Source of the DNA: Bradyrhizobium genomosp. I (2014)
GTDB taxonomy: Bacteria; Pseudomonadota; Alphaproteobacteria; Rhizobiales; Xanthobacteraceae
NCBI RefSeq assembly: GCF_000261685.1
Contig: NZ_AJQE01000203.1
Coordinates: 1 to 64,000, forward strand
DNA: 64,000 nt
Direction of reading: 5' to 3'
Below, piece after piece: positions 1 through 64,000 of this stretch. Under the pieces are notes generated by a model. The model did no database searches. It saw only the letters and a program-made list of their open reading frames with translations, and was not told the origin of the DNA. How positions within the stretch are numbered: position 1 is the stretch's first letter; every line of letters begins with the position of its first letter. A program made the translations under genes and the position numbers.

Positions 1-579
1 CAGCGCGCTTTGGCAGGACGGCGAGACCCTTGCCTTGTTCTTCTCCAGGCATTCGAGCGCGGGGGCGCCGCCCGGCGGCACGCTGGCGCAGACTTTCGGA
101 TAGTCGGACCGGCAGGCGCTCTTGATGGCGGAGACCTGCGCACTGCTCGATTGTTTGGCGGGAGCAGCCTTTGGCGCCGCCGCCGGCGCGGCGGGCTTGG
201 CAGGCTCGGCGGGGGAAGGGACAGGCGCCGCCTGGACCTTCGGCGCAGCGGGCGTCGGTTCGACCTTGGGTGCAGCTTCGGTTTTAGGCGCGGCCGGAGC
301 GACCTCGGTCTTCGGATCTGCGGCGGGCTCGACGGCGCGAACCGCGGTCTGGCATCCCGATGACAGGCTCGAAACGTTCTTCTTCAGACATTGATACGCC
401 TCCACGCCGCCCGGCGTCACGCTCGAGCAGTGCGCCATGAAATCCGAGCGGCACGCGGACCGGATCGCGCTCTTCTGCGCGTCGGTCGGCGCCTGCGCAA
501 AGATCGGTGTTGCGGTTGCGAACAGCACTGCCGCCAGCAACGTGCTGCGTGTGGAGCCATGCTTCAATATCGCGAACAT
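1..579 (-). CDS. Secreted cysteine-rich repeat protein (3' end outside window)
   Basis: The reading frame is open from the ATG at 579 to the window edge, so the C-terminus is missing. The first 27 or so residues look like a Sec signal peptide ending at an FAQA site. Two similar Cys-rich modules follow (about residues 39-80 and 140-185), each with the pattern ACRSD, then a Cys, PGG, a CL..N stretch and a final Cys. They are joined by a long linker rich in Ala, Pro and Lys. The module resembles the Cys_rich_FGFR-type repeat family seen in bradyrhizobial periplasmic proteins. The role is unknown; export to the periplasm or cell surface is inferred from the signal and the disulfide-ready cysteines. 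Confidence 0.8.
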   Translation of the reverse strand, partial: MFAILKHGSTRSTLLAAVLFATATPIFAQAPTDAQKSAIRSACRSDFMAHCSSVTPGGVEAYQCLKKNVSSLSSGCQTAVRAVEPAADPKTEVAPAAPKTEAAPKVEPTPAAPKVQAAPVPSPAEPAKPAAPAAAPKAAPAKQSSSAQVSAIKSACRSDYPKVCASVPPGGAPALECLEKNKARVSPSCQSAL

Positions 580-744
580 CTGGATGACTTCCTGCCCTAT
601 GGATCGAGCGCTCGAACCGCCGTTCGACGCTCCTAAAAAGGTGATGCGATTGCAATCGTTGCGAGCCGGGCGATGCACGGCATCATTGGCCGCTTTGTCC
701 GCCATCGCAAGCGGATTGTGGCCAAAGACGACGGAGTGCCGGCG

Positions 745-1746
745 CTAGAGTTTCACCATGCGCTTGCCGCGGTTCTCGCCCGCGAGCAATCCGATCAGTG
801 CTTTCGGCGTATTCTCGAGGCCGTCGATGATGTCCTCCTGCACCTTCAGCTTGCCGGACTTGACCCAGGCCTGCAGGTCGGCGAGCGCGCGCTGGCTCTC
901 CTTCATGTAGTCCATCACGATGAAGCCCTGCATGGTCAGCCGCTTCACCACGATCAGCCCTGGCACGCCGCGCGGGCCGTGCGCGGCAGGCGCGCCGTCA
1001 TATTGCGAGATCGCGCCGCAGCAGGCGATGCGGCCGTAGTTGTTCATCTGCGGCAGGCAGGCTTCCAGAATGTCGCCGCCGACATTGTCGAAATAAACGT
1101 CGATCCCCTTCGGCGCGGCCGCGCGCAGCGCCTTGAACACCGCGCCATCCTTGTAGTCGACGGCCTCATCGAAGCCGAGCTCGGAGGTCAGCCAGTTGCA
1201 TTTGTCGGCGCCGCCGGCAATGCCGACCACATGGCATCCCTTGATCTTGGCGATCTGCCCGACGATCGAGCCGACCGAGCCGGCCGCCGCGGAGACCACG
1301 ACCGTCTCGCCCTCGCGGGGCTTGCCGATCTCGAGCAGGCCGAAATAGGCGGTGAGGCCGGCGATGCCGAACACGCTGAGCAGATGCGTCATCGGCTCGA
1401 GCTTCGGCATTTTTGTGAGATGCTTTGCCGGCACCGCGGCAAATTCCTGCCAGCCGGTGTCACCGAACACGATATCGCCCGCCGCAAGCCCCATTGCCTT
1501 CGAGCTGACGACCTCGGCGATGGCGCCGCCGGCCATCACGCTGTTGGCTTCGACGGCGGAACGATAGGTCGCGCCGTGCATCCAGGCGCGGTTGGCGGCA
1601 TCGAGCGAGATGTATCGCACGCGCAGCAGGGCCTCGCCGTCTCTTAGTTCCGGCATTGCGCTCTCGATCATCCTGAAATGCTCGGGACCGAGCTTGCCGC
1701 TGGGCTTTTCGACCAGAAGAATCTGGCGATTGACATGTCCGCTCAT
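745..1746 (-). CDS. NADP-dependent zinc-independent oxidoreductase (CurA/YncB-like MDR family)
   Basis: 333 residues, the usual length for the medium-chain reductase group that reduces enones and alkenals with NADPH in the cytosol. An N-terminal GroES-like part is followed by a Rossmann domain; the glycine-rich cofactor loop is visible as AAAGSVGSIVGQIA. The motifs VGIAGGADKC and YFDNVGG are typical of the leukotriene B4 dehydrogenase/CurA branch, and the zinc-binding cysteines of alcohol dehydrogenases are absent. I chose the ATG at 1746 rather than one 42 codons upstream because AGAGGGAAA precedes it at good spacing and the family begins at this point. The physiological substrate cannot be read from the sequence. 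Confidence 0.88.
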   Translation of the reverse strand: MSGHVNRQILLVEKPSGKLGPEHFRMIESAMPELRDGEALLRVRYISLDAANRAWMHGATYRSAVEANSVMAGGAIAEVVSSKAMGLAAGDIVFGDTGWQEFAAVPAKHLTKMPKLEPMTHLLSVFGIAGLTAYFGLLEIGKPREGETVVVSAAAGSVGSIVGQIAKIKGCHVVGIAGGADKCNWLTSELGFDEAVDYKDGAVFKALRAAAPKGIDVYFDNVGGDILEACLPQMNNYGRIACCGAISQYDGAPAAHGPRGVPGLIVVKRLTMQGFIVMDYMKESQRALADLQAWVKSGKLKVQEDIIDGLENTPKALIGLLAGENRGKRMVKL

Positions 1747-2188
1747 GGCGTTTCCCTCTTTGACGGTCTTGACGATTGTCGATGCAGCCCCCGCAAATAA
1801 AACGTGCAGGCCGCATGCCTTGTGCGCTGCATGAAGGCTAGATCGCTGCGTTCCATTGCACAACGGGAACATCCTGAAAACGCGACCACACGCAAAGCGT
1901 GTTGCGTCGCTGTGATATCTGCGACATCATGAAACGCCGGTGTAAGCGCGCCTTCCGCAAGCTCGGCTCCCTCCGAGGTCGGCACGGTCCTGCGATGTCG
2001 GGGCATGTCATCGCTGTCTGCGCTGGCGCAACCGACACGACCAGGATTTGCGACAGCGTCTTCGAGCCTAGCGGCTTCTCCCTGAAACCCCCACGCAGTT
2101 GCTATGGTGACAAGGCTCGGTATTCCGGGCCTCGTTTTTTTCGGCGGAGGCGGTTCACGCACGATATGGCGGCCCCGGCACCGGCGGC
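1747..2188. other. Intergenic region without a credible gene
   Basis: 442 bases between the oxidoreductase start and the end of the ATP-grasp gene. Open frames here lack family features and ribosome sites. A short inverted repeat (acacgc, aaa, gcgtgt) near 1889-1903 lies about 145 bases upstream of the oxidoreductase and may belong to its promoter region. Confidence 0.5.
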
Positions 2189-3118
2189 TCAGTGCCCCGT
2201 CTCGAAAATGCGATCCAGCGCCGCGTCATAGGTCGCCCGGACCAGTTCGGGATGGAGCCGTCCGAGAGCCTCCATCATCACGCCGGAATTGATCTCGAGC
2301 ACGCGCCAGATGCCATCGACCCGGATCACGTCGATCGAGGCGAAGGTGATGCCGATGAAGCTTGCGGCGTCGATTGCGAGCTTTGCGCAGACCGCGCGAA
2401 CCTCGCCCTCGTCAAGGAGGATGGGCTTTGCGCCGGCGTCGAGATTGTGTCGCCAGGTCAGGAGGCGCCGTTCGCCTCTGGGGACGATGGCGTTCAGTTC
2501 GCGCGCCGCGAGTTCGCGCAGATGCCTGTCCTGTCCCGCCGCGCTCGCCAGCTCACGCAACGTCCGGACGCCATCGCCGACGACCGACGGCCGTTCCTTG
2601 CGGTAGACGATCATCGGCTTGCCATCGAGCGCGATCACGCGGACCTCCTCCTCGATCTCGACATAGGGTGAGATCACCAGCCCAAGGCTGGACGAGAAGA
2701 TCTCGGTGACGGCGCGGTCGAGCTCGTCGCTGTTCGTCGCCTTGAACACCGCGCGTCCGGACGTGCCCTCGTTCGGCTTCACCACCACGCCTTGCGGATT
2801 CTGGGCAAGCAGTGCCAGCATGCCCTGGCGCCAATCGGCACCGGCGACGTGCACGCCCATGCTCGGGTTGAGGAAGAGGTGATGGGGAACGCATGGCACG
2901 CCCGCCAGCGCCAGCGCCTCGGCGGTGGCCGATTTGTCGTTGGCGAGGCGGTGGGCGATGGCGCTGTTGAGGCCGATGTCGTAGCCGAAGGCGAAGCGGC
3001 GTATCTCGCCCCTGTTCATTGCGATCAGCCAGCCACTGGCGCGGACGTCGACTGCGATGCCGCGGTCGGCGCAATAGCGCCGGATTGCCTGAACGAAGAT
3101 TCGCTCGCCGCTTGCCAT
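2189..3118 (-). CDS. ATP-grasp ligase, RimK/glutathione-synthase-like
   Basis: 309 residues. The central and C-terminal parts read as an ATP-grasp fold: GVVVKPNEGTSGRAVF is the nucleotide-binding strand and loop, EEEVRVIALDGK is the second strand, and VLEINSGVMME near the end carries the Glu/Asn metal ligands. Proteins of this build join an amine to a carboxylate with ATP; the substrate is unknown. The chosen ATG at 3118 has GAAGGA just upstream, whereas the earlier in-frame ATG has no ribosome site. It is divergent from the ferredoxin reductase gene across a 373-base gap. No partner gene is adjacent, so it is probably monocistronic. Confidence 0.82.
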   Translation of the reverse strand: MASGERIFVQAIRRYCADRGIAVDVRASGWLIAMNRGEIRRFAFGYDIGLNSAIAHRLANDKSATAEALALAGVPCVPHHLFLNPSMGVHVAGADWRQGMLALLAQNPQGVVVKPNEGTSGRAVFKATNSDELDRAVTEIFSSSLGLVISPYVEIEEEVRVIALDGKPMIVYRKERPSVVGDGVRTLRELASAAGQDRHLRELAARELNAIVPRGERRLLTWRHNLDAGAKPILLDEGEVRAVCAKLAIDAASFIGITFASIDVIRVDGIWRVLEINSGVMMEALGRLHPELVRATYDAALDRIFETGH

Positions 3119-3491
3119 GGTCCTTCGTCGTTCCTGTCGCAACAGCCGCAAAAATGCGGGAATCGGCGCCAATCGGGATGAAAATCAGAACTATTCTTAA
3201 TGAAATTCTCGCGAGTGCGACGGAAATTAAGTGCTCAAACCAGGCATCGGAGGGGAAGGAAATTGCCTTCCGCACCTCCCCGGCAGCAGATTCATCGATC
3301 ATGTGACCGGTTCTGCCGCAAATGCCGGTTTGACCGGCATCAATTGCATCCGGAACGAGGTTGATTATTGGTCTCAATGGCGTAGATCACACACGCGAAA
3401 TCCTCCGCCATGGCAGATGGTGTCCGCCCCGTTTTCAGGGCCGGGCAGCGCTTTTGCCCTAAAACCGCAATTATTCGGAATATCGAAAATC
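3119..3491. promoter_or_regulatory. Divergent promoter region between ATP-grasp and ferredoxin reductase genes
   Basis: 373 bases with no gene of their own. It is more AT-rich than its surroundings, as expected where two promoters face away from each other. I could not assign reliable -35 and -10 boxes. Confidence 0.4.
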
Positions 3492-4265
3492 ATGAGCGCG
3501 TTTTACCGAGAGAAGGTTCTTTCCGTCCAGCACTGGACCGACACGCTGTTCAGCTTCCGTGCCACCCGCGACACCGGCTTCCGCTTCCAGAACGGCCAGT
3601 TCGCCATGATAGGCCTCGAGGTCGACGGTCGTCCGCTGCTGCGCGCCTACAGCATGGCGAGCGCCAACCACGAGGAAGAGCTCGAATTCTTCTCGATCAA
3701 GGTTCAGGACGGCCCGCTCACCTCGCGTCTCCAGAAGATCAAGGAAGGCGACACCATCCTGGTCGGCCGCAAGGCGACCGGCACGCTGATCACCGACAAC
3801 CTGCTTCCGGGCAAGCGGCTGATGCTGCTCTCGACCGGCACCGGCCTTGCGCCCTTTGCGAGCCTGATCAAGGACCCCGAGGTCTACGATCAGTTCGAGA
3901 GCATCGTGCTGGTGCATGGCTGCCGCCAGGTCTCCGAGCTCGCCTATGGCGAGAAGCTCGTCGCGACCCTGCGCGAGGATGAGCTGTTCGGCGAGCTGCT
4001 CGCGGACAAGCTCGTCTATTATCCGACCGTGACCCGCGAGCCGTTCAAGAACCGCGGCCGCATTACCGATCTCATCAGCTCCGAGCAGATCTTCAACGAC
4101 ATCGGCCAAGGCCCGCTCGACATCGAAACCGACCGCATCATGATGTGCGGCAGCCCGGCGATGCTCGAAGAGCTGAAGGCGATGTTCGAGAGCCGCGACT
4201 TCGTCGAGGGCTCCGGCAACAAGCCCGGCCATTTCGTGATCGAGAAGGCGTTCGTCGAGCGCTGA
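3492..4265 (+). CDS. fpr: Ferredoxin/flavodoxin--NADP+ reductase
   Basis: 257 residues, the length of the bacterial subclass I FPRs. It moves electrons between NADPH and ferredoxin or flavodoxin through FAD. The FAD site is seen as RAYS at residues 51-54 (RxYS motif), the nucleotide site as STGTGLAPF at 114-122, and the NADP-side loop as MMCGSPAML around 216-224. The sequence ends with VIEKAFVER, and family members stop with a similar short tail that covers the flavin. The ATG at 3492 is the family start; an upstream extension in the same frame has no homology-like features. It probably supplies reduced ferredoxin for oxidative stress or Fe-S assembly, as in other proteobacteria. Confidence 0.93.
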   Translation: MSAFYREKVLSVQHWTDTLFSFRATRDTGFRFQNGQFAMIGLEVDGRPLLRAYSMASANHEEELEFFSIKVQDGPLTSRLQKIKEGDTILVGRKATGTLITDNLLPGKRLMLLSTGTGLAPFASLIKDPEVYDQFESIVLVHGCRQVSELAYGEKLVATLREDELFGELLADKLVYYPTVTREPFKNRGRITDLISSEQIFNDIGQGPLDIETDRIMMCGSPAMLEELKAMFESRDFVEGSGNKPGHFVIEKAFVER

Positions 4266-4283
4266 GCTCGAGCCACGCTCTCG

Positions 4284-4405
4284 TGCCCCCGGACGCAGTG
4301 CATGCGCCTTTTCGGCGATGCGCTGCAGAACCGGGGCCCATTTCGCCATAGCGTGTGCTGTTGCCTTCTGCGTCCCGGGTCTGCGCTGGCGCTTGCCCGG
4401 GACAT
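4284..4405. repeat. Palindromic intergenic repeat
   Basis: Two nested inverted repeats sit in the gap after fpr. One pairs gcagtgcatgcgc with a near-complementary gcgatgcgctgc around a TTTT loop; the other is gtcccggg ... cccgggac (about 4372-4403). Elements built from CCCGGGAC-type arms recur in bradyrhizobial intergenic DNA as far as I recall. It may also act as a transcription end for fpr. Confidence 0.5.
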
Positions 4406-4646
4406 AGCTAGTTTGCGGCCGCTGTGGGAAATTCGGCAGGCTTTGTTGCGCTGCAAAATCTATCCTCTCGGCTGATTGATTTGTCTCGACCAAATTCGCT
4501 AGCCTGAAACAAGGGCCGCGTCATATCCGTATGACAGGCGAGGGCGTATCGTACCGCCTCATGCTGGCGAGAGGATGGGAATCGTGGCCGACGACAACAA
4601 GACGCAGCAATCCCCCAAACGCCTGCCGCTGGCGGAAGAGGGGATC

Positions 4647-6272
4647 ATGGAAACCTTGCTGCTGCCCTTCTCGCCGCGCTTCATCGTGCTGACGATCTGC
4701 GCGGTGGTCACCGCGCTCCTGATCGGCATCGGCATCGCCGACCGCAAGATCTTCGACATCCTGCTGGTCCCGATCCTGATCTTCGGCGCGCTGACCCTGC
4801 TCGGTGTCCGCGATCTCCTGCAGAAGAGCCATGCGGTGCTGCGCAACTACCCGATCTCCGCGCATATCCGCTTCCTGCTCGAGGAAATCAGGCCGGAGAT
4901 GCGGCAGTATTTCTTCGAGAGCGAGAAGGACGGCATGCCGTTCTCGCGCGACACCCGCGCGGTGGTCTATCAGCGCGCCAAGATGGAGCTCGACAAGCGC
5001 CCGTTCGGCACCCAGGAGGACGTCTACCGCGAGGGTTACGAGTGGATGCATCACTCGGTCTCGCCGACGGCACATGCCAAGGAAAAATTCCGTGTCGTGA
5101 TCGGTGGGCCGGATTGCGCAAAACCCTATTCGGCCTCGGTGTTCAACATCTCGGCGATGAGCTTTGGCGCGCTCAGCCCGAATGCGGTGCGGGCGCTGAA
5201 TGCCGGTGCCAGGAAGGGCGGCTTCGCGCACGACACCGGCGAGGGCGGCGTCAGCCCATATCACCGCGAGATGGGCGGCGACATCATCTGGGAGATCGGC
5301 TCCGGCTATTTCGGTTGCCGTCATATCGACGGCACCTTCGATCCCGAAGCGTTCGCGCGCGTCGCCTGCGAAGACCAGATCAAGATGGTCGAGCTCAAGA
5401 TCAGCCAGGGCGCCAAGCCGGGCCATGGCGGCGTGCTGCCGGCGGCCAAGGTCTCGGAGGAGATCTCCAAGATCCGCGGCGTGGCCATGGGCGAGGACTG
5501 CATCTCGCCGGCCTCGCACCGTGCCTTCTCCACGCCTGTGGGCATGATGCAGTTCATCGCCGAGATGCGCCGCCTGTCCGGCGGCAAGCCGGCCGGCTTC
5601 AAGCTGTGCATCGGCCATCCCTGGGAATTCCTGGCGATCTGCAAGGCGATGCTTCAGACCGGCATCTATCCGGATTTCGTCGTCGTCGACGGCAATGAGG
5701 GCGGCACCGGCGCCGCGCCGCTGGAATTCATGGATCATCTCGGCATGCCGATGCGCGAAGGCGTCAATTTCGTTCACAACGCGCTGGTCGGGATCAATGC
5801 GCGCGACCGCATCAAGATCGGCGCTTCCGGCAAGATCGCCACCGCCTTCGACATGGCGCGCGCGATGGCGATTGGCGCCGACTGGTGCAATTCGGCGCGC
5901 GGCTTCATGTTCTCGCTCGGCTGCATCCAGTCGCTGAGCTGCCACACCGACCGCTGCCCGACCGGTGTGGCGACGCAGGACCCGACGCGGGCGCGCGCGC
6001 TCTACGTGCCGCTCAAGATCGACCGTGTGCACAACTATCACCATGCGACGCTGCATTCGCTGACCGAGCTGATCGCCGCCGCCGGCCTGACCCATCCGCA
6101 GCAACTGCGCCCGATCCATTTCAGCCAACGGACGTCGACGACCCAGGTGAAGTCCTTCGCGCAGCTTTACCCGGCGCTGCGGCCCGGCGAGTTGCTCGAG
6201 GGTACGGAAGATTCGCGCTTCCGCGACGCCTGGAAGATGGCGCGGGCGGAGACTTTCCAGCCGGCGCCGTGA
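4647..6272 (+). CDS. FMN-binding glutamate synthase family protein, membrane-anchored
   Basis: 541 residues. The N-terminus has two hydrophobic segments (about residues 8-27 and 36-53). The rest is the glutamate-synthase central/FMN domain: MSFGALSPNAV, the HDTGEGGVSPYH loop, KPGHGGVLPA, DGNEGGTGAAP and the cysteine cluster CHTDRCPTGVATQDP that resembles the 3Fe-4S ligand region of GltB. There is no glutaminase domain, so ammonia-channel glutamate synthesis by this protein alone is not expected; the real reaction is unknown. I prefer the ATG at 4647 because GGAAGAGGGG lies just before it; an ATG at 4575 would add 24 residues but has a ribosome site touching the start. Confidence 0.88.
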   Translation: METLLLPFSPRFIVLTICAVVTALLIGIGIADRKIFDILLVPILIFGALTLLGVRDLLQKSHAVLRNYPISAHIRFLLEEIRPEMRQYFFESEKDGMPFSRDTRAVVYQRAKMELDKRPFGTQEDVYREGYEWMHHSVSPTAHAKEKFRVVIGGPDCAKPYSASVFNISAMSFGALSPNAVRALNAGARKGGFAHDTGEGGVSPYHREMGGDIIWEIGSGYFGCRHIDGTFDPEAFARVACEDQIKMVELKISQGAKPGHGGVLPAAKVSEEISKIRGVAMGEDCISPASHRAFSTPVGMMQFIAEMRRLSGGKPAGFKLCIGHPWEFLAICKAMLQTGIYPDFVVVDGNEGGTGAAPLEFMDHLGMPMREGVNFVHNALVGINARDRIKIGASGKIATAFDMARAMAIGADWCNSARGFMFSLGCIQSLSCHTDRCPTGVATQDPTRARALYVPLKIDRVHNYHHATLHSLTELIAAAGLTHPQQLRPIHFSQRTSTTQVKSFAQLYPALRPGELLEGTEDSRFRDAWKMARAETFQPAP

Positions 6273-6369
6273 GATGCCGGCCGCGGCAGGCAGGTACGGA
6301 GGCCGTAAATTAGTCGCGAGCGGAGCGTAGGCTTAACGCTTGATTCAACTTTGGGCGTAAATTGCGCCT

Positions 6370-6609
6370 ATGGACGAGCGACGTAGCAAGGCGAGGCATC
6401 GCGTGCTGAAGGCCGGAACCATCGAGTTCGGTGGCGGCGCGATCGACTGCACTGTTCGCAATCTCTCGGATACCGGCGCTGCGCTCGACGTCACCAGCCC
6501 GGTGGGCATCCCCGAGCATTTCACCCTGTTCGTCCAGGTCGATGGAAGGCATCTGTCCTGCACCGTGGTCTGGCGCAAGGAAAAGCGGATCGGCGTGAAG
6601 TTCGGGTGA
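6370..6609 (+). CDS. Single-domain PilZ protein (c-di-GMP binding)
   Basis: 79 residues consisting of one PilZ domain. The two c-di-GMP signatures are both visible: the N-terminal arginine cluster RRSKARHR (residues 4-11) and VRNLSDTGAAL, which fits the (D/N)xSxxG motif. Such stand-alone PilZ proteins act as cytosolic receptors that pass the second-messenger level to a partner. No partner is evident next to it; the neighbours face the other way or are separated by gaps. Confidence 0.85.
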   Translation: MDERRSKARHRVLKAGTIEFGGGAIDCTVRNLSDTGAALDVTSPVGIPEHFTLFVQVDGRHLSCTVVWRKEKRIGVKFG

Positions 6610-6649
6610 GGGCTTCGCGCCTGTCCGGTACGCCGGCGGAGAATTCAGC

Positions 6650-7945
6650 TCACGCCGCAGCCTGCTCGCCCCGCCGTGTTGCCAGGATCTTGTCGATCCT
6701 GCGCCCGTCGAGATCGACCACCTCGATGTGCCAGCCGCCGAAGTCGAACGCGTCGCCAGCGTTGGGCAGCGCGTTGAACTGCTGCAGCACCAGGCCCGCC
6801 ACCGTGTTGTAGCGATGCGGCGGCAATTCGACGCCGAGCAGCTCGCCGAATTCGTCGACCGGCATCCAGCCGGAGATCAGGAGCGACGAGTCGGCGCGCC
6901 TGACATAGGCCGGCTCCGGCGGTCCCGCCTCGGAATGGAAGGCGCCGACGATCGACTCGAGGATGTCGGAGGCCGTCACCATGCCTTCGAAGGCGCCGTA
7001 TTCGTCATAGACGAGGCCGACGTGAACCGGAGCAGCTTTCAGGATGGTCAGCACGTCGCGCGCATCGGCCGATACCGGGATGCCGGGCGTCTCGCGCACG
7101 AGCGCGCGCAGGTCGGGGTTGCGCTCGTTCATATAGGCAATCAGCAGGTCCTTGGCCTGGAGCACGCCGATCGGCGTGTCGCGATCGCCGTCGGAGACGG
7201 GGAAGCGCGAATGCGGGCTCTTGGCGATGATCGCCTGGATGGCGGCCGGATCGTCGTTCAGGTCGATTTCGTCGACCTCCGTGCGCGGCGTCATGACCGC
7301 GCCGACCGGCCGATCGCCGAGCCGCATCACGCCGGCGATCATCTCCTTCTCGCCGGGCTCGAGCACGCCCGCGCTCTCGGCCTCGCTGACGAGGTGATGG
7401 ATCTCGTCCTCGGAGACCTTCTCCTCGGCCCTGCCGCCGCGGCCGAGCAGCGTGAGGATCAGCTTTCCGGAGACATCGAGCAGGAAGACGAGCGGCAGCG
7501 ATATCTTCGCAAGCGCGTGCATCGCGGGCGCGACCAGAACGGCGATGCTTTCGGGATCGCGTAGCGCGACCTGCTTCGGCACCAGCTCGCCGACGATCAA
7601 GGTGGCATAGGTGATGAGCGTGACCACGATGCCGACACCGACGATGTCGGCAAGCCCTGAGGATAGGCCGAGTTCGAGCAGCCATTGCGTCAGCCGCTGC
7701 CCGAGCGTCGCGCCCGAGAACGCGCCGGAGAGCACGCCGACCAGCGTGATGCCGATCTGCACCGTCGAAAGGAACTTGCCGGGATCGGCCGCCAGCATCA
7801 GCGCCGGCTCGGCGCCGCGCACACCCTTGGCCGCGAGCAGCGACAGCCGCGCCGGACGCGACGAGACCACGGCCAGCTCGGACATGGAGAGCAGGCCGTT
7901 GATGACGATCAGGACGACGACGATGACGAGTTCGAGCGAGAGCAT
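6650..7945 (-). CDS. CNNM/CorC-type hemolysin-family membrane protein with CBS pair
   Basis: 431 residues. An N-terminal DUF21 membrane domain (about residues 1-180, with four hydrophobic segments; motif NGLLSMSELAVVSSR) is followed by a CBS-domain pair (about 205-330) and a C-terminal CorC/HlyC domain starting near RRADSSLLISGWMPV. Proteins of this order are implicated in Mg2+/Co2+ efflux or membrane maintenance; the old name hemolysin is not functional evidence. I chose the ATG at 7945 because the 51 upstream codons read as low-complexity Arg-rich sequence outside the family. Confidence 0.88.
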   Translation of the reverse strand: MLSLELVIVVVLIVINGLLSMSELAVVSSRPARLSLLAAKGVRGAEPALMLAADPGKFLSTVQIGITLVGVLSGAFSGATLGQRLTQWLLELGLSSGLADIVGVGIVVTLITYATLIVGELVPKQVALRDPESIAVLVAPAMHALAKISLPLVFLLDVSGKLILTLLGRGGRAEEKVSEDEIHHLVSEAESAGVLEPGEKEMIAGVMRLGDRPVGAVMTPRTEVDEIDLNDDPAAIQAIIAKSPHSRFPVSDGDRDTPIGVLQAKDLLIAYMNERNPDLRALVRETPGIPVSADARDVLTILKAAPVHVGLVYDEYGAFEGMVTASDILESIVGAFHSEAGPPEPAYVRRADSSLLISGWMPVDEFGELLGVELPPHRYNTVAGLVLQQFNALPNAGDAFDFGGWHIEVVDLDGRRIDKILATRRGEQAAA

Positions 7946-8187
7946 TGACGTTCCAGAGGTAAGCAAGTGTGGCCGGATGGCGGCGCAAGCCATTGATATA
8001 GGTATTCGGTGAGGAAGTGCCGGCAATTCTGCGCGTTCGTCACCTCCGGGAACCCGTGCGGGACAGCGTTCTCGGCGCCCTCCGCGACGACCTGACACTC
8101 CGCGGAACTACGGATCGTTGCTTAACGAGCCCTTAGTGGCCGCCGGCTAGGTTTTCGACATTGCAGAAATATGTTCGGGGACCCAGG

Positions 8188-10263
8188 ATGCGGATCGGGA
8201 AGCTTTTCGCGCTGTCGATGCTGACGGTGACGGTATTTGCAGTCATCCTTGGCGCCGAGGTGCTGATACCCCAGACCCGCATCTTCACCAACCGCTCCGA
8301 CGCGATCAAGACCGTCGACGCCTTTGGCGCGACCCTGATGGCCAGCCAGCACGTCGCCAGCCTTCGCGCTCCCTATATCGGACCGATCTTCCAGGAAGGC
8401 GCTGCGACGCAGGCGCAGCTCGAAGCTGCCACGAAGGCTGCGAAAGCTGCCGAGGCCGGCTTCGAGGCCGCAAGGCGCGCCGTCATGGTGCTGGACGACG
8501 GCGGCGCAATTGCCGAGAATCTCGACCGTGCCGCACGGCGGCTGAAGGAGATCACCACCGCGGCCGGTCGCGCGATGGGCGTTCCCCTGGCGGCGCGCGA
8601 CAGCGTCGCGACAAAGGGCTTCCTGCCCGGTATCGCCGAGGTCATCGGCAACATCGAACCGGTCATGAACCGGCTCGAGGCGAAGGTCATCAATGCCGAT
8701 TCCTCGCTTGCGGCGCTGTTGAATCTGGCGCGAACGGCGCAGGATCTGCGCGTATCGGCCGGCAACCGCGCGGCCACGCTGTCCCCGGCGCTCTCCGCGC
8801 GCCGTCCGCTCACCGCGGCCGAGCTGTCGTTGATGGACCGCATGCAGGGACGCGTGGAGGCCGATCGCGAGCGCATCGAGGCCGGGATCGAACAGCTCGG
8901 AAATCCCGCCCGCATCGCTGCCGCGCACAAGGCGGCAACGGAATCCTATTTCGGACGAGCCGCGGTTGCCGTGGACAAGGAGATTCCTGCAGCCCGGAGT
9001 GACGGCAAGTACGGCGGCACCGCCGACGAGCTGGCGAAGGTGATCGTGCCGGCGATCCAGATGTTCTACGGCGTGCGCGACGCCGCGCTGGCGGAAGCAG
9101 CCGAGCGCGCCTCGGCCGCGCGCGACGGCGCGCTGGCGATGCTGGCGCTCGCCGGTGTCGCCGTGTTGGCGCTGCTCGGGACGCTCGGTGGCGTGACCAT
9201 GATGCTGCGCCGGCGCGTGGTGATGCCGCTTGCGAAGCTCGCCGACGTAATCGGGATGCTCGCCGCCGGACAGCACGAGGTCGAGATCCCAACAACGGGC
9301 CGCAACGACGAGATCGGCCAGGTCGCGGGCTCGCTCCAGCACTTCAAGGATTCGCTCGGCGCCAAGAAGGCCGCCGACGAGGCGGCCGCGGTCGAAGCCG
9401 AAGCAAAGCTCCGGCGCAGCCAGCGCGTGGACCAGATCGCGCGCGAGTTCGAAGCCATGATCGGTGACGTCGTCAACACCGTCTCGTCGGCCTCTTCGGA
9501 GCTGGAAGCGTCTGCGGGAACGCTGACGTGTACGGCCGAGCAATCGGAGAAGGTCACCGCGACCGTGGCGGCCGCCTCCGAACAGGCCTCCACCAACGTG
9601 CAGACCGTCGCTGCGGCGGCCGAGGAGATGGCCTCGTCGGTCGACGAGATCAGCCGTCAGGTCCAGGATTCCGCGCGCATCGCCGGCGAGGCGGTGCAGC
9701 AGGCGGGGCGGACCAACGACCATGTCGGTGAGCTCGCCAGGGCCGCGGGCCGGATCGGTGACGTCGTCGAGCTCATCAGCCAGATCGCGGGCCAGACCAA
9801 TCTTCTGGCCCTCAATGCCACCATCGAGGCGGCGCGCGCCGGCGAGGCCGGACGCGGCTTTGCCGTCGTCGCATCCGAGGTCAAGGCGCTGGCCGAGCAG
9901 ACCGCCAAGGCCACCGGCGAGATCAGTCAGCAGATATCGGGAATCCAGACGGCGACCGAGGACTCCGTCGGCGCCATCAAGGCGATCGGCGACACCATCA
10001 CGCGCATGTCCGAGATCGCGTCCGCAATCGCCTCGGCGGTCGAGGAGCAGGGCGCGGCGACGCGCGAGATCTCACGCAACGTGCAGCAGGCCGCGCGCGG
10101 CACCCAGCAGGTCTCCGCCAGCATCGTCGACGTGCAGCGCGGCGCGAGCCAGACCGGATCGGCCTCCTCCAATGTGCTCACGTCGGCCAAATCGCTGTCC
10201 GGTGAGAGCACTCGCCTCAAGGCCGAGGTCGGCAAGTTCCTGGACGCGATCCGCGCCGCGTAA
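8188..10263 (+). CDS. Methyl-accepting chemotaxis protein
   Basis: 691 residues. One membrane helix near residues 6-26, a sensor region of nearly 290 residues, a second membrane helix (about 315-340), a HAMP linker (about 342-395) and a long coiled-coil signalling domain follow in order. The hairpin tip is plain: [20 protein letters not shown] followed by [13 protein letters not shown]. The tail ends FLDAIRAA, so there is no CheR-tethering pentapeptide. The protein should signal to CheA through CheW at the inner membrane; the ligand is unknown. I place the start at the ATG at 8188 behind GGGGACCCAGG rather than at a TTG nine codons earlier. Confidence 0.92.
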
Positions 10264-10370
10264 GGAGCCGCATTAGACTGGATCGATGCGCGCCAAGGAC
10301 AGGAACACCTCTCCCGGAGGGTGAGGCGAACCGGCGGCTACGACCTGATTTCATCGCGCTCGCGTCGCGC

Positions 10371-12398
10371 TCAGAACTCGCCGTGCAGCCGCCCCGAAAA
10401 CACCGACACCGGACCGCGATCGGCGTTGTAGGCGGGGTTGACGATGAGCTGGTAGTCGGCGGTGAAGGTCAGCGCCTTGTTCAGCGCGTAGGCGTAGTAG
10501 GTCTCCAGCACGCGCTCGCGGCGGTAGTTGAGCCGGCCATCGCCGATCAGCGGGCCGAGACCGCCGGCGGCGATGAAGTCGCGATGATCCTGCGACAGGG
10601 CGTTGACGGCGCCGGCGATCGCGACCACGTCGTCGGGCCGGCCCCATGTCGTGCCCTTGACCGAAACGCCACCCGACAGGCTGCGATCGATGTCCGTGAA
10701 GGCCATGATCTCGTTGCGGCCGTCGTTCCAGCTCCAGCGGCCGAACAGGCCGACGTCGTCGGTGATGGCCTGTTCGAGGTTGAGCGCGTAGCCGTATTTG
10801 ATACGGCCGCGGCGAGTCTGGCTGATGTCGACGCCGAACGCGGGATTGTCCAGCGTCTCGCGATAGCTGCCCGCAAAGGCGCTGTTGACGAAGCCGAGCG
10901 TGCGCAGCTTGCCGGGCTGGCCGAACAGCGAATAACGCGTTTCGAGCTCCATCACATATTCGCCGCGGCGGCCGACGTTCATGTCGAAATTGCTGGAGTT
11001 CGATTCCGCGCCGATCAGGAAGTAGCCGGCGCGCAGCGCCCATTGCTTCTGGTTGAACTCGGCGGTGGCGCCATAACCGAGGCCGAGCTTATCGGCGGCA
11101 TAGTCGAAGGCGCCGGACGCCCAGATCGACCAGTTCATGAAATCCTTGCGCGGATCGTGCGCATAGGCATTGCCGTCGAACACGTCGACCACGGAGAACT
11201 TGCCGACCTGCAAGGTCAGGCGCGAGACGTCGACCTTACCGGCAAGCTGAAGCTGGCCGCTGGCCAACTCCTCCTGCTCGCCGCCGAAGCCGAAGGTGTG
11301 GCGCACGAACAGGCGCGAGGCGTTGAAGTGCGGATAGGGGAAGCCGGACTTCTGCGCTTCGCCATTGGGGAAGCCCGCCGCGCCCGTCGTGTTGTTGAAG
11401 CCGAAGCCCTGGAGCAGCTCGGGATTGAAATAGACCTCGCCGCCGTCCCACAGCCGCGCGTTCAGATAGAGCGAATTGCTCCAGGTCTGCTGAAAATCCG
11501 GCGACGGGAGCAGGCTGTTCGGTCCGGTATAGGGCGCGTGGAAGGCCGGATAACCCTGCCCGAGCACGGTCGACTGGCCGTGAATCTCCCAGCGGCTGGA
11601 TTCGGTGTCGGTGACGTCGGATTTCGGGTCGTAGGTCGGCACGCCCGGCCAGTCGATCTTGCGATTGAGGCCGATGCGCAGGCTATGGAAGTCCATCGAC
11701 GAGGAATATTGTGCGCCGGAGGGGAAGCTGACGCTCGCGTCGCCGAACTTGCTGTAGAGATATTCGAGCCGCGCGCTCCAGTGCGGCGCGAAGGCGTATT
11801 CGACACCGCCACCGGCGGTCCAGCCGAACCGCGTATGCAGCACCTTTTCTTCAACGCCGCCGTTCGGCGTCGAGAGAAAACGCTCGCCGGCGAAGGCCGC
11901 GCCGCCGGTCGCGTAAAACAGCCAGTCACCGCTGGCGTAGCCGAGCCGCGCGCGCAGGCTCGCGACATAGTCCCAGCGTTCCTCCGCGAACGACAGCGCG
12001 GTCCCCGCCGATGATACGACGTGGTTGGAGGGCAGATAGTTCGGAAACGAGATGTCGCCTTCGACGCCGAGCAGCAGGCCCGAATTGAAACGCCAATTGT
12101 AGCCGGCCTGAACGCCGCCCGTCGCGCCGGTGAAGACGTTGTTGTCGGTTGCGAACGTGGGATCGGTCAGCGTCGCCGCGGAGGTGCCGCGGGTGACGCC
12201 GGCATGCGCACCGATATAGAGGCCGGTCCAGTCGTAGACCGCTTTCAAGGCCGGCGCCTTCAGTGGCAGATCGGCCGCGCGGCCGCTGCTGGGAAAAGCC
12301 AGCACGCCCGTGGCAATCGCCGCAGCCGTTCGCAAGCACCGGTGTCTGTGACCTTTCAACGCCAAAACGCACGCCCCCAAAACGCGAATGTGTTCCAC
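10371..12398 (-). CDS. Outer-membrane fusion: OmpA-like barrel plus OprB-type carbohydrate porin
   Basis: 675 residues. After a signal-like N-terminus ending near GRAADLP, residues about 50-245 resemble the small 8-strand Omp25/OmpA-type porin family (DWTGLYIGAHAG; SARLEYLYSKFG; SLRIGLNRKIDWPG). Residues about 270-675 read as an OprB-like porin with alternating hydrophobic strands and a terminal Phe (GRLHGEF), the usual BAM signal. OprB barrels carry sugars across the outer membrane. The two-barrel layout is known to me from bradyrhizobial annotations, but how the domains share the membrane is unclear. A palindrome about 130 bases upstream may regulate it. Confidence 0.83.
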   Translation of the reverse strand: MEHIRVLGACVLALKGHRHRCLRTAAAIATGVLAFPSSGRAADLPLKAPALKAVYDWTGLYIGAHAGVTRGTSAATLTDPTFATDNNVFTGATGGVQAGYNWRFNSGLLLGVEGDISFPNYLPSNHVVSSAGTALSFAEERWDYVASLRARLGYASGDWLFYATGGAAFAGERFLSTPNGGVEEKVLHTRFGWTAGGGVEYAFAPHWSARLEYLYSKFGDASVSFPSGAQYSSSMDFHSLRIGLNRKIDWPGVPTYDPKSDVTDTESSRWEIHGQSTVLGQGYPAFHAPYTGPNSLLPSPDFQQTWSNSLYLNARLWDGGEVYFNPELLQGFGFNNTTGAAGFPNGEAQKSGFPYPHFNASRLFVRHTFGFGGEQEELASGQLQLAGKVDVSRLTLQVGKFSVVDVFDGNAYAHDPRKDFMNWSIWASGAFDYAADKLGLGYGATAEFNQKQWALRAGYFLIGAESNSSNFDMNVGRRGEYVMELETRYSLFGQPGKLRTLGFVNSAFAGSYRETLDNPAFGVDISQTRRGRIKYGYALNLEQAITDDVGLFGRWSWNDGRNEIMAFTDIDRSLSGGVSVKGTTWGRPDDVVAIAGAVNALSQDHRDFIAAGGLGPLIGDGRLNYRRERVLETYYAYALNKALTFTADYQLIVNPAYNADRGPVSVFSGRLHGEF

Positions 12399-12524
12399 CC
12401 GCCGCGCTATCCCTGCCGAGTCGCGGCGATTCTGTCATCAGGTCTCGTTACTCACGCGAGCGGGCGAGATGATCTCGATTCGACCCGACTTCGTCTCAAG
12501 TTCCTGAACCTGCGACAAGCTTTA

Positions 12525-12547
12525 TTGCTATTAATTCGCAATAGCAA
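12525..12547. promoter_or_regulatory. Inverted repeat upstream of the porin gene
   Basis: ttgctatt and aatagcaa form an 8-bp perfect inverted repeat around a 7-base AT-rich centre, inside the 335-base gap 12,399-12,733 that otherwise holds no gene. Position (about 130 bases before the porin ATG) and symmetry suggest an operator; no regulator can be named. Confidence 0.4.
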
Positions 12548-12617
12548 CTGGTGCGCATTGCTGTGGACGATGGTTGGCACCACTGTGTGACGGGACTGCA
12601 ACAAATTGGCAGGCCTC

Positions 12618-12656
12618 AAAAAGGATGACCCCGCCCGGGGGGACAGCCGGGCGGGG
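12618..12656 (-). terminator. Rho-independent terminator after the small secreted protein
   Basis: On the minus strand ccccgcccgg pairs perfectly with ccgggcgggg around an 8-base loop, and a run of five T follows 6 bases later. It lies about 80 bases past the stop of the gene at 12,734-12,997. Confidence 0.7.
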
Positions 12657-12733
12657 CCGGGGCACGACACGGGGTGGATGAGGCGCCCGTGTCGGACGCA
12701 GGATCCACGTGAGATCGGCCTCAGATACTCGAA

Positions 12734-12997
12734 TCAGTAGCAGGTGCGAACGCGGCCGACGTACTGCCCGAAGGCGTTGTACTGGGCGACCCAGCCGCAG
12801 CGGTGATAGCCATGGTAATAGGGGTCGTTGCTGGCGGCGATCGCGGAGCCGACGACGGCGGCGGTGGCGATGCCGGCACCCACGCCCCAGACCCAAGCGG
12901 GCTGCTTGGCTTCGGCCGAGGAGGTGGTGGACACGACGCTGCCGGTCACAGTGAGGGCAGCGAGGGCTGCTGCGGCAATCTTGGTCTTGATCGACAT
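12734..12997 (-). CDS. Small secreted/membrane protein of unknown function
   Basis: 87 residues. A signal peptide (residues 1-30, ending AEA) precedes a Gly/Ala-rich hydrophobic stretch (VGAGIATAAVVGSAIAA) and a short tail with Tyr, His and two cysteines ending VRTCY. Similar small proteins are widespread in bradyrhizobia; I do not know a function. The ATG at 12,997 is preceded by GGAG and followed downstream by a clear terminator, which supports a real monocistronic gene. Confidence 0.72.
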   Translation of the reverse strand: MSIKTKIAAAALAALTVTGSVVSTTSSAEAKQPAWVWGVGAGIATAAVVGSAIAASNDPYYHGYHRCGWVAQYNAFGQYVGRVRTCY

Positions 12998-13137
12998 ATG
13001 AAACTCCATCCGGGTTTGAGGCGGTCCGTTGTGGTCCGCGTGCCCAATTGGACGGAGGCTCTTCGCGTCCGGTTCGAAGGCCGGAAATCTGGCCGCGGAG
13101 ACTCGATCTTTCCCGAACGAATCCAGGAGGATGCCGG

Positions 13138-13971
13138 TTAGCCGAGGGGTCCCTTGGCGAGCCTGTTCACGTCGAAGTTATCGACTTCAGTCAGCAGCTC
13201 GCAGAAGGAGCGCGCGCCATGATCGAGCAGTTGCTCGCCCTTCTCAGGGAGCGCCAGCGTGGCATTGCCGACTGCGCCGCTGACATTGAGGTCCTGCGCC
13301 TGCCAGGCGAACGGCACGGGGCGCTGCGTCGACAGCCAGTGATATTGCTGCTCCATCGCGATGCTGCTCGCGGGAAAATCCGCGATCGCATTCATGCGGA
13401 CCTGGTCCGGATAGCGCGCCAGCATGATCGAGGTCTCGACCGCGCCGCCGTGAATGCCGTGGCGCACCTCATCGGCCGGGAACAGTTTGTCCGCGCCCGA
13501 CAGCCGCGACCATGACGTCGTCACCACGAACAGTTTCTGGTGCGCGCGTAGGTCCTGCGCGACCAGCATCATCGCCGCGCTGTTGCCGCCATGGCTGGTG
13601 ATGATGACGAGCTTCCTCACCCCGCGGCGCGCAACGTCCTCGCCGATCCCGGTCCATTTCTTCAGCGCCACATCGGTCGGCAGCGTCTGCGTGCCCGGAT
13701 AGTCGATATGCTCGGTGGAAATGCCGATTGGCTCAATCGGGAGAAATCCGGCTGGAATGCTCTGGGGCAACAGCTCGCGCACGCGCGCCAGATACGCCTC
13801 CGCGATCAGCACGTCGGTCGTGAGCGGCAGATGCGGTCCGTGCTGCTCGGTCGCCGCCAGCGGCAGCACCGCGATCCAGCGCGACACGTCGGCAGTGCCC
13901 GCATCGGCCCAGTTGATATCGATCCAGTCGCGGGGCGGCGTCTTCAAGGTTTCTTTGCCCGGATTTGTCAC
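13138..13971 (-). CDS. Creatininase-family amidohydrolase
   Basis: About 277 residues. The metal-binding signatures of the creatininase fold are present: TEQHGPHLPLTTD (residues 41-53, with Glu, two His and Asp), SHGGN (126-130) and HGGAVETS with its Glu. Members hydrolyse cyclic or acyl amides (creatinine, formamides) with two metal ions. The start is uncertain: GTG at 13,971 is used here and TTG at 13,947 is an alternative; an ATG further upstream would overlap the divergent transporter gene. It is divergent from an NMT1-type importer, so a linked catabolic role is possible but not shown. Confidence 0.82.
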   Translation of the reverse strand: MTNPGKETLKTPPRDWIDINWADAGTADVSRWIAVLPLAATEQHGPHLPLTTDVLIAEAYLARVRELLPQSIPAGFLPIEPIGISTEHIDYPGTQTLPTDVALKKWTGIGEDVARRGVRKLVIITSHGGNSAAMMLVAQDLRAHQKLFVVTTSWSRLSGADKLFPADEVRHGIHGGAVETSIMLARYPDQVRMNAIADFPASSIAMEQQYHWLSTQRPVPFAWQAQDLNVSGAVGNATLALPEKGEQLLDHGARSFCELLTEVDNFDVNRLAKGPLG

Positions 13972-14097
13972 GTAGTTTGGGGTATGAGGGGACGCGGGCC
14001 CGGCCGGCTCGCGTCCCCTGATATCTTGCGGTTCTATCGCGTTGGGCTGGCATGAGCCAGACGTGATTGGGCCAGAAGCGATCGACGGAGTGCCATC

Positions 14098-15120
14098 ATG
14101 ACCCCCTCTCATTTGCGGCGAGCGTTAACGGCCGGCTTCATGGCCGCTTTCGTCACTCTTGCGCCGGCGCGCGCCGAAACGCTCGACAAGGTCACCTTCG
14201 GCACCAATTGGGTCGCCGAGGCCGAGCATGGCGGCTTCTTCCAGGCGGTCGCCGACGGCACCTACAAGAAATACGGGCTCGACGTCACCATCGTCCCCGG
14301 CGGTCCCAACGAGAACAACCGGATGCTGCTGATCGCCGGCAAGATCGATTTCTTCATGGCCGCGAACACGCTGATGTCGTTCGACGCGGTGGCGAACAAC
14401 GTTCCCGTCGTGACCATCGCCGCGATCTTCCAGAAGGATCCGCAGGTGATGCTGACCCAGCCGGACGCCAAGGTCGCCAAGATCGAGGACCTCAAGCCGC
14501 TGACGCTGTTCGTCTCCAAGGAGGGCATGGGCAGCTACTTCCAGTGGCTGAAATCCGAATACGGCTTCAGCGAGAAGAACGTCCGCCCCTATAATTTCAA
14601 TCCGCAGCCCTTCATCGCCAACCCCAAGAGCGCCATGCAGGGCTACGTCACCTCCGAGCCGTTCGCGGTGGAGAAGGCGGCGGGCTTCAAGCCCAACGTG
14701 CTGCTGCTCGCTGACTACGGCTTCAACACCTATTCGACCCTGATCGAGACCCGCCGCGACATCGTCGAGAAGAAGCCCGATCTGGTTCAGCGCTTCGTCG
14801 ATGCCTCCATGATCGGCTGGTACAATTACATCTATCGCGACAATTCCGCCGGCAACGCCATGATCAAGAAGCTCAATCCGGAGATGACCGACGATCTGCT
14901 CGCCTATTCCGTCGCCAAGATGAAGGAACACGGCATCGTCGATTCCGGCGACAGCCTCAAGAACGGCATCGGCGCGATGAGCGACGAGCGCTACACATCC
15001 TTCTTCAACAAGATGGTGAAGGCCGGCGTCGTGAAGGCGGATCTCGACTTCCGCAAGTCCTACACGCTGCGCTTCGTCAACAAGGGCGTCGGCATCGAGC
15101 TGCGCCCGAACAAGCCGTAA
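14098..15120 (+). CDS. ABC transporter substrate-binding protein, NMT1/THI5-like
   Basis: 340 residues. A Sec signal (residues 1-26, cleaved after ARA) is followed by the SsuA/THI5-type fold: TFGTNWVAEAEHGGFFQAVADGTY resembles the substrate-entry region of pyrimidine, taurine and riboflavin-precursor binders. It starts an operon with an ATPase, a permease, a 2-hydroxyacid dehydrogenase and an Inh-type protein, and it would deliver the ligand in the periplasm. The ligand cannot be read from sequence. CGGAG stands 8 bases before the ATG. Confidence 0.9.
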   Translation: MTPSHLRRALTAGFMAAFVTLAPARAETLDKVTFGTNWVAEAEHGGFFQAVADGTYKKYGLDVTIVPGGPNENNRMLLIAGKIDFFMAANTLMSFDAVANNVPVVTIAAIFQKDPQVMLTQPDAKVAKIEDLKPLTLFVSKEGMGSYFQWLKSEYGFSEKNVRPYNFNPQPFIANPKSAMQGYVTSEPFAVEKAAGFKPNVLLLADYGFNTYSTLIETRRDIVEKKPDLVQRFVDASMIGWYNYIYRDNSAGNAMIKKLNPEMTDDLLAYSVAKMKEHGIVDSGDSLKNGIGAMSDERYTSFFNKMVKAGVVKADLDFRKSYTLRFVNKGVGIELRPNKP

Positions 15121-15156
15121 CGCATGCGGATGTTCGACCACGATGTGTGGGCATCA

Positions 15157-15185
15157 TTCACCTCTCCTCGGCGGGGAGAGGTGAA
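15157..15185. repeat. Perfect stem-loop between binding protein and ATPase genes
   Basis: An 11-bp perfect inverted repeat (ttcacctctcc / ggagaggtgaa) around a 7-base loop. It sits inside the operon gap and has no T run, so it more likely protects or attenuates the mRNA, or is a dispersed repeat; a related cctctccc-containing stretch occurs near 10,310. Confidence 0.55.
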
Positions 15186-15224
15186 AGACGCGGCGCGACC
15201 AAGCCTCACAACTGCCGGCGATCG

Positions 15225-16055
15225 ATGGTAGCGAGCTCATCGTCATCCGCCGTCGAGGCCAGCCTGACGGCCCTCGCCGTCAGCCTGCGCGGCGTGACGA
15301 AGGTGTATGACAACGGTGTCATGGCACTCGGCCCGTTCGACCTCGCTGTCCGCAAGGGCGAGTTCATCTCGTTGCTCGGCCCGTCAGGCTGCGGCAAGTC
15401 GACGGCGCTGCGCATCATCGCAGGGCTCGGCGCGCCGTCATCGGGCACCGTGCGGGTGGCGCGGCACGAGGGCGAGGTGCAGCCGCGCCGGGTTCAGCCA
15501 GGTCACGGCATCGGCTTCGTGTTTCAGGAGCCGACGCTGATGCCCTGGGCCAACGCGCGCGAGAACGTGCGGCTGCCCTTGAGGCTCGCGGGCATGCCGA
15601 AAGCGGACGCGCGCGCGCGCGCCGACGAGGCGCTGGCGAGCGTCGGGCTCGCCGATTTCGCAGATAGCTTTCCGCGCGAGCTCTCCGGCGGCATGAAGAT
15701 GCGTGTGTCGCTGGCGCGTGCGCTCGTCACCGACCCCGATATTCTCCTGATGGACGAGCCGTTCGCTGCGCTCGACGAGATCACCCGCTTCCGCCTCAAC
15801 AACGATCTGCTTGCACTCTGGCGGTCCTTGCGCAAGACCGTCATCTTCGTCACCCATTCGGTGTTCGAATCCGTCTATCTGTCGCAGCGCGTCGTCGTCA
15901 TGACGGCGCGGCCCGGCCGCATCCAGGCCGACATCCGCATCGAGACGGTCGAGCCGCGCGGGGAGGAGTTTCGCACCTCGGCCGCCTATTCCGATTATTG
16001 TCGAAGCGTGTCGGCCGCGCTGGCGCCGTCCTATTCGGGACGATCGACGCTATGA
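15225..16055 (+). CDS. ABC transporter ATP-binding protein (nitrate/taurine/NMT1 type)
   Basis: 276 residues. All ABC motifs are intact: Walker A GPSGCGKST, Q-loop FQEPTLMPW, signature LSGGMKMRV, Walker B ILLMDEPFAALDE and the switch His in VTHSVFES. This order and the PTLMPW sequence are typical of SsuB/TauB-like ATPases. It powers import with the next gene, whose ATG overlaps its stop (ATGA). The start at 15,225 is chosen because the preceding 26 codons cover the intergenic stem-loop. Confidence 0.9.
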   Translation: MVASSSSSAVEASLTALAVSLRGVTKVYDNGVMALGPFDLAVRKGEFISLLGPSGCGKSTALRIIAGLGAPSSGTVRVARHEGEVQPRRVQPGHGIGFVFQEPTLMPWANARENVRLPLRLAGMPKADARARADEALASVGLADFADSFPRELSGGMKMRVSLARALVTDPDILLMDEPFAALDEITRFRLNNDLLALWRSLRKTVIFVTHSVFESVYLSQRVVVMTARPGRIQADIRIETVEPRGEEFRTSAAYSDYCRSVSAALAPSYSGRSTL

Positions 16056-16870
16056 GCGCGCAAGCTCCCGTGCCCGCAAAAATGTCCCGCGCGCAACGCG
16101 CGATGCGCTTCGTGCTTCCCGTCATCGTGTTCGCGGCCGGCCTCGTCGCTTGGGAACTGGTGGTCCGCATCAGGGCGATCCCGCCTTACGTGCTGCCGGC
16201 GCCGTCCGTCATCGTCCTGACGCTGATCAAGGACTGGGCGGTGCTGTCACAATCGCTCGCCGCCACGCTGCTGACCACGCTCGAAGGTTTTGTCGCCGCC
16301 AGCATCGGCGGCATCGCGCTTGCGCTCATGTTCAACCAGTCGAAATGGGTGGAATATTCGCTGTTCCCCTACGCCGTGGTCCTGCAGGTGACGCCTGTGA
16401 TCGCGATCGCACCGCTGCTGCTGATCTATCTGGAACAGCAGACCGCGGTCGTGGTCTGCGCCTTCATCGTCGCCTTCTTTCCGGTGCTGTCCAACACCAC
16501 GCTCGGGCTGAATTCGGTCGATCGCAACCTGGCCGGCCTGTTCCAGCTCTATGGCGCATCAAAGCCACAGACCCTGCGCTTCCTGAAACTGCCCGCGGCG
16601 CTGCCCTACATTCTCGGAGGCCTGCGCATCGCCGGCGGCCTGTCGCTGATCGGCGCGGTCGTGGCCGAGATCGCGGCGGGAACAGCCGGCGCGGGCTCCG
16701 GGCTCGCCTACAGGATCGCCGAGTCCGGCTATCGCTTGAACATACCCCGCATGTTCGCGGCGCTGCTTCTGTTGTCGCTGGCCGGGATTGTCATCTATGG
16801 GGTGCTGGCGCTAGTTTCCCACCTCGTTTTACGGCGCTGGCATGAGAGCGCGCTTGGAAAGGAAAACTGA
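16052..16870 (+). CDS. ABC transporter permease (SsuC/TauC-like)
   Basis: 272 residues with about six membrane segments. The cytoplasmic EAA-type loop is visible as FQLYGASKPQTLRFLKLPAALPY, which docks the ATPase. Overlap of four bases with the ATPase gene indicates translational coupling. It forms the inner-membrane channel of the importer encoded from 14,098. Confidence 0.88.
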   Translation: MSAQAPVPAKMSRAQRAMRFVLPVIVFAAGLVAWELVVRIRAIPPYVLPAPSVIVLTLIKDWAVLSQSLAATLLTTLEGFVAASIGGIALALMFNQSKWVEYSLFPYAVVLQVTPVIAIAPLLLIYLEQQTAVVVCAFIVAFFPVLSNTTLGLNSVDRNLAGLFQLYGASKPQTLRFLKLPAALPYILGGLRIAGGLSLIGAVVAEIAAGTAGAGSGLAYRIAESGYRLNIPRMFAALLLLSLAGIVIYGVLALVSHLVLRRWHESALGKEN

Positions 16871-17859
16871 TGACCGCCGGTTCGATTTCGTCCGAAAAGA
16901 TCGACCTTCTGATCTATGGGCCGGTGCGGCCGATCCTCGAGAACGGGTTTTCCGATCATTTCGTCGTGCACAAGGCGGAGACGCGCGGTGATCTCGAGCG
17001 GCTGACGCCGGCGGTCCGCGACAAGATCCGCGGTGTCGCGGTGACCTATCACACCGTGCGCGCGGACAGGGATTCGCTGTCGCAGCTGCCCAAGATCGAG
17101 ATGGTGGCGAGCTTCGGCGTTGGTTACGACCACATCGACGCCAAATACGCGGCCGAGAACAATATCGTCGTCACCAACACGCCCGACGTGCTGACCGAGG
17201 AGGTCGCCGACGTCGCGATGGGCCTTCTGATCGCCACCTTGCGCGAGTTCATCAAGGCCGACCGCTATGTGCGCTCCGGGCTCTGGCAGACCCAGAACTA
17301 TCCGCTCAGCGTCGGCTCGTTGCGCGACCGCAAGGTCGGCATCGTCGGCATGGGCCGGATCGGCCAGGCCATCGCGCGCCGGCTCGACGCCTCGCTGGTG
17401 CCGGTGGTCTACCACTCGCGCAACCCATCCAAGGACGTCTCCTACAAGCACTATCCCGATCTGATCGAGATGGCGAAGGCGGTGGACACGCTGATGGTGA
17501 TCGTTCCGGGCGGCGCCAGCACCAACAAGATGATCAATGCCGAGGTGCTGAAGGCGCTCGGCCCGCGCGGCGTGCTGATCAACGTGGCCCGCGGCTCGGT
17601 GATCGACGAGCCGGCGCTGATCCAGGCGCTGAAATCCGGCACCATTCTCGCCGCCGGCCTCGACGTGTTCGCGGCCGAGCCGAACGTGCCTGACGAGCTC
17701 AAGACCATGCAGAACGTCGTGCTGCTGCCGCATATCGGTTCGGCCTCGGTGGTGACGCGCAACGCGATGGACCAGCTCGTGGTCGACAATCTGAAGGCCT
17801 GGTTCGCCGGCAAGGCGCCGCTGACGCCGGTTGCGGAAACGCCGTTCAAGGGGCGCTGA
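16870..17859 (+). CDS. D-isomer-specific 2-hydroxyacid dehydrogenase
   Basis: 329 residues. The Rossmann NAD(P) motif is GIVGMGRIGQAIARRL (residues 157-172) and the catalytic triad is Arg241 (NVARGS), Glu270 (FAAEP) and His288 (LLPHIGSA). It reduces 2-oxoacids or glyoxylate/hydroxypyruvate, or works in the reverse direction. The ATG shares a base with the permease stop, so the enzyme is translated with the importer, which points to a carboxylate-containing substrate or product. Exact specificity is open. Confidence 0.9.
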   Translation: MTAGSISSEKIDLLIYGPVRPILENGFSDHFVVHKAETRGDLERLTPAVRDKIRGVAVTYHTVRADRDSLSQLPKIEMVASFGVGYDHIDAKYAAENNIVVTNTPDVLTEEVADVAMGLLIATLREFIKADRYVRSGLWQTQNYPLSVGSLRDRKVGIVGMGRIGQAIARRLDASLVPVVYHSRNPSKDVSYKHYPDLIEMAKAVDTLMVIVPGGASTNKMINAEVLKALGPRGVLINVARGSVIDEPALIQALKSGTILAAGLDVFAAEPNVPDELKTMQNVVLLPHIGSASVVTRNAMDQLVVDNLKAWFAGKAPLTPVAETPFKGR

Positions 17860-18551
17860 TGAGTGGTCTTCGGGTCGTTGCATTCGCCGTCGCGGCCTGC
17901 TTGGCCGCGATCGGTGCTGCGCAAGCGCAGGATGCGGCGACCCTGAAGAAATCGATGCCCGGCCAGTGGGAGCTCTCGACCACCGAGCGCAGCAAGACCT
18001 GCGTCGTCACGCTCAAGAGCGATGCGGCGGCGCAAGGCTTCAGGCTGGAGCTGGAGCCGGCCTGCAAGACCGCTCTGCCCTTCACCAGGGATATCGTTGC
18101 CTGGAGCGTGAAGGGCCTCGACATCGTGCGCTTGCAGGATGCGAGCGGCGAAGCCGTGATCGACTTCACCGAGGTCGAGGCCGGCATCTTCGAGGGGCTG
18201 CGCCAGGGCGAGGGCGTCTACATTCTGCAGGATCTCGCCGCCGCGCGTTCGATGGCCAAGTCGATGGACCAGATGATCGGCGACTGGTCGATGGTGCGTG
18301 GCAACGGCCAGCCGGTGTGCGGGCTGACGCTGACCAACACCGAGGCGGACTCGGACAATTTCCAGGTCTTCCTCAAGCCGAAATGCGACGCGACGATCGC
18401 GCAGTTCAACCCGACGCAATGGCGGCTCGAGCGCGGCCAGATCATCCTGATGTCGAAATCAGGCGAGGCCTGGCAGTTCGAGGCCGACGACAACGCGCAG
18501 TGGCGGCGCGTTCCCGACACAGCCGATCCCCTGATCATGCTGCGGCAGTAG
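17859..18551 (+). CDS. Secreted protein with two AprI/Inh-type domains
   Basis: 230 residues. A signal peptide (1-23, cleaved after AQA) precedes two similar halves (about 25-125 and 130-230), each with a GQWEL or GDWSM start, a conserved Cys pair and a WRLE or WSVK core. This is the 8-strand barrel of the alkaline-protease inhibitor family. Single-domain members block serralysin-type metalloproteases in the periplasm; a double-domain form suggests a changed role. It overlaps the dehydrogenase stop, so it is the last gene of the transporter operon. Confidence 0.75.
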   Translation: MSGLRVVAFAVAACLAAIGAAQAQDAATLKKSMPGQWELSTTERSKTCVVTLKSDAAAQGFRLELEPACKTALPFTRDIVAWSVKGLDIVRLQDASGEAVIDFTEVEAGIFEGLRQGEGVYILQDLAAARSMAKSMDQMIGDWSMVRGNGQPVCGLTLTNTEADSDNFQVFLKPKCDATIAQFNPTQWRLERGQIILMSKSGEAWQFEADDNAQWRRVPDTADPLIMLRQ

Positions 18552-18574
18552 GCGCCGTGGGCGTACTCGGCCTG

Positions 18575-18686
18575 CATGGTTCGAGACGCCCGCTTTGGCG
18601 GGCTCCTCACCATGAGGGTCTGATATCTCGCCGCGTAACGCGACCTCATCCTGAGGGCCCGCCGGAGGCGGGCGTCTCGAAGGATG
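18575..18686. repeat. Long imperfect palindromic repeat
   Basis: catggttcgagacgcccgc at 18,575-18,593 is mirrored by gcgggcgtctcgaaggatg at 18,668-18,686, with smaller hairpins between. It fills the gap between two convergent genes and may end transcription from both sides. I recall near-identical elements scattered through bradyrhizobial genomes. Confidence 0.65.
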
Positions 18687-18694
18687 GCCGCAGG

Positions 18695-20083
18695 TTACGT
18701 CGTCGGCTTCGGCGGCGGCGCGGTGCCTTGCGCCCATTTCTCCATCTTGCCGAGCACGCCCCAGACGGTAAGCGCGAGCGAGATCGGCATCGCGAACTGG
18801 CCGAGGCCGGGTACGGCAGACACGATCGTTCCGAGCAGTCCGGCAAGGCCGCCCGCATTGGGGCTTGCCGTCACCGACGAGAGCAGCGCGGTGAGCACCG
18901 AGCCACCGATACCGAGCGCGGTCTTCTTGCCGTTGAGCAGCTTGCCGATGGTCTCGCCGAGCGCGCCGTTGACCTGGCCCAGCATGGGCTGGCCGTCCTT
19001 GTTGAGCAGGGTGCTGAGCAGGTCGACGACCTGCTTCAGCTGATCGACGGGGGCGGGGCTCGTCGGGGTGACCGGGCCGGGCATGGGCGCCGTCCTGTTG
19101 ATGAGGGAAAAGAGCCGTTCGAACAGGCTGATCGGGTCGTTCGTAGCGGGCAATGTGTTGCTCGGCACGGTCGCGGGCAGCGTCACGCCGCCGGCCGACG
19201 GTCGCAGCAATTGTGCGAGATCCTCCAGCCGTTTCAGGATCTGGGACAGGTCCCCGGTCTGCACAAGGCCTCCAGACTGCGTCGCGCGCGTGATGGCGGC
19301 GACCGTGGCCGCGTCGAGAAGCCCGGTATCCCTCAGGCCGTTCTGTTGCTGAAACTGCGAGACGGCGGCCCTGGTCTTGGCTCCGCTGATGCCGTCCTCG
19401 ACGAGCGGCGGATTGGCGCCGAGCTTGTTGAGCGCCTGCTGCATGAGAATGACCGTCGAGGCCGCATCGTCCTCGGGCTCGGTGCGGCCGGCGAATTGCG
19501 GGCCGCCGTCGAGCGTGATCGAGGAATCCTGTGACATCATCGCTTGCAGGATCACGGCCGTGCCGAGCTGGGAATCGACGTGATTGGAGTCGAACACATG
19601 GTCGCGGACGAATTTTCCCGCCCTTGCCTCCGGCGGGCCGTACAGCGACGAGCCGCCATAGAGATAGGGCGAATTGACCCCCTTGGCGTGATAGCCGAAG
19701 CCGTTGAACGCTTCGAGCCGAAACAGCATCCGCGCGATACCCCAATCGTGCGCGCCATTGAAGTTCTCGATTCTGAACGCGTCCACGGCGCCGTCCACGA
19801 ACGTGGCAAACGGTCCGCGCCCCTTCGGAACGATCGTCGTCACGCGATGAAGCGACTCGCCGTTGCCAAGATACGTGTCGAAATCGAAGTTGGACTCGCG
19901 GTAGTGGCAGAGCGCGGCGAAGTACCAGGGGACACCCGTCAACCGCTCGATCTGCTGATAGGTCGCCTTGCCGTTGAGGGCCTTGCGGGCAACCGCATTC
20001 GCCTCCGCGAGGCGCCCGGGCCGGATCTCGAGACCGGCCCAATTCCGCTCATATTCGCTTTTCAAGCTCTCGAATGAGATCAT
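18695..20083 (-). CDS. Lysozyme-like protein with peptidoglycan-binding domain
   Basis: 462 residues. The N-terminal 200 residues resemble a muramidase-type fold, with Glu63 in LCHYRESNFDFD as the likely catalytic acid and RIENFNGAHDWGIARMLFRLE further on. A PG_binding_1 domain follows (VILMQQALNKLG ... GAKTRAAVSQFQQQNGL, about 222-285). Then comes a Pro-rich linker and a hydrophobic C-terminal region (ALGIGGSVLTALLSSVTA; VPGLGQFAMPISLAL). It may cleave or anchor to the cell wall. Phage origin is possible but no other phage gene is nearby. The ATG at 20,083 has GGGAG before it. Confidence 0.78.
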   Translation of the reverse strand: MISFESLKSEYERNWAGLEIRPGRLAEANAVARKALNGKATYQQIERLTGVPWYFAALCHYRESNFDFDTYLGNGESLHRVTTIVPKGRGPFATFVDGAVDAFRIENFNGAHDWGIARMLFRLEAFNGFGYHAKGVNSPYLYGGSSLYGPPEARAGKFVRDHVFDSNHVDSQLGTAVILQAMMSQDSSITLDGGPQFAGRTEPEDDAASTVILMQQALNKLGANPPLVEDGISGAKTRAAVSQFQQQNGLRDTGLLDAATVAAITRATQSGGLVQTGDLSQILKRLEDLAQLLRPSAGGVTLPATVPSNTLPATNDPISLFERLFSLINRTAPMPGPVTPTSPAPVDQLKQVVDLLSTLLNKDGQPMLGQVNGALGETIGKLLNGKKTALGIGGSVLTALLSSVTASPNAGGLAGLLGTIVSAVPGLGQFAMPISLALTVWGVLGKMEKWAQGTAPPPKPTT

Positions 20084-20312
20084 TTTCCGCTCCCGCAAAT
20101 TGACTGAATATTCGACTCTCCGTGCAAGCCAGAAAGAACCGGGCGCCGTGATCAGCGCGTGACTGCAGCGTGATCTCGCGAAATCTGGCAGGTCGCCGGA
20201 CCGGCGCATGTGAAATGGCTTACAGCCTTGGCGGGAAATCATCGGTAACGTTCAGGGAACCCGCGCGGTCGCCCGTCCGTTAACGGCAGGACGGTCCGGC
20301 AAGGAGTCCTGC

Positions 20313-20687
20313 ATGGCCAAGCGCGTCCTCGCGATCGGCATCGAACCCGGCAATGCGGACTACAGCGCTTTTCCGCAGCTCACGCCGGAGCTCGTGCGCG
20401 GCTATATCGAGGCGCAGCTGTTGCGCCTGCGCGATCTCGGCTTTGATGTCACGAGCTGCCTGATCGATCTCGACGCGACAGCCGAAGCCGGCGTCACGGC
20501 GGCTTTGCGCGACGAGAGCTTCGACTGCATCGTGATCGGCGCCGGCCTGCGCGAGCCCGGGGAGCGCCTGCTGCTGTTCGAGAAGGTGCTCAACCTCGTC
20601 CATCGCCTCGCGCCAGATGCCGCGATCTGCTTCAACACCACGCCCGCCGACACCGCCGAGGCGGTGCAACGCTGGGTCGAGCCCTGA
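20313..20687 (+). CDS. Conserved hypothetical cytosolic protein
   Basis: 124 residues without signal or membrane segment. The alternation of strands and helices (VLAIGIEP; FDCIVIGAGLRE; AAICFNTTP) suggests a small Rossmann-like alpha/beta fold. A strong AAGGAGTCCTGC ribosome site precedes the ATG. No function is recognised and the gene stands alone between a divergent and a downstream gene. Confidence 0.75.
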   Translation: MAKRVLAIGIEPGNADYSAFPQLTPELVRGYIEAQLLRLRDLGFDVTSCLIDLDATAEAGVTAALRDESFDCIVIGAGLREPGERLLLFEKVLNLVHRLAPDAAICFNTTPADTAEAVQRWVEP

Positions 20688-20821
20688 CGGAGCGGGAAGC
20701 CCCGACGGGACGGGCTCGGACCGGCCAAGAATCGCTGATTCCGGGATTTTCTCGAATTTCGAACTTTTCTGCCGCCTTGAGCGACCAAGAGGGAATTGTT
20801 CAAACTCGATCGGGCTCTGAC

Positions 20822-21526
20822 ATGAAATTCGTTGCCCTGGCCTTTTCGTGCCTTCTGCTTTTCTCGGTGCCAGCCAGCGCGAATGATACCCGCACCTTCA
20901 ATGCGATGGTAGCGTTGGCCAATCGCGGAGATGCCGAGGCGCAATATCATGTCGGCATGATGTACAATAACGGCATCGGCACGCAGCAGGATCGCGGCCA
21001 GGCCTTCGAGTGGTTTCAGAAATCGGCGGCGGCCAACGACCCGCTCGGGGCCTACAAGCTCGGCTGTTACTATGACGGGCAAGGCGCGGGCATCGTCGCC
21101 ACCGACCCGGACCAGGCCTTGAAATACAAGCTCGTGTCCGCCAAGGCCGGTTACGCGCGTGCCCAGCACGATGTCGCTCTCATGTATGACCGGCAAGGGA
21201 ATTCGGAAGAAGCGCTGAAATGGTGGCAGATGGCAGGCGACCAGGGCCTTCCTGCCGCCCTCTTCAGCCTGTCGCGTGCGTATTCTGCAGGAAAGGACAC
21301 GCCGAGGGATCTGCCCCTGTCGTATGCGTACTTCAAGCTCTCCCAACTGGCGCCGGCCAAGAATGTGAACGAGATGGCTTCCATGTTGTCCAAGCCGGAG
21401 CTCGATAAGGCCGAGAAACTGGTTGCCGAATGGAAGCCGCAACCGACCGCCCTGACGTTGAAGGCATTGAGCGGATTCAGAGCCGCAGAAGAGCACCTGA
21501 AAGTCGCCAAGAACCAGGTATTCTGA
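20822..21526 (+). CDS. Secreted Sel1-repeat protein
   Basis: 234 residues. A signal peptide (1-19, cleaved after ASA) leads into three to four Sel1-type TPR-like repeats (for example GDAEAQYHVGMMYNNGIG, then AFEWFQKSAAANDPLGAYKLG, and ARAQHDVALMYDRQG). Such proteins serve as periplasmic scaffolds for protein-protein contacts. The C-terminal 40 residues are helical without repeats. This is the last chromosomal gene before the interrupted radC. Confidence 0.82.
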   Translation: MKFVALAFSCLLLFSVPASANDTRTFNAMVALANRGDAEAQYHVGMMYNNGIGTQQDRGQAFEWFQKSAAANDPLGAYKLGCYYDGQGAGIVATDPDQALKYKLVSAKAGYARAQHDVALMYDRQGNSEEALKWWQMAGDQGLPAALFSLSRAYSAGKDTPRDLPLSYAYFKLSQLAPAKNVNEMASMLSKPELDKAEKLVAEWKPQPTALTLKALSGFRAAEEHLKVAKNQVF

Positions 21527-21532
21527 TCTCGT

Positions 21533-21697
21533 CTAAATCAACCTCATCCCGCGCAGGCTCGCATGCCCGCCCTTGCCGACGATGATGTGATCGTGCACGG
21601 CGATGCCGAGCGGCTTGGCGATGTCGATGATCGCCTTCGTCATCTGGATGTCGGCCTGCGAGGGCGAGGGATCGCCTGAGGGGTGATTGTGGATGAG
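21533..21697 (-). pseudogene. radC: radC C-terminal remnant at the element boundary
   Basis: Reading the minus strand, [18 protein letters not shown] starts right at the break and the frame runs to a TAG at 21,533. This is the C-terminal half of the JAB/MPN metalloprotease-like domain of RadC, with the HxH...D metal motif ([14 protein letters not shown]) intact. Upstream of it the frame continues for only 11 codons of unrelated sequence ([11 protein letters not shown]) to a stop. The N-terminal two thirds of RadC are absent from the window. The loss coincides with the change from chromosome-like to island-like sequence. Confidence 0.85.
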
Positions 21698-21943
21698 CCT
21701 GCGGCGTCTATTATCTATTTGAGTTTGCTGTTATTTTAGATTCTGATCGAGCTGTAGGAGGCGGAGACTGGGGCATGTAGTGGGTGATTGTTCGTGATAG
21801 TCACGAGAGTTCACGCTCGGTCCTGGCCGCTTCGATTGGAGTCCTTGTTTCAATGCCCGATCTGTCCGTGACATGCATTTCAGTGCGTATCGACGGCTTA
21901 CGGACACCGCCGAAAGCATCAGCCTGAATGCTCAGGTTTTCCG
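21698..21943. other. Left boundary of the integrated element
   Basis: RadC homology stops at about 21,697 and AT-richer sequence without recognisable genes begins. The attachment core cannot be defined because the other radC half is not in the window. Confidence 0.5.
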
Positions 21944-23368
21944 TTAACGTGTCCTTTCATCGACGGCTTCCTCCAATACGTGCAACGTATCGCGCCGCTC
22001 GAACAGTAAAATTAGCTCTCTGACCCGGGCCGATTTGCGGTCGCCGGGAATTTCGTCAATGTCCACGCCCAGGAGAAAGCAAAGGTTCTTAAACTCTTCC
22101 ATATCGAACGCCGTACACAGCTCATCGAACAATTTCTTACGTTGAGCTATCGAAATACGCGACTTCGTTGCCGCTACCGAAGCAACGGACTTCGGCCACG
22201 CCCCCTCCGAGAGGGAAACTGGGCGCGACTCAATGAAGCTTCGCAAGCACGAAGCCGCGGAATACGCTGCGTACTCTTGCCACATGTCATTCTTTTTGCC
22301 GTCGGCGAAGTCGCAGATGGCTCGGATCGTCAAGAATCCCACCTTCTTGACAGCGCTGAATGCCGCAGAAGCGACTCCTGCACTCTCCATCTCAATTGCG
22401 ATGAGATCGCGTTGCAACGACCGAAGCTCTTGGGCAGCCTCGCTTGAAGCAATCACCTTCTCTCCAGAGGCAATTGGTCCGACATGAATTCTCGGCTCGA
22501 TGGCGCTCGCGCTTTTCCCATCGGGCCTTGAAGGCAAATGTGCGCGCCACGTTGAGTCGGTCAAGTTCAGTATTCCATCCACGAGGATGGGGTCCGCCTG
22601 AAATTGCCGAGCTCGATGCTCCTGATGATTGGGTCGAACCTTCGAGAGCTCATAATAGAAAATGGAGTTCGAGGCCACGATATCGCCGAAGCCCTGATCC
22701 TTTCTAGAGATTCCACCAGCAATTCCATTCACAAGTACAAATCGCGGCTTCCATTTGTGGATGAGGTCCGATGTCGCATGTGCGGCATCGAGATTTCCCA
22801 TCGAATGAAGGAGAGTGGCAACAACTCGATACGAGCCGCCGCGTCTTGTTGGAATCGTTCCGCGAAGGTACGTGCGGGTCGAATCCGATGTCGACGAAAT
22901 CGGTACCAGCTCAGGAAAATAATGCTTAAGCGCAGCCAATTCCTTCCGCAACGCGACGACAACTGCGAAGTCGACTGATTCGTCCTCCACCTGTCGCGAG
23001 AGGTCGGTAGCCTGCTTGTCAGTAAGCTCGACAGCAACCGAGCTGAGAAATGCTGCGACGCGGCTCTCATGGCGCCGTTTCATGAGAAGCAACGAATCCG
23101 CTGTGTAAGTGGTCGGATCCTGATCGACCAAACGATGATGCGTTGGACATAGGATGATCAAGTTGTCTGCGTCGTTGCGCGACTCTTCGGATTGCGCGGG
23201 ATCGAATCTCGGCCCCCCGGGAGAGGCCGCACGAATGTGGCAGAGTTCGCCCAGTAATGCGCGAGATTGAGGCTGAACGAGCTGCGTTGTACATCCCGGG
23301 AAAGCGCATAGGCCCCCCGAAGAAGCGAACAGAATCTTTATCGAACGATCACTGGGTTGTCGTCGCAT
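21944..23368 (-). CDS. HNH nuclease - nucleoside phosphorylase - death-like (EAD) fusion protein
   Basis: 474 residues in three parts. Residues 1-105 form an HNH domain: Cys21/Cys26, His44 in CHIRAASPGG, and DNLIILCPTHHRLVD with Asn69 and His77/78. Residues 133-385 are a PNP_UDP_1 phosphorylase/nucleosidase fold: VVVALRKEL, VNGIAGGI, AIEMESAGVA (the ribose-binding Glu-Met-Glu) and CDFADGKKNDMWQ, the type found in NLR-like immune proteins. Residues about 408-474 (LFDELCTAFDMEEFKNLCF, then LGVDIDEIPG) look like an effector-associated death-like adaptor domain. The make-up implies an immune effector that cuts DNA and/or cleaves nucleosides or nucleotides. It is divergent from the 603-residue gene at 23,655. 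Confidence 0.82.
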   Translation of the reverse strand: MRRQPSDRSIKILFASSGGLCAFPGCTTQLVQPQSRALLGELCHIRAASPGGPRFDPAQSEESRNDADNLIILCPTHHRLVDQDPTTYTADSLLLMKRRHESRVAAFLSSVAVELTDKQATDLSRQVEDESVDFAVVVALRKELAALKHYFPELVPISSTSDSTRTYLRGTIPTRRGGSYRVVATLLHSMGNLDAAHATSDLIHKWKPRFVLVNGIAGGISRKDQGFGDIVASNSIFYYELSKVRPNHQEHRARQFQADPILVDGILNLTDSTWRAHLPSRPDGKSASAIEPRIHVGPIASGEKVIASSEAAQELRSLQRDLIAIEMESAGVASAAFSAVKKVGFLTIRAICDFADGKKNDMWQEYAAYSAASCLRSFIESRPVSLSEGAWPKSVASVAATKSRISIAQRKKLFDELCTAFDMEEFKNLCFLLGVDIDEIPGDRKSARVRELILLFERRDTLHVLEEAVDERTR

Positions 23369-23654
23369 AGCACCTCAAGCACGCTCCGCATGCCGTCGCC
23401 CCGTAGTCAAGAGATCATAGCCTTCAACGCCCATCAACCGGATACGTGTCGATAAGCCGACACTTTGTGGCTAACGTTGCTATTGAGCAGGCCGTCTAGA
23501 GCTGCGCGACATCGAGTAGCCTTCTAACTCTTCTTTGCGGGGGGCATGTTCTTTCCATTTGCATCGTGGAGGCATTCGCGCTTAAGTTGATCATATTGAA
23601 GGTCCGTCTTAATTGACATGGCGTACTTCCGCGCGGAAACGCGACGGGGGATGG

Positions 23655-25466
23655 ATGATCGACTCTCTTCGCGTTGCAAAAACAGCAAATTTTCACATTC
23701 TTAAGCGGCAGATGAGCAATGCCGCATTGGATGACCTTTTTCGCCAAGTTCGGGCAAGCCAGCCCTCGGCCTCCCAAAACATATTCTACCATCGGCGCGT
23801 CCAAGCTGGGCGCGCGCGTTGGTCTGCGATCTCCTTCCTCTATGACCGCTCGCCTTCATTCTTAACCGAAGACGCAGGAATCCGAGAACGAATCTGCGGA
23901 TTTATTCTTTTGATCGAATATCGCGATCATCTCGCGATTCTTAAATCCAAGCTCGATCTTCCGGCAGGATTTTTCACCCGCTATCTCGGTCGAGTATCAG
24001 CCGAACGCGTGGATCGTGCGGTCGCACGGCAGGGAGCGGTGTTCGAAAAGATTCGGCTTCGAAACATGTCGGTCTCCAAGCACGTGATGAGGAGTAAAAC
24101 GTTCGAAGCCGATGACCTACAAAATGTTGTCGGGCCTGCTGGCGCAAACCGGTATGTGCCCCAGGCGTACGCGGTCCGGTCGGGAACTGACCACTATTCT
24201 ACAACTCCTAGCACCGGCAGGATAGGGCAGCGGTCTGATCGGGTCGATCACCTCGCACTTGTGGAGTACGCGAAATCTGTAATTGACGAGCTGGTAGGTG
24301 GAAGAGCTGCACCTGCCAGCTTTCTCCGTACCTTAGCCCGCGCTATCGATTTGGCGAGTATTGGCGGCACCGCGCGTCCAACAAGTTTTGCCGTCGACGT
24401 TGCGGGATTTGTTGATGCGATCCATGTCGATCGCGAAATCAGACTTGTACATGAAGATAGCGGTAGACTCACTCAACTCTCCAAGCATGAAATCGATGCA
24501 GCGTTAAATGAGCTCGATCGTGCGTTTAGGGTCAGCGGCGACGGAAAGAGGATGGATATCTTCGACGGTGCTGATTCGGTTGGAGCAATTGCAATCAACC
24601 AAGCTCGCGTAGCATTGCGTGACTTGCAATTGCCGATCACTGCCGGCATCGAGGTCGAAAGTACAGAGTATGCTCTCGGTCACGATCCAAATCGGATCTC
24701 GCTCCGACGCTACATCGATCGCGAGGATAAGTTCATATTGCTGTTCGACGCCCTCTCTTTAGCTTACATCGACGGGACCTTGTTCCGCGACGAAGGCTTT
24801 GTAGATGGTGGCGCAGCCCTGTTGCGCCATTTGCGCTCTGATCCGCTCCTAGACGGAGTGACTGATGAAAAGGGTAACTTTTCGACGCGAAAGGCCACCT
24901 TTGATGCTGACTCCACTTTCGGTGTGATCGAAGCGAGTGTTGCGGACGGGGACGATGTGCTTGTGTGCGACGATCTTGGCGACGAATGGGCGGACTATAT
25001 TGGGCTAAACAACTCCAGCAGCCCGCCTAGAATTACCTTTTATCACGCAAAGCATGGTCCACTATCGCTCGGTGCTGGGCCGTTCCATATCTCCGTGAGC
25101 CAAGCAATTAAGAACTTGCAGCGTATGAGCCTTCCGCCGGAATCGATGGAAGCGAAAATTCGTGGTTGGAACAACAAGTATGTAAGCGGTAGCGGAGTCA
25201 AAACCCGGATCAAGAGGATTGTCCGAGGCGATGCCGACGAGCTAATGAACGAATTCGCTCAAGTGCGGCTTGCGCCGGATGCAATTCGTCGGGTCTTCAT
25301 CGTGACCTCTTCGCTGAGCCGCGGTGCTGTTGAAGAGGCGCTAAAGGAAGTCGCAGCCGGCCAAGCGCCAGACCCATACTTCGTTCAGCTCTATTGGCTG
25401 TTGATGTCATTCTTCTCGGCGTGTACCGAAATGAACGCACATGGATACGTGATCTGTCAAACTTAG
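23655..25466 (+). CDS. Unrecognised 603-residue protein of the defence island
   Basis: No signal peptide or membrane helix is visible and GC content is lower than in the chromosome part. The N-terminal third resembles an alpha/beta fold with basic patches. The C-terminal half has VLVCDDLGDEWADYIGL and, after it, RITFYHAKHGPLSLGAGP, acidic and histidine motifs that recall sporadically distributed defence-associated families (for example TIGR04141-like), but I cannot confirm this. The ATG at 23,655 has GGGGG at the right distance; a TTG 14 codons upstream is a weaker option. The start lies 286 bases from the divergent HNH-PNP gene. Confidence 0.75.
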   Translation: MIDSLRVAKTANFHILKRQMSNAALDDLFRQVRASQPSASQNIFYHRRVQAGRARWSAISFLYDRSPSFLTEDAGIRERICGFILLIEYRDHLAILKSKLDLPAGFFTRYLGRVSAERVDRAVARQGAVFEKIRLRNMSVSKHVMRSKTFEADDLQNVVGPAGANRYVPQAYAVRSGTDHYSTTPSTGRIGQRSDRVDHLALVEYAKSVIDELVGGRAAPASFLRTLARAIDLASIGGTARPTSFAVDVAGFVDAIHVDREIRLVHEDSGRLTQLSKHEIDAALNELDRAFRVSGDGKRMDIFDGADSVGAIAINQARVALRDLQLPITAGIEVESTEYALGHDPNRISLRRYIDREDKFILLFDALSLAYIDGTLFRDEGFVDGGAALLRHLRSDPLLDGVTDEKGNFSTRKATFDADSTFGVIEASVADGDDVLVCDDLGDEWADYIGLNNSSSPPRITFYHAKHGPLSLGAGPFHISVSQAIKNLQRMSLPPESMEAKIRGWNNKYVSGSGVKTRIKRIVRGDADELMNEFAQVRLAPDAIRRVFIVTSSLSRGAVEEALKEVAAGQAPDPYFVQLYWLLMSFFSACTEMNAHGYVICQT

Positions 25467-25581
25467 CAGGCGCTGATCACGGAGTCGGTATTCGAAACTG
25501 CGATTTGGCTATTCCGGCTGTTAAGGCCCGACAGCCGGCTGACTGCTAACCTATGCGCAGTTGTAGTAAAGAGCGCGTGCC

Positions 25582-26369
25582 ATGCTTACTTTGCAGCAGA
25601 TGGAAGAGGTAAGGGTTCGCCTAGCGCAGCAACTGATATTCTACATGCCCGTTAAGCTGTTTCCTATTGCGCAGAAATTAGCGTTTCCGATTCTTTTAGA
25701 GTTCACACGACTAGTGGATTTTAGGAATCTGGAAATTCCACCAGAGAAGATCAAAATTACTGACTTGATCTACGAAGACAGGCTTCCGTCAGTGTTCGAG
25801 TCGTTTATCGCTCGGCGGTTTTCCGAGGGGAATAAGCAAGCGGAGTTGCGAGTAGCGGGAATCATTACACCAGATCACAAGATCGTCCTGGCAGATCGTA
25901 AAACGGCAGAGGGATTTCTAATAAAGGCAAACTCAGCGGTTTGGTATGAAATTGTAGCAAGCCTGCAATCGGATTGGAGCCAAGCGTATTCACTTTCTGC
26001 GACGCGTTGGGAAGAGATCGTCGCTGGTGCCTTCGATAAAGCGGGGTTCGACGAGGTGACATTAACGCCACGCTCAGGGGATCACGGACGGGATGTCATA
26101 GCTGTTCGAAGGGGGTTGGTTGCATCAAGATCATAGGATCGGTGAAGGCGTATAAGCCGAGGAACGAGGTTTCATATGATGACATTCGTGCATTGCTGGG
26201 CGTACTCAGCGGGGAGCAGAATGCCTCTAAGGGAATCCTGACTACAACGTCGGACTTTCCGCCAAGGCTAATATCTGATCCGTTCATAACTCCCTTTCTG
26301 CCGACGCGTCTCGAATTGATGAACGGTGACAGCCTTCAAAAGTGGCTTGGTGGCCTCCTGAAAAAATAG
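25582..26369 (+). pseudogene. Mrr-type restriction endonuclease, disrupted by a -1 frameshift
   Basis: Two frames together give about 260 residues of one protein. The first (25,582-26,136) carries an N-terminal helical domain and the first half of the Mrr_cat core (RWEEIVAGAFDKAGFDEV, then TPRSGDHGRDVIAVRRG). The second (read from about 26,115) continues IKIIGSVKAYKPR and LTTTSDFPPRLISDPF to a stop at 26,369. The frames meet at CGAAGGGGGTTGG, where one missing G explains the shift. The usual Gln before the catalytic Lys (QxK) is Ser here (SVKAY), so even a restored protein may be inactive. Mrr enzymes cut modified DNA. Confidence 0.8.
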
Positions 26370-26420
26370 GCTTCTCCCGTTCGGATACATGCCTCTACGA
26401 GAGAGGGCTTGGGTCCGGAC

Positions 26421-26498
26421 TTAATTGATCCACCAGGTAATCGCAGCGGCGAGGAGGATTGCGGACAGGAAGATGTCCGCGCGCTTGTCGCATCGGGT
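26421..26498 (-). mobile_element. Remnant of an IS5-family transposase C-terminus
   Basis: On the minus strand the last 25 codons of a transposase survive: TRCDKRADIFLSAILLAAAI followed by TWWIN and a stop. This ending is common in IS5-group transposases of rhizobia. Nothing of the N-terminus or inverted repeats is seen, and the fragment abuts the stop of the Cap5 gene. Confidence 0.7.
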
Positions 26499-27635
26499 TT
26501 AGGGAATATCGAAGGTCCGTATGAACCCGTGCGATCGATTGTTGTCGTAGAGCCGGAGGGAAAGATCCGATTTGGGCATCCAGACGCGGCCGACCTCGAC
26601 CGCCAGGGAGGCGGGAAGCGCGGGAAAAACATGCAGCAGCGTTCCCTCGCCATGCCGAGCCTTGATGCGGTCGTAGAGCCGTCGGAGTTCGCGCCGAAAT
26701 GCGGCCTGATCGTCAGCTCGCCGCAAGACGTCGTTGTGAGGTTGATCCGCGCAGAGCGACCAGATCGCGGCTTCGTCGCCGAGAACCGCCTGGAGTCGCG
26801 CGTCGGTCACGGTAGCGCTGACACCGAGCTTTAGCGCGACCGAGCCTGACAGCCCGATATCCGGTTCGGTGACCTGGAATGTGATCGGGGGGCCATCGGA
26901 CGCCCATCGCCAACTCGCGGGTTCGCGATGCCTTTGATGAACGACGGCCGGAACGATATCGCAGAGCAGCCGGCCAAGCTCGATCAGCAGCGGCTGCGGT
27001 GCGAGTGCGAATACGCTTAGATGCCTAATCTCCTGTCGCTCTACGCGGCCTCGCACCTTCGCTTCGAACTGGCGTCTCAGGTTCTCGCGCTGGACCGTCC
27101 AATAGGCAGGCTCGTTGTCTCGAAACGCACAGCCTACCATTTCAAGATCCAACCTCTGGCCGCTGGCTGGGTGGCGGTCGGGCGGCATCGCCGAAAAGAT
27201 CGCCTGCGTCGATACAAGCGCCTCGTTGTCACAAATGCTCGCCCCAAACCTGATGACGTGAGATGCCCGGTCTTCGTCGATGCCGGCAACGATCGCGATC
27301 CGGCCCTCGTGCTCGGCTTTCATAGTTAGCAGAACAGATTCCGGATGATCGGCGACGGCGTCAAGATCGATCAGCTTGTGATGTCGGGCGCACATCAACA
27401 TTAGATTTTCCAGACTACGCGCGAGCTGAGTCGACCGGATCGGATCGCCGCGCGGGCCGCCTTCGACGTCAGCCACGATGTGTGCGATGAAGCCGAAGAT
27501 CCCGTCTTGCCGCCCGGCCACCAGGTCGCCGACCAAATCAGTATTGCATCCACGATATTGGCAGCGGCCAGCAGCCCGCGCCCACAGCGCCGATTGGACC
27601 TTTTGCGGAATGCTGCTCTTAGACACCGACGCCAC
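26499..27635 (-). CDS. cap5: CBASS effector Cap5: HNH endonuclease with SAVED domain
   Basis: 378 residues from a GTG (a second GTG at 27,626 has AGGTGG before it and is equally likely). Residues 1-110 are an HNH nuclease: Cys25/Cys30, His52 in FIAHIVA, Asn77 and His85/86 in [11 protein letters not shown]. The rest is a SAVED sensor domain, recognised by order and by [25 protein letters not shown] and a VWMPK motif near the end. In the family, SAVED binds a cyclic di- or trinucleotide and switches on double-strand DNA degradation, killing the infected cell. It is the last gene of the operon and overlaps the E2 gene by 17 bases. The C-terminus appears complete despite the adjoining IS remnant. 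Confidence 0.88.
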
Positions 27636-28074
27636 CTGCTACGACGTGGCGGCCGCTCGCTGTCCATTGACCCGTTGCGCGCCAGCCCTCGTAAGCGGCA
27701 AGCCACTCGATCACCCAGGGCACAGTTGTCTGCGAGAGGCTGTCGAACGGCGACCAATCGTCGGAATCGGGATCGAGCATGCATAGCGTCACTTCGCCAT
27801 CCGAACCGTAGTACACGTGAGGGAGCCTACCCTCCGGGTCGCCCGGACGGTGCCGTAACGGCGGTGACAAGACTTTGACGCGTGGCTGGAGAATGCGCAC
27901 GTCGAGCCGTTCGATCACCAGCGGCGCTCGATAAGTGATCTCGACCTGAAACGTCTGAAGCAAAGGCCGGAGAGGGCCCTGCCACGCCGCGATTGCGCCG
28001 TGGCGGCCGATGAGTTTCAAGTTCGGCCACAAGGAAGCCATGTCAGTGATCTGGGCGTCGACCGTCATCACCAC
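27619..28074 (-). CDS. E2-like conjugation protein of an E2-only (short type II) CBASS
   Basis: 151 residues. The E2 core shows as [17 protein letters not shown] with the candidate active-site Cys98, followed by [20 protein letters not shown] and [13 protein letters not shown], the helix with Trp residues typical of the CBASS E2. There is no E1 adenylation domain and no JAB peptidase in the operon, so it belongs to the E2-only arrangement in which the E2 alone modifies the CD-NTase. It starts at GTG 28,074, directly after the CD-NTase stop, with GGGAGA ten bases upstream; ATG 28,068 is the alternative. Confidence 0.85.
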
Positions 28075-29325
28075 TTATCGGCGCTCTCCCATGTTGGTGT
28101 GTGCGCGAGCCGCGACTGGCGCCAGGCTGGTCGCCGCGCCGATGATCGCCGGCGCGGCGGGAACGAACAGGCCGCCGGAGCGCGTATAACCATGCTGCCG
28201 TGATTGAACTTGGCGCCCGAGCCGCTGGTTGAAAGCTTTGACAGAACGCGTGACGACCCGGTCCCCGAACTGCCCGCGCAACCACTCCTGCAAGTCCTCC
28301 AGCTGCACGTCGCCGGTGCGGGCGGCTTCGAGCCCGTTAGCGAGGGTGTGCAGGTGGCGAGAATAGGTTGTCTGTTGCAGCTGAGATTCTGGCCAACGGT
28401 CGGTGAAACGCTCGACCGGAAATTCGGGGTTGGGCACGACCAGGAGCTGGCCGCGCTTCGCGGCGTCGTCGATCGCGCGGGCCGTCCAGCGCGCCTGCCG
28501 GATCAGCATTTCCGCAAGCCTCATGCCCGGACGGGCGGCATGGCCGGCATGGCACGACAACATCACCGATGGCGGGATCCGGCCCGTCTCGGTCGCGTAG
28601 GCGATGTTGCGGTGCCGCTTGATTAGCTGCAGCGCGACCGTCGTCACGCTCTTGATGATGAGCGGCGTTTGCGGCGGAACGTCCTCGACGTCCGCTGCGG
28701 CGAAGGCGATTCCGGCCTGTTCGTACAGCTGACGATTCAGCGCCAGCGCGAACCGCTCCTCGGTAGGCGTTCGGGCGCAATACCACTTCCCGAAGGCATA
28801 TGAGTTCATCGGCACATAGCGCGCCGGGTCGCTGCGAGTCCCCTTCTTCGCATGCGGGATCTCGCCTTCCTTCTCCTTCGGCGCCCGCCGCCGCGACGGC
28901 GTAATGTCAAGATGCATGCCGTCGGCGTAGTAGAGCGTGATGCACCGAGTTTGGCGCACGACCTTGCTTACCGGGTAGCTCTCGAGTGCGGCTTCCAGGT
29001 CATCCAGCAGCGCCTCGGGACCGAGGTCGGGGCCTTCGATCTCGGCGACGATATCGAGATCGTACTCGTCGTCCGTGCCGCGGGTCGACGTGGTTGCGTC
29101 GATTGCCATGGAGCCCTGGGGATAGAAGCAGGCGACCCTGCCTTCGAGCGGACTACCGGGTCGTTCGATGTAGCGTCGGACCGCCTCATATCGCTCGACC
29201 GCCTTGGCATGCAGGCCGGGCGGAAGCTGAATATTGATGGCAAGCTCGGCGAGTACCGCGTCCAGCGGGTCGGCAAAGGGATCATCAGGCCGATCATCGC
29301 GGCGCAGGGACGGAAAATTCGACAT
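28075..29325 (-). CDS. CBASS cyclic-oligonucleotide synthase (CD-NTase, CdnG-like)
   Basis: 416 residues. The polymerase-beta nucleotidyltransferase signature is complete: Gly71-Ser72 (YPQGSMAID), the metal Asps in DDEYDLDIV (residues 85-93) and Asp140 in MHLDITPSRR. On phage infection such enzymes make a cyclic di- or trinucleotide that activates the SAVED effector. Pairing with HNH-SAVED and the region after the core suggest clade G (product 3',2'-cGAMP in characterised members), which is inference. The C-terminus is NMGERR, without a terminal Gly or Ala. GAGGACC precedes the ATG at 29,325. Confidence 0.88.
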   Translation of the reverse strand: MSNFPSLRRDDRPDDPFADPLDAVLAELAINIQLPPGLHAKAVERYEAVRRYIERPGSPLEGRVACFYPQGSMAIDATTSTRGTDDEYDLDIVAEIEGPDLGPEALLDDLEAALESYPVSKVVRQTRCITLYYADGMHLDITPSRRRAPKEKEGEIPHAKKGTRSDPARYVPMNSYAFGKWYCARTPTEERFALALNRQLYEQAGIAFAAADVEDVPPQTPLIIKSVTTVALQLIKRHRNIAYATETGRIPPSVMLSCHAGHAARPGMRLAEMLIRQARWTARAIDDAAKRGQLLVVPNPEFPVERFTDRWPESQLQQTTYSRHLHTLANGLEAARTGDVQLEDLQEWLRGQFGDRVVTRSVKAFNQRLGRQVQSRQHGYTRSGGLFVPAAPAIIGAATSLAPVAARAHTNMGERR

Positions 29326-29400
29326 CGATATTGGTCCTCTTCTTTGAATGACCTCCGCGCGCCGATCCGACCGGATCGCCCTGGTGAGCGATCCGTTGGG

Positions 29401-29622
29401 TTATCCTTTCGGCGGGAAGGGATCGTTTCCGTAGGAGTTGGCGTCGCGAATGCGGCCATCGGGACGGTGGATGACGACTTCGCCGTGCTCGCGAAGCGCA
29501 GTGCTACGCGCCGCCTCCGTCGCCTCGGCTTGGGTGTGATGGGTGGACCCCACCCGCAACGCCCCCTCACGTCGGGTTGCCCAACCTGATTCGTGCGGCA
29601 CGACATGAATGCGCTTCGACAT
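29401..29622 (-). CDS. DUF2188 protein, first gene of the CBASS operon
   Basis: 73 residues. The DUF2188 pattern is clear: HVVPHESGWATRREGA, TQAEATEAARSTA and IRDANSYGNDPFPPKG. The function of the domain is unknown; it is small, basic and soluble. It lies 75 bases upstream of the CD-NTase on the same strand, so both probably share a promoter in the divergent gap to the XRE gene. The ATG at 29,622 is chosen at the family start; an extension upstream has no DUF2188 features. Confidence 0.8.
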   Translation of the reverse strand: MSKRIHVVPHESGWATRREGALRVGSTHHTQAEATEAARSTALREHGEVVIHRPDGRIRDANSYGNDPFPPKG

Positions 29623-29732
29623 CTCGGTTCCTTCGCCTCGTCGGTGAGCGTCGCGCTCTCCGGCGGGATATGGATTCCTGAGATTGGCCAATATGTCAAG
29701 TAATGATCACACTAGTAAGTTTGTAATAAGCA

Positions 29733-29759
29733 CATAATGTTTGCGGGATTGACATTATG
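29733..29759. promoter_or_regulatory. Palindromic operator between CBASS operon and XRE gene
   Basis: cataatgt (29,733-29,740) and acattatg (29,752-29,759) form a perfect 8-bp inverted repeat with an 11-base spacer. The right arm contains the ATG of the XRE gene, so bound repressor would block its own start, and the site lies 111 bases from the divergent DUF2188 start. Confidence 0.65.
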
Positions 29760-30152
29760 CCCGAAGCAGCGCAAACATCGGCGATGGCGGGCAATCCGGT
29801 CTATATAGCGTTCGGCAACGCGGTCTCGACGCGGCGCAAGGCTCTTTCGCTGACCCAGGCCCAGTTGGCGAGCAAAGTTAAGATGTCTCGCGCGTCGATC
29901 GCCAACATCGAGAGCGGCCGGCAGAACATATTGCTGCACCATGTCTATGCCCTCGCCACCGCGCTTGATTTCGCGAAGGTCGCCGACCTGCTGCCGCCAA
30001 TGCCGCATAAGTCCATCGGGGAGGAATTGAAGATGACGCTGGTCAATGAGAAGCTTTCGAAGGAGTCGCTGTCCGAGAACGCGGGCGCCCAGGTCGCTGA
30101 TTTGATCAGCAGCGCGCTCGCGCCACGCCGCGGCTCTAAGGTCGGATCGTGA
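29757..30152 (+). CDS. XRE-family repressor, CapH-like
   Basis: 131 residues. The helix-turn-helix runs from about 20 to 75 (RRKALSLTQAQLASKVKMSR, then ASIANIESGRQN); a helical C-terminal part ends at GSKVGS. It starts a three-gene operon with an ImmA-type protease (four-base GTGA overlap) and an exonuclease, divergent from the CBASS genes. In known CapH/CapP pairs the repressor silences CBASS until the protease, stimulated by single-stranded DNA, cuts it; size, order and orientation fit that model. The ATG is inside a palindrome, consistent with autoregulation. Confidence 0.83.
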   Translation: MPEAAQTSAMAGNPVYIAFGNAVSTRRKALSLTQAQLASKVKMSRASIANIESGRQNILLHHVYALATALDFAKVADLLPPMPHKSIGEELKMTLVNEKLSKESLSENAGAQVADLISSALAPRRGSKVGS

Positions 30153-30670
30153 GGGACGCTGATCCAGGTCGAGCGCGCGAAGCTGCGCGCTCGATCCTTC
30201 GGGAGTTCGGCGTTTCAGCGCCGCCCGTCCCTGTCGAACGCATCATTAAATCGCGCAAGATCGTCCTTCAGTACGCACCGCTGGAGGAGGATCTTTCGGG
30301 CATGGCCTATATCAAGGACGGCATCGGCATCATCGGCGTCAATGCGCTACATCATCCCAACCGCCAGCGTTTTTCCGCCGCCCATGAACTCGCCCATCAT
30401 GTGCTGCACGACGAAGACATCAGACAAGCCGTTCACGTCGACAAGGGGATACGCGTTCTCTTCCGAGATGATATCTCAGCGCTCGGAACCGAACCGATAG
30501 AGATCGAAGCCAACGCCTTCGCCTCAGAGCTGTTGATCCCCGGCGACCTCTTAGCCGCCGTCTTGGAAGGCGGTGGTGTGGATCTCGAGGACGAGGCAGC
30601 GATTGAGGGTCTCGCGCGCCGGTTTAGGGTAAGCCCGGCGGCGATGCGTTTCCGGTTGACTCGTTGGTAG
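30149..30670 (+). CDS. ImmA/IrrE-type metallopeptidase, CapP-like
   Basis: 173 residues. The zinc-protease helix is HELAHH (His79, Glu80, His83) and the third ligand region is EIEANAFASELLIP. An N-terminal basic helix precedes it. Enzymes of this group cleave a partner HTH repressor after DNA damage. Translation starts at GTG overlapping the XRE stop, so the two proteins are made together. Confidence 0.85.
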   Translation: MRDADPGRAREAARSILREFGVSAPPVPVERIIKSRKIVLQYAPLEEDLSGMAYIKDGIGIIGVNALHHPNRQRFSAAHELAHHVLHDEDIRQAVHVDKGIRVLFRDDISALGTEPIEIEANAFASELLIPGDLLAAVLEGGGVDLEDEAAIEGLARRFRVSPAAMRFRLTRW

Positions 30671-30677
30671 CACACCC

Positions 30678-32084
30678 ATGAGCTTCGTCTTTTTCGACAC
30701 CGAGACGACGGGGCTTAAGCGTGGCTTCGATCAGATTCTCCACTTCGCCGCTGTTCGCACCGATGAAAACCTGAACGAGGTGGCTCGGTTCGAGACGCGC
30801 TCGCGCCTTCAGCCACATGTGCTTCCCCATCCTTCGGCGCTTCGGACGAACGGATTGCCGATCGAGTCGTTGACTGATTCCAGCCTGCCGTCGCACTACA
30901 CCATGGTAGGAGATATTCGCCGGACCTTGATTTCCTGGAGCCCTGCGGTTTTCGTCGGCTTCAACTCCATCCGCTTCGACGAGGAGATGCTGCGCCACGC
31001 CCTCTTCCAGTGCCTATATCCGGCATATCTGACAAGTAATCATCGAAACTGCCGCGCCGATGCGCTCAGTCTGGTGATGGCCGCCGATGCCGTGTCGCCT
31101 GCGCAACTAGTTGTGCCGGTCAGCGAAGAAGGGCGGCGGACATTTCGCTTGCAACAGTTGGCGGCGGCAAATGGCGTCGCACATGCTCGGGCACACGACG
31201 CGATGTCCGATGTGCTTGCGACGCTCGAACTGAGCCGATTGGTCTATCGAAGGTCTCCGGAGTTGTGGCAGCGCTTCGTGCGCTTCTCGAACAAAGCGAC
31301 CGTCGCGGATTTCATTGAGGTCGAAGACGGCTTCGTGTTGACCGAGTTTTTCGGCGGCCAAGCTTATCATACGTCGGTCGTCTGCATCGGCAGGGATCCC
31401 GATCAGGCCAATGGCCGGCTTTGCTTGAGTCTCAACGAAGACATGGGCCGGCTTGCCGCGATGAGCGATCTCGAACTGCAAGTTCATCTGACGCAGAAGC
31501 CAAGTCCGATTCGTCGCTTCAGGATCAATGCCGCGCCCACGCTGACGGCGTTCTACGACGCTCCCGAGCATATGCTGGATGGCGGTTCGATGGGCGCCAC
31601 CGGAGACCGGGCCTGTCTCATGAAGGCGGACACTGGTCTGTGCGCGCGGCTTGTGGCTGCTTACATGGCTGCGCGCGAGCCCTACGCATTATCTCCGCAC
31701 CTCGAAGAGCGCATCTATAGCGGCTTTCCCGGTCCTGCTGATGAGGCACGCATTGCCGCGTTCCACGATGCGCGATGGGAGGACCGCCTCGCGATCGTCC
31801 AGGGCATGGAGGACGAGCGACTGCGCTGGTTCGGGCTCCGGTTGATCTATTTCGAAGCGCGCTCGGTTCTCCCCGAACCTACTCGATTGGAGGTCGAGCG
31901 CTACTTGACCGATCAGATGACAGGCGACGGTTCGGGCTGCCTCACCATCGATCAGGCGATGGCAGAGACGGAAAGGGTGCTTGGCGAGTTCGCCAGTCCA
32001 GATGATCTTCTGATCCAATATCGCACGTATCTGCAGGATCGACTGGCGCGGCTTGAGGCCTATCGGACACGGCTGATTGCCTGA
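30678..32084 (+). CDS. Exonuclease I-like DEDDh 3'-5' exonuclease
   Basis: 468 residues, similar in length to SbcB/ExoI. Catalytic motifs: FFDTETTGL (Asp7, Glu9), NSIRFDEEMLRHA (Asp101) and AHDAMSDVLAT (His173, Asp178). The remaining 280 residues match the ExoI C-terminal layout (SH3-like and helical parts) by spacing, with FSNKATVADFIEV after the nuclease domain. ExoI degrades single-stranded DNA. It follows the CapP-like gene by only 7 bases and so belongs to the regulatory operon next to CBASS; removal of the ssDNA signal, or a separate attack on invading DNA, are both possible. Confidence 0.85.
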   Translation: MSFVFFDTETTGLKRGFDQILHFAAVRTDENLNEVARFETRSRLQPHVLPHPSALRTNGLPIESLTDSSLPSHYTMVGDIRRTLISWSPAVFVGFNSIRFDEEMLRHALFQCLYPAYLTSNHRNCRADALSLVMAADAVSPAQLVVPVSEEGRRTFRLQQLAAANGVAHARAHDAMSDVLATLELSRLVYRRSPELWQRFVRFSNKATVADFIEVEDGFVLTEFFGGQAYHTSVVCIGRDPDQANGRLCLSLNEDMGRLAAMSDLELQVHLTQKPSPIRRFRINAAPTLTAFYDAPEHMLDGGSMGATGDRACLMKADTGLCARLVAAYMAAREPYALSPHLEERIYSGFPGPADEARIAAFHDARWEDRLAIVQGMEDERLRWFGLRLIYFEARSVLPEPTRLEVERYLTDQMTGDGSGCLTIDQAMAETERVLGEFASPDDLLIQYRTYLQDRLARLEAYRTRLIA

Positions 32085-32351
32085 ACCGACCGGTTCGGAG
32101 CGCTCAACTCAACGTCGCCTTCTCTGCGCTGAGTATTTGGTCACGGACGGAGTGCCGCGAGGACATGGCGTCAGTGTTGAGCCGACTTATGATGAAAGCG
32201 GTGGTCTGACGGTGCACCGCTGAACAGGGGAAACGCAGCGCGGTTCGCGATTTTAGCTCCCTATCATTCCGAGCACAGCAACCGAGTCGTTGTCTCGAGC
32301 GTGCCAGCGGATTGAGTCATCATATTAGAGCGCGATTTTGTTTTTCTCAAG

Positions 32352-32567
32352 CTAGCTCACGTTCAGTTCTTTCGACGCACTACAAATCACCAGATTTCCC
32401 CGATCCCATGCGTCAAGCTCGTCCACCGGGTATAAGACGGCTTTGCCGATCTTGATGTATGCAGGCCCAGTTCGCATTGCGCGCCAATTCCGCAGCGTAC
32501 CCACGGAGACCTCGCCACGGTATCGTGCAGACACTTCCTCCGGTGTCAGGAATTTGGACTCCGTCAT
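32352..32567 (-). CDS. Small helix-turn-helix (MerR/AlpA-excisionase type) protein
   Basis: 71 residues with an HTH_17-like fold: FLTPEEVSARYRGEVSVGTL, then RNWRAMRTGPAYIKIG and VLYPVDELDAW. Such proteins serve as excisionases or activators of mobile elements. GGAGAAG stands before the ATG. It is alone; the flanking 250 bases hold no other gene. Confidence 0.8.
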   Translation of the reverse strand: MTESKFLTPEEVSARYRGEVSVGTLRNWRAMRTGPAYIKIGKAVLYPVDELDAWDRGNLVICSASKELNVS

Positions 32568-32694
32568 TCGTCTTCTCCATCACTCCGCCGCACGAAACGT
32601 CACGGTCGAGATGACTGAGATGTTGGCACCCAGAATGACGGAAGAAAACGATATTCTCGATGACCCCGCATAGCTCGCGTCAAACGCGAGCGAG

Positions 32695-32913
32695 TTAACG
32701 CGTCAGCCTGCGTTGATAGCCGCAAGATAGCGTAACGGAGCGTAGCAAAAATACTTGCGGCTCTCGGCCGCAGGTACACTGACCAATCGCGAAGATCGGA
32801 AGGTCGTCCTTGTAGGAAGTGTCTTTGGTTAGAAATGCCTTGAGCTGATCGTCTCCCAACCCGTATCCGTTGTCTTTGCAGGAAACGATCATGGACTCTC
32901 GGTCGTCGAGCAT
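32695..32913 (-). CDS. Small hypothetical protein
   Basis: 72 residues, soluble, with acidic N-terminal half (MLDDRESMIVSCKDNGYGLG) and four cysteines. It lies 15 bases downstream of another small frame on the same strand, and lower GC than the neighbours suggests foreign origin. No family is recognised and the ribosome site is weak. Confidence 0.4.
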   Translation of the reverse strand: MLDDRESMIVSCKDNGYGLGDDQLKAFLTKDTSYKDDLPIFAIGQCTCGREPQVFLLRSVTLSCGYQRRLTR

Positions 32914-32928
32914 GTCAGCTCGAATAAA

Positions 32929-33087
32929 TTAGACGTCGATTTCAACCAGCATGTCCGTTTCAGAGGCGTCTTCGTGCTTGCGGATAAGGAATGAGTCGGT
33001 CGCATTTGAGATCGGTTCCTCAAAAACGACATACAGGTTCGAGCTGATCTTCGTATTCTTGATGCTGCCCCTGATATCGAACGTCAT
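32929..33087 (-). CDS. Very small hypothetical protein
   Basis: 52 residues beginning MTFDIRGSIKNTKISSNLYV and ending MLVEIDV. It has balanced, protein-like composition and sits directly upstream of the 72-residue frame, so the two may form a small operon. No family is recognised and the ribosome site is weak. Confidence 0.4.
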   Translation of the reverse strand: MTFDIRGSIKNTKISSNLYVVFEEPISNATDSFLIRKHEDASETDMLVEIDV

Positions 33088-33388
33088 TTTCGTTTCAATC
33101 GCTGACGTTGTGGTCTGTGGAGGATCGTTCTGCCGGTGTGTGGGACGTCAAGTCAAGCTGTCGTATGAAAATGGCGAAAGCACCCGCCAGTTGGCTCCGA
33201 TGTTCAGTTCCCCTTGTTTGCGCGCGCACTAACTTTCCGAGCTGGTCCATCGGGTTACGCAGCCTGTTGCTCCGATGATATGGCGAATTCCGGCGGTGCG
33301 CCTTTGAGGGGAAAGCCTTCCCCCTGGTCGGCGCCGCGGTCGCCGACGCACCCCCTTCTGCGGGGAGACCCCGCAACGCCCCCATTAG
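33088..33388. other. Intergenic region with GC hairpins
   Basis: No gene is evident. Two strong hairpins are present: ggggaa/ttcccc at 33,308-33,323 and tgcgggg-aga-ccccgca at 33,359-33,375. They precede the DUF932 leader and could end transcription entering from the left or be part of a longer untranslated region. Confidence 0.45.
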
Positions 33389-33469
33389 AGTGAGAGGACG
33401 GATCGGCTTCGCCGTGACGGGTTGATGATCGGAGGAGAGGCCTCCGGCGCCCGTCATGGAGATTGTCCC
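33389..33469 (+). promoter_or_regulatory. Structured leader of the DUF932 gene (copy 1 of 2)
   Basis: This 81-base stretch matches the leader at 34,759-34,838 nearly base for base. It contains the hairpin ggagg-agagg-cctcc (33,431-33,445), then ggcgcccgtc, and ends at the ATG. The copy downstream has a different stem but the same loop, and the common block lies in different reading phases, so it is selected as nucleic acid rather than protein. Confidence 0.7.
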
Positions 33470-34666
33470 ATGACCCAAGCAGAAGTTTTGATCGCTGCCC
33501 ACGACTGCGCCGGCGGCTACAAGGTGGATGTGAGTCGCGGCGAGCGCATCGGCCGCGTTTCATCCGAATGGTTCTCGCGGCCGGCGGACGAACGCTATCT
33601 GTCCTTGTCGGATCTCTACTCCGCCGTGCGCAGCCGGAGCGAGCGCAGCCGGACCCGAACGGTCGAGAGCACCGCGATCCGAGTGGAGGCCAACCGCGAC
33701 GATGCCGAGCGCCTGACGCTGATGCTACCCGGTTGCGACGCGCCGATCGCGCCGACTCATTGGAGCTTCGGTCAACTTGCCAGCTTGGTCGGAGCGCCGG
33801 CGGCTTACCTCCGTCAGCTTCCGGCACCGCTCGCTGGCATCAACCTGCAGTTCGGCCTCAGCTTTCATCGAGCCGAGCAGATAAAAACGCTTGAGGTGCA
33901 GGGCAGTCGCCTCGAGCTTCGCGCCGCGACGGGTCCGGAATATGGGCGTATATTTGACCACGAACTCGTGGCAGCTGTTCAGCGCATCGCCGGCAATGGC
34001 ACGGGTGACACGCGCTGGAAGGTCCCAGGCGTGCTTGATTGGTCGACTGGCGTTTACAACCCGCGCGTCGACATCACCCAGGATACGACGACGCTCTACG
34101 CCTCCGATCGCGATGTCTTCCTGTTTCTGGTCGACGACCTCAATCCGATCGAGGCCGGCCGGCTGCCCGACGGCTTGCCGGACCTCTACTTCCGCGGCTT
34201 CTACTGCTGGAATTCCGAGGTGGGCGCGAAGACGCTCGGCATAGCGAGCTTCTATCTTCGCGCCGTCTGTCAGAATCGGAATTTGTGGGGTGTTCAGGAT
34301 TTCGAGGAGATCACCATCCGCCATTCGAAATACGCCGCGACGCGCTTCGCCCATGAGGCGGCGCCGGCGCTGACACGCTTCGCGAACTCTTCGCCGATGC
34401 CCTTCGTCAACGGCATCAAATCGGCGCGGGAGCGGATCGTCGCCCGGACCGACGAGGACCGCAGCGAGTTTCTGCGCAAGGGCGGCTTCTCCAAGACCGA
34501 GACGGCGAAGATCATCGACACAGTTCTGTCCGAGGAAGGCCGGAAGCCCGAGAGCGTGTTTGATTTCGTCCAGGGCATCACAGCCGTCGCGCGCGACAAG
34601 ACTCATCAGGACGCACGACTCGACATGGAGGCACGGGCGAAGAAGCTGCTCGACCGCGCGGCCTGA
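33470..34666 (+). CDS. DUF932 (phage/plasmid-like) protein
   Basis: 398 residues. The DUF932 hallmarks are seen: HWSFGQLASLVGAPAAYLRQ, TGPEYGRIFDHELV, WSTGVYNPRVDITQDTTTLY and FYLRAVCQNRNLWG. The family is widespread on conjugative elements and phages without a proven function; links to anti-restriction or DNA maintenance are only suggested. GGAGA stands before the ATG at 33,470; a TTG 16 codons upstream is in frame but falls inside the conserved RNA leader. A ParB-like gene with the same leader follows. Confidence 0.85.
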   Translation: MTQAEVLIAAHDCAGGYKVDVSRGERIGRVSSEWFSRPADERYLSLSDLYSAVRSRSERSRTRTVESTAIRVEANRDDAERLTLMLPGCDAPIAPTHWSFGQLASLVGAPAAYLRQLPAPLAGINLQFGLSFHRAEQIKTLEVQGSRLELRAATGPEYGRIFDHELVAAVQRIAGNGTGDTRWKVPGVLDWSTGVYNPRVDITQDTTTLYASDRDVFLFLVDDLNPIEAGRLPDGLPDLYFRGFYCWNSEVGAKTLGIASFYLRAVCQNRNLWGVQDFEEITIRHSKYAATRFAHEAAPALTRFANSSPMPFVNGIKSARERIVARTDEDRSEFLRKGGFSKTETAKIIDTVLSEEGRKPESVFDFVQGITAVARDKTHQDARLDMEARAKKLLDRAA

Positions 34667-34758
34667 TTCCCGGACAACCGGAGATACGGAACGGTGCTTT
34701 TCCGGTTCCGAGGCTTTCCGTCTTTCCTGTTCGTTGGCTTTGCGACGCCGCCCTCCAA

Positions 34759-34838
34759 AGTGAGAGGGCGGCGCTGCGCTTCGTGACGAGTTGATGTCGA
34801 GAGAGAGGCTCTCGGCGCCCGTCGCGGAGTATCATCCC
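34759..34838 (+). promoter_or_regulatory. Structured leader of the ParB-like gene (copy 2 of 2)
   Basis: Hairpin gagag-agagg-ctctc (34,799-34,813) followed by ggcgcccgtc and the ATG 25 bases later. Relative to copy 1 the stem differs on both sides in a compensating way while the agagg loop and flanks are kept. Confidence 0.7.
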
Positions 34839-36932
34839 ATGGCGACTACCGTTCGCAAGATCACCCTTTCGCCCTCGCGCGATATCCCCTTCAACAGGCT
34901 CGTGCTGAGTCAGTCGAACGTCCGGCGCGTGAAGGCCGGCGTCTCGATCGAGGAGCTAGCAGAGGACATCGCCCGCCGGGGCCTTCTGCAGGGCCTCAGT
35001 GTCCGGCCCGTCGTCGACCAGGTCGGCGCCGAGACCGGCGTGTTCGAGATCCCGGCTGGCGGCCGGCGCTACCGCGCGCTGGAGCTGCTCGTCAAGCAGA
35101 AGCGCCTCGCCAAGACCGCCCCGGTGCCCTGCGTCGTCCGCGATAGCGGCATCGCTGAGGAAGACTCGCTCGCCGAGAACGTCCAGCGCGCTCCGCTTCA
35201 TCCGCTCGACCAGTTCCGGGCATTCCTGGCGCTGCGCGAAAAGGGCCAGTCGGAGGAGGAGATCGCTGCCGCCTTCTTCGTCTCCGTCAACGTCGTCAAG
35301 CAACGCCTCAAGCTCGCGTCGGTTTCGCCGACGCTGCTCGACGTCTATGCGGAGGACGGCATGACGCTCGACCAGCTCATGGCCTTCGCTGTATCTGGCG
35401 ACCACGAGCGTCAGGAAGTTGTGTTCGAGCGGCTGAAGGCGTCCCACGACAAGCAGCCCTACGTCATCCGCCGCATGCTGACAGAAGGCGCGGTCCGCGC
35501 TTCCGACAAGCGGGCGCTGTTCATCGGGGTTGACGCCTATACTGCCGCCGGTGGCACGGTGCTGCGAGATCTGTTTCAGGGCGACGATGGCGGCTGGATG
35601 CAGGATGTCGCGCTCGTCGACCAGATGGTGGCCGACAAGCTGAAGGCGGAATCCGAGACGATTGCCGCCGAGGGTTGGAAGTGGACCGAGGTCGCCCCCG
35701 ATTTCGCTTACGGCCACGCTTTCGGTCTGCGACAACTTCGCGGCGAGATCGTCACCCTCACTGCCGAGGAGGAAGCGGCCCGCAACGCCTTGCAAGCAGA
35801 GTTCGATCAGCTGTCTGAGAAACACGCGGACGCCGATGAACTGCCCGACGAGGTCGACGAACGGTTGTCCGAGCTGGAAACAGCTTTGGAGGGGCTCGAG
35901 AGCCGGCCGGTTGTTTTCGACCCGGCCGAGATCGTGCGCGCAGGCGTCTTCGTCAGCATTGGCGCTGAAGGCGAGCTTCGTGTTGAGCGCGGCTACGTCC
36001 GGCCCGAAGACGAACCGTCGGCGGAGCCGGAGCCCGGTCTTGCTGAAGAAGATGGTGAGGCCGAACGGGCCAAGGCCGCGAGCTACGAAGGCGGCGAGCG
36101 CAACGTGTCGGTCGAGCCCGGCGCCGAGCAGGAGGAGGACGAGGGCCTTTCGCCCATCTCCGACCGGCTGATGACCGAGCTCACCACCCATCGGACACTC
36201 GGCCTGCGTCATGCCCTCGGTGAGCAGCCGCAGGTCGCCTTTCATGCGGCCCTGCATGCTCTGACATTGAAGACCTTCTACCACTACGGCTCGGATAGCT
36301 GCCTGGAGCTGGATCTGAAGAGCGTGAGTTTCGGCGCCCAGGCGCTCGGCCTGAACGACAGCGCCTTAGCCGAGGCGATCCGCGCTCGGCACGAGCGCTG
36401 GGCGAAGGCTTTGCCGAAGGAATCGGCCGACCTCTGGGACGCACTTCAGGCGTGGGACGGCGACAGCCAGGCGATGCTCTTTGCCCATGTCGTCAGCCTG
36501 TCGGTCAACGCCGTGCATGAACCCTGGAATCGGCGGCCGCGTGCGCTCGCTCACGCCGACCGTCTCGCCCGGGCTGTCGATCTCGACATGGCTGCGGCGG
36601 GGTGGAAACCGACCGTAGACAACTTCTTCGGTCGGGTGACGAAGACGCGAATCCTCCAGGCCGTGGTGGAGGCAAAAGGGCAGCGCGCCGCCGATCGGAT
36701 CGAGCATCTGAAGAAGGGTGACATGGCTGCCGAGGCGCAGACCTTGCTCACCGACACGGCCTGGCTGCCCGAACCGCTTCGCACGCTGGGCCGAGCCATT
36801 GGCGACGAACCGGCGGTCGAATCTATAGTCGAGGAAACTCCAGAGCAGCCTAGCGAAAACAAACTGGAAGACGAAGAAGAGCGGACCGCCCACAATCAGC
36901 GAGCCGGTGAGCAGATTATGGCAGCCGAATAA
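34839..36932 (+). CDS. ParB/Srx-fold nuclease-like protein of conjugative elements
   Basis: 697 residues. The N-terminal ParB domain has LSQSNVRRV, GGRRYRALELLV and the ENVQRAPLHPLDQFRAF box; an HTH follows (EEEIAAAFFVSVNVVKQRLK). A long middle part is acidic and coiled (AEFDQLSEKHADADELPDEV region), and a helical domain ends the protein. These large ParB-like proteins are conserved on rhizobial and sphingomonad ICEs and plasmids; partition, CTP-switch or nuclease roles are possible. A terminator follows 18 bases after the stop. Confidence 0.85.
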   Translation: MATTVRKITLSPSRDIPFNRLVLSQSNVRRVKAGVSIEELAEDIARRGLLQGLSVRPVVDQVGAETGVFEIPAGGRRYRALELLVKQKRLAKTAPVPCVVRDSGIAEEDSLAENVQRAPLHPLDQFRAFLALREKGQSEEEIAAAFFVSVNVVKQRLKLASVSPTLLDVYAEDGMTLDQLMAFAVSGDHERQEVVFERLKASHDKQPYVIRRMLTEGAVRASDKRALFIGVDAYTAAGGTVLRDLFQGDDGGWMQDVALVDQMVADKLKAESETIAAEGWKWTEVAPDFAYGHAFGLRQLRGEIVTLTAEEEAARNALQAEFDQLSEKHADADELPDEVDERLSELETALEGLESRPVVFDPAEIVRAGVFVSIGAEGELRVERGYVRPEDEPSAEPEPGLAEEDGEAERAKAASYEGGERNVSVEPGAEQEEDEGLSPISDRLMTELTTHRTLGLRHALGEQPQVAFHAALHALTLKTFYHYGSDSCLELDLKSVSFGAQALGLNDSALAEAIRARHERWAKALPKESADLWDALQAWDGDSQAMLFAHVVSLSVNAVHEPWNRRPRALAHADRLARAVDLDMAAAGWKPTVDNFFGRVTKTRILQAVVEAKGQRAADRIEHLKKGDMAAEAQTLLTDTAWLPEPLRTLGRAIGDEPAVESIVEETPEQPSENKLEDEEERTAHNQRAGEQIMAAE

Positions 36933-36950
36933 GCCGTCGAGAGCAACAAC

Positions 36951-36984
36951 AAGGTCCGCTGGCGACGGCGGACCTTTTCTTTTT
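36951..36984 (+). terminator. Intrinsic terminator placed directly before the Toprim gene
   Basis: aaggtccgc (36,951-36,959) pairs with gcggacctt (36,968-36,976) around an 8-base loop and runs into TTTTCTTTTT. The next start codon is only 4 bases after the T run, so transcription of the next gene must pass the hairpin. Confidence 0.8.
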
Positions 36985-36988
36985 GGGG

Positions 36989-38047
36989 ATGACGATGGCC
37001 GATAACGCACACGATCTCGCACGGCGTCTCGGCCGGCAGGCTGAGTCCGTGTGCCGTCACTACCTCTCTGCCGGACGACGGGAAGGTAGCTATTGGCTCG
37101 TCGGCGACGTCCGCAATACGCCTGGCCGCTCAATGTTCGTGCGGCTCAAGCAGTCGGCGAAGGGAGCCGCCGGCAAATGGACCGATGCCGCCACCGGGGA
37201 ACATGGCGATTTGCTCGATGTCATTCGCGAGAGTTGCCGCCTGGTCGACTTCAAGAACGTCCTCGACGAGGCGCGCTTGTTTCTCAGCTTGCCGCATCCA
37301 GAGCCCGAGCCCAATCAGCCGCGGCTCCGCAATTCCAGCGCGGCACGAGGATCGCCGGAGGCCGCTCGTCGGCTCTTTGCCATGTCGCAGCCGATCGAAC
37401 GCACACTCATAGAAGCGTATCTCCGCAATCGCGGCATTACGTCTTTGCACGAAACCGGAAGCCTGCGCTTTCACCCACGTTGCTACTACCGGCCCGACGA
37501 CCACAGCCCGACCGAGACCTGGCCGGCGATGATCGCCGCCGTCACCGATCTGTCCGGCGAGCTGGCTGGCGTACACCGCACCTGGCTCGACCCGCATGGT
37601 TTCAGCGAGGCGACGCTGGGCAAGGCGCCAATCGACACGCCAAAGCGGGCGATGGGCGACCTGCTTGGTCACGCTGTTCGATTTGGCGTCGCTGGTGAAG
37701 TCATGGCGGCCGGTGAGGGCATCGAGACGATGCTGTCGCTCCGCTGCGCCCTGCCGACCATGCCGATGGTCGCAGCTCTCTCGGCAGCGCATCTCTCCGC
37801 CGTCCTTCTTCCGGATACGCTCCGCCGGCTCTACATCGCCCGGGACGACGATCCTGCCGGTGACGGCGCCATGGCGACCTTGATGGATCGGGCGCAGGAG
37901 GCCGGCATCGAGGCAATCGTGATCTCGCCACAGCTTGGCGACTTCAACGAGGATCTTCGCCTGCTCGGATTTGACGCCCTTCGGGCCGCAAGCCGCGTAC
38001 AGATCGCGGCGCAGGACGTCGCGCGCTTTATGGAGCTGGCGGCATAG
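36989..38047 (+). CDS. Toprim-domain, primase/helicase-like protein
   Basis: 352 residues. An N-terminal CHC2/DUF7146-type region (SYWLVGDVRNTPGRSMFVRL, GKWTDAATGEHGDLLDVI) precedes a Toprim domain with VMAAGEGIETMLSLR (the conserved Glu) and YIARDDDPAGDGA (DxD). This build is typical of plasmid and ICE primase-like proteins that may start DNA synthesis on the transferred strand. GGGG lies in front of the ATG at 36,989; the ATG at 36,995 is an alternative. The gene has no room for its own promoter after the preceding terminator. Confidence 0.85.
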   Translation: MTMADNAHDLARRLGRQAESVCRHYLSAGRREGSYWLVGDVRNTPGRSMFVRLKQSAKGAAGKWTDAATGEHGDLLDVIRESCRLVDFKNVLDEARLFLSLPHPEPEPNQPRLRNSSAARGSPEAARRLFAMSQPIERTLIEAYLRNRGITSLHETGSLRFHPRCYYRPDDHSPTETWPAMIAAVTDLSGELAGVHRTWLDPHGFSEATLGKAPIDTPKRAMGDLLGHAVRFGVAGEVMAAGEGIETMLSLRCALPTMPMVAALSAAHLSAVLLPDTLRRLYIARDDDPAGDGAMATLMDRAQEAGIEAIVISPQLGDFNEDLRLLGFDALRAASRVQIAAQDVARFMELAA

Positions 38048-38188
38048 CCGAAACGGGATGAGGGGCGACGCGGCCGCTTCGTTACCGCACGGTCGGTGAA
38101 CGTGTTTCCCCTCGGCGCCAGAGGACTGCCCCACGGCCTTCTGAGAGGGCGATCGGGCGGCAGGCGGCCCGGACCGGCAACCTCGTGG

Positions 38189-38247
38189 GCCGACTATTTT
38201 CCGTCGGCGGCAGAGCCGCCTTTACATCGCGAGACAAAATAGTCGGC
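38189..38247. promoter_or_regulatory. Large stem-loop, intergenic element B (copy 1 of 2)
   Basis: gccgactatttt (38,189-38,200) and aaaatagtcggc (38,236-38,247) make a 12-bp perfect stem; inside are a ggcggc-aga-gccgcc hairpin and the sequence tcgcgagac. It occupies the 326-base gap 38,048-38,373, where no gene is seen. A matching element with a different outer stem occurs at 43,143. Confidence 0.7.
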
Positions 38248-38373
38248 CCCCTTCGGTCCTCCGCCAAGGCTCCGGCCCTCCGCTGCGCTGCGGGTGCAAG
38301 TCCGTTCCGCCTGCCGCTTTCGTCGCCATGAAGGCCGCGATGGGCGCGGTCGATCCGACGAGGGAAAACCGCA

Positions 38374-39303
38374 ATGACCGCCGACCACGACAACGATTTC
38401 GAGCCGCACCACAGCTCATCCCCGACCGACCAGGTCCTCCAGGAACTCCAGCTCCATGGCTACCGTCCCTTCCACGATGATCCCGATCCCCGGGGGCTTC
38501 CTGAAGCGCGAATCCTCGCCGGCAGCGTCGCCGACATCTTCGATGCCCTGGTGGTGGCGCTGTCCGATACCCGTCTTGAGCCCGACCTCGACGACCTGCT
38601 CTGGTCGATGGTAAACGTCTTCCATCGTGCGATCGACAGGATCGAGCGCGAGCTCGACGATAACGAGCTGGCCCAGCAGCGCTCGCAGCGGGAGCAGGAC
38701 GGCAGCGAAATCAAATCCGTCGAGCTGGAGCGTCTGACGGCAGAAGGGCAAACGCTGATCGAGCGACGCAACGCCTTCGAGCTGATGCGCGACCAGGCCG
38801 CCGACGAGTTCGAACGCCACGCCCATTCCGCATGGCGGCCGCGCAACGGATCGAAGGTCAACCACCGCAATCTGACGTCAGCGATGATCGACAGCCGCGA
38901 TTTCCTGGCCGCGAAGAAGCGCGCCGAAAATCAGGTGCTCATGCCACGCGGACCGAAAGTCGCGCTCACCGGTGGACTCGACTTCAACGACTACCGGCTA
39001 ATTTGGGCTAAGCTCGACCAGGTGCACGCCAAGCACCCGGACATGGTGCTGCTGCACGGCGGATCGCCCAAGGGCGCCGAGCTGATTGCCGCCAAGTGGG
39101 CCGACAATCGCAAGGTCCCGCAGATCGCCTTCAAGCCCGACTGGACAAAGCACGCCAAGGCCGCGCCGTTCAAACGCAACGATGCGATGCTGGAGACGCT
39201 ACCCATCGGCGTGATGCACTTTCCTGGCACCGGCATCCAAGACAATCTCGCTGACAAAGCGAAGAAGCTAGGCATCCCGGTCTGGAGGTACGGCGGCTCG
39301 TGA
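38374..39303 (+). CDS. DUF2493 (SLOG-superfamily) protein
   Basis: 309 residues. The C-terminal 130 residues are the DUF2493/YspA-type SLOG domain: VALTGGLDFNDYRLIWAKLD, LLHGGSPKGAELIAAKWADN and FKPDWTKHAKAAPFKRN, the pattern of a nucleotide-binding Rossmann-like fold. The N-terminal part is helical and coiled. SLOG domains bind or cleave nucleotide derivatives, and those on mobile elements may sense signal molecules, which is inference. The gene stands alone behind the stem-loop at 38,189. Confidence 0.83.
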   Translation: MTADHDNDFEPHHSSSPTDQVLQELQLHGYRPFHDDPDPRGLPEARILAGSVADIFDALVVALSDTRLEPDLDDLLWSMVNVFHRAIDRIERELDDNELAQQRSQREQDGSEIKSVELERLTAEGQTLIERRNAFELMRDQAADEFERHAHSAWRPRNGSKVNHRNLTSAMIDSRDFLAAKKRAENQVLMPRGPKVALTGGLDFNDYRLIWAKLDQVHAKHPDMVLLHGGSPKGAELIAAKWADNRKVPQIAFKPDWTKHAKAAPFKRNDAMLETLPIGVMHFPGTGIQDNLADKAKKLGIPVWRYGGS

Positions 39304-39378
39304 GCGCCGCCGTACCTTGTCGTGCAGAACGACAGACGAAATGAGAGCCCAATCGTGCCATGAAATGCCTAGCTGCCC

Positions 39379-40047
39379 TCAGGCGTCCTGATCATAGTAA
39401 TGTGAGTCATCAATGGCGCCCGACGTCTCCAGCTCCGGCCGCATATAGCCGGTTCGACCGGCCACACGCTCAAATGTTATCATCGTCGTGAAAGCGATCG
39501 AATCCCCGTGGAACGGCTTATCCGGATCGTTCTCTCCATTGAGAGAACCTGAGACATTTGCCACGAGCACATCGTCTCCGACGTCTAGGCTTACTTTGTC
39601 TATGTAAAGCTCGTCAAAAAAAGCATTCGTCATAGCCATCTCACCCGAGAGAGCGTCCTCGATCATCATGGGATCTTCTTGAATGAAGGATACATCGATA
39701 TACTCCTCGAGATCTCGGGTGTACCAAACCTCACCTGAAAAGTAGCCGTTTGCGTTAAGAAAGCTCGAGAGCAGCGAAGCCAGCTCGTCAACATTGGGTA
39801 GACCTGCAGGGAGACCATTGAGGTGCTGCACGCGCTGATCCATCAAGCGCAGATCAGGCATCAGGATCGCGGCTTTATCCAAAGCCGCAAGCTGATACTT
39901 CGGCTCGGCCCTTAGAGCCGCCGCGGTACCATAGCCGAAATACGCAGCCACGATCTCGTGGGCGTGACCTGATCCGAGCTTGCCGCCGGCCAGATCGTTG
40001 AAGGTCATACGCAGAAAGTCTGCGCACTTCTTTTGGATGGTAGACAT
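39379..40047 (-). CDS. Hypothetical protein with glyoxalase-associated-like N-terminal domain
   Basis: 222 residues, acidic, soluble. The first 55 residues (FLRMTFNDLAGGKLGSGHAH, then EIVAAYFGYGTAAALRAE) resemble the short helical domain found in glyoxalase-superfamily-related ICE proteins, which has a similar H..E.IA..G...W pattern. The remaining part has predicted strands (VWYTRDLEEYIDVSF, DDVLVANVSGSL) without a known motif. It faces against the surrounding genes and is probably cargo. Confidence 0.65.
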   Translation of the reverse strand: MSTIQKKCADFLRMTFNDLAGGKLGSGHAHEIVAAYFGYGTAAALRAEPKYQLAALDKAAILMPDLRLMDQRVQHLNGLPAGLPNVDELASLLSSFLNANGYFSGEVWYTRDLEEYIDVSFIQEDPMMIEDALSGEMAMTNAFFDELYIDKVSLDVGDDVLVANVSGSLNGENDPDKPFHGDSIAFTTMITFERVAGRTGYMRPELETSGAIDDSHYYDQDA

Positions 40048-40342
40048 GGCAAATCCATTTCACACCGGCGTCTTAGTGGCAGTCACAAGCGCTTCATGAC
40101 CACCGCGCGCCGGCAGAATGGTTGCCGTTCGGGTGTTCGATTGGGAAATCGAGATGCCGCCTTTTGGGTCGCTTGCAGCCCGGGCGATCGGCTCCTGACG
40201 CTCAATATGGTCATTTTGTCATTCGCCCGCAACCGGATTTGTGACGATTCCGGTCGCTGGCATTTGCTGCTATACTGCGTTTGCGCCGTGGTGGTGGTGG
40301 AAGGCGCGACCGTCAGACCCCTATCTCACGGAGCCCACCACC

Positions 40343-40765
40343 ATGATTGCCTTGGGACCACTGCTTATTTTCCTCGCCATAGGCTTCTTCGCCTGGCTAC
40401 TCTTCACGCTTGCGGTCTTCGCGGTGCCCGTCTTCGCCGGCGTGACGATTGGTCTTCGGGCCTTCCACACAGGGGCTGGCGCTCTGGGCGGAATCGCGGT
40501 TGCGTTCGCGGCTGGCGCCGTAACCTTCGGCATCGGCCAACTCGCGCTCGCCCTCGTGACATGGGCTTGGCTGCGGCTCTTAATCATCATCCTCTATGTC
40601 GCGCCCGCGACCGTCGCCGGTTACAGCGCGACGCATGGAATCGCCCAGATGGCGATGTCTTCGCCCACCTGGCAAACGGTCTTCGCGATCGCCGGGGCCG
40701 TTGCGGTCAGCATCACGGCCTTGGCTCGCTTCACCGGCATGGCCGCAGACGGGCCGGCAAGATAG
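40343..40765 (+). CDS. Small multi-pass membrane protein
   Basis: 140 residues with about five hydrophobic segments (LGPLLIFLAIGFFAWLLF; GGIAVAFAAGAVTFGIG; LRLLIIILYVAPATVAGYSA; VFAIAGAVAVSITALA). Homologues sit on rhizobial ICEs without known function. I take the ATG at 40,343, because the 34 codons before it form a Trp-rich stretch outside the membrane pattern. Confidence 0.65.
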   Translation: MIALGPLLIFLAIGFFAWLLFTLAVFAVPVFAGVTIGLRAFHTGAGALGGIAVAFAAGAVTFGIGQLALALVTWAWLRLLIIILYVAPATVAGYSATHGIAQMAMSSPTWQTVFAIAGAVAVSITALARFTGMAADGPAR

Positions 40766-40813
40766 CGCTTGACGCCGGGCTGATATCAATACCGGGGCGG
40801 GCCCGGCAGGAAC

Positions 40814-41587
40814 CTAATCCGGCCGGATATCACGAAGGCTTCGAAGCTTACCGCCGATCGATGTGGACGCAGATACAATCAGCATCATGGGGCGTTCGAG
40901 TTCTTCGGCCAATTGCGGCATCTGCTGGATCTGCTCGCGTGTTGGGGCAAACTCCTCGATCCGCCGAATTTGAAGGCCTGCGCCGATCAGCGTATTCAAG
41001 GTAGTGCCAAGTGTCCTGTGGTATTTCAGAACGCCCTTGGCAAACCAGTCCGTCCGACGTTCGCCCTCGACGGAATATCGATTGACCGGCCAGGTTTTGC
41101 GGCCCTCCTCATCGGAAATCCAGTGCGGATGTGCCGCGGCCATGAAGATCGGATGCTCAATCGTAAAGACGAAATGCCCGTCAGGAACGAGCGTTTTGCG
41201 GATCACATGTACGAGACGGCCAAAGTCCTGAACATAGTGAAAGGTCAGTGCGCTGTAGGCGAGGTCGAAAGCCGCCTCAGGGAGGTCCAGTGTGTCGAGA
41301 TCGGCGATGCGATACTCAATGGCCGTATCCGCTGTGTCCGCCCTGGCACGCTCGATCATGTTCTGCGACAGATCGAGACCCAGAACCGAGGCCGCGCCCT
41401 GCTCGCGCATCCAGCGCGAGGCCCAGCCGAAGCCACATCCGAGATCAACGACACGTTTCCCGACCAAATCGGGCAGCATGGCCCGGATCGCCGGCCATTC
41501 AGGAGCGCCGTCCAGCCCATGCACCTGCCGGGGCAATTGGCTGTAGCCAGCGAAGAAATCGGGATTGTCGTAGATATTCTGCGCCAT
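40814..41587 (-). CDS. Class I SAM-dependent methyltransferase
   Basis: 257 residues. Motif I is VVDLGCGFGWASRW, motif II/III are VLGLDLSQNMIERAR and FDLAYSALTFHYV. The protein resembles the UbiE/Bud23-like group that methylates small molecules, and the C-terminal region RYSVEGERRTDWF is shared by a widespread but uncharacterised branch. It is alone on the minus strand; no biosynthetic partner lies nearby. Confidence 0.85.
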   Translation of the reverse strand: MAQNIYDNPDFFAGYSQLPRQVHGLDGAPEWPAIRAMLPDLVGKRVVDLGCGFGWASRWMREQGAASVLGLDLSQNMIERARADTADTAIEYRIADLDTLDLPEAAFDLAYSALTFHYVQDFGRLVHVIRKTLVPDGHFVFTIEHPIFMAAAHPHWISDEEGRKTWPVNRYSVEGERRTDWFAKGVLKYHRTLGTTLNTLIGAGLQIRRIEEFAPTREQIQQMPQLAEELERPMMLIVSASTSIGGKLRSLRDIRPD

Positions 41588-41712
41588 ATCTGCCTGCTAT
41601 TCGGCTTTTCGCTCTGTGCCGCTCCGGATGATTCTTACGCATCCAAGTCGAATTGTCGCAGTGGGCTGCGCCATTTGACGAGCCTATCCGGTCAAGCTGC
41701 TTCTCGCGCCGG

Positions 41713-41744
41713 AAACGAAAAACCCCGGCATGAAAGCCGGGGCT
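41713..41744 (-). terminator. Intrinsic terminator without an assigned gene
   Basis: Read on the minus strand, gccccggc/gccggggt pair around a TTTCAT loop and TTTTTCGTTT follows. No convincing coding frame ends in front of it (41,745-42,021). The gap 41,588-42,021 otherwise holds nothing recognised. Confidence 0.65.
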
Positions 41745-42021
41745 CCCGTGATGCCACGACGTACATCCGGCCGCGACAAGCAGGCGACAGTTAGCACGGA
41801 GTTCTCGAAGAAAATGTGACCTTCGCCTCGTCGTTCTTGAATGCCGGCCGATTTCAGCGTGCTCGTTCATTTCATCGAGTGGGGCACTCTATTTCTTCTG
41901 TCCAAGACCTACGAACGGGCGGGACAACGGATCCCATCGAGCCGCTTTCGCGCGGAGACTTGCGATCGGCTCGTTCAATGATTTAGATGGGAAGGTGTTT
42001 TTTCTTTTTGGAGCAAATGAC

Positions 42022-42228
42022 GTGGCGTTAGGGACTGTTAAGTGGTTCAACCCGACCAAAGGCTATGGGTTCATTGCGCCGGACGACGGTGGCAACGATG
42101 TTTTCGTGCACATCTCGGCGGTAGAGAAGGCCGGCTATACCTCGCTTGTTGAAGGCGCGAAGGTCAGCTACGAGCTGGTGATGAACCGCAGCGGCAAACA
42201 AGCCGCAGAAAATCTCCGCCTAGGATAA
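42022..42228 (+). CDS. Cold-shock-domain protein (CspA family)
   Basis: 68 residues beginning at GTG (MALGTVKWFN in family terms). RNA-binding motifs RNP1 (KGYGFIAP) and RNP2 (DVFVHIS) are intact. GGAG stands 8 bases before the GTG, which argues against an earlier GTG nine codons upstream. Such proteins bind single-stranded RNA or DNA and melt secondary structure; copies on ICEs may help in transfer or stress. Confidence 0.9.
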   Translation: MALGTVKWFNPTKGYGFIAPDDGGNDVFVHISAVEKAGYTSLVEGAKVSYELVMNRSGKQAAENLRLG

Positions 42229-42259
42229 GGCGCAGCTCGACGTCCTGGCATACTTTGAG

Positions 42260-42601
42260 CTAGCCTGAATCTCGTGGTTTTGAGACCTTTGGAAGATATC
42301 CTAGTTGGCGCTCGAGGGCGGCCAAAGTCGAGTGGGCTGAATCCAAACGTGCGGTCGCCTCAGTTAGGTTGGCCCACGCTTCGTTCTGCCGCGAGACAGC
42401 TGCCGAGCCGATCTTAATGCTATTCTTAAGACACCGCGTGTCTTGGCTGCGTAAGGCGCGCCCCAATTCAGGCAGTATCCTGGTCACCGCTCGATGCGCG
42501 GAACGTTCTTTTCGCTCCAGGCGGCCGACCACGGCGAAGGCCTCACGATAGTTCCATATCGCTTCGATGGCTCTGTTTTCAAGATCGCTTTTGTCGCTCA
42601 T
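42260..42601 (-). CDS. Small coiled-coil hypothetical protein
   Basis: 113 residues, almost wholly helical by composition, with heptad-like spacing (RAIEAIWNYREAFAVVGRLE; LTEATARLDSAHSTLAALER). Its ATG overlaps the stop of the upstream 71-codon frame by four bases. No family is recognised. Confidence 0.5.
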   Translation of the reverse strand: MSDKSDLENRAIEAIWNYREAFAVVGRLERKERSAHRAVTRILPELGRALRSQDTRCLKNSIKIGSAAVSRQNEAWANLTEATARLDSAHSTLAALERQLGYLPKVSKPRDSG

Positions 42602-42813
42602 CCGGTTCTCTTCTCACTCGAGCTCTTAGCGGTCATCATTTGCGCGAGATCCTCCTCTGGGTCCGCGCGGCGAATTGTCGTAACCCCTGTAGGGGCGGGA
42701 AGGCCTGGCGCAAGCCGGCAGCGTCCATTGGAAGGGGCTGACTCGATCAGACATCCAGCGTGCTCGCATTCTAGTCTGTGAGCTTCACACAGAGCGGCCA
42801 AGCATCGAGACAC
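42598..42813 (-). CDS. Possible small Cys/His-rich protein
   Basis: 71 codons from a GTG. The N-terminal part has C-x4-C-x2-H-x3-C-x3-C spacing (ALCEAHRLECEHAGCL), which could bind zinc. The only further support is the ATGA overlap with the next gene; the start lacks a clear ribosome site. Confidence 0.3.
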   Translation of the reverse strand: MSRCLAALCEAHRLECEHAGCLIESAPSNGRCRLAPGLPAPTGVTTIRRADPEEDLAQMMTAKSSSEKRTG

Positions 42814-43142
42814 GACCGATCATCGCAGAGTGGCAGTTTCGTGGCAGTCGTTGTGCGGCATCGACCAAACGGTGACGGATCACAACTACGGCCAGCCGCT
42901 CTCGTGAATGGGGCGTGCTGCCGACGCGCGATCGCGGAAGCGGAGATCCGTCCGTCTCGATTACAGAGGGCTAAGCAGCATTGGATTCGTTGGGCCAGCT
43001 CTCTCGGTGGGCTCCCAAATCGCCACGTTCTCCTTGATGTCAGCTCTGTTTGGATCGAGCGCACCAACGGCCTCTTCGATGGATGGATCTGGCCGAAGGA
43101 CGGCTGAAGCCTCGACCGCCTTTGGCGCAACAGCGGCGTCAC
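42814..43142. other. Intergenic region without recognised gene
   Basis: Several open frames exist on both strands but none shows a family pattern, ribosome site or coupling to a neighbour. The stretch leads into stem-loop element B copy 2 and the DUF736 gene. Confidence 0.4.
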
Positions 43143-43196
43143 AACTTTCTTCCCCTGCCGGCTGCGCCGCCATTCCTCGCGCGAGACAAGAAAGTT
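43143..43196. promoter_or_regulatory. Large stem-loop, intergenic element B (copy 2 of 2)
   Basis: aactttctt (43,143-43,151) pairs with aagaaagtt (43,188-43,196). The 36-base loop ends gcgcgagac, as in copy 1 (tcgcgagac), and also has gccgcc at the same place. The outer stem has no sequence in common with copy 1 yet keeps perfect pairing. It lies 113 bases upstream of the DUF736 start. Confidence 0.7.
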
Positions 43197-43308
43197 CCTC
43201 CTTTGCTGTCCAGCCCCTTCGGGGTGCGCCGTCGATCGCCTCCGGCCTGTCGATCACCATCGAGGCCGCAAGGTGCGGGCTCGAAAACAGAGATCAAGGA
43301 GAACTACC

Positions 43309-43635
43309 ATGGCGACCATCGGCACCTTCAAGAAGACCGGCAACAACGAGTTCAACGGCGAGATCGTCACTCTCTCGCTCCAGGCGAGGAACGTCCGCAT
43401 CGTCCCCGAAACCAGCCGCTCGGGCGACAACGCCCCCAGCCACCGGATCTATGTCGGCCGGGTCGAGATCGGGGCCGCCTGGTCCAAGCGCTCCAACGAA
43501 GGCCGCGATTATCTCGGCCTCAAGCTCGACGATCCGAGCTTCACCGCCCCGATCTTCGCCAACCTCTTCGCCGATGAAGAGGGCGAGGGCTTCAGCCTGA
43601 TCTGGTCTCGCCCCAACCGTCGCAACGGCGACTGA
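43309..43635 (+). CDS. DUF736 protein (stand-alone copy)
   Basis: 108 residues. Family pattern: MATIGTFKKTGNNEFNGEIV, RIVPETSRSGDNAPSHRIY, and GAAWSKRSNEGRDYLGLKLDD. DUF736 proteins are nearly always encoded with rhizobial-type transfer genes; their function is unknown, though the beta-rich fold resembles single-strand-binding or OB-like folds (inference). AAGGAGAA precedes the ATG. A second copy sits in the transfer operon at 49,524, with about one third identity by eye. Confidence 0.88.
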   Translation: MATIGTFKKTGNNEFNGEIVTLSLQARNVRIVPETSRSGDNAPSHRIYVGRVEIGAAWSKRSNEGRDYLGLKLDDPSFTAPIFANLFADEEGEGFSLIWSRPNRRNGD

Positions 43636-43648
43636 GCCGATCCGCAAT

Positions 43649-43675
43649 GCCCCGCCCGGCTGGCCCGGGCGGGGC
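43649..43675 (+). terminator. GC-rich stem-loop after DUF736
   Basis: gccccgcccgg and ccgggcggggc form an 11-bp perfect stem with a 5-base loop, 13 bases after the DUF736 stop. There is no T run, so it may work as a weak or Rho-assisted terminator or as an mRNA 3' end stabiliser. Confidence 0.55.
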
Positions 43676-43751
43676 ACCGCCACGCTGAGGAAGCGCGAAG
43701 GCACCTCGTTTGCCGTGACGGCGCAAGCGGCAAGGGCGTAACCGATGCCGA

Positions 43752-44162
43752 TCAGCGGCCGCGTGCCGATTTGATTGGACGTCTTTGGTTGGCCTCGATC
43801 ACGCTCTCGACGATGTCTTCCCAGTCCGGACAAATGGCGACGAGACGATCCAGCACTGTGGGATCCCGTTCGATCTGGCCAAGCGCCTGAGCGCGCCACT
43901 GGTCGTTGAAACTAATGCTCATCAGTCCCAGGCATTCGACAACCGAACTGTCGGGGAGCAAGTGCTCCATCGTTGCCGTCACTATGCCGGTCCACTGTTG
44001 GATCAGATGCCACGGCTCCGCCTCGCGCCGCGCCTCCAACTTCTCTCCGAGCAGGCCAATCAGCGCAAAGAACCGCGTTGGCCAAGGTTGCGGCCTGAGT
44101 TCCGTGACCAGAGCATCCACTGTCTCGCGAATGTCGGCTGGCAAGTGCTCGTACAGAGTCAT
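43752..44162 (-). CDS. Hypothetical protein
   Basis: 136 residues, soluble and helical, with a Trp- and Leu-rich core (ELRPQPWPTRFFALIGLLGE; ATMEHLLPDSSVVECLGLMS). The layout resembles small ICE proteins of unknown role. It ends 77 bases from the DUF736 stem-loop on the opposite strand. Confidence 0.55.
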   Translation of the reverse strand: MTLYEHLPADIRETVDALVTELRPQPWPTRFFALIGLLGEKLEARREAEPWHLIQQWTGIVTATMEHLLPDSSVVECLGLMSISFNDQWRAQALGQIERDPTVLDRLVAICPDWEDIVESVIEANQRRPIKSARGR

Positions 44163-44325
44163 GAGGCCTACTCCATCTCCCCAGCATGCTCGTCCGTTTC
44201 TGAACTAGGCATGCGCTTTGGAGACAGATCAGATTTACGTAAAGCCGACTATCAACTTATGCGTGAGGCAATGCGGAGTTGATTCACGACGTGCCGGTGT
44301 TGCGGTGGGGCACAAAATTGTCGCG

Positions 44326-44559
44326 TCATCGAGCCCGATGGGAATGAACCGTCGTTCGCTTGACGAGATCGGTTGCTTCGACGCCGAGCGCCTCCGCGAT
44401 TCGGCCAAGCACGGTCACGCTGGCCGACACATCTGCGCGTTCAATTGCGCCGACGTAACGGACGCTTAGTCCAGCGCCATCGGCCAACTCTTCCTGCGTC
44501 ATTTTCTTCACATGACGTATCCGACGCAGATTGACCGCCATGACCTCCTTGAGATCCAT
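44326..44559 (-). CDS. XRE-family regulator, QseC-like
   Basis: 77 residues consisting of one HTH_3 domain (NLRRIRHVKKMTQEELADGA, then GLSVRYVGAIERADVSASV). It resembles the controller proteins of restriction systems and QseC of the ICEMlSymR7A family. Two tandem palindromes lie 22-50 bases before its ATG, and a small gene in QseM position is divergent. In the model system this pair forms a bistable switch deciding whether transfer is repressed. I use the ATG at 44,559, which fits the HTH start. Confidence 0.78.
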   Translation of the reverse strand: MDLKEVMAVNLRRIRHVKKMTQEELADGAGLSVRYVGAIERADVSASVTVLGRIAEALGVEATDLVKRTTVHSHRAR

Positions 44560-44580
44560 GGCAACAAGGGAACTCACATC

Positions 44581-44609
44581 GGAATGATCGTTCCAGGAAC
44601 GATCGTTCC
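44581..44609. promoter_or_regulatory. Tandem operators of the QseC-like regulator
   Basis: ggaatgatcgttcc (44,581-44,594) and ggaacgatcgttcc (44,596-44,609) are two 14-bp palindromes, the second perfect and the first with one mismatch, separated by one base (15 bp between centres). The weaker site is nearer to the regulator gene, an arrangement typical of C-protein operators. Confidence 0.8.
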
Positions 44610-44790
44610 GATTCGTGCGTCACTGTGCTATTCATATCGTCTGGCTAGGCCCTGGTGTGCCGCTTCCGGGGAGCGCCGCGATGCGATCTGCGCATCACGG
44701 CACAATTCGAGTGTGACGATTTCCCAGCTTGCAAAGTTCTGGAGCTTAGATGAATTCTAATCGCTGCATCAATGCTGAGGGGCAATTGCA

Positions 44791-45054
44791 ATGAACGGCG
44801 CGCCATTCCAGGACCGGCCGCCAATAACGGATCGCGTCAACGCCTATGACGAGAAACATCTTGCTATCTACGTTCGGTTGTTGATGGCCGAAGAGGAGGG
44901 CGCCGACTGGCGCGAGGTGGTCAGCGTGATCTTCGGCCTCGACCCCACGCGCGAACCAGATCGTGCCAAAAATGTCCATGATAGCCATCTCGCCCGCGCG
45001 CGATGGATGGTGGAAGCCGGATATCAGGGCCTTTTGGAACCGCGGATGCAGTGA
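44791..45054 (+). CDS. QseM-like antiactivator candidate
   Basis: 87 residues. The sequence ITDRVNAYDEKHLAIYVRLL followed by MAEEEGADWREVVSVIFGLD and ARARWMVEAGYQGLL has the helical pattern of the short DUF2285-related proteins encoded before DUF6499/DUF2285 genes. In ICEMlSymR7A, QseM of similar size and position binds and blocks TraR and FseA. Assignment rests on synteny (XRE regulator divergent, FseA-like genes next). Confidence 0.65.
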   Translation: MNGAPFQDRPPITDRVNAYDEKHLAIYVRLLMAEEEGADWREVVSVIFGLDPTREPDRAKNVHDSHLARARWMVEAGYQGLLEPRMQ

Positions 45055-45173
45055 TTTGCGCCCCAATCACGCAAATTGCGATCTCGCGTGATGCAACCTC
45101 CGGGTCTGGTCTCTTGTAGCGTCTTTAGGGATCGTGGTGCGGGGCACAGAACAAAAAGACGAGAAGACAGACC

Positions 45174-45383
45174 ATGCCGACCCAGTACTGGCGCTCGCCG
45201 GAGACCATCGAACGCCTGAATCGTCTTGAGCGCCCGGGTTTTGCCCTCGAATTCCTTCGTCGCAATGCCGACTACCGCCGCGACTTCGCCCGCACTGAGC
45301 GACAGATCGCGCGCGGCGAATCCGATCCCAACACCATCCGAACCAGTTTCGCACGTCGATGGAGGTTGCGGTGTCGCCCATGA
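45174..45383 (+). CDS. DUF6499 protein: N-terminal half of an FseA-like activator
   Basis: 69 residues. YWRSPETIERLNRLERPGFA, then LEFLRRNADYRRDF, is the DUF6499 pattern. The frame stops at TGA (45,381-45,383) just as the DUF2285 half begins in the +1 frame. In the family of FseA, the two halves are joined by a rare +1 ribosomal frameshift, giving an activator of excision. GAGAAG stands 8 bases before the ATG. Confidence 0.8.
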   Translation: MPTQYWRSPETIERLNRLERPGFALEFLRRNADYRRDFARTERQIARGESDPNTIRTSFARRWRLRCRP

Positions 45384-45960
45384 CCCCGCCTCTCCGGTTT
45401 GGCCCGAACCAGCCATTTGGCTGCCCGAGGCATCACCGGGAACATTGATCCTGACGCCCGCGCCGCCGGACTTCGAGACCGTTCATTCGATTGATCGCAA
45501 CGCTTTCGGACTGTCGATCGTCGGGCGGACAGATGCTGACGGTCGCGAGCTGGTTGTCGCCGACGGCTCGGGTGAGCTCCATGTCAGTTTGCGCGACGAG
45601 CAGGCCGCGCGCCGTCCCGCCGTGCTTGTGCCGCTCGACGGCATGGGCGAACTGCGGGCCGACGTGGCGCTACACTTCGTGCGTCGCCTCAGCGGCCAGC
45701 GCACCGGTCTTCTCCCGGCGGCGCTGCGGCTGACGTCGTTTCAGAAACGGCGACTGATTCAGCTCCTGCACGCCTTCGACGTCCACGACCTGGGTGGCGG
45801 CCCGCGAGACGTGGCAGCGAAGGTGCTCGCCTCCGACCACGCTCAGCGCCGCTCGGTCGAGTGGAAGGATTCTCATGCCCGCCGCAAGGCGAACCGGCTC
45901 ATTCACGATTCAATCGCTTTGGTCGAGCGCGGCTATCTGAAACTTCTACGCGGCCTCTGA
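45379..45960 (+). CDS. DUF2285 domain: C-terminal half of the FseA-like activator (+1 frame)
   Basis: About 194 codons. After PVWPEPAIWLPEASPGTLIL the DUF2285 core reads LVPLDGMGELRADVALHFVR, LTSFQKRRLIQLLHAFDV and ARRKANRLIHDSIALVERGY. No ATG or GTG in this frame lies near the start of homology; the only upstream initiators are TTG codons inside the DUF6499 coding region. The frame is exactly +1 to that of the DUF6499 gene, so the product is best explained as the downstream part of a frameshift fusion. Confidence 0.78.
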   Translation, partial: HDPASPVWPEPAIWLPEASPGTLILTPAPPDFETVHSIDRNAFGLSIVGRTDADGRELVVADGSGELHVSLRDEQAARRPAVLVPLDGMGELRADVALHFVRRLSGQRTGLLPAALRLTSFQKRRLIQLLHAFDVHDLGGGPRDVAAKVLASDHAQRRSVEWKDSHARRKANRLIHDSIALVERGYLKLLRGL

Positions 45961-46044
45961 TCGGCTCCCCGATTCCTTCAAGCCATCGACCTGATGAGTT
46001 AGTTGCGCCCCGGTAGTACGCCTGGCTTCGCCTGGTTGCGACGA

Positions 46045-46084
46045 TGGGGGGACACAAACGTACGTCAATTTTCGTCCACCCCCA
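46045..46084. promoter_or_regulatory. Imperfect inverted repeat before the excisionase-like gene
   Basis: tggggggac (46,045-46,053) faces gtccaccccca (46,074-46,084), with the 8-bp palindrome acgtacgt at 46,058-46,065 between them. It lies about 80 bases before the ATG at 46,164 and is a candidate activator site. Confidence 0.35.
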
Positions 46085-46163
46085 ACGCCTGAACTCTCCG
46101 CCACTCTGGCCCGGACATGCCGCGACTTGGCCGCGGCACTTCGAGGCAAGACGGAGATCTCCC

Positions 46164-46415
46164 ATGCTCGACAGGCCTGCGCAACTCGCCACCCGTTACG
46201 TGCGCACCCCCGAGGCCGCGCGCCTCCTCGGCATCTCGCCGCGCACGCTTGAAAAATATCGCTGCCATGGCAATGGCCCGACTTTTCGCAAGCTCGGCGG
46301 CCGCGTTGTCTACGCCATCGGCGATCTCGAAGCCTGGGCCGATCAGGCCGCCTGCAGCTCAACGTCGGATCCGCGCTACCTCGAAGCGCGCGCCGCCGGC
46401 AACGCGCATCGCTAA
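46164..46415 (+). CDS. Excisionase-like HTH protein (RdfS-like)
   Basis: 83 residues. A MerR/AlpA-type HTH is visible: YVRTPEAARLLGISPRTLEK, then GPTFRKLGGRVVYAIGDLEA. In ICEMlSymR7A the homologous gene rdfS encodes the recombination directionality factor at the head of the transfer operon and is switched on by FseA. Here it also comes directly before repA and parA. CGGAG stands 8 bases before the ATG. Confidence 0.75.
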   Translation: MLDRPAQLATRYVRTPEAARLLGISPRTLEKYRCHGNGPTFRKLGGRVVYAIGDLEAWADQAACSSTSDPRYLEARAAGNAHR

Positions 46416-46428
46416 GGCAACGCTCGTC

Positions 46429-47544
46429 ATGTCGTCGCGTCGCCTCATCACACCCAGCGAGCGAAGCAAGCTCGACCCGTTCGTTGTCGCCACCGGTGAT
46501 GCCAGCCCGCGTGATCAACGCGACCTGATGGAGCGCCCGTTCTTTTCGCTCGCCAAGGCCAAGCGAACAAGACCGATCCTCTACCAGACCGGCGACGTGT
46601 GTGTCGAAGTCTATGCAGTTCCTGAGCACGGTATGGCGACCATTTGGGATGCCGACGTGCTGATTTGGGCGGCGAGCCAGATTGTCGAGGCCGAGAACCT
46701 CGGTCTGAAGACCTCGCGCTTCCTGCGCTTCACACCCTACCAGCTTCTGACCGCAGTCGGCCGGCAGACCGGCGCCCGCGACTACAAGCTCTTGAAGGGG
46801 GCATTGGCCCGCCTGCAGGCGACCGTCATCCGCACCAGCATCCGGCAGGGGGAGCATTGGCGGCGCCACCAGTTCTCATGGATCAACGAATGGGAGGAAT
46901 GCGCGACGCGCGACGGTCGGGTGCAGGGAATGGAATTCGTCCTTCCCGACTGGCTCTATCGCGGCGTCATCGATCGCTCACTCGTTCTCACGATCGATCC
47001 GGCCTATTTCAGCCTGACTGGTGGGATCGAGCGCTGGCTCTACCGCGTCGCGCGCAAGCATGCTGGCCGCCAGCCGAGAGGTTGGCTGTTCGAGGTCGCA
47101 CACCTCCATGAGAAATCCGGCAGCCTCGCCAAGCCTGCAGACTTCGCCTTTGATCTCCGCCGGATCGCGGCACGTCAACCGCTGCCAGGCTACTGCCTGA
47201 GCATCGAACGCAGGGAACGCCGAGAGCTATTGCGCATCCTGCCATCGAAGTCATTCACAGCTCCTGTGGACGGCGCTGTGAATCAGCTCGGGACTTCGGG
47301 CGTTCACACTATCGGGACTCCGGGCGTGCCGGTATCGGGATTCCGGGAGTGCAAACCACAGCTAACGCTTTGGCCAGGAAACACGATCGCCTGCCCTAAC
47401 TTAGAGTCTAACTTAGAATCTAACTGTTGTAGTGGGGCCGCGCGTCTTGCGGATAACACCGACATCCGCGCTCAGCCGCCAACCGAGCACCCAAGCCAAC
47501 CATCTCTGCCGCTTTCAGGTCGCAAGACGGGAGGCATGCGATGA
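46429..47544 (+). CDS. repA: Replication initiator protein A (plasmid/ICE RepA)
   Basis: 371 residues. The first 280 match the RPA family: ERPFFSLAKAKRTRPILYQT, ATIWDADVLIWAASQIVEA, FTPYQLLTAVGRQTG and GIERWLYRVARKHAGRQP. The C-terminal 90 residues are low in structure and their DNA contains two sets of direct repeats. RepA initiates theta-type replication in plasmids; ICE copies are thought to help the excised circle persist. The stop overlaps the ParA start (ATGA). Confidence 0.85.
   Translation: MSSRRLITPSERSKLDPFVVATGDASPRDQRDLMERPFFSLAKAKRTRPILYQTGDVCVEVYAVPEHGMATIWDADVLIWAASQIVEAENLGLKTSRFLRFTPYQLLTAVGRQTGARDYKLLKGALARLQATVIRTSIRQGEHWRRHQFSWINEWEECATRDGRVQGMEFVLPDWLYRGVIDRSLVLTIDPAYFSLTGGIERWLYRVARKHAGRQPRGWLFEVAHLHEKSGSLAKPADFAFDLRRIAARQPLPGYCLSIERRERRELLRILPSKSFTAPVDGAVNQLGTSGVHTIGTPGVPVSGFRECKPQLTLWPGNTIACPNLESNLESNCCSGAARLADNTDIRAQPPTEHPSQPSLPLSGRKTGGMR
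47288..47425 (+). repeat. Iteron-like direct repeats inside repA (possible replication origin)
   Basis: Three copies of tcggga(c/t)t(t/c)cggg(c/a)gt begin at 47,288, 47,312 and 47,335 (spacing 24 and 23 bases, about two helical turns). Sixty bases later the AT-rich unit ctaacttaga(g/a)t occurs twice in tandem (47,396-47,419) followed by ctaact. Iterons next to an AT-rich repeated block are typical of RepA-dependent origins. Confidence 0.6.
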
Positions 47545-48179
47545 TCGTCGCCGTGCTCAACCAGAAAGGCGGTGTCGGCAAGACCACGCTCGCCCTGCAC
47601 CTCGCCGGCGTATGGGCGCTGCGCGGAAAGCGCGTGACGCTGATCGACGCTGACCCCCAGGGCTCCGCATTGGACTGGTCGCAGCAGCGTGCGCGGGAGA
47701 ATGTCGCACGGCTATTCGGCGTCGTTGGCCTCGCGCGCGATACGCTCCACCGCGAGGCGCCGGAAATCGCACGCACCGCCGATCATGTCGTCATTGACGG
47801 ACCGCCGCGCGTCGCGGGACTGATGCGTTCGGCGCTGCTGGCGGCGGATCTCGTGTTGATCCCCGTGCAGCCGTCGCCATTCGACGGCTGGGCCTCGGCC
47901 GAGATGCTCGCTCTGCTGCGAGAGGCTCGCATCTATCGTCCGCAGCTTCCTGCTCGCTTTGTGCTCAACCGCTGCGGCGCGCGCACGATCATCGCCCGCG
48001 AGACTGCCGAAACTCTCGCCGACCACGATCCGCCGGTGCTCGCCAGCACCATCGGCCAACGCGTTGTCTTCGCCGACGCCGCTCAGTCCGGACGGCTCGT
48101 CTTCGAGTTCGTCGAGCAGAGCGCCGCCGCCCGCGAGATCGCCGCGCTCGCGGCAGAAGTTGCGAGGTTCGCGCCATGA
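47541..48179 (+). CDS. parA: ParA-family partition ATPase
   Basis: 212 residues. Deviant Walker A KGGVGKTTL (residues 9-17), Walker A' DADPQGSALDW and Walker B VVIDGPPRV are intact. Short ParA of this kind segregates plasmids or excised ICEs with a small partner; the RHH-like protein encoded next, overlapping by four bases, is the probable partner. Confidence 0.9.
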   Translation: MIVAVLNQKGGVGKTTLALHLAGVWALRGKRVTLIDADPQGSALDWSQQRARENVARLFGVVGLARDTLHREAPEIARTADHVVIDGPPRVAGLMRSALLAADLVLIPVQPSPFDGWASAEMLALLREARIYRPQLPARFVLNRCGARTIIARETAETLADHDPPVLASTIGQRVVFADAAQSGRLVFEFVEQSAAAREIAALAAEVARFAP

Positions 48180-48442
48180 GCGACCGCTCTATCAAACGCG
48201 GCTTCGCCTCGCGTCCGGGCGATGCCGAGAGCTGGATCAAAGCCAGTGATACGCCGCCACGCAGCGTGAATGATGCTGCCGCATTCACCGCGCGCCTGAC
48301 GATTGACGTCACGCCCACGCTGCGCGGCCGCATCAAGGTCGCCGCGTTCCAGCGCGGCGTGACCGTCGCCGACATGCTGCGCGAATTGCTGGCGCGAGAG
48401 TTCCCCGCTGACGCCCCGGAGAACCGTCATGAACGACAATGA
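48176..48442 (+). CDS. Small ribbon-helix-helix-like protein, probable ParA partner
   Basis: 88 residues. The C-terminal half (FTARLTIDVTPTLRGRIKVA, then AFQRGVTVADMLRELLAREF) has the strand-helix-helix pattern of a ParG/Arc-type DNA-binding protein; the N-terminal half is flexible. Overlaps with parA upstream and DUF2840 downstream show translational coupling. Confidence 0.75.
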   Translation: MSDRSIKRGFASRPGDAESWIKASDTPPRSVNDAAAFTARLTIDVTPTLRGRIKVAAFQRGVTVADMLRELLAREFPADAPENRHERQ

Positions 48443-48947
48443 AGCCTTGCCGCCGCGTGCAGTGCCGCCCTCGCATCGACGGGATGTCGCGCTCACCCAT
48501 GTCGAGCTGACCTGGATCGAGAAGCGGATCGAGCACTGGCTGCGCTTCGGCCGCCGCGCGGAGGAGAAGATTCTCGACCGTCGCCGCAGCATCTCGAGCT
48601 TTGAGCCGGGCAGCATCTTCGGCTTCGTCCGCTGGGCATCGAACGACTATGGCACCGTGGTGTCGCGCATGGACATCGTGCGTGCCGTGGAAGCCGGGCA
48701 GCGCTATCAGACGCTGCCCTTCGTCCGCCCCGGTGGCGAAATCCTGCTGCGCGTTGATAGCTGGCCGAAGGTCGAGCGCGTGTTGCAGGCCATCGACGCC
48801 ATCGAGGCGCTCTCCATCGATCCGGCTGACGCCGCACCCGAATACTGGCGGCATCTCCACAACCGTCTCGCCGCCGACCATGTGCCGCGCGCCTACACGC
48901 GCGAGCAGCATATCGCCTGGCTCAAGCGCCGGAGCGTCACGCCATGA
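48429..48947 (+). CDS. DUF2840 protein
   Basis: 172 residues. LTHVELTWIEKRIEHWLRFG, RRRSISSFEPGSIFGFVRWA and the PGGEILLRVDSWPKVERVL stretch are typical. It is strictly linked to the ParA-TraF segment of rhizobial ICEs; its function is unknown. It is soluble and basic. Confidence 0.85.
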   Translation: MNDNEALPPRAVPPSHRRDVALTHVELTWIEKRIEHWLRFGRRAEEKILDRRRSISSFEPGSIFGFVRWASNDYGTVVSRMDIVRAVEAGQRYQTLPFVRPGGEILLRVDSWPKVERVLQAIDAIEALSIDPADAAPEYWRHLHNRLAADHVPRAYTREQHIAWLKRRSVTP

Positions 48948-49489
48948 CCCGCTTCGGCTATCTCATGTTGACCTACCTTGCGGCGCTGGTCGCCGGCGCC
49001 CTGGCCCTCGTTCATCCTGCGCCGCGGCTGATTTGGAACGCTACCGCGAGCACGCCAATAGGGCTCTACGCGCTGCATCCGCTCGGAGAGCTGCGCGACT
49101 TGGAACTGGTCGCGGTACGGCTGCCGGAACCGATCGCCAGCTTCCTTGCCGATGGCGGCTTTCTTCCAAAAGGTCTGCCGCTGCTGAAGCGTGTGATGGC
49201 GCTGCCCGGGCAAACCGTGTGCCGGTCGGGCGATGCCATCACGGTCGATGCTGTCGATGTCGGCGCCGCACACGAGCACGATCATCGCGGCCGTCCGCTG
49301 CCGCGTTGGAGCGGTTGCCATACCCTCGAACCGGGCGAGGTCTTTCTCATGAACCCGACCGTCCCAGACAGCCTGGACGGCCGCTATTTCGGCGCGCTCC
49401 CCGTCAGCTCGATCGTCGCGCGCGCAGTCCCGCTTTGGACGGACGAAGCCGCCGACGGCCGTTTCGTCTGGCGCGCCGCCACTCATTGA
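48944..49489 (+). CDS. traF: S26-family signal peptidase, TraF-like
   Basis: 181 residues with one N-terminal membrane helix (residues 6-24). Catalytic Ser36 lies in TASTPIGLY and Lys82 in LLKRVMALPG, followed by box E-like LMNPTVPDSLDGRYFG. TraF of IncP-type systems processes and cyclises the TrbC pilin in the periplasm. Because trbC is lost from this element, the peptidase has no evident substrate left. The ATG overlaps the DUF2840 stop. Confidence 0.88.
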   Translation: MTRFGYLMLTYLAALVAGALALVHPAPRLIWNATASTPIGLYALHPLGELRDLELVAVRLPEPIASFLADGGFLPKGLPLLKRVMALPGQTVCRSGDAITVDAVDVGAAHEHDHRGRPLPRWSGCHTLEPGEVFLMNPTVPDSLDGRYFGALPVSSIVARAVPLWTDEAADGRFVWRAATH

Positions 49490-49523
49490 CCCGTTTCCAA
49501 CCCAGCAACCCAGGAGCTTTCCC

Positions 49524-49859
49524 ATGGCACAAATCGGCCAGTTCACGCGCGATAAGTCCGGCTTCACCGGTCGCGTTGAAACGCTGTTCTTCGAGCGGAT
49601 TCTCACCCTCGTCCCGGCCGAATCCTCGGATGCCGAGAACGCGCCGGACTACCGTATCCGCCTCGGCGATGCCGATGGCCCGGAGATCGGCGCAGGTTGG
49701 AAGCGGACCGGCGAGAAGGCCGGCGATTACGTTTCGCTCGTCATCGACGACCCGGCGCTGCCGCGGCCGATCCGCGCAAATCTCTTCCAGTCGGGCAACG
49801 ACAAAGCGGCCTGGACGCTGAACTGGAATCGTCAGCCCCAACGCGCCGAGCGGGACTGA
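49524..49859 (+). CDS. DUF736 protein (transfer-operon copy)
   Basis: 111 residues: AQIGQFTRDKSGFTGRVETL, NAPDYRIRLGDADGPEIGAG and GDYVSLVIDDPALPRPIRAN. It lies between the TraF peptidase and the lytic transglycosylase, as in other ICEs of this family. The protein has no signal peptide. AGGAG precedes the ATG. Confidence 0.88.
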   Translation: MAQIGQFTRDKSGFTGRVETLFFERILTLVPAESSDAENAPDYRIRLGDADGPEIGAGWKRTGEKAGDYVSLVIDDPALPRPIRANLFQSGNDKAAWTLNWNRQPQRAERD

Positions 49860-49863
49860 TTGC

Positions 49864-50772
49864 ATGCAGGATCCTGTCGCGCGTGCCGCCAACCAGGCGC
49901 ATCAACGGTCCACCCCCTTGTTCGGGGAAAAGCCCTCTCATAACTCGGGTCCACGCAACCGTCGGGCGGCCGCCACGCACAGCGGCGGTCAAACCGGTGG
50001 TCCGTGCGCACCGCCGGTAGGCAGCAAGACGCCTCGCCATGATGGCGGAGACAGGGCGAGCCTTGCCGTTCTCCTCCTTACCGGCCTGCTGGTGATTGGC
50101 GGGCCAACGGCAGCAGTGTCCGGGCAGAGAGCACCGGCACGAAGTCAACCGGCGAGCGATCACTACGCATCTCATGTGGCAGAGGCCGCGCAGCGCTTTG
50201 GCATTCCGGCTGCATGGATACGAGCCGTCATGCGGGTCGAGAGCAATGGCGATCGGCGTGCCGTCTCACCCAAAGGCGCACTCGGCCTGATGCAACTCAT
50301 GCCCAAGACTTGGGCGGACATGCGCGCGCGCTATGGTCTCGGGCGCGATCCCTTCGATCCCCGTGACAACATCCTCGCCGGCGCCGCCTTTCTTCGCGAA
50401 CTGCACGACCGTTACGGCTCGCCGGGCTTTCTCGCGGCCTATAATGCAGGTCCCGGCCGCTACGAGGAGTTTCGGGATAGACACCGTCCACTGCCCGCGG
50501 AGACGACAGCCTATGTCGCGGCCATCGTCCCTTTTGTCGACGCGGAGGGAGCGCCAGGACCTCTTCTCCTCGCGGCTTCTTCTCGTTCATCCTGGACGCG
50601 GGCGCCGCTGTTCTTCGACCACGCTGACGGGCCGTCCCCTGGCGCGCGAGCGGCGCTCGATCAACCCGCGCACGGCGGCTCAGTCGGCACTACGGTGCAC
50701 GATATTTCGGCGATTGCGCCGCAGTCGGAGGGCCTGTTCGTCGCGCTCTCGGCCATGGGGCGATCGCAATGA
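49864..50772 (+). CDS. Lytic transglycosylase, VirB1/TrbN-like
   Basis: 302 residues. A membrane or signal segment (residues 66-82) separates a disordered N-terminus from an SLT domain with catalytic Glu126 (MRVESNGD), SPKGALGLMQLMPKTW and LAAYNAGPGRY. It should open the peptidoglycan for the mating channel. The true start could lie inside the long N-terminal stretch, as many relatives begin closer to the signal anchor. Confidence 0.85.
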   Translation: MQDPVARAANQAHQRSTPLFGEKPSHNSGPRNRRAAATHSGGQTGGPCAPPVGSKTPRHDGGDRASLAVLLLTGLLVIGGPTAAVSGQRAPARSQPASDHYASHVAEAAQRFGIPAAWIRAVMRVESNGDRRAVSPKGALGLMQLMPKTWADMRARYGLGRDPFDPRDNILAGAAFLRELHDRYGSPGFLAAYNAGPGRYEEFRDRHRPLPAETTAYVAAIVPFVDAEGAPGPLLLAASSRSSWTRAPLFFDHADGPSPGARAALDQPAHGGSVGTTVHDISAIAPQSEGLFVALSAMGRSQ

Positions 50773-51098
50773 CTGCACGGCATCTTCAACGTCAATGCGC
50801 GGATCGCGGTACGTCTGCAGGCACCCTTGTTGCGGCGGCTGCACATCGGGCAGCTCGCGATATCAGCTGTCAGTTTCCAGGTTCGCTGGCGCCCCTTGAC
50901 GAACATTCGGTTTGCATTCGAAACGCTGCAACACAGTCATACGGGCGATGCCTTCGGCCCGCGCTCTACTCGTCGCTTCGCTCCTCACCGAGCCACCCTA
51001 CGGGTGTCTCGGCCCTTCGCGTAACGATCGCTATCGCAAACACTCGCAAACAGTGGGGGCTTCCGCGAGTACCGACCGAACGATGGCGAGATAAAAGG
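50773..51098. other. Intergenic region before the relaxase gene
   Basis: No gene is seen. Frames in this stretch have no family pattern. A palindrome-rich segment (caccgagccaccctacgggtgtctcgg) lies near 50,985-51,012. With the following repeats it may form the oriT region. Confidence 0.4.
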
Positions 51099-51231
51099 CC
51101 GCAATGTGCGGCTCGGTCGGTTGGTTGTTTGTGCTGCTATTTTTCCTCGGGTCCGCAATGTGCGGCTTCGGCGCGCAATGTGCGCTCGACTATCAACCCG
51201 TTGCAGGGATTCTGCATTCCGCACATTGTCG
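51099..51231. other. Probable origin of transfer (oriT) repeat cluster
   Basis: The unit ccgcaatgtgcgg occurs at 51,099-51,111 and 51,153-51,165; gcgcaatgtgcgc at 51,173-51,185 keeps the core and changes both stem arms together; an inverted copy ccgcacattgtcg lies at 51,219-51,231, 10 bases before the relaxase ATG. Repeats of this type directly upstream of a relaxase gene are expected for its binding and nicking region. The nick site is not identifiable from sequence alone. Confidence 0.6.
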
Positions 51232-51240
51232 AGGCTGGCC

Positions 51241-52980
51241 ATGGCTGAAGACAGCGATTTTCAACCACGGCCCGGCCGCATCCGCTCCTCGAGGAGCCAG
51301 CGGGCCAAGCCCTTCATCGCCCAGGCGCTTGCCGCCGCTCAACGCGCTGGCGGCGGCATTTCGCGAGCCGGCCAGCTCGTCAGCCACCGTCATTCGCGCT
51401 TCGGCCGCGGCCGAGCCGCCAGCGTGCGGGCAAACCGTCTGCTCACCGGCCGCTCGCGTCTGGTGACCATCAAGACCCGGGTCGTCCGGCACAGGGCGAG
51501 GTCGGCGCCGCTCGCGACGCATCTCGGCTATCTCCGGCGCGAAGGCGTGACCCGGGACGGGGAGAAGGCCCACCTGTTCGGCCCGGGCACCGAGGATGCC
51601 GATCCCAAGGCCTTCGCCGAGCGCTGTCAGAATGACCGCCACCATTTCCGCTTCATCGTCTCCCCCGAGGACGCGCCTGACATGGCCGACCTCAAGGGTT
51701 TCGCCCGCGAATTGGTCGGCCAGATGGAAGTGGATCTGGGTACCAAGCTCGACTGGGTGGGGGTCGATCACTGGAACACCCAGCACCCCCACGTCCACAT
51801 CATCGTGCGCGGCGTCGCAGAGGACGGCCAAGACCTCGTCATCTCCCGCGACTACATCAAGGAAGGGATGCGCGCCCGCGCCCAGGACCTGGTCACCCAG
51901 GAACTTGGACTGCGCTCCGATCTCGACATTCGTCGCTCGCTCGAGAGCCAGATCGGAGCCGAGCGCTGGACGCAGCTCGATCGCCAGCTTGTTCGCGATG
52001 CAAACCAGCACGGTGTTATCGACCTTGCGCCGCGTCCCGAGCAGCAGCCCGATCAATTCCATGCGTTGAAGGTTGGCCGGCTGCGACACTTGGAAAGTCT
52101 TGGCCTCGCTCATCAACTCGGGCCCGGCCAATGGTCCATGGACGAGGCCGCCGAAACGACCTTGCGCGAGCTCGGCGAACGCGGCGACATCATCAAGCGT
52201 ATCCACCGCAGCTTGACCGAACGCGGCATCGAGCGCGGGAGCGCGAGTTACGTGTTATCAGGCGAAAATCTTGACGTCCCCGTCATCGGGCGTCTCGTTG
52301 ATCGCGGTCTCGACGACGAGCTCAAGGCGACCGCCTATGCCGTGGTCGACGGGGTCGACGGCCGCACCCACCACATCCGGCTGCCCGACCTCGACGCTGC
52401 CGGCGACAGCGCGCCAGGCTCAATCGTCGAGCTTCGCAAATTCGATGACGCAAGAGGGCAGCGTCGCGTGGCGCTTGCCGTCCGCTCCGATCTCTCGATC
52501 GAAGCGCAGGTGACCGCGAGCGGCGCGACATGGCTCGATCGGCAGGCCGTCGCGCGCGACCCTGTGGCGCTTGGCCAGGGCGGCTTCGGCGCCGAGGTCC
52601 GCGACGCTATGGAACGGCGGCCCGAGCAGCTCATCGGGCAGGGGCTCGCCGAACGCCAGGCGCGTGGACTGGTGTTCGCGAAAAACCTTATCGGCACGCT
52701 GCGCCGTCGGGAGTTAGAGGATCTCGGCAAGCAGCTCGCCGCCGAGACCGGTCAGCCGTTCAACCCGTCGGCTAGCGGCGAGTATGTGGCAGGCACCTAT
52801 CGGCAGCGCTTCGCGCTCGCCTCCGGCCGCTTCGCCATGATCGACGACGGTCTCGGCTTCCAGCTCGTGCCTTGGACGCCCTCACTCGATAAACAGCTCG
52901 GCCGGCATGTCTCTGGCGTCGCGCGCGCGGATGGCGGCATCGATTGGGGTTTTGGGCGCAACCGGGGGCTCGGCTTGTGA
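51241..52980 (+). CDS. Relaxase of the DUF3363 / VirD2-like family
   Basis: 579 residues. The metal-binding histidines stand in DHWNTQHPHVHIIVRG (His177, 182, 184, 186) and an RHHFRFIVSPED block comes before; the C-terminal 330 residues are the DUF3363 domain. It nicks oriT and stays bound to the transferred strand. Strong codon bias and an open frame from the oriT repeats to the TraG gene support an intact gene. Confidence 0.9.
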   Translation: MAEDSDFQPRPGRIRSSRSQRAKPFIAQALAAAQRAGGGISRAGQLVSHRHSRFGRGRAASVRANRLLTGRSRLVTIKTRVVRHRARSAPLATHLGYLRREGVTRDGEKAHLFGPGTEDADPKAFAERCQNDRHHFRFIVSPEDAPDMADLKGFARELVGQMEVDLGTKLDWVGVDHWNTQHPHVHIIVRGVAEDGQDLVISRDYIKEGMRARAQDLVTQELGLRSDLDIRRSLESQIGAERWTQLDRQLVRDANQHGVIDLAPRPEQQPDQFHALKVGRLRHLESLGLAHQLGPGQWSMDEAAETTLRELGERGDIIKRIHRSLTERGIERGSASYVLSGENLDVPVIGRLVDRGLDDELKATAYAVVDGVDGRTHHIRLPDLDAAGDSAPGSIVELRKFDDARGQRRVALAVRSDLSIEAQVTASGATWLDRQAVARDPVALGQGGFGAEVRDAMERRPEQLIGQGLAERQARGLVFAKNLIGTLRRRELEDLGKQLAAETGQPFNPSASGEYVAGTYRQRFALASGRFAMIDDGLGFQLVPWTPSLDKQLGRHVSGVARADGGIDWGFGRNRGLGL

Positions 52981-53021
52981 GTGATCCTTCCAATCACCGA
53001 CGTCAGGAGAGGGCGGCCGCC

Positions 53022-55004
53022 ATGTCGGCGACCAAGATTCTTTGGGGGCAGGTCATCATGGTCTTCGGCATCGTCCTGCTCACGATCTGGGCCGCGACGG
53101 AATGGACGGCTTGGCGCCTCGGCTTTCAGCCGCAGCTCGGGCAGCCCTGGTTCGAGCTGCTCCATTTTCCGTTCTACCTTCCGCCTGCCTTCTTCTGGTG
53201 GTGGTATGCCTACGATGCTTACGCGCCCTCAATCTTCACCGAGGGCGCCTTCATCGCGGCATCCGGCGGCATCATCGCTGCGGCGGTCGCGATCGGTATG
53301 TCGGTCTGGCGCGCCCGCGAAGCGAAGAATGCCGAGACTTATGGGTCCGCGCGGTGGGCGAAGGCAAAGGAGATCGAGCAGGCTGGATTGCTTGGACCCG
53401 ACGGCGTGGTGCTCGGCCGGTTCGAGCGCACCTATCTTCGCCATGATGGACCGGAGCATGTCCTGTGCTTCGCACCCACGCGATCGGGCAAGGGCGTCGG
53501 CCTCGTCATCCCTTCGCTCTTGACGTGGCCGGGCTCGGCTATCGTCCACGACCTCAAGGGGGAGAACTGGCAGCTCACTGCCGGCTTTCGCGCCCGACAC
53601 GGCCGTGTCCTTCTGTTCGATCCGACCAACGCGAAGTCGTCGGCCTATAACCCGTTGCTCGAGGTGCGCCGCGGCGAGTGGGAGGTGCGCGACGTCCAGA
53701 ACATTGCCGACATTCTGGTCGACCCGGAGGGCAGCCTCGAGAAGCGGAACCATTGGGAGAAAACCAGTCACGCCCTGCTGGTCGGCGCGATCCTCCACGT
53801 CCTCTATGCCGAGGAAGACAAGACGCTCGCCGGTGTCGCAGCCTTCTTGTCCGATCCCAAGCGGCCCATTGAGACGACGCTTGCCGCAATGATGCGAACC
53901 GCGCATCTCGGCGAGGCCGGTGTTCATCCCGTCGTCGCGTCCGCTGCCCGCGAGTTGCTGAACAAGTCCGGCAACGAACGCTCCGGTGTCTTGAGCACCG
54001 CCATGTCGTTCCTGGGCCTTTACCGAGATCCCGTGGTGGCGGAGGTGACGCGGTGCTGCGACTGGCGGATTACCGATATCGTTGGCGGAGAGCGAGCGAC
54101 CACGCTGTACCTTGTCGTGCCGCCCTCCGACATCAATCGCACCAAGCCGCTGATCCGTCTGATCCTCAACCAGATAGGCCGCCGCTTGACCGAGGATCTG
54201 CAAGCCAAGGCCGGCCGGCGCCGGCTCCTCCTGATGCTCGACGAATTCCCGGCGCTCGGCCGGCTCGACTTCTTCGAGTCTGCGCTGGCCTTCATGGCCG
54301 GATACGGCATCAAGAGTTTCCTGATTGCTCAGTCGCTGAACCAGATCGAGAAGGCCTACGGGCCCAACAACTCGATCCTTGACAACTGCCACGTCCGGGT
54401 CAGCTTTGCGACCAACGACGAGCGCACCGCAAAGCGCGTGAGCGACGCGCTCGGCACGGCGACCGAGATGAAGGCGATGAAGAACTATGCCGGCAGCCGG
54501 CTGGCGCCTTGGCTGGGCCACCTCATGGTGTCGCGGTCCGAGACCGCCCGCCCGCTGCTCACGCCCGGCGAGATGATGCAGCTCCCGCCCTCCGACGAGA
54601 TCGTCATGATGTCGGGCCTCCATCCGATTCGGGCGAAGAAGGCGCGCTATTACGAAGATAGACGTTTCCAGGAGCGCATCATGGCGCCGCCGATGCTGAC
54701 GAAATCCAATGGCGGCCGGTTGGACGATTGGAGCTCAAGGCCATTGCCGCCGCGCCCAAGGGCATTGGAGACGTTGAACGACGACCAGACGGATGACGAA
54801 GATCCAAAGGCCGCCGACCGCAGGCAGCAGCCGGAACTCGATCGAGACACGGTGGAGAATAAGGAACCACTCGAGAACGAGTTCGCTTCGGACCTCGTGG
54901 ATGAGCTCGATGAAGATGTCCCGCGGATCAGGCGCATGAACGACATGATGCAGGGCGTGGCGCGCCAAGCCTCCCTCGATCCCGGCGACGATCTCGGATT
55001 GTGA
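53022..55004 (+). CDS. traG: Type IV coupling protein TraG/VirD4
   Basis: 660 residues. Two to three membrane helices (about 9-27, 48-66, 73-96) precede the ATPase with Walker A FAPTRSGKGVG (residues 150-160) and Walker B LLLMLDEFPALG (about 401-412). The C-terminal 80 residues are acidic and disordered. It links the relaxosome to the secretion channel. GGAGAGGG stands before the ATG at 53,022. The secretion channel itself is deleted downstream, so this protein would need a partner from elsewhere. Confidence 0.92.
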   Translation: MSATKILWGQVIMVFGIVLLTIWAATEWTAWRLGFQPQLGQPWFELLHFPFYLPPAFFWWWYAYDAYAPSIFTEGAFIAASGGIIAAAVAIGMSVWRAREAKNAETYGSARWAKAKEIEQAGLLGPDGVVLGRFERTYLRHDGPEHVLCFAPTRSGKGVGLVIPSLLTWPGSAIVHDLKGENWQLTAGFRARHGRVLLFDPTNAKSSAYNPLLEVRRGEWEVRDVQNIADILVDPEGSLEKRNHWEKTSHALLVGAILHVLYAEEDKTLAGVAAFLSDPKRPIETTLAAMMRTAHLGEAGVHPVVASAARELLNKSGNERSGVLSTAMSFLGLYRDPVVAEVTRCCDWRITDIVGGERATTLYLVVPPSDINRTKPLIRLILNQIGRRLTEDLQAKAGRRRLLLMLDEFPALGRLDFFESALAFMAGYGIKSFLIAQSLNQIEKAYGPNNSILDNCHVRVSFATNDERTAKRVSDALGTATEMKAMKNYAGSRLAPWLGHLMVSRSETARPLLTPGEMMQLPPSDEIVMMSGLHPIRAKKARYYEDRRFQERIMAPPMLTKSNGGRLDDWSSRPLPPRPRALETLNDDQTDDEDPKAADRRQQPELDRDTVENKEPLENEFASDLVDELDEDVPRIRRMNDMMQGVARQASLDPGDDLGL

Positions 55005-55011
55005 GGTAGCC

Positions 55012-55452
55012 ATGATCGGGACAAAAAAGAAGGCTCAGCTGTCGGTCTATCTCGATCCTGATGTCATGAAGGCGCTATCGGCCTACGCCGCCCGGCGCGA
55101 GCAGTCGCTGTCGCTTATCGCGGAAGCCGCGATCGCTTCCTTTCTGTCGCCGGACGCCGATGAACGGCGAGAGGCTGCTACTGCCAAGCGTCTTGACCAG
55201 ATCGACCGCCGGATCGCGCGCCTTGAGCGGGATGTCGGGATTTCGGTCGAGACTATCGCTCTCTTCATCCGCTTCTGGCTCACGACAACACCATCACTCC
55301 CCGAACCCGCCGCCAAGGCCGCGAGAGCACAGGCCGGAGCGCGTTATGATAATTTCCTTGCCGCATTGGGCCGCCGGCTCAATCAAGGGCCGAAACTGCG
55401 GCAAGAAATCCCGGAGGATGCCCAGCAGACTGACTCGTCCCCAGGCGAGTGA
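55012..55452 (+). CDS. CopG/ribbon-helix-helix regulator of the trb operon
   Basis: 146 residues. The RHH motif reads AQLSVYLDPDVMKALSAYAA then RREQSLSLIAEAAIASFL; a helix-rich tail follows. In related ICEs it lies between traG and trbB, as here. Its stop overlaps the ATG of the trbB remnant. Confidence 0.83.
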   Translation: MIGTKKKAQLSVYLDPDVMKALSAYAARREQSLSLIAEAAIASFLSPDADERREAATAKRLDQIDRRIARLERDVGISVETIALFIRFWLTTTPSLPEPAAKAARAQAGARYDNFLAALGRRLNQGPKLRQEIPEDAQQTDSSPGE

Positions 55453-55550
55453 TGCTCAACCCCGACGGTCGGCTCTGGATCGATTGGCTGTCTGGCGGGT
55501 TGGAGGATAGCGGACGAACGATGTCCGCCGCCGACGGCGAGCGGATCGTG
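55452..55550 (+). pseudogene. trbB: trbB 5' remnant
   Basis: The first 33 codons (MLNPDGRLWIDWLSGGLEDS, then GRTMSAADGERIV) are the conserved N-terminus of the TrbB secretion ATPase. After GERIV the frame runs into unrelated sequence and no Walker motif follows. Everything from here to the trbI 3' end at 59,508 has been replaced. Confidence 0.85.
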
Positions 55551-55739
55551 GACCATCCAAAAAGTGTTAGGCGACCCGCGTGCTCAACTGCGAAATGCAT
55601 GCCCTCCCCTGGATCAACTCGATCAGAGGCGACCCCCTGGCCCCGTATGCGACCGTCTGATGCGAGCTATATCCCTCGACGGCCTGCCAGGATCGACTGC
55701 GACCTAGCGAGTGATGTCAACGGGATGAGGGGGGATCCT

Positions 55740-55894
55740 GTGTTTGCGACAATTGTACAAGCGTTGCCAAGATTGCCTCAGTCGAAGACACGGATAGTGT
55801 TCGCACATTCACGCTCGATTTCCCAGACTGGTTAACCAATGACCTCGCCATTGAAGCGGGCGTATCTTTAGACGGTGTGTGTCTCAAGGCGACG
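55740..55894 (+). pseudogene. Riboflavin-synthase-like N-terminal fragment
   Basis: A short piece starts FATIVQA in one frame and continues VAKIASVEDTDSVRTFTLDF, then PDWLTNDLAIEAGVSLDGVC, in another, the pattern of the first lumazine-binding repeat of riboflavin synthase alpha. The frame change falls at caagcgttgcc. No second repeat follows. The stretches 55,551-55,739 and 55,895-56,086 hold nothing recognised. Confidence 0.6.
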
Positions 55895-56086
55895 ACTGGC
55901 ATTTCTTCCACCCGAGTTCTTCTCGACTCCAATCGAGCGAGTAAGCCAGGAGCCAATCAGCGCGCCGCGCCCGTGACTTGCTGGCGGAGTTGCGGCTATT
56001 ATGTGTTTGCGAACAGGATCAACGAGATTTTGTCAGGCCCCATCCGTTGATCTATCTTCGGTCGGGCTTCTAGAGACAAACCGCCG

Positions 56087-56482
56087 ATGATGAAGACGTA
56101 CACCGGCTCGTGTCACTGCGGCACCGTCCGTTTCGAGATCGACGCCGATATCGACCATGTGCGGGTTTGCGACTGCTCTATCTGCTCGAAGCGTGGCGCG
56201 CTGATTTATCGCGTCGCCGAGGGCGACTTCCGGCTCCTGACGCCCCTCCAGGAGTTGTCGGTCTATCGCTGGGGTTTATTCACTGCGGCTGACTATTTTT
56301 GCCCGGTTTGCGGTATTTTGCCGTTCCGCAAACCAAGCCAGCCCACCGCAGCAGAACGCGAAGCCGGCATTCGGCCGTTCGACGGATGGGCAGTGAACGT
56401 GCGTTGCCTGAAGGACTTCGATCCGTTTTCAGTGCCCGTTCGGCAGATTCACGGCAGCAGGCTGACAATTGATTCGCCATAG
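56087..56482 (+). CDS. GFA-family (glutathione-dependent formaldehyde-activating-like) protein
   Basis: 131 residues. The zinc-binding cysteines are in place: SCHCGTVRFE, CDCSICSKRG and YFCPVCGILPF. Members of the family act on S-hydroxymethylglutathione or are uncharacterised. The gene is intact although its surroundings are fragments, so it may still be expressed. Two ATGs stand at the start (56,087 and 56,090). Confidence 0.83.
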   Translation: MMKTYTGSCHCGTVRFEIDADIDHVRVCDCSICSKRGALIYRVAEGDFRLLTPLQELSVYRWGLFTAADYFCPVCGILPFRKPSQPTAAEREAGIRPFDGWAVNVRCLKDFDPFSVPVRQIHGSRLTIDSP

Positions 56483-56499
56483 CGGCCCTTGCCATGGAC

Positions 56500-57065
56500 T
56501 TTCCGTTCGACTGCACGTGTTTATAATTGGTGATGTTCGTTGGACGTCGGCACTCAAAGAACGAAATCGGCCCTTTCCACCACGCTGAGTTTGGGAGTAG
56601 TGCCACTTCATAGCCGAGCATCGGGAAAACCTTCAGAAGATGCTCGTTTTCGACAGGCATCCTCGAAATCATGACGCGTCTCTTGATCGGTCGCGTGGAT
56701 GGCCGGCCAAGGCGGAAGCGATGAACACGCGTCGATGATAGTGGCGTGCCTGTCCGAGTTCCTTGTCGCCGGCTCGCCTGTCACGCGTTCGAGACCCGCT
56801 GCGGCGTCGATCAGGCCGCGATCGAATAAACCCAGCCGTCGAACGCACTCGCTCGCGTCAGGTTTTCAAGGGAAAGATCAAACGCACTGTGCAGGCGCGC
56901 TTCAATACCTGTCCCGGGCAACGCGGGAACGCCCGACTCCAATTCCTTCCTTACGACCGGGCGTCCAGGCTCATCTATCGTCGCGTAGCCGCGTCGGCCG
57001 AGTTCGGTCAGCAGCGTGGACTTCCCACAGCCGGGGCATCCCGAGATCACGGCGAATCGATCAGA
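56500..57065 (-). pseudogene. AAA/P-loop ATPase remnant with several frameshifts
   Basis: Pieces of one protein of about 180 residues are readable in turn on the minus strand: RFAVISGCPGCGKSTLLTEL (Walker A), ASAFDGWVY, FDRGLIDAAAGLERVTGEPA, and near the end EHLLKVFPMLGYEVALLP. They lie in at least three frames, so the gene is dead. The intact relatives are small ATP/GTP-binding proteins of unknown function. Confidence 0.7.
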
Positions 57066-57114
57066 TATTCTTCAAGCTCAATTGGCGCTCCAATAGACTT
57101 GCCTGATGAGGCGT

Positions 57115-57448
57115 AATCTCCGCGCCTTTGCGCCTCCGGACACATCACACGTGGACTACGAAAGATCGCCCCAGTGGGGATGAACCCGGTTGCCGTGGTC
57201 AATCGGCTGCGTACAAATGGTTGAAAAAGTCGAGGCAATTGCGATTATCGAAGTCTCCTCTTCCGATGCGACCGCGCCCGCCAATGCATTTCGCGAACCT
57301 GCATCCGGCAACCAGTCGTCACTCACTCCCGTGCTGTGAAACGCACTCCAATTTAATCACAGCCCTGTTCGGCCGGCAAAGAAGGCTTGTCGGGCGAAAT
57401 TGGTGTTCTAAGTCCCTCAATTGGCTACGTAGAAGCCGTTGAAATTCG
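57115..57448. other. Intergenic region without recognised gene
   Basis: 334 bases between the ATPase remnant and the XRE gene. No family pattern or clear structure was found. Confidence 0.4.
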
Positions 57449-57730
57449 CTATTTTTTCTTGCGACGTGGACCCGCTGGCTTGCGGCTTTTAGGCAAGGTC
57501 TTCGGAGACCTAGCACCTTTGGGCGGCAGAACAAAGAACTCGGACAACTGCACGTCCAGCGTTTCGGCGATGCGGTCGAGAAGATCAATCGTCGGGTTCT
57601 TCGATTGCCGCTCAAGACTACTCATGTAGGAGCGGTCGATCCCGGCCTTCCAAGCCAATTGCTCCTGCGAGATACCCCGATTCACGCGAATCCGACGCAC
57701 ATTCCAGGCTACAATCGCACGAGTTTTCAT
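57449..57730 (-). CDS. XRE-family transcriptional regulator
   Basis: 93 residues. The HTH is complete (RVNRGISQEQLAWKAGIDRS, then YMSSLERQSKNPTIDLLDRI) and a short basic tail ends PRRKKK. Size and sequence resemble stand-alone XRE regulators of rhizobial plasmids and islands. No target gene is adjacent. Confidence 0.8.
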   Translation of the reverse strand: MKTRAIVAWNVRRIRVNRGISQEQLAWKAGIDRSYMSSLERQSKNPTIDLLDRIAETLDVQLSEFFVLPPKGARSPKTLPKSRKPAGPRRKKK

Positions 57731-57895
57731 ACGTCAACTCATGCCATGGTGCTAGGCCTCAAAACACTGGCTATAATCCCGCTATTATTTCTTGGTCGGT
57801 GTTCCTCGACGTGATCTAGCCTCAAACGCGGCCGGGACCGTGATCGATGCACGTGGGCAGTCGGCGTCCCACGCGCTTCGCACGATGCCCGCGGC

Positions 57896-58080
57896 TTAGG
57901 ATGTCGACAGTGTATCGGGGTATTTCGCCTCTAAGCTTTGGCCTATCTCCGAAAAAGCGCTCAAGACCGCATCGATCTGATCCCGTCCTATTCCAGCGTA
58001 GATGACCAACCGTACGTATCGATCGCCATAAGGGACGACAAGCACGCCCAATCCCGCTTCACCCAGCGTCCAAGATTTGA
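57896..58080 (-). pseudogene. C-terminal fragment, possibly of a PLP-dependent aminotransferase
   Basis: About 61 codons ending in a proper stop: GEAGLGVLVVPYGDRYVRLV, then IYAGIGRDQIDAVLSAFSEI. The pattern fits the small C-terminal domain of an aminotransferase, but this is a weak call. It is joined directly to the permease fragment on its left side in reading direction. Confidence 0.4.
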
Positions 58081-58344
58081 GGGCAGGAGCTCCGGAAAGA
58101 CGTAGAACCACAGGAACATCTGGATCAGCAATGGCACGTTCCGAAAGAGAGCTGTGTAGACGAAGCCTATTCCACGCACCGCTCTCGATCGAGCAGTGCG
58201 GGCTGTACCGACTAAGGTTCCGATCGCAAGCGCTAGGAGGAAGCTCACCACCGCCATGACTATTGTGAGACGCAGACCTTCCAGCAGCCATCCAAGCTGC
58301 GGCTGCTGGAAGAGAATACTCCAGTTCCAATTGTAGGAGAGCAT
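58081..58344 (-). pseudogene. Amino-acid ABC permease, N-terminal fragment
   Basis: The first 88 residues of a GltJ/HisM-like permease remain (WLLEGLRLTIVMAVVSFLLA; ALFRNVPLLIQMFLWFYVFP), with the typical RNVPLLIQ motif. The frame then enters other sequence near 58,080. It follows the substrate-binding fragment by 12 bases, as in a gltIJ-type operon. Confidence 0.75.
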
Positions 58345-58356
58345 TCGACCCAGCCG

Positions 58357-58719
58357 CTATTGAGGGACTGCTTGCGCTTGCAAAACGGTCTCGAGCTTCT
58401 CGCTCAGTGGAATTCCAAATTGGTCAAACCACTTGTGGTAGAGAGATGTTATCTCTCCCGAGCGAAAGAGCTCGGCCAGCGTCTTGTTGACAGCCAAGCG
58501 AAACGCAGAGTCGTCACGGCGCATCATTAACCCGTACGGCTCGAAGGAGAGCGGGCGGCCGACGACCTCCAGACGGTCGCGAGCCGGCTTTTGTCGCAAA
58601 GTGTAGAGGATCGCGTCGTCCGAACAAAACGCGTCGGCGCGATCGCTATCGACAGCCAAGAGTCCTTCTGAAAAATTCGAGATGTTTAGGATTTTCACGT
58701 TTGGGACCTTTAGTTTCTG
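58357..58719 (-). pseudogene. Amino-acid ABC substrate-binding protein, C-terminal fragment
   Basis: About 120 residues of a glutamate/aspartate-type binding protein: SEGLLAVDSDRADAFCSDDA, RPLSFEPYGLMMRRDDSAFR and ITSLYHKWFDQFGIPL. The N-terminal half has been replaced by the IS66 remnant, whose homology ends 5 bases away. Confidence 0.8.
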
Positions 58720-58723
58720 GACC

Positions 58724-59002
58724 CATCTGCGCCGCCGAGATCGATACTGCGCCGTCCGACGCCGAAGGCCATATGAACTTGCCGCGATCCAGGCGCTTGG
58801 CGTAGAGCGACATGCCCAGCCCGTCATGCCAGAGGATCTTGACCAGATCGCCGCGGCGACCCCGGAAGATGTAGAGATCGCCAGCATGAGGATCGCGCTT
58901 CAGGCTCTCCTGGACCGCAAGCGCCAGGCTTTGCATCCCGCGGCGCATGTCGGTGTGGCCGGTGGCGATCCAGACCCTGACGCCGCTCGGGATCGGGATC
59001 AT
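58724..59002 (-). pseudogene. tnpB: IS66 TnpB, truncated
   Basis: The N-terminal 93 residues match IS66 Orf2 (MIPIPSGVRVWIATGHTDMR; DLYIFRGRRGDLVKILWHDG; RGKFIWPSASDGAVSISAAQ). The conserved tail after SAAQM is replaced by sequence of the ABC gene fragment. The start overlaps tnpA by four bases. Confidence 0.85.
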
Positions 59003-59424
59003 CGCCGTCTCAGAAGCTCAAGAACCCGCTGCAGCGCCTCCGCGTCCACGTCCCGGTCAACGCGCACGCGACAGCCGCCCCCAAGCTCGATCTCGATAAT
59101 GCCGGCCCGTGCACGTTGCGCAGGCGGTGAAGACACCGGTTGTGGCGCGCCACTCGAGATCGGAGCCGCCGCAGGCGTCATCTCAACCGGAACAAGCACC
59201 GGCGCGGCATCCCCGCTCAACTTGCCTTCCCGCGCCAACCGGCGCCACGTGAACAATTGGCTTGTCGACAGCCCGTTACGTCGTGCCGTGACCGACACCA
59301 GACGTGGCCCGCCATAGCTCTCGGTGACGATTCGCTGCTTTTCTTCCAATGTCCAACGACGTCGAGCGCCTGTCGAGACGACTTCAAGTCGGGAAACCTT
59401 CGGCATAGGCATATGGTCAGTCAT
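58999..59424 (-). CDS. tnpA: IS66 TnpA accessory protein
   Basis: 141 residues. The N-terminal HTH (RRRWTLEEKQRIVTESYGGP; ARRNGLSTSQLFTWRRLARE) and the helical tail DVDAEALQRVLELLRRR are typical of IS66 orf1. GGAGGATG lies 17 bases before the ATG. Confidence 0.85.
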   Translation of the reverse strand: MTDHMPMPKVSRLEVVSTGARRRWTLEEKQRIVTESYGGPRLVSVTARRNGLSTSQLFTWRRLAREGKLSGDAAPVLVPVEMTPAAAPISSGAPQPVSSPPAQRARAGIIEIELGGGCRVRVDRDVDAEALQRVLELLRRR

Positions 59425-59507
59425 ACGCCTATGTCTTCATCCTCCATCAAACCGCACAAGGCGGTCCTCCCCGGAGCGATACGTCGTCTATGCCGAGTCG
59501 CTGGACG

Positions 59508-59657
59508 ACCTAGCAGCATCAGCCAGACTGGCCAGCAGATCTGCAGCGCCAGCTCAACATCCAGCCGACGCTGACCATCCGGCCAGGTTTCCCCGTGCGG
59601 GTCATCGTTACCCGCGATTTGGTATTGGCACCCTACGGCAAGGGAGGAACGCCATGA
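59508..59657 (+). pseudogene. trbI: trbI 3' remnant
   Basis: The last 45 or so codons of TrbI are seen: SSISQTGQQI in one frame, then, after a one-base loss at about 59,552, RQLNIQPTLTIRPGFPVRVI and VTRDLVLAPYGKGG before a TGA. This is the usual C-terminus of TrbI. Together with the trbB remnant it marks the two ends of the lost secretion operon. Confidence 0.85.
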
Positions 59658-59680
59658 CGAAGCTCAAACTCGGTCCGCTA
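59654..59680 (+). pseudogene. DUF2274 gene, first nine codons
   Basis: MTKLKLGPL starts at the ATG overlapping the trbI stop, as in intact ICEs where a DUF2274 gene follows trbI. After nine codons the sequence switches to the permease fragment. The identification relies on this start motif and its position. Confidence 0.6.
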
Positions 59681-59855
59681 CGCGACATCCCGGTCTGGCG
59701 TATCTTGATCCATCATGCGTTGCCGAACGCGGCCGTGCCATATTGACGGTGCTCGGGTTGCTTGTTGGGGGAGTGGTCACGGGCTCAATCCTTGTTGAGA
59801 CGGTGTTTTCGTGGCCCGGGATGGGCAATCTGCTTATCACGTCGATCGGCAGCTG
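59681..59855 (+). pseudogene. Dipeptide-type ABC permease fragment
   Basis: VWRILIHHALPNAA, then in the next frame LTVLGLLVGGVVTGSILVET and VFSWPGMGNLLITSI, is the EAA loop and last helices of a DppB-like permease. A one-base loss at about 59,739 breaks the frame, and the rest of the gene is missing on both sides. Confidence 0.8.
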
Positions 59856-60082
59856 TGGTGCGCTACGGTGTGGCCCTGGGCGGCCATACGCCGCACGAGC
59901 TCGGGAAATTCCGCCGAGGATCGGCCCACCAGAAAGAACGTGGCTCGCGCGCATTCCTGTGCGAGCGCAGCCAACACCTTATCCGTGTTCGGCGGCCGCG
60001 GTCCGTCATCGAAGGTGAGGACGACTTCATAGTCCGCCATCTGCGAGTTCGGTTTGATTCTACGCTTCATCGCGCGATTCAA
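59856..60082 (-). pseudogene. Polysaccharide deacetylase fragment
   Basis: About 75 codons: YEVVLTFDDGPRPPNTDKVL carries the catalytic TFDDGP motif, and GHTVAHHS the start of the metal-binding H(S/T)xxH region, which is then lost at the joint. It is truncated at the C-terminal side and faces the permease fragment head-on. NodB belongs to the same superfamily, but nothing specific to NodB is seen. Confidence 0.75.
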
Positions 60083-60364
60083 ACACGGTGCACCTTTGTG
60101 TGTCGATATAATTAATGACTCAATACGTGTTATACAAAAGAATACAACTTAAACGTTGACATGGCCGAATGGTATTTCCTATCGTCGCATCCAGAAAACC
60201 TCGTACGGCAGGCGTAAGCCATCTTGCGCGCCGGCAGTTTGCCGAAGGCGTAACTGACGATCGTAGAGCGCTCCGTAGGGAGCGCTCTACGTATTTGAGC
60301 AACGCGGCCGGCAAAAGCCGGCATCTGATGGCCCCGGCACGCTCCGAAAAGGTGGTAATAACCC
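60083..60364. other. Intergenic region with two strong hairpins
   Basis: cgtagagcgctcc (60,262-60,274) and ggagcgctctacg (60,279-60,291) form a 13-bp perfect stem with a 4-base loop; gccggc-aaaa-gccggc follows at 60,307-60,322. They stand upstream of the small gene at 60,365. No coding sequence is recognised in the rest. Confidence 0.55.
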
Positions 60365-60550
60365 GTGCGAGACCTGATCATCGAAGCCTTTGACAGCGTC
60401 ATCCGCTGCGAGATCGCGGAAGCAGACGACGTTCGCAAGGAAATCGCCCAGCGCGGCGCCTACTGGGCCGGCGACGAGATATGGAAGCTGGGCCGCCAAG
60501 TCGCCGCGCTGCGCAAGCGTATCGCCGAGCTGGAAGAAACCGACGCATGA
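60365..60550 (+). CDS. Small coiled-coil hypothetical protein
   Basis: 61 residues from a GTG with AGGTGG nine bases upstream. The sequence is acidic and helical (AEADDVRKEIAQRGAYWAGD; LGRQVAALRKRIAELEETDA), like many small phage or island proteins. No function is known. Confidence 0.55.
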   Translation: MRDLIIEAFDSVIRCEIAEADDVRKEIAQRGAYWAGDEIWKLGRQVAALRKRIAELEETDA

Positions 60551-60589
60551 TCTCAGCAGACCGCGAGTATCTGCTCGATGCCCCTCTAG

Positions 60590-60930
60590 AACCGTGGCTT
60601 CAATCGCTTCGAGCGGCACCGTGCGCCGGTTATCACAGAAACCAGTTTCCTTCATGCGCGTGCAGATCGTTTGCCTCAGCAGTCATCCACTGCTCGCGCG
60701 GGTTTTCGCGGCTGATGCGCTTGCCGGTCTCCGGGACCTTTATGAACCTTTGGCGGTTCCAGATGATCCGCCCGGCGTACTGAAGGATGCCGTTCAAGCG
60801 CTTGCGGCTACCGTCAATGGTCGAGGCGTTCCAGGCGCCGCCACGTGGCCCGGGTACGCCTTTCTTGTTCAAGGCAGTTGCGATGTCGCGTGGCGAGTTG
60901 CCGCCTTCAACGGCTTCTTCATCTGCGGTG
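60590..60930 (-). pseudogene. Serine recombinase remnant (recombinase-domain part)
   Basis: Minus-strand sequence reads GNSPRDIATALNKKGVPGPR, GILQYAGRIIWNRQRFIKVP and ISRENPREQWMTAE, the Recombinase domain that follows the catalytic domain in large serine recombinases; a later frame has RRTVPLEAIEATVLEG. Catalytic domain and zinc ribbon are missing. It directly follows the intact recombinase gene. Confidence 0.75.
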
Positions 60931-60936
60931 TTAGAC

Positions 60937-62517
60937 TCACGAAGGCTTTTCCTTGCCGACGCATTCGATGAGGAAGCGTGACAGCGCTTCGAACGTGTCA
61001 AATCGGTTTATGGTGCGGCCCTTATAGACTTCCTTTGAGAACCAGAACATGCGACGACTGAAGGTGAGCCACGCCGAGGGCATCAAGACATAGTCGAAGA
61101 TCGCTTCGTTCTTCTCGTCCAGCCGAACCGCGACAACCCATCCCTTCGGCCACCTCACGCGGTATTGCAGCGTCCAGCGCAAGGGCCGGTTTTCATAGTT
61201 GCGGCATCTCGCGACCCGAAAGACGACATTCACGACATTGTCGATTCGAAGACATTCAGTCGAAGCATTGAGGGTGGCACTGCGACCAAGTCTCTCGAAG
61301 GCGTCTCGAAGGCGAGCAGCATTGCTAAGCTGAAGGGCGGCCCACCGTTGGTGCGACGCGTATTTGTCAAACCATTCTTGATTGCCGTTGTACCCAATAA
61401 GACGGTAGATGTTCCGCAGCGCGCCGAAGTGCAAAACATACGATGACATGGACGGCAGTCCCGGACTTGAATTGATAATCGTCTTACTAAGCTTGCCTTT
61501 CTTCATCAGGACCTTACGGAGCCGAAGCAACATTTCCTCTTCGGGAATGCTGACGCGCCCCTCACCCATAATCTTTTGCGCGCGCCGGAATGCGTCGCGA
61601 TGGACGATAGGTTCGATGGCATTCTCTTTTCTGATCCAGAGCTCCCTTGGGTTGCGCGTCACCTTGGCGCCAAGTTTTCTGCTTTTGCGATTGTAGGTCA
61701 GAACGCCGATATAAGCTTCGTTCCGGAGGAGGTCACCGACAGCCTTTCCAAGCCACGGTCTTCCCTGGCTATTCAAGATCCCTCGCTGGTTGAGCTCTCG
61801 GGCAATGGTGGCCTGCGATTTGTGACGGAGATATTCGTGGAGAATCCAATTCACGATCTCGACTTGATCGGGCGCACCGGGGATGAGCTTGACATGGTCG
61901 GTAAGCAAAGATTTGCGCTGGCCGATCGTTAAAATGCCCTTCGGTCTGCATTGATCGTCGACGAGACGTCGTTGGAACGCGTAAGCCGTAGGGCCGCCCA
62001 TTTTGAAGCCGCGATGCGTCAGCCGGACTGACCCTGCGAAAACTTTGGCGGAGAGTTCCCGACTGAACTCAGCCGCCATCACTCTCTTAATATTCTTCAT
62101 GATGCTGGCGAGAAGGCTTCCGTCATTGTCGAATTGCTCCGCGCAATAAGCAACCTCGACGCCCGCCCTGCGGCAGATGAACTCGTAGTGCGCGCTCTCG
62201 TCAACGTCCTGAAAGCGTCCCCATCGGCTCACGTCGAAGACAAGCAGATGAGCGAAGTCAGCGCGTCCCGATTGCACGTCTTCAACCAGTTCGGTAAGGC
62301 CCCCCCGGTTTTCGATTCTGAGGCCGCTTTCTCCCTCGTCACGATAGGTGTGGACGATGGTTAGCTTGTGAAGTTCGGCGTAGGTCGCGATGACCACTGC
62401 CTGATTCTCAATCGAGTATTGCTGGTAATCCGTCGACATGCGGACATACTGCGCCGCCCGTCGCGCTTTCTGCGACTGAGGCAGACGTTTCGCGTGTACA
62501 ACAAGGGTGTTCCCCAT
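60937..62517 (-). CDS. Large serine recombinase (site-specific integrase type)
   Basis: 526 residues. The resolvase domain has catalytic Ser28 in AAQYVRMSTDYQQYSIENQ, VFDVSRWGR and the VMAAEFSRELSAKV helix. The Recombinase domain follows (ATIARELNQRGILNSQGRPW; NEAYIGVLTYNRKSRKLG), and a C-terminal 230 residues without clear zinc ribbon ends GKEKPS. Such enzymes integrate and excise islands without a tyrosine integrase. It is the only complete integrase in the window and so may have moved part of this element; which attachment site it uses is unknown. Confidence 0.88.
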   Translation of the reverse strand: MGNTLVVHAKRLPQSQKARRAAQYVRMSTDYQQYSIENQAVVIATYAELHKLTIVHTYRDEGESGLRIENRGGLTELVEDVQSGRADFAHLLVFDVSRWGRFQDVDESAHYEFICRRAGVEVAYCAEQFDNDGSLLASIMKNIKRVMAAEFSRELSAKVFAGSVRLTHRGFKMGGPTAYAFQRRLVDDQCRPKGILTIGQRKSLLTDHVKLIPGAPDQVEIVNWILHEYLRHKSQATIARELNQRGILNSQGRPWLGKAVGDLLRNEAYIGVLTYNRKSRKLGAKVTRNPRELWIRKENAIEPIVHRDAFRRAQKIMGEGRVSIPEEEMLLRLRKVLMKKGKLSKTIINSSPGLPSMSSYVLHFGALRNIYRLIGYNGNQEWFDKYASHQRWAALQLSNAARLRDAFERLGRSATLNASTECLRIDNVVNVVFRVARCRNYENRPLRWTLQYRVRWPKGWVVAVRLDEKNEAIFDYVLMPSAWLTFSRRMFWFSKEVYKGRTINRFDTFEALSRFLIECVGKEKPS

Positions 62518-62619
62518 GTTGCCTCCCCGCGGCTATATCGCGCCGCGCTGTATTGCGCATCGCAAACCATTTAGGCGCATCATCAAGTCCGCGCCATCGG
62601 AAAGTGTATTCAGAAAGAG

Positions 62620-62905
62620 TCAACTGCTATGTCGTTTTTCTTGAAAGCACGTTGCGGCGGGCGAAGCGAGCTGCAGAGAAATGCGGGTTTGCGCTTTTGG
62701 GCCCGTAGCCGACATGTCCGGCGCAGCTCTTTCGTCTGCTTCTGACGAGGCAACCAGCAGGATATCGTCGTTGTCCTTGTCGATGATGTTGAACGCCCAT
62801 CCATCATGGCTGTGGCGATCGCCACGTCGGCCTTCTTCTCCTTATTGCCGCTATTCTTGTTGTAGACGTGGGTCTTGAAGCCGGCCTTGTCGACCATCTT
62901 CCAGA
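62620..62905 (-). pseudogene. NYN-domain (LabA-like) fragment
   Basis: FWKMVDKAGFKTHVYNKNSG, then NKEKKADVAIATAMMDG, is the central part of a NYN/PIN-like nuclease domain; further pieces (DKDNDILLVASSEAD; GYGPKSANPHFSAARFARR) appear in another frame. Start and end are missing. The family acts on RNA. Confidence 0.6.
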
Positions 62906-62993
62906 ATGAGTCGCCGGGGAGGTGAACCCCACATACCGCCCGTCAGCTGGCAAACCGACAGCGCTGGCAGCAATTTAGGATTGGATGAATTCT

Positions 62994-63782
62994 TCAAGCT
63001 CGTCGATCATCGTTTACCGGGTTTGATTCCTCCGAAAGGATATCAATGGCCTCGAGCCTTGCGTCATACTCCTCGTATGTGCCGAGCAGGGCTTGGCCAA
63101 CTGTCAAGTTGTGCACGGGATCGATAATCGAGGGGGAGTCGTAAGTTAGGGAGGTTGGTCCAGTAAATAGAACTTCTTCGCCACGCTCGTCGCGTCGCAA
63201 CGTTCGGTCCGTACACCATTTGACGAGTTGCGTGACCTCTCCCTTCCCGGACTCAATGATGGGCGGCAGCTGCCGAACCGAGTAGAAATTCGTCCGCGCA
63301 GAATACATCTGCCGCGAATCCGAGCTCATGCGCTCGTCTGGTTGAGCGGTAAGGGTCAGCAGGCGCTTGCCTTTCGGACGCTCGAGCGTACCCTGAATTA
63401 GACCGCCTTCTCTGATCAGTCTAATGTGCGCCAGCTTTTTTGGAGCACCAAGAACCTCTCGTCCCGAGGCGAGAGCTGCATCATTTACCGTCACGTAAAT
63501 GTAAGGGATGTAGTAGCCAGTCTCGCCGTCGGGATCACGAACTTGAATTCCTGAATAGCACTCCAAGTATGGCCCGACAGTGCTTGAGCGATAGCTCGCG
63601 ACCCCCACAATGGCGATTGCAGGGTTTGCTGCAGGTGCTAGTTCCTTCGGCAATAAACAATTCGCCTCGTGCCCCACGCTGAACATAAGGTTTATGGCTT
63701 GGCAGCCGAGAAACGCACCGCCACGATTTTTGCCCCCATGGTAAAGAGGCGCATCAAGCGGAATGCCTTTGACGTCGGGCAT
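62994..63782 (-). CDS. Acetoacetate decarboxylase-family protein
   Basis: 262 residues. The Schiff-base lysine region is ASGREVLGAPKKLAHIRL (Lys115/116), with YIPYIYVTVNDAALASGRE before it, as in ADC-fold enzymes. The family includes decarboxylases, and also dehydratases and aldolases, so the substrate is open. A perfect AAGGAGG stands 5 bases before the ATG at 63,782. It appears to be in one operon with the partial gene further right. Confidence 0.85.
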   Translation of the reverse strand: MPDVKGIPLDAPLYHGGKNRGGAFLGCQAINLMFSVGHEANCLLPKELAPAANPAIAIVGVASYRSSTVGPYLECYSGIQVRDPDGETGYYIPYIYVTVNDAALASGREVLGAPKKLAHIRLIREGGLIQGTLERPKGKRLLTLTAQPDERMSSDSRQMYSARTNFYSVRQLPPIIESGKGEVTQLVKWCTDRTLRRDERGEEVLFTGPTSLTYDSPSIIDPVHNLTVGQALLGTYEEYDARLEAIDILSEESNPVNDDRRA

Positions 63783-63832
63783 CGCATCCTCCTTGATCTC
63801 AGAACAATTCGCGCGGTTGGAGATTGAGCTAT

Positions 63833-64000
63833 TCATCTCACCGCGCCTCTCCGGTTGTTGAAGCGCCCCTGAAGCGACTGTACTGCGCTGGCAGCGATGT
63901 GGGTTCGGTAGTCCGTGCGGCACATCGATCCGGTGATAGCGATCTTCGCTACGCGAGGCCGCAGTGCCGTTTCTGCGCCTTGCACCTCAATCCGCCGGAT
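63833..64000 (-). CDS. Partial gene upstream of the decarboxylase (start outside window)
   Basis: An open frame of 56 codons runs from the window edge to a TGA at 63,833, with VAKIAITGSMCRTDYRTHIA in it. It lies 50 bases before the decarboxylase start on the same strand. Too little is visible to name a family. Confidence 0.4.
   Translation of the reverse strand: MRRIEVQGAETALRPRVAKIAITGSMCRTDYRTHIAASAVQSLQGRFNNRRGAVR

Follow-up and report, generated by a model that had tools for sequence, protein, structure and literature searches.

In ICEMlSymR7A (Mesorhizobium japonicum), FseA is produced from msi172 and msi171 by low-frequency +1 frameshifting (PMC10359603). According to the same source, which describes conservation of the frameshift site in alpha-, beta- and gammaproteobacteria, ~61 % of 4709 FseA homologues need the frameshift. 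The shift occurs at UUU; the fourth codon upstream of this UUU is a conserved Trp, followed by Gly (PMC5009743). Two further +1 systems are relevant. In prfB, a Shine-Dalgarno (SD)-like element lies 3 nt before the slip sequence (PMC12421855), and yeast Ty3 shifts at GCG_AGU_U, with Ala-Val as product and minimal re-pairing (PMC5009743).

The window considered here, i.e. the whole analysed stretch of 64,000 nucleotides of Bradyrhizobium DNA, carries at 45174-45960 an FseA-family activator gene split over two frames in +1 relation. Like ICEMlSymR7A FseA, it is composed of a DUF6499 frame followed by a +1-joined DUF2285 frame; a Trp is the fourth codon before the shift codon, an RBS-like sequence covers the W-x-L codons, and qseM/qseC-like as well as rdfS/traF/rlxS-type genes lie nearby (PMC10359603, PMC5009743, PMC5882170). 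Unlike ICEMlSymR7A FseA, it displays TGT instead of UUU, W-R instead of W-G and a perfect GGAGG.

A two-frame fseA gene in an R7A-like element

Frame 0, read from its ATG, matched PF20109/DUF6499 (Pfam, E 9.6e-20). The second frame, open over 45226-45960 and exactly +1 relative to the first, matched PF10074/DUF2285 (E 2.8e-27) and DUF7012 (E 2.4e-8). Joined by a one-base skip, the two gave a 261-residue chain displaying DUF6499, DUF7012 and DUF2285 in the order of FseA, with scores of 65.9 bits (DUF6499) and 95.0 bits (DUF2285), both above the Pfam cut-off; DUF6499 followed by DUF2285 in one chain and two frames in +1 relation, as characteristic of the family, were thus both found. The joined chain had no match in NCBIfam at E 0.1, and the sequence had none among solved structures (best E 0.27). 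A chance split could be excluded because the same +1 split recurs in the close relatives that have retained both parts, and codon periodicity switches frame at the junction. The frames, the family and the mobile-element context had all been read correctly in the original prediction, as frames, Pfam domains and neighbouring genes confirmed; its view that frameshifting is needed to join the frames also appears to hold.

Table 1. Coordinates of fseA, its sequence elements and neighbouring genes in the window
Feature	Position	Strand	Remark
HTH_3 regulator, divergent, qseC-like by position only	44326..44577	-	
Lone DUF2285-like ORF, qseM-like by position	44791..45054	+	Pfam match below cut-off, E 5.8e-4
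fseA part 1 (DUF6499 / PF20109), frame 0	45174..45383	+	ATG 45174 to TGA 45381-45383
Internal Shine-Dalgarno-like element GGAGGT	45361..45366	+	Most close TTT relatives have UGGGGGU
Inferred shift site CGG TGT C	45369..45375	+	Aligned codon TTT in 152/162 clean +1-split alleles
fseA part 2 (DUF7012 + DUF2285 / PF10074), +1 frame	45376..45960	+	
Candidate FseA box GGACAC-N16-TCGTCC	46050..46077	+	Upstream of rdfS-like gene; spacing compared with the text of PMC10359603
rdfS-like small HTH_17 protein, candidate target gene	46164..46415	+	rdfS by position and size, not by family model
TraF-like conjugative peptidase	48944..49489	+	Best model TraF_Ti, below its cut-off
RlxS-like relaxase	51106..52980	+	E 2.7e-175, below NCBIfam whole-protein cut-off

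The gene belongs to an R7A-like ICE in Bradyrhizobium (Table 1), the core of which also includes RPA, ParA-like, DUF2840 and TraG(-like) genes. Both halves of the candidate FseA box, GGGGGACA and GTCCACCCCC, were kept in 11 of 12 aligned loci, L011 being the exception. Three further genes of the window, all on the minus strand, were recorded: a weak match to the quorum-sensing repressor TraM near the regulatory genes (42260-42601; E 5e-4, below cut-off), a serine recombinase-type gene (60937-62517) that lies downstream of the conjugation genes and encodes Resolvase and Recombinase domains, and a phosphorylase-superfamily domain joined to the effector-associated domain EAD7 (21944-23368), an architecture that we take to be of the type found in bacterial conflict systems.

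Position and distribution of the shift site

In homologous register, the window reads TGG AGG TTG CGG TGT C GCC CAT GAC, where TGT is the shift codon and AGG stands at the Gly codon. The original prediction had placed the slip at CGC CCA TGA C, two codons downstream of CGG TGT C. This overlap had been quoted correctly, while its role as shift site was not sustained by the alignment, in which frame 1 is already read there. Comparison of alleles indicated that frame-0 constraint ends, and frame-1 constraint begins, at CGG TGT C. Among close alleles, silent frame-0 changes extended to the Leu codon (TTG/TTA/CTG), and silent frame-1 changes started at the first post-site codon (GCC/GCA/GCG in TGT alleles; GCT in L018). 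At position 45378, 10 TGT alleles had C, A or G, and all four bases occurred among TTT alleles. In aligned close alleles this variation leaves the Ala of frame 1 unchanged but would alter the frame-0 residue, which means that translation is already in frame 1 at this position.

Four path-disjoint pairs of TGT alleles displayed upstream frame-0 changes at codon positions 1/2/3 in numbers of 12/12/53 (p 2e-10), frame-1 changes of 5/3/22 over the 23 post-site codons (p 9e-6), and none in the TGT-C bases. Because of this frame-1 periodicity over 23 codons, and because no start is common to all 11 TGT alleles, the sequence directly 3' of TGT-C is, as judged from the substitutions, translated in frame 1, the switch lying within 45369-45377. 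A slip at CGC CCA TGA C was rejected, as frame-1 constraint covers 45376-45378 and the stop is not conserved. The weak UGAC stop context, to which a role had been assigned, also turned out to be incidental, since the stop is TAA in L011, is followed by T in some alleles, and is absent from the next eight codons in 98 of 152 TTT alleles.

Searches with PF20109 spanned overlapping samples of 385 genomes at class level, 397 at order level and 398 at phylum level, plus 14 chosen genomes, and relatives were added. Altogether 178 distinct rows were classified, and 12 more had no Trp found (two of them, L136 and L150, show TTT-C). PF20109 matches without a locus were taken in only in part (60), those left out including longer, fused-looking frames. 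A +1 split was called in 166 of the 178 alleles, and 162 displayed TTT or TGT directly at the expected place; the four rows outside the 162 are L140, L249 and L250, which are TTT-C by eye, and L121, with a single frame through the site. L038 and the L019 group (TGT, damaged) are likewise outside the 162, and L118, L169 and one L201 row (other or no DUF2285 call) remained uncounted. The 162 clean alleles, the window's included, were divided into 152 with TTT (followed by C in 141 and by T in 11) and only 10 with TGT, all from one Bradyrhizobium group. The usual UUU is thus replaced by TGT in the window and nine other clean alleles; Trp is kept while the following Gly has become Arg. The original prediction had correctly foreseen a slip sequence unlike the known one; it had missed the actual change, from the homologous TTT (45372-45374) to TGT together with GGG to AGG.

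All 10 TGT alleles displayed AGG, which accompanied TTT in only two alleles; no split gene combined TGT with GGN. A site pattern covering this fseA subfamily only was matched in 23 of 265 Bradyrhizobium genomes, at 26 places: 19 with TGT (all AGG) and seven with TTT (two AGG). Nine rows were called fused, and the site was judged in seven, the Trp being doubtful in L143 and L201. The aligned codon in these seven was CTG (three), TGT (two), TCG (one) or CTT (one), and never TTT. As the two fused alleles with TGT, L141 and L142, indicate, a Cys can be accommodated at this place, and TGT may be a means of preventing slippage. In L121 (G027:C1:8263967-8264128) the single frame reads TGG GCC TCT GCT TTC GCC CAT GAC, as if one base had been lost; the best DUF2285 match of L121 was called in another frame, and the gene may be broken further on. 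Among the papers listed for FseA, for DUF2285 or DUF6499 and for frameshifting, no title or abstract opening pointed to a TGT shift site, and the passages of PMC9174649 and PMC8627217 contained no information on the shift site.

Selection on TGT alleles and spread of the surrounding DNA

For 21 alleles, 10 of them TGT, a tree was built without the site; some of its inner branches are weak. It required at least two changes to TGT and at least three to AGG, and one single TGT clade was rejected (p-AU 1.2e-5). In the second TGT group (L078/L084), the base between the two changes (TTA) is the lineage's own, as in L012, so a single gene conversion tract would not explain both changes; two tracts would be possible. 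Both kinds of allele occur in genome G066. The coupling of AGG with TGT rests on only two inferred gains of TGT and could partly reflect ancestry.

In the DUF2285 frame, dN/dS had a median of 0.170 among 11 TGT alleles (range 0.105-0.237; 55 pairs, median dS 0.47) and of 0.175 among seven Bradyrhizobium TTT alleles (21 pairs). None of 1000 neutral replicates reached the observed silent count in any of 10 overlapping pairs of TGT alleles. The downstream frame of TGT alleles is, by these estimates, under selection as strong as in TTT relatives. The first part of fseA was kept in 10 of the 11 TGT alleles; in the remaining one, L038, it is replaced. L019, L020, L045, L060 and L073 have one common TGT allele in which the DUF2285 frame stops 39 codons past the site.

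The fseA DNA was identical in seven genomes. Window bases 42001-61000 (19 kb) had a full-length match of 100 % (rounded) in G005, G010, G058, G122 and G157, and in G021 a single uninterrupted match spanned 17.6 kb. In a 6-kb rpoB region, by contrast, the main alignment of these genomes with the window's own (G000) displayed only 91.4-96.3 % identity. The DNA around fseA has therefore recently spread between species. This concerns movement of the surrounding DNA only, and a part of FseA in driving it would be a separate matter. A canonical FseA supplied in trans could apply to G000, which has two more copies, and was rejected for the single-contig genomes G021, G122 and G157, where fseA is the only PF20109 match at E 0.001. 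The two further fseA genes of G000 (contigs C279 and C280; L002-L005) read TGG GGG CTY TCG TTT T, and a lone DUF2285 match lies ahead of each, just as it does in the window, which suggests two more ICEs or remnants.

Proposed frameshift and alternative readings

A working +1 frameshift at CGG-UGU-C, driven mainly by the SD-like element rather than by tRNA re-pairing and yielding FseA, is our main reading, with a probability of roughly 0.73. Ribosomes would read W-R-L-R (TGG AGG TTG CGG) in frame 0, pass over a single base at CGG-UGU-C and continue in frame 1 with A-H-D-P..., giving a 261-residue FseA predicted to activate the downstream rdfS-like gene. The main drive would come from the internal SD-like element, the core of which became a perfect GGAGG in the lineages with TGT, and tRNA-Val might enter out of frame at GUC with CGG occupying the P site, similarly to yeast Ty3. 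The sequences show the frames, their homology, where the frame switches, selection on both parts in TGT alleles and recent spread of the DNA around them; the occurrence and rate of frameshifting, the tRNA mechanism and the activation of rdfS we infer.

Upstream of TGT, the change of GGG to AGG converts UGGGGGU into UGGAGGU, a perfect SD core, and raises computed pairing with the 16S tail (a sequence occurring once in the window's own genome) from -9.6 to -10.5 kcal/mol (11-mers). With 15-mers, computed pairing was -10.5 to -10.9 kcal/mol in the 10 TGT alleles, against a median of -9.6 in 150 GGN-TTT alleles. As 22 of these 150 pair as strongly as TGT alleles, a strong SD is not special to TGT. 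Computed pairing was weaker in the seven fused alleles with an aligned site (median -5.5). By computed pairing, the window has, like prfB, an internal SD-like element that can bind the 16S tail; a prfB stretch gives -10.7, near the window's -10.5.

While tRNA-Phe (GAA) can re-pair from UUU to UUC, tRNA-Cys (GCA) should, by the pairing rules, not re-pair from UGU to GUC, so the classic slippage would be unavailable at TGT. With the prfB-like spacing of 3 nt, CGG would occupy the P site and UGU the A site. In 14 window ORFs, UGU ranks with the rarest sense codons (1.9 per 1000; 0/1377 in rpoB), and GUC, the +1 codon, is frequent (36.6 per 1000). CGG was invariant in the 10 TGT alleles, the same place holding 23 kinds of codon in TTT alleles. 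In the genome stretches examined, tRNA-Arg(CCG), tRNA-Cys(GCA), tRNA-Val(GAC) and tRNA-Phe(GAA) were found once each among 48 tRNAs; a missing tRNA for CGG was ruled out as a cause, its cognate being present.

The proposed site resembles prfB (release factor 2) in its SD-like element upstream of a +1 site, 3 nt from a codon that is here CGG, and differs in lacking a CTTT slip, an A-site stop (the stop comes two codons later and is not conserved) and RF2 autoregulation. Like Ty3, it would allow little or no re-pairing, has a Val codon in +1, and combines a rare frame-0 codon with a common +1 codon. Ty3 is, by analogy, the nearest precedent for a +1 shift with minimal re-pairing; unlike Ty3, the cognate tRNA for the P-site codon is present and a bacterial SD element stands in place of a 3' stimulator. 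SD-driven shifting without slippage is favoured, and simple low-rate shifting at UGU would fit as well. Against a working shift stand the loss of +1 re-pairing and the TGT of the fused L141 and L142: TGT may simply be non-slippery. The damage seen in two other TGT alleles, the L019 group and L038, counts against it as well. Only tentatively, and with the odds rather against it, we consider that a bacterial +1 frameshift evolved at least twice from slippery UUU-Y to an SD-driven CGG-UGU-C with GUC read as Val, running the transfer switch of spreading ICEs.

If the change of TTT to TGT had instead abolished frameshifting, the gene would be dead or becoming a pseudogene. The predominance of TTT (152 of 162 clean alleles) and the damaged relatives, i.e. 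the L019 group with its broken C frame and L038, fit this; it is nevertheless unlikely, as the DUF2285 frame is selected as strongly in TGT as in TTT alleles, TGT was gained on two or more occasions, always together with AGG, and the surrounding DNA recently spread between species. A sequencing or assembly error in the window has next to no probability: the source is a draft of 508 contigs, yet the same fseA DNA occurs in seven genomes, in five of them (G005, G010, G021, G122, G157) on the main contig of an assembly of one or two contigs. The risk, raised by the original prediction, that resequencing would reveal one intact frame was dispelled by the agreement of these independent assemblies. 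Very improbable, too, is the originally predicted slip at CGC CCA, with UGAC as the weak stop. E. coli prfB does have a stop followed by C (PMC12421855), but codon 45376-45378 is already under frame-1 constraint, and in many relatives the stop is missing, is TAA or is followed by T.

GGAGG could alternatively permit internal initiation of the DUF2285 part at GUC 45373 or TTG 45445, giving a two-chain or antagonist product. AGG does create a perfect SD core, TGT a GUC in the right frame 7 nt downstream, and offset +85, where the window has TTG 45445, is occupied by a start codon in nine of the 11 TGT alleles (TTG in eight, GTG in L078). This reading is quite improbable all the same: GUC is a very poor start codon, the +85 start is absent in L036 and L084, L009 and L040 have no other start between the upstream in-frame stop and +85, and frame-1 constraint already extends over the 23 codons that precede +85. 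The earlier statement that the DUF2285 frame has no usable start nearby was essentially right: the window has its closest frame-1 starts at ATG 45265 and TTG 45445, and a canonical start (ATG/GTG/TTG) of this part common to all 11 TGT alleles was not found. A frame-2 leader from GTG 45371 was also rejected, as it ends after nine codons in L040 and L079 and after 25 in the other nine TGT alleles.

Returning to the SD-driven shift at CGG-UGU-C, residue 67 of the product, Cys or Val, would separate P-site slippage from out-of-frame A-site entry. The encoded Trp-Gly peptide has been suggested as stimulator (PMC5009743); the change of Gly to Arg argues, as far as alleles can tell, for the RNA sequence rather than this peptide. 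A lineage without the slip codon, in which the fused protein is still selected on DNA that spread recently, allows the components of the FseA signal to be told apart: the slip codon can be lost while the SD-like element is retained.
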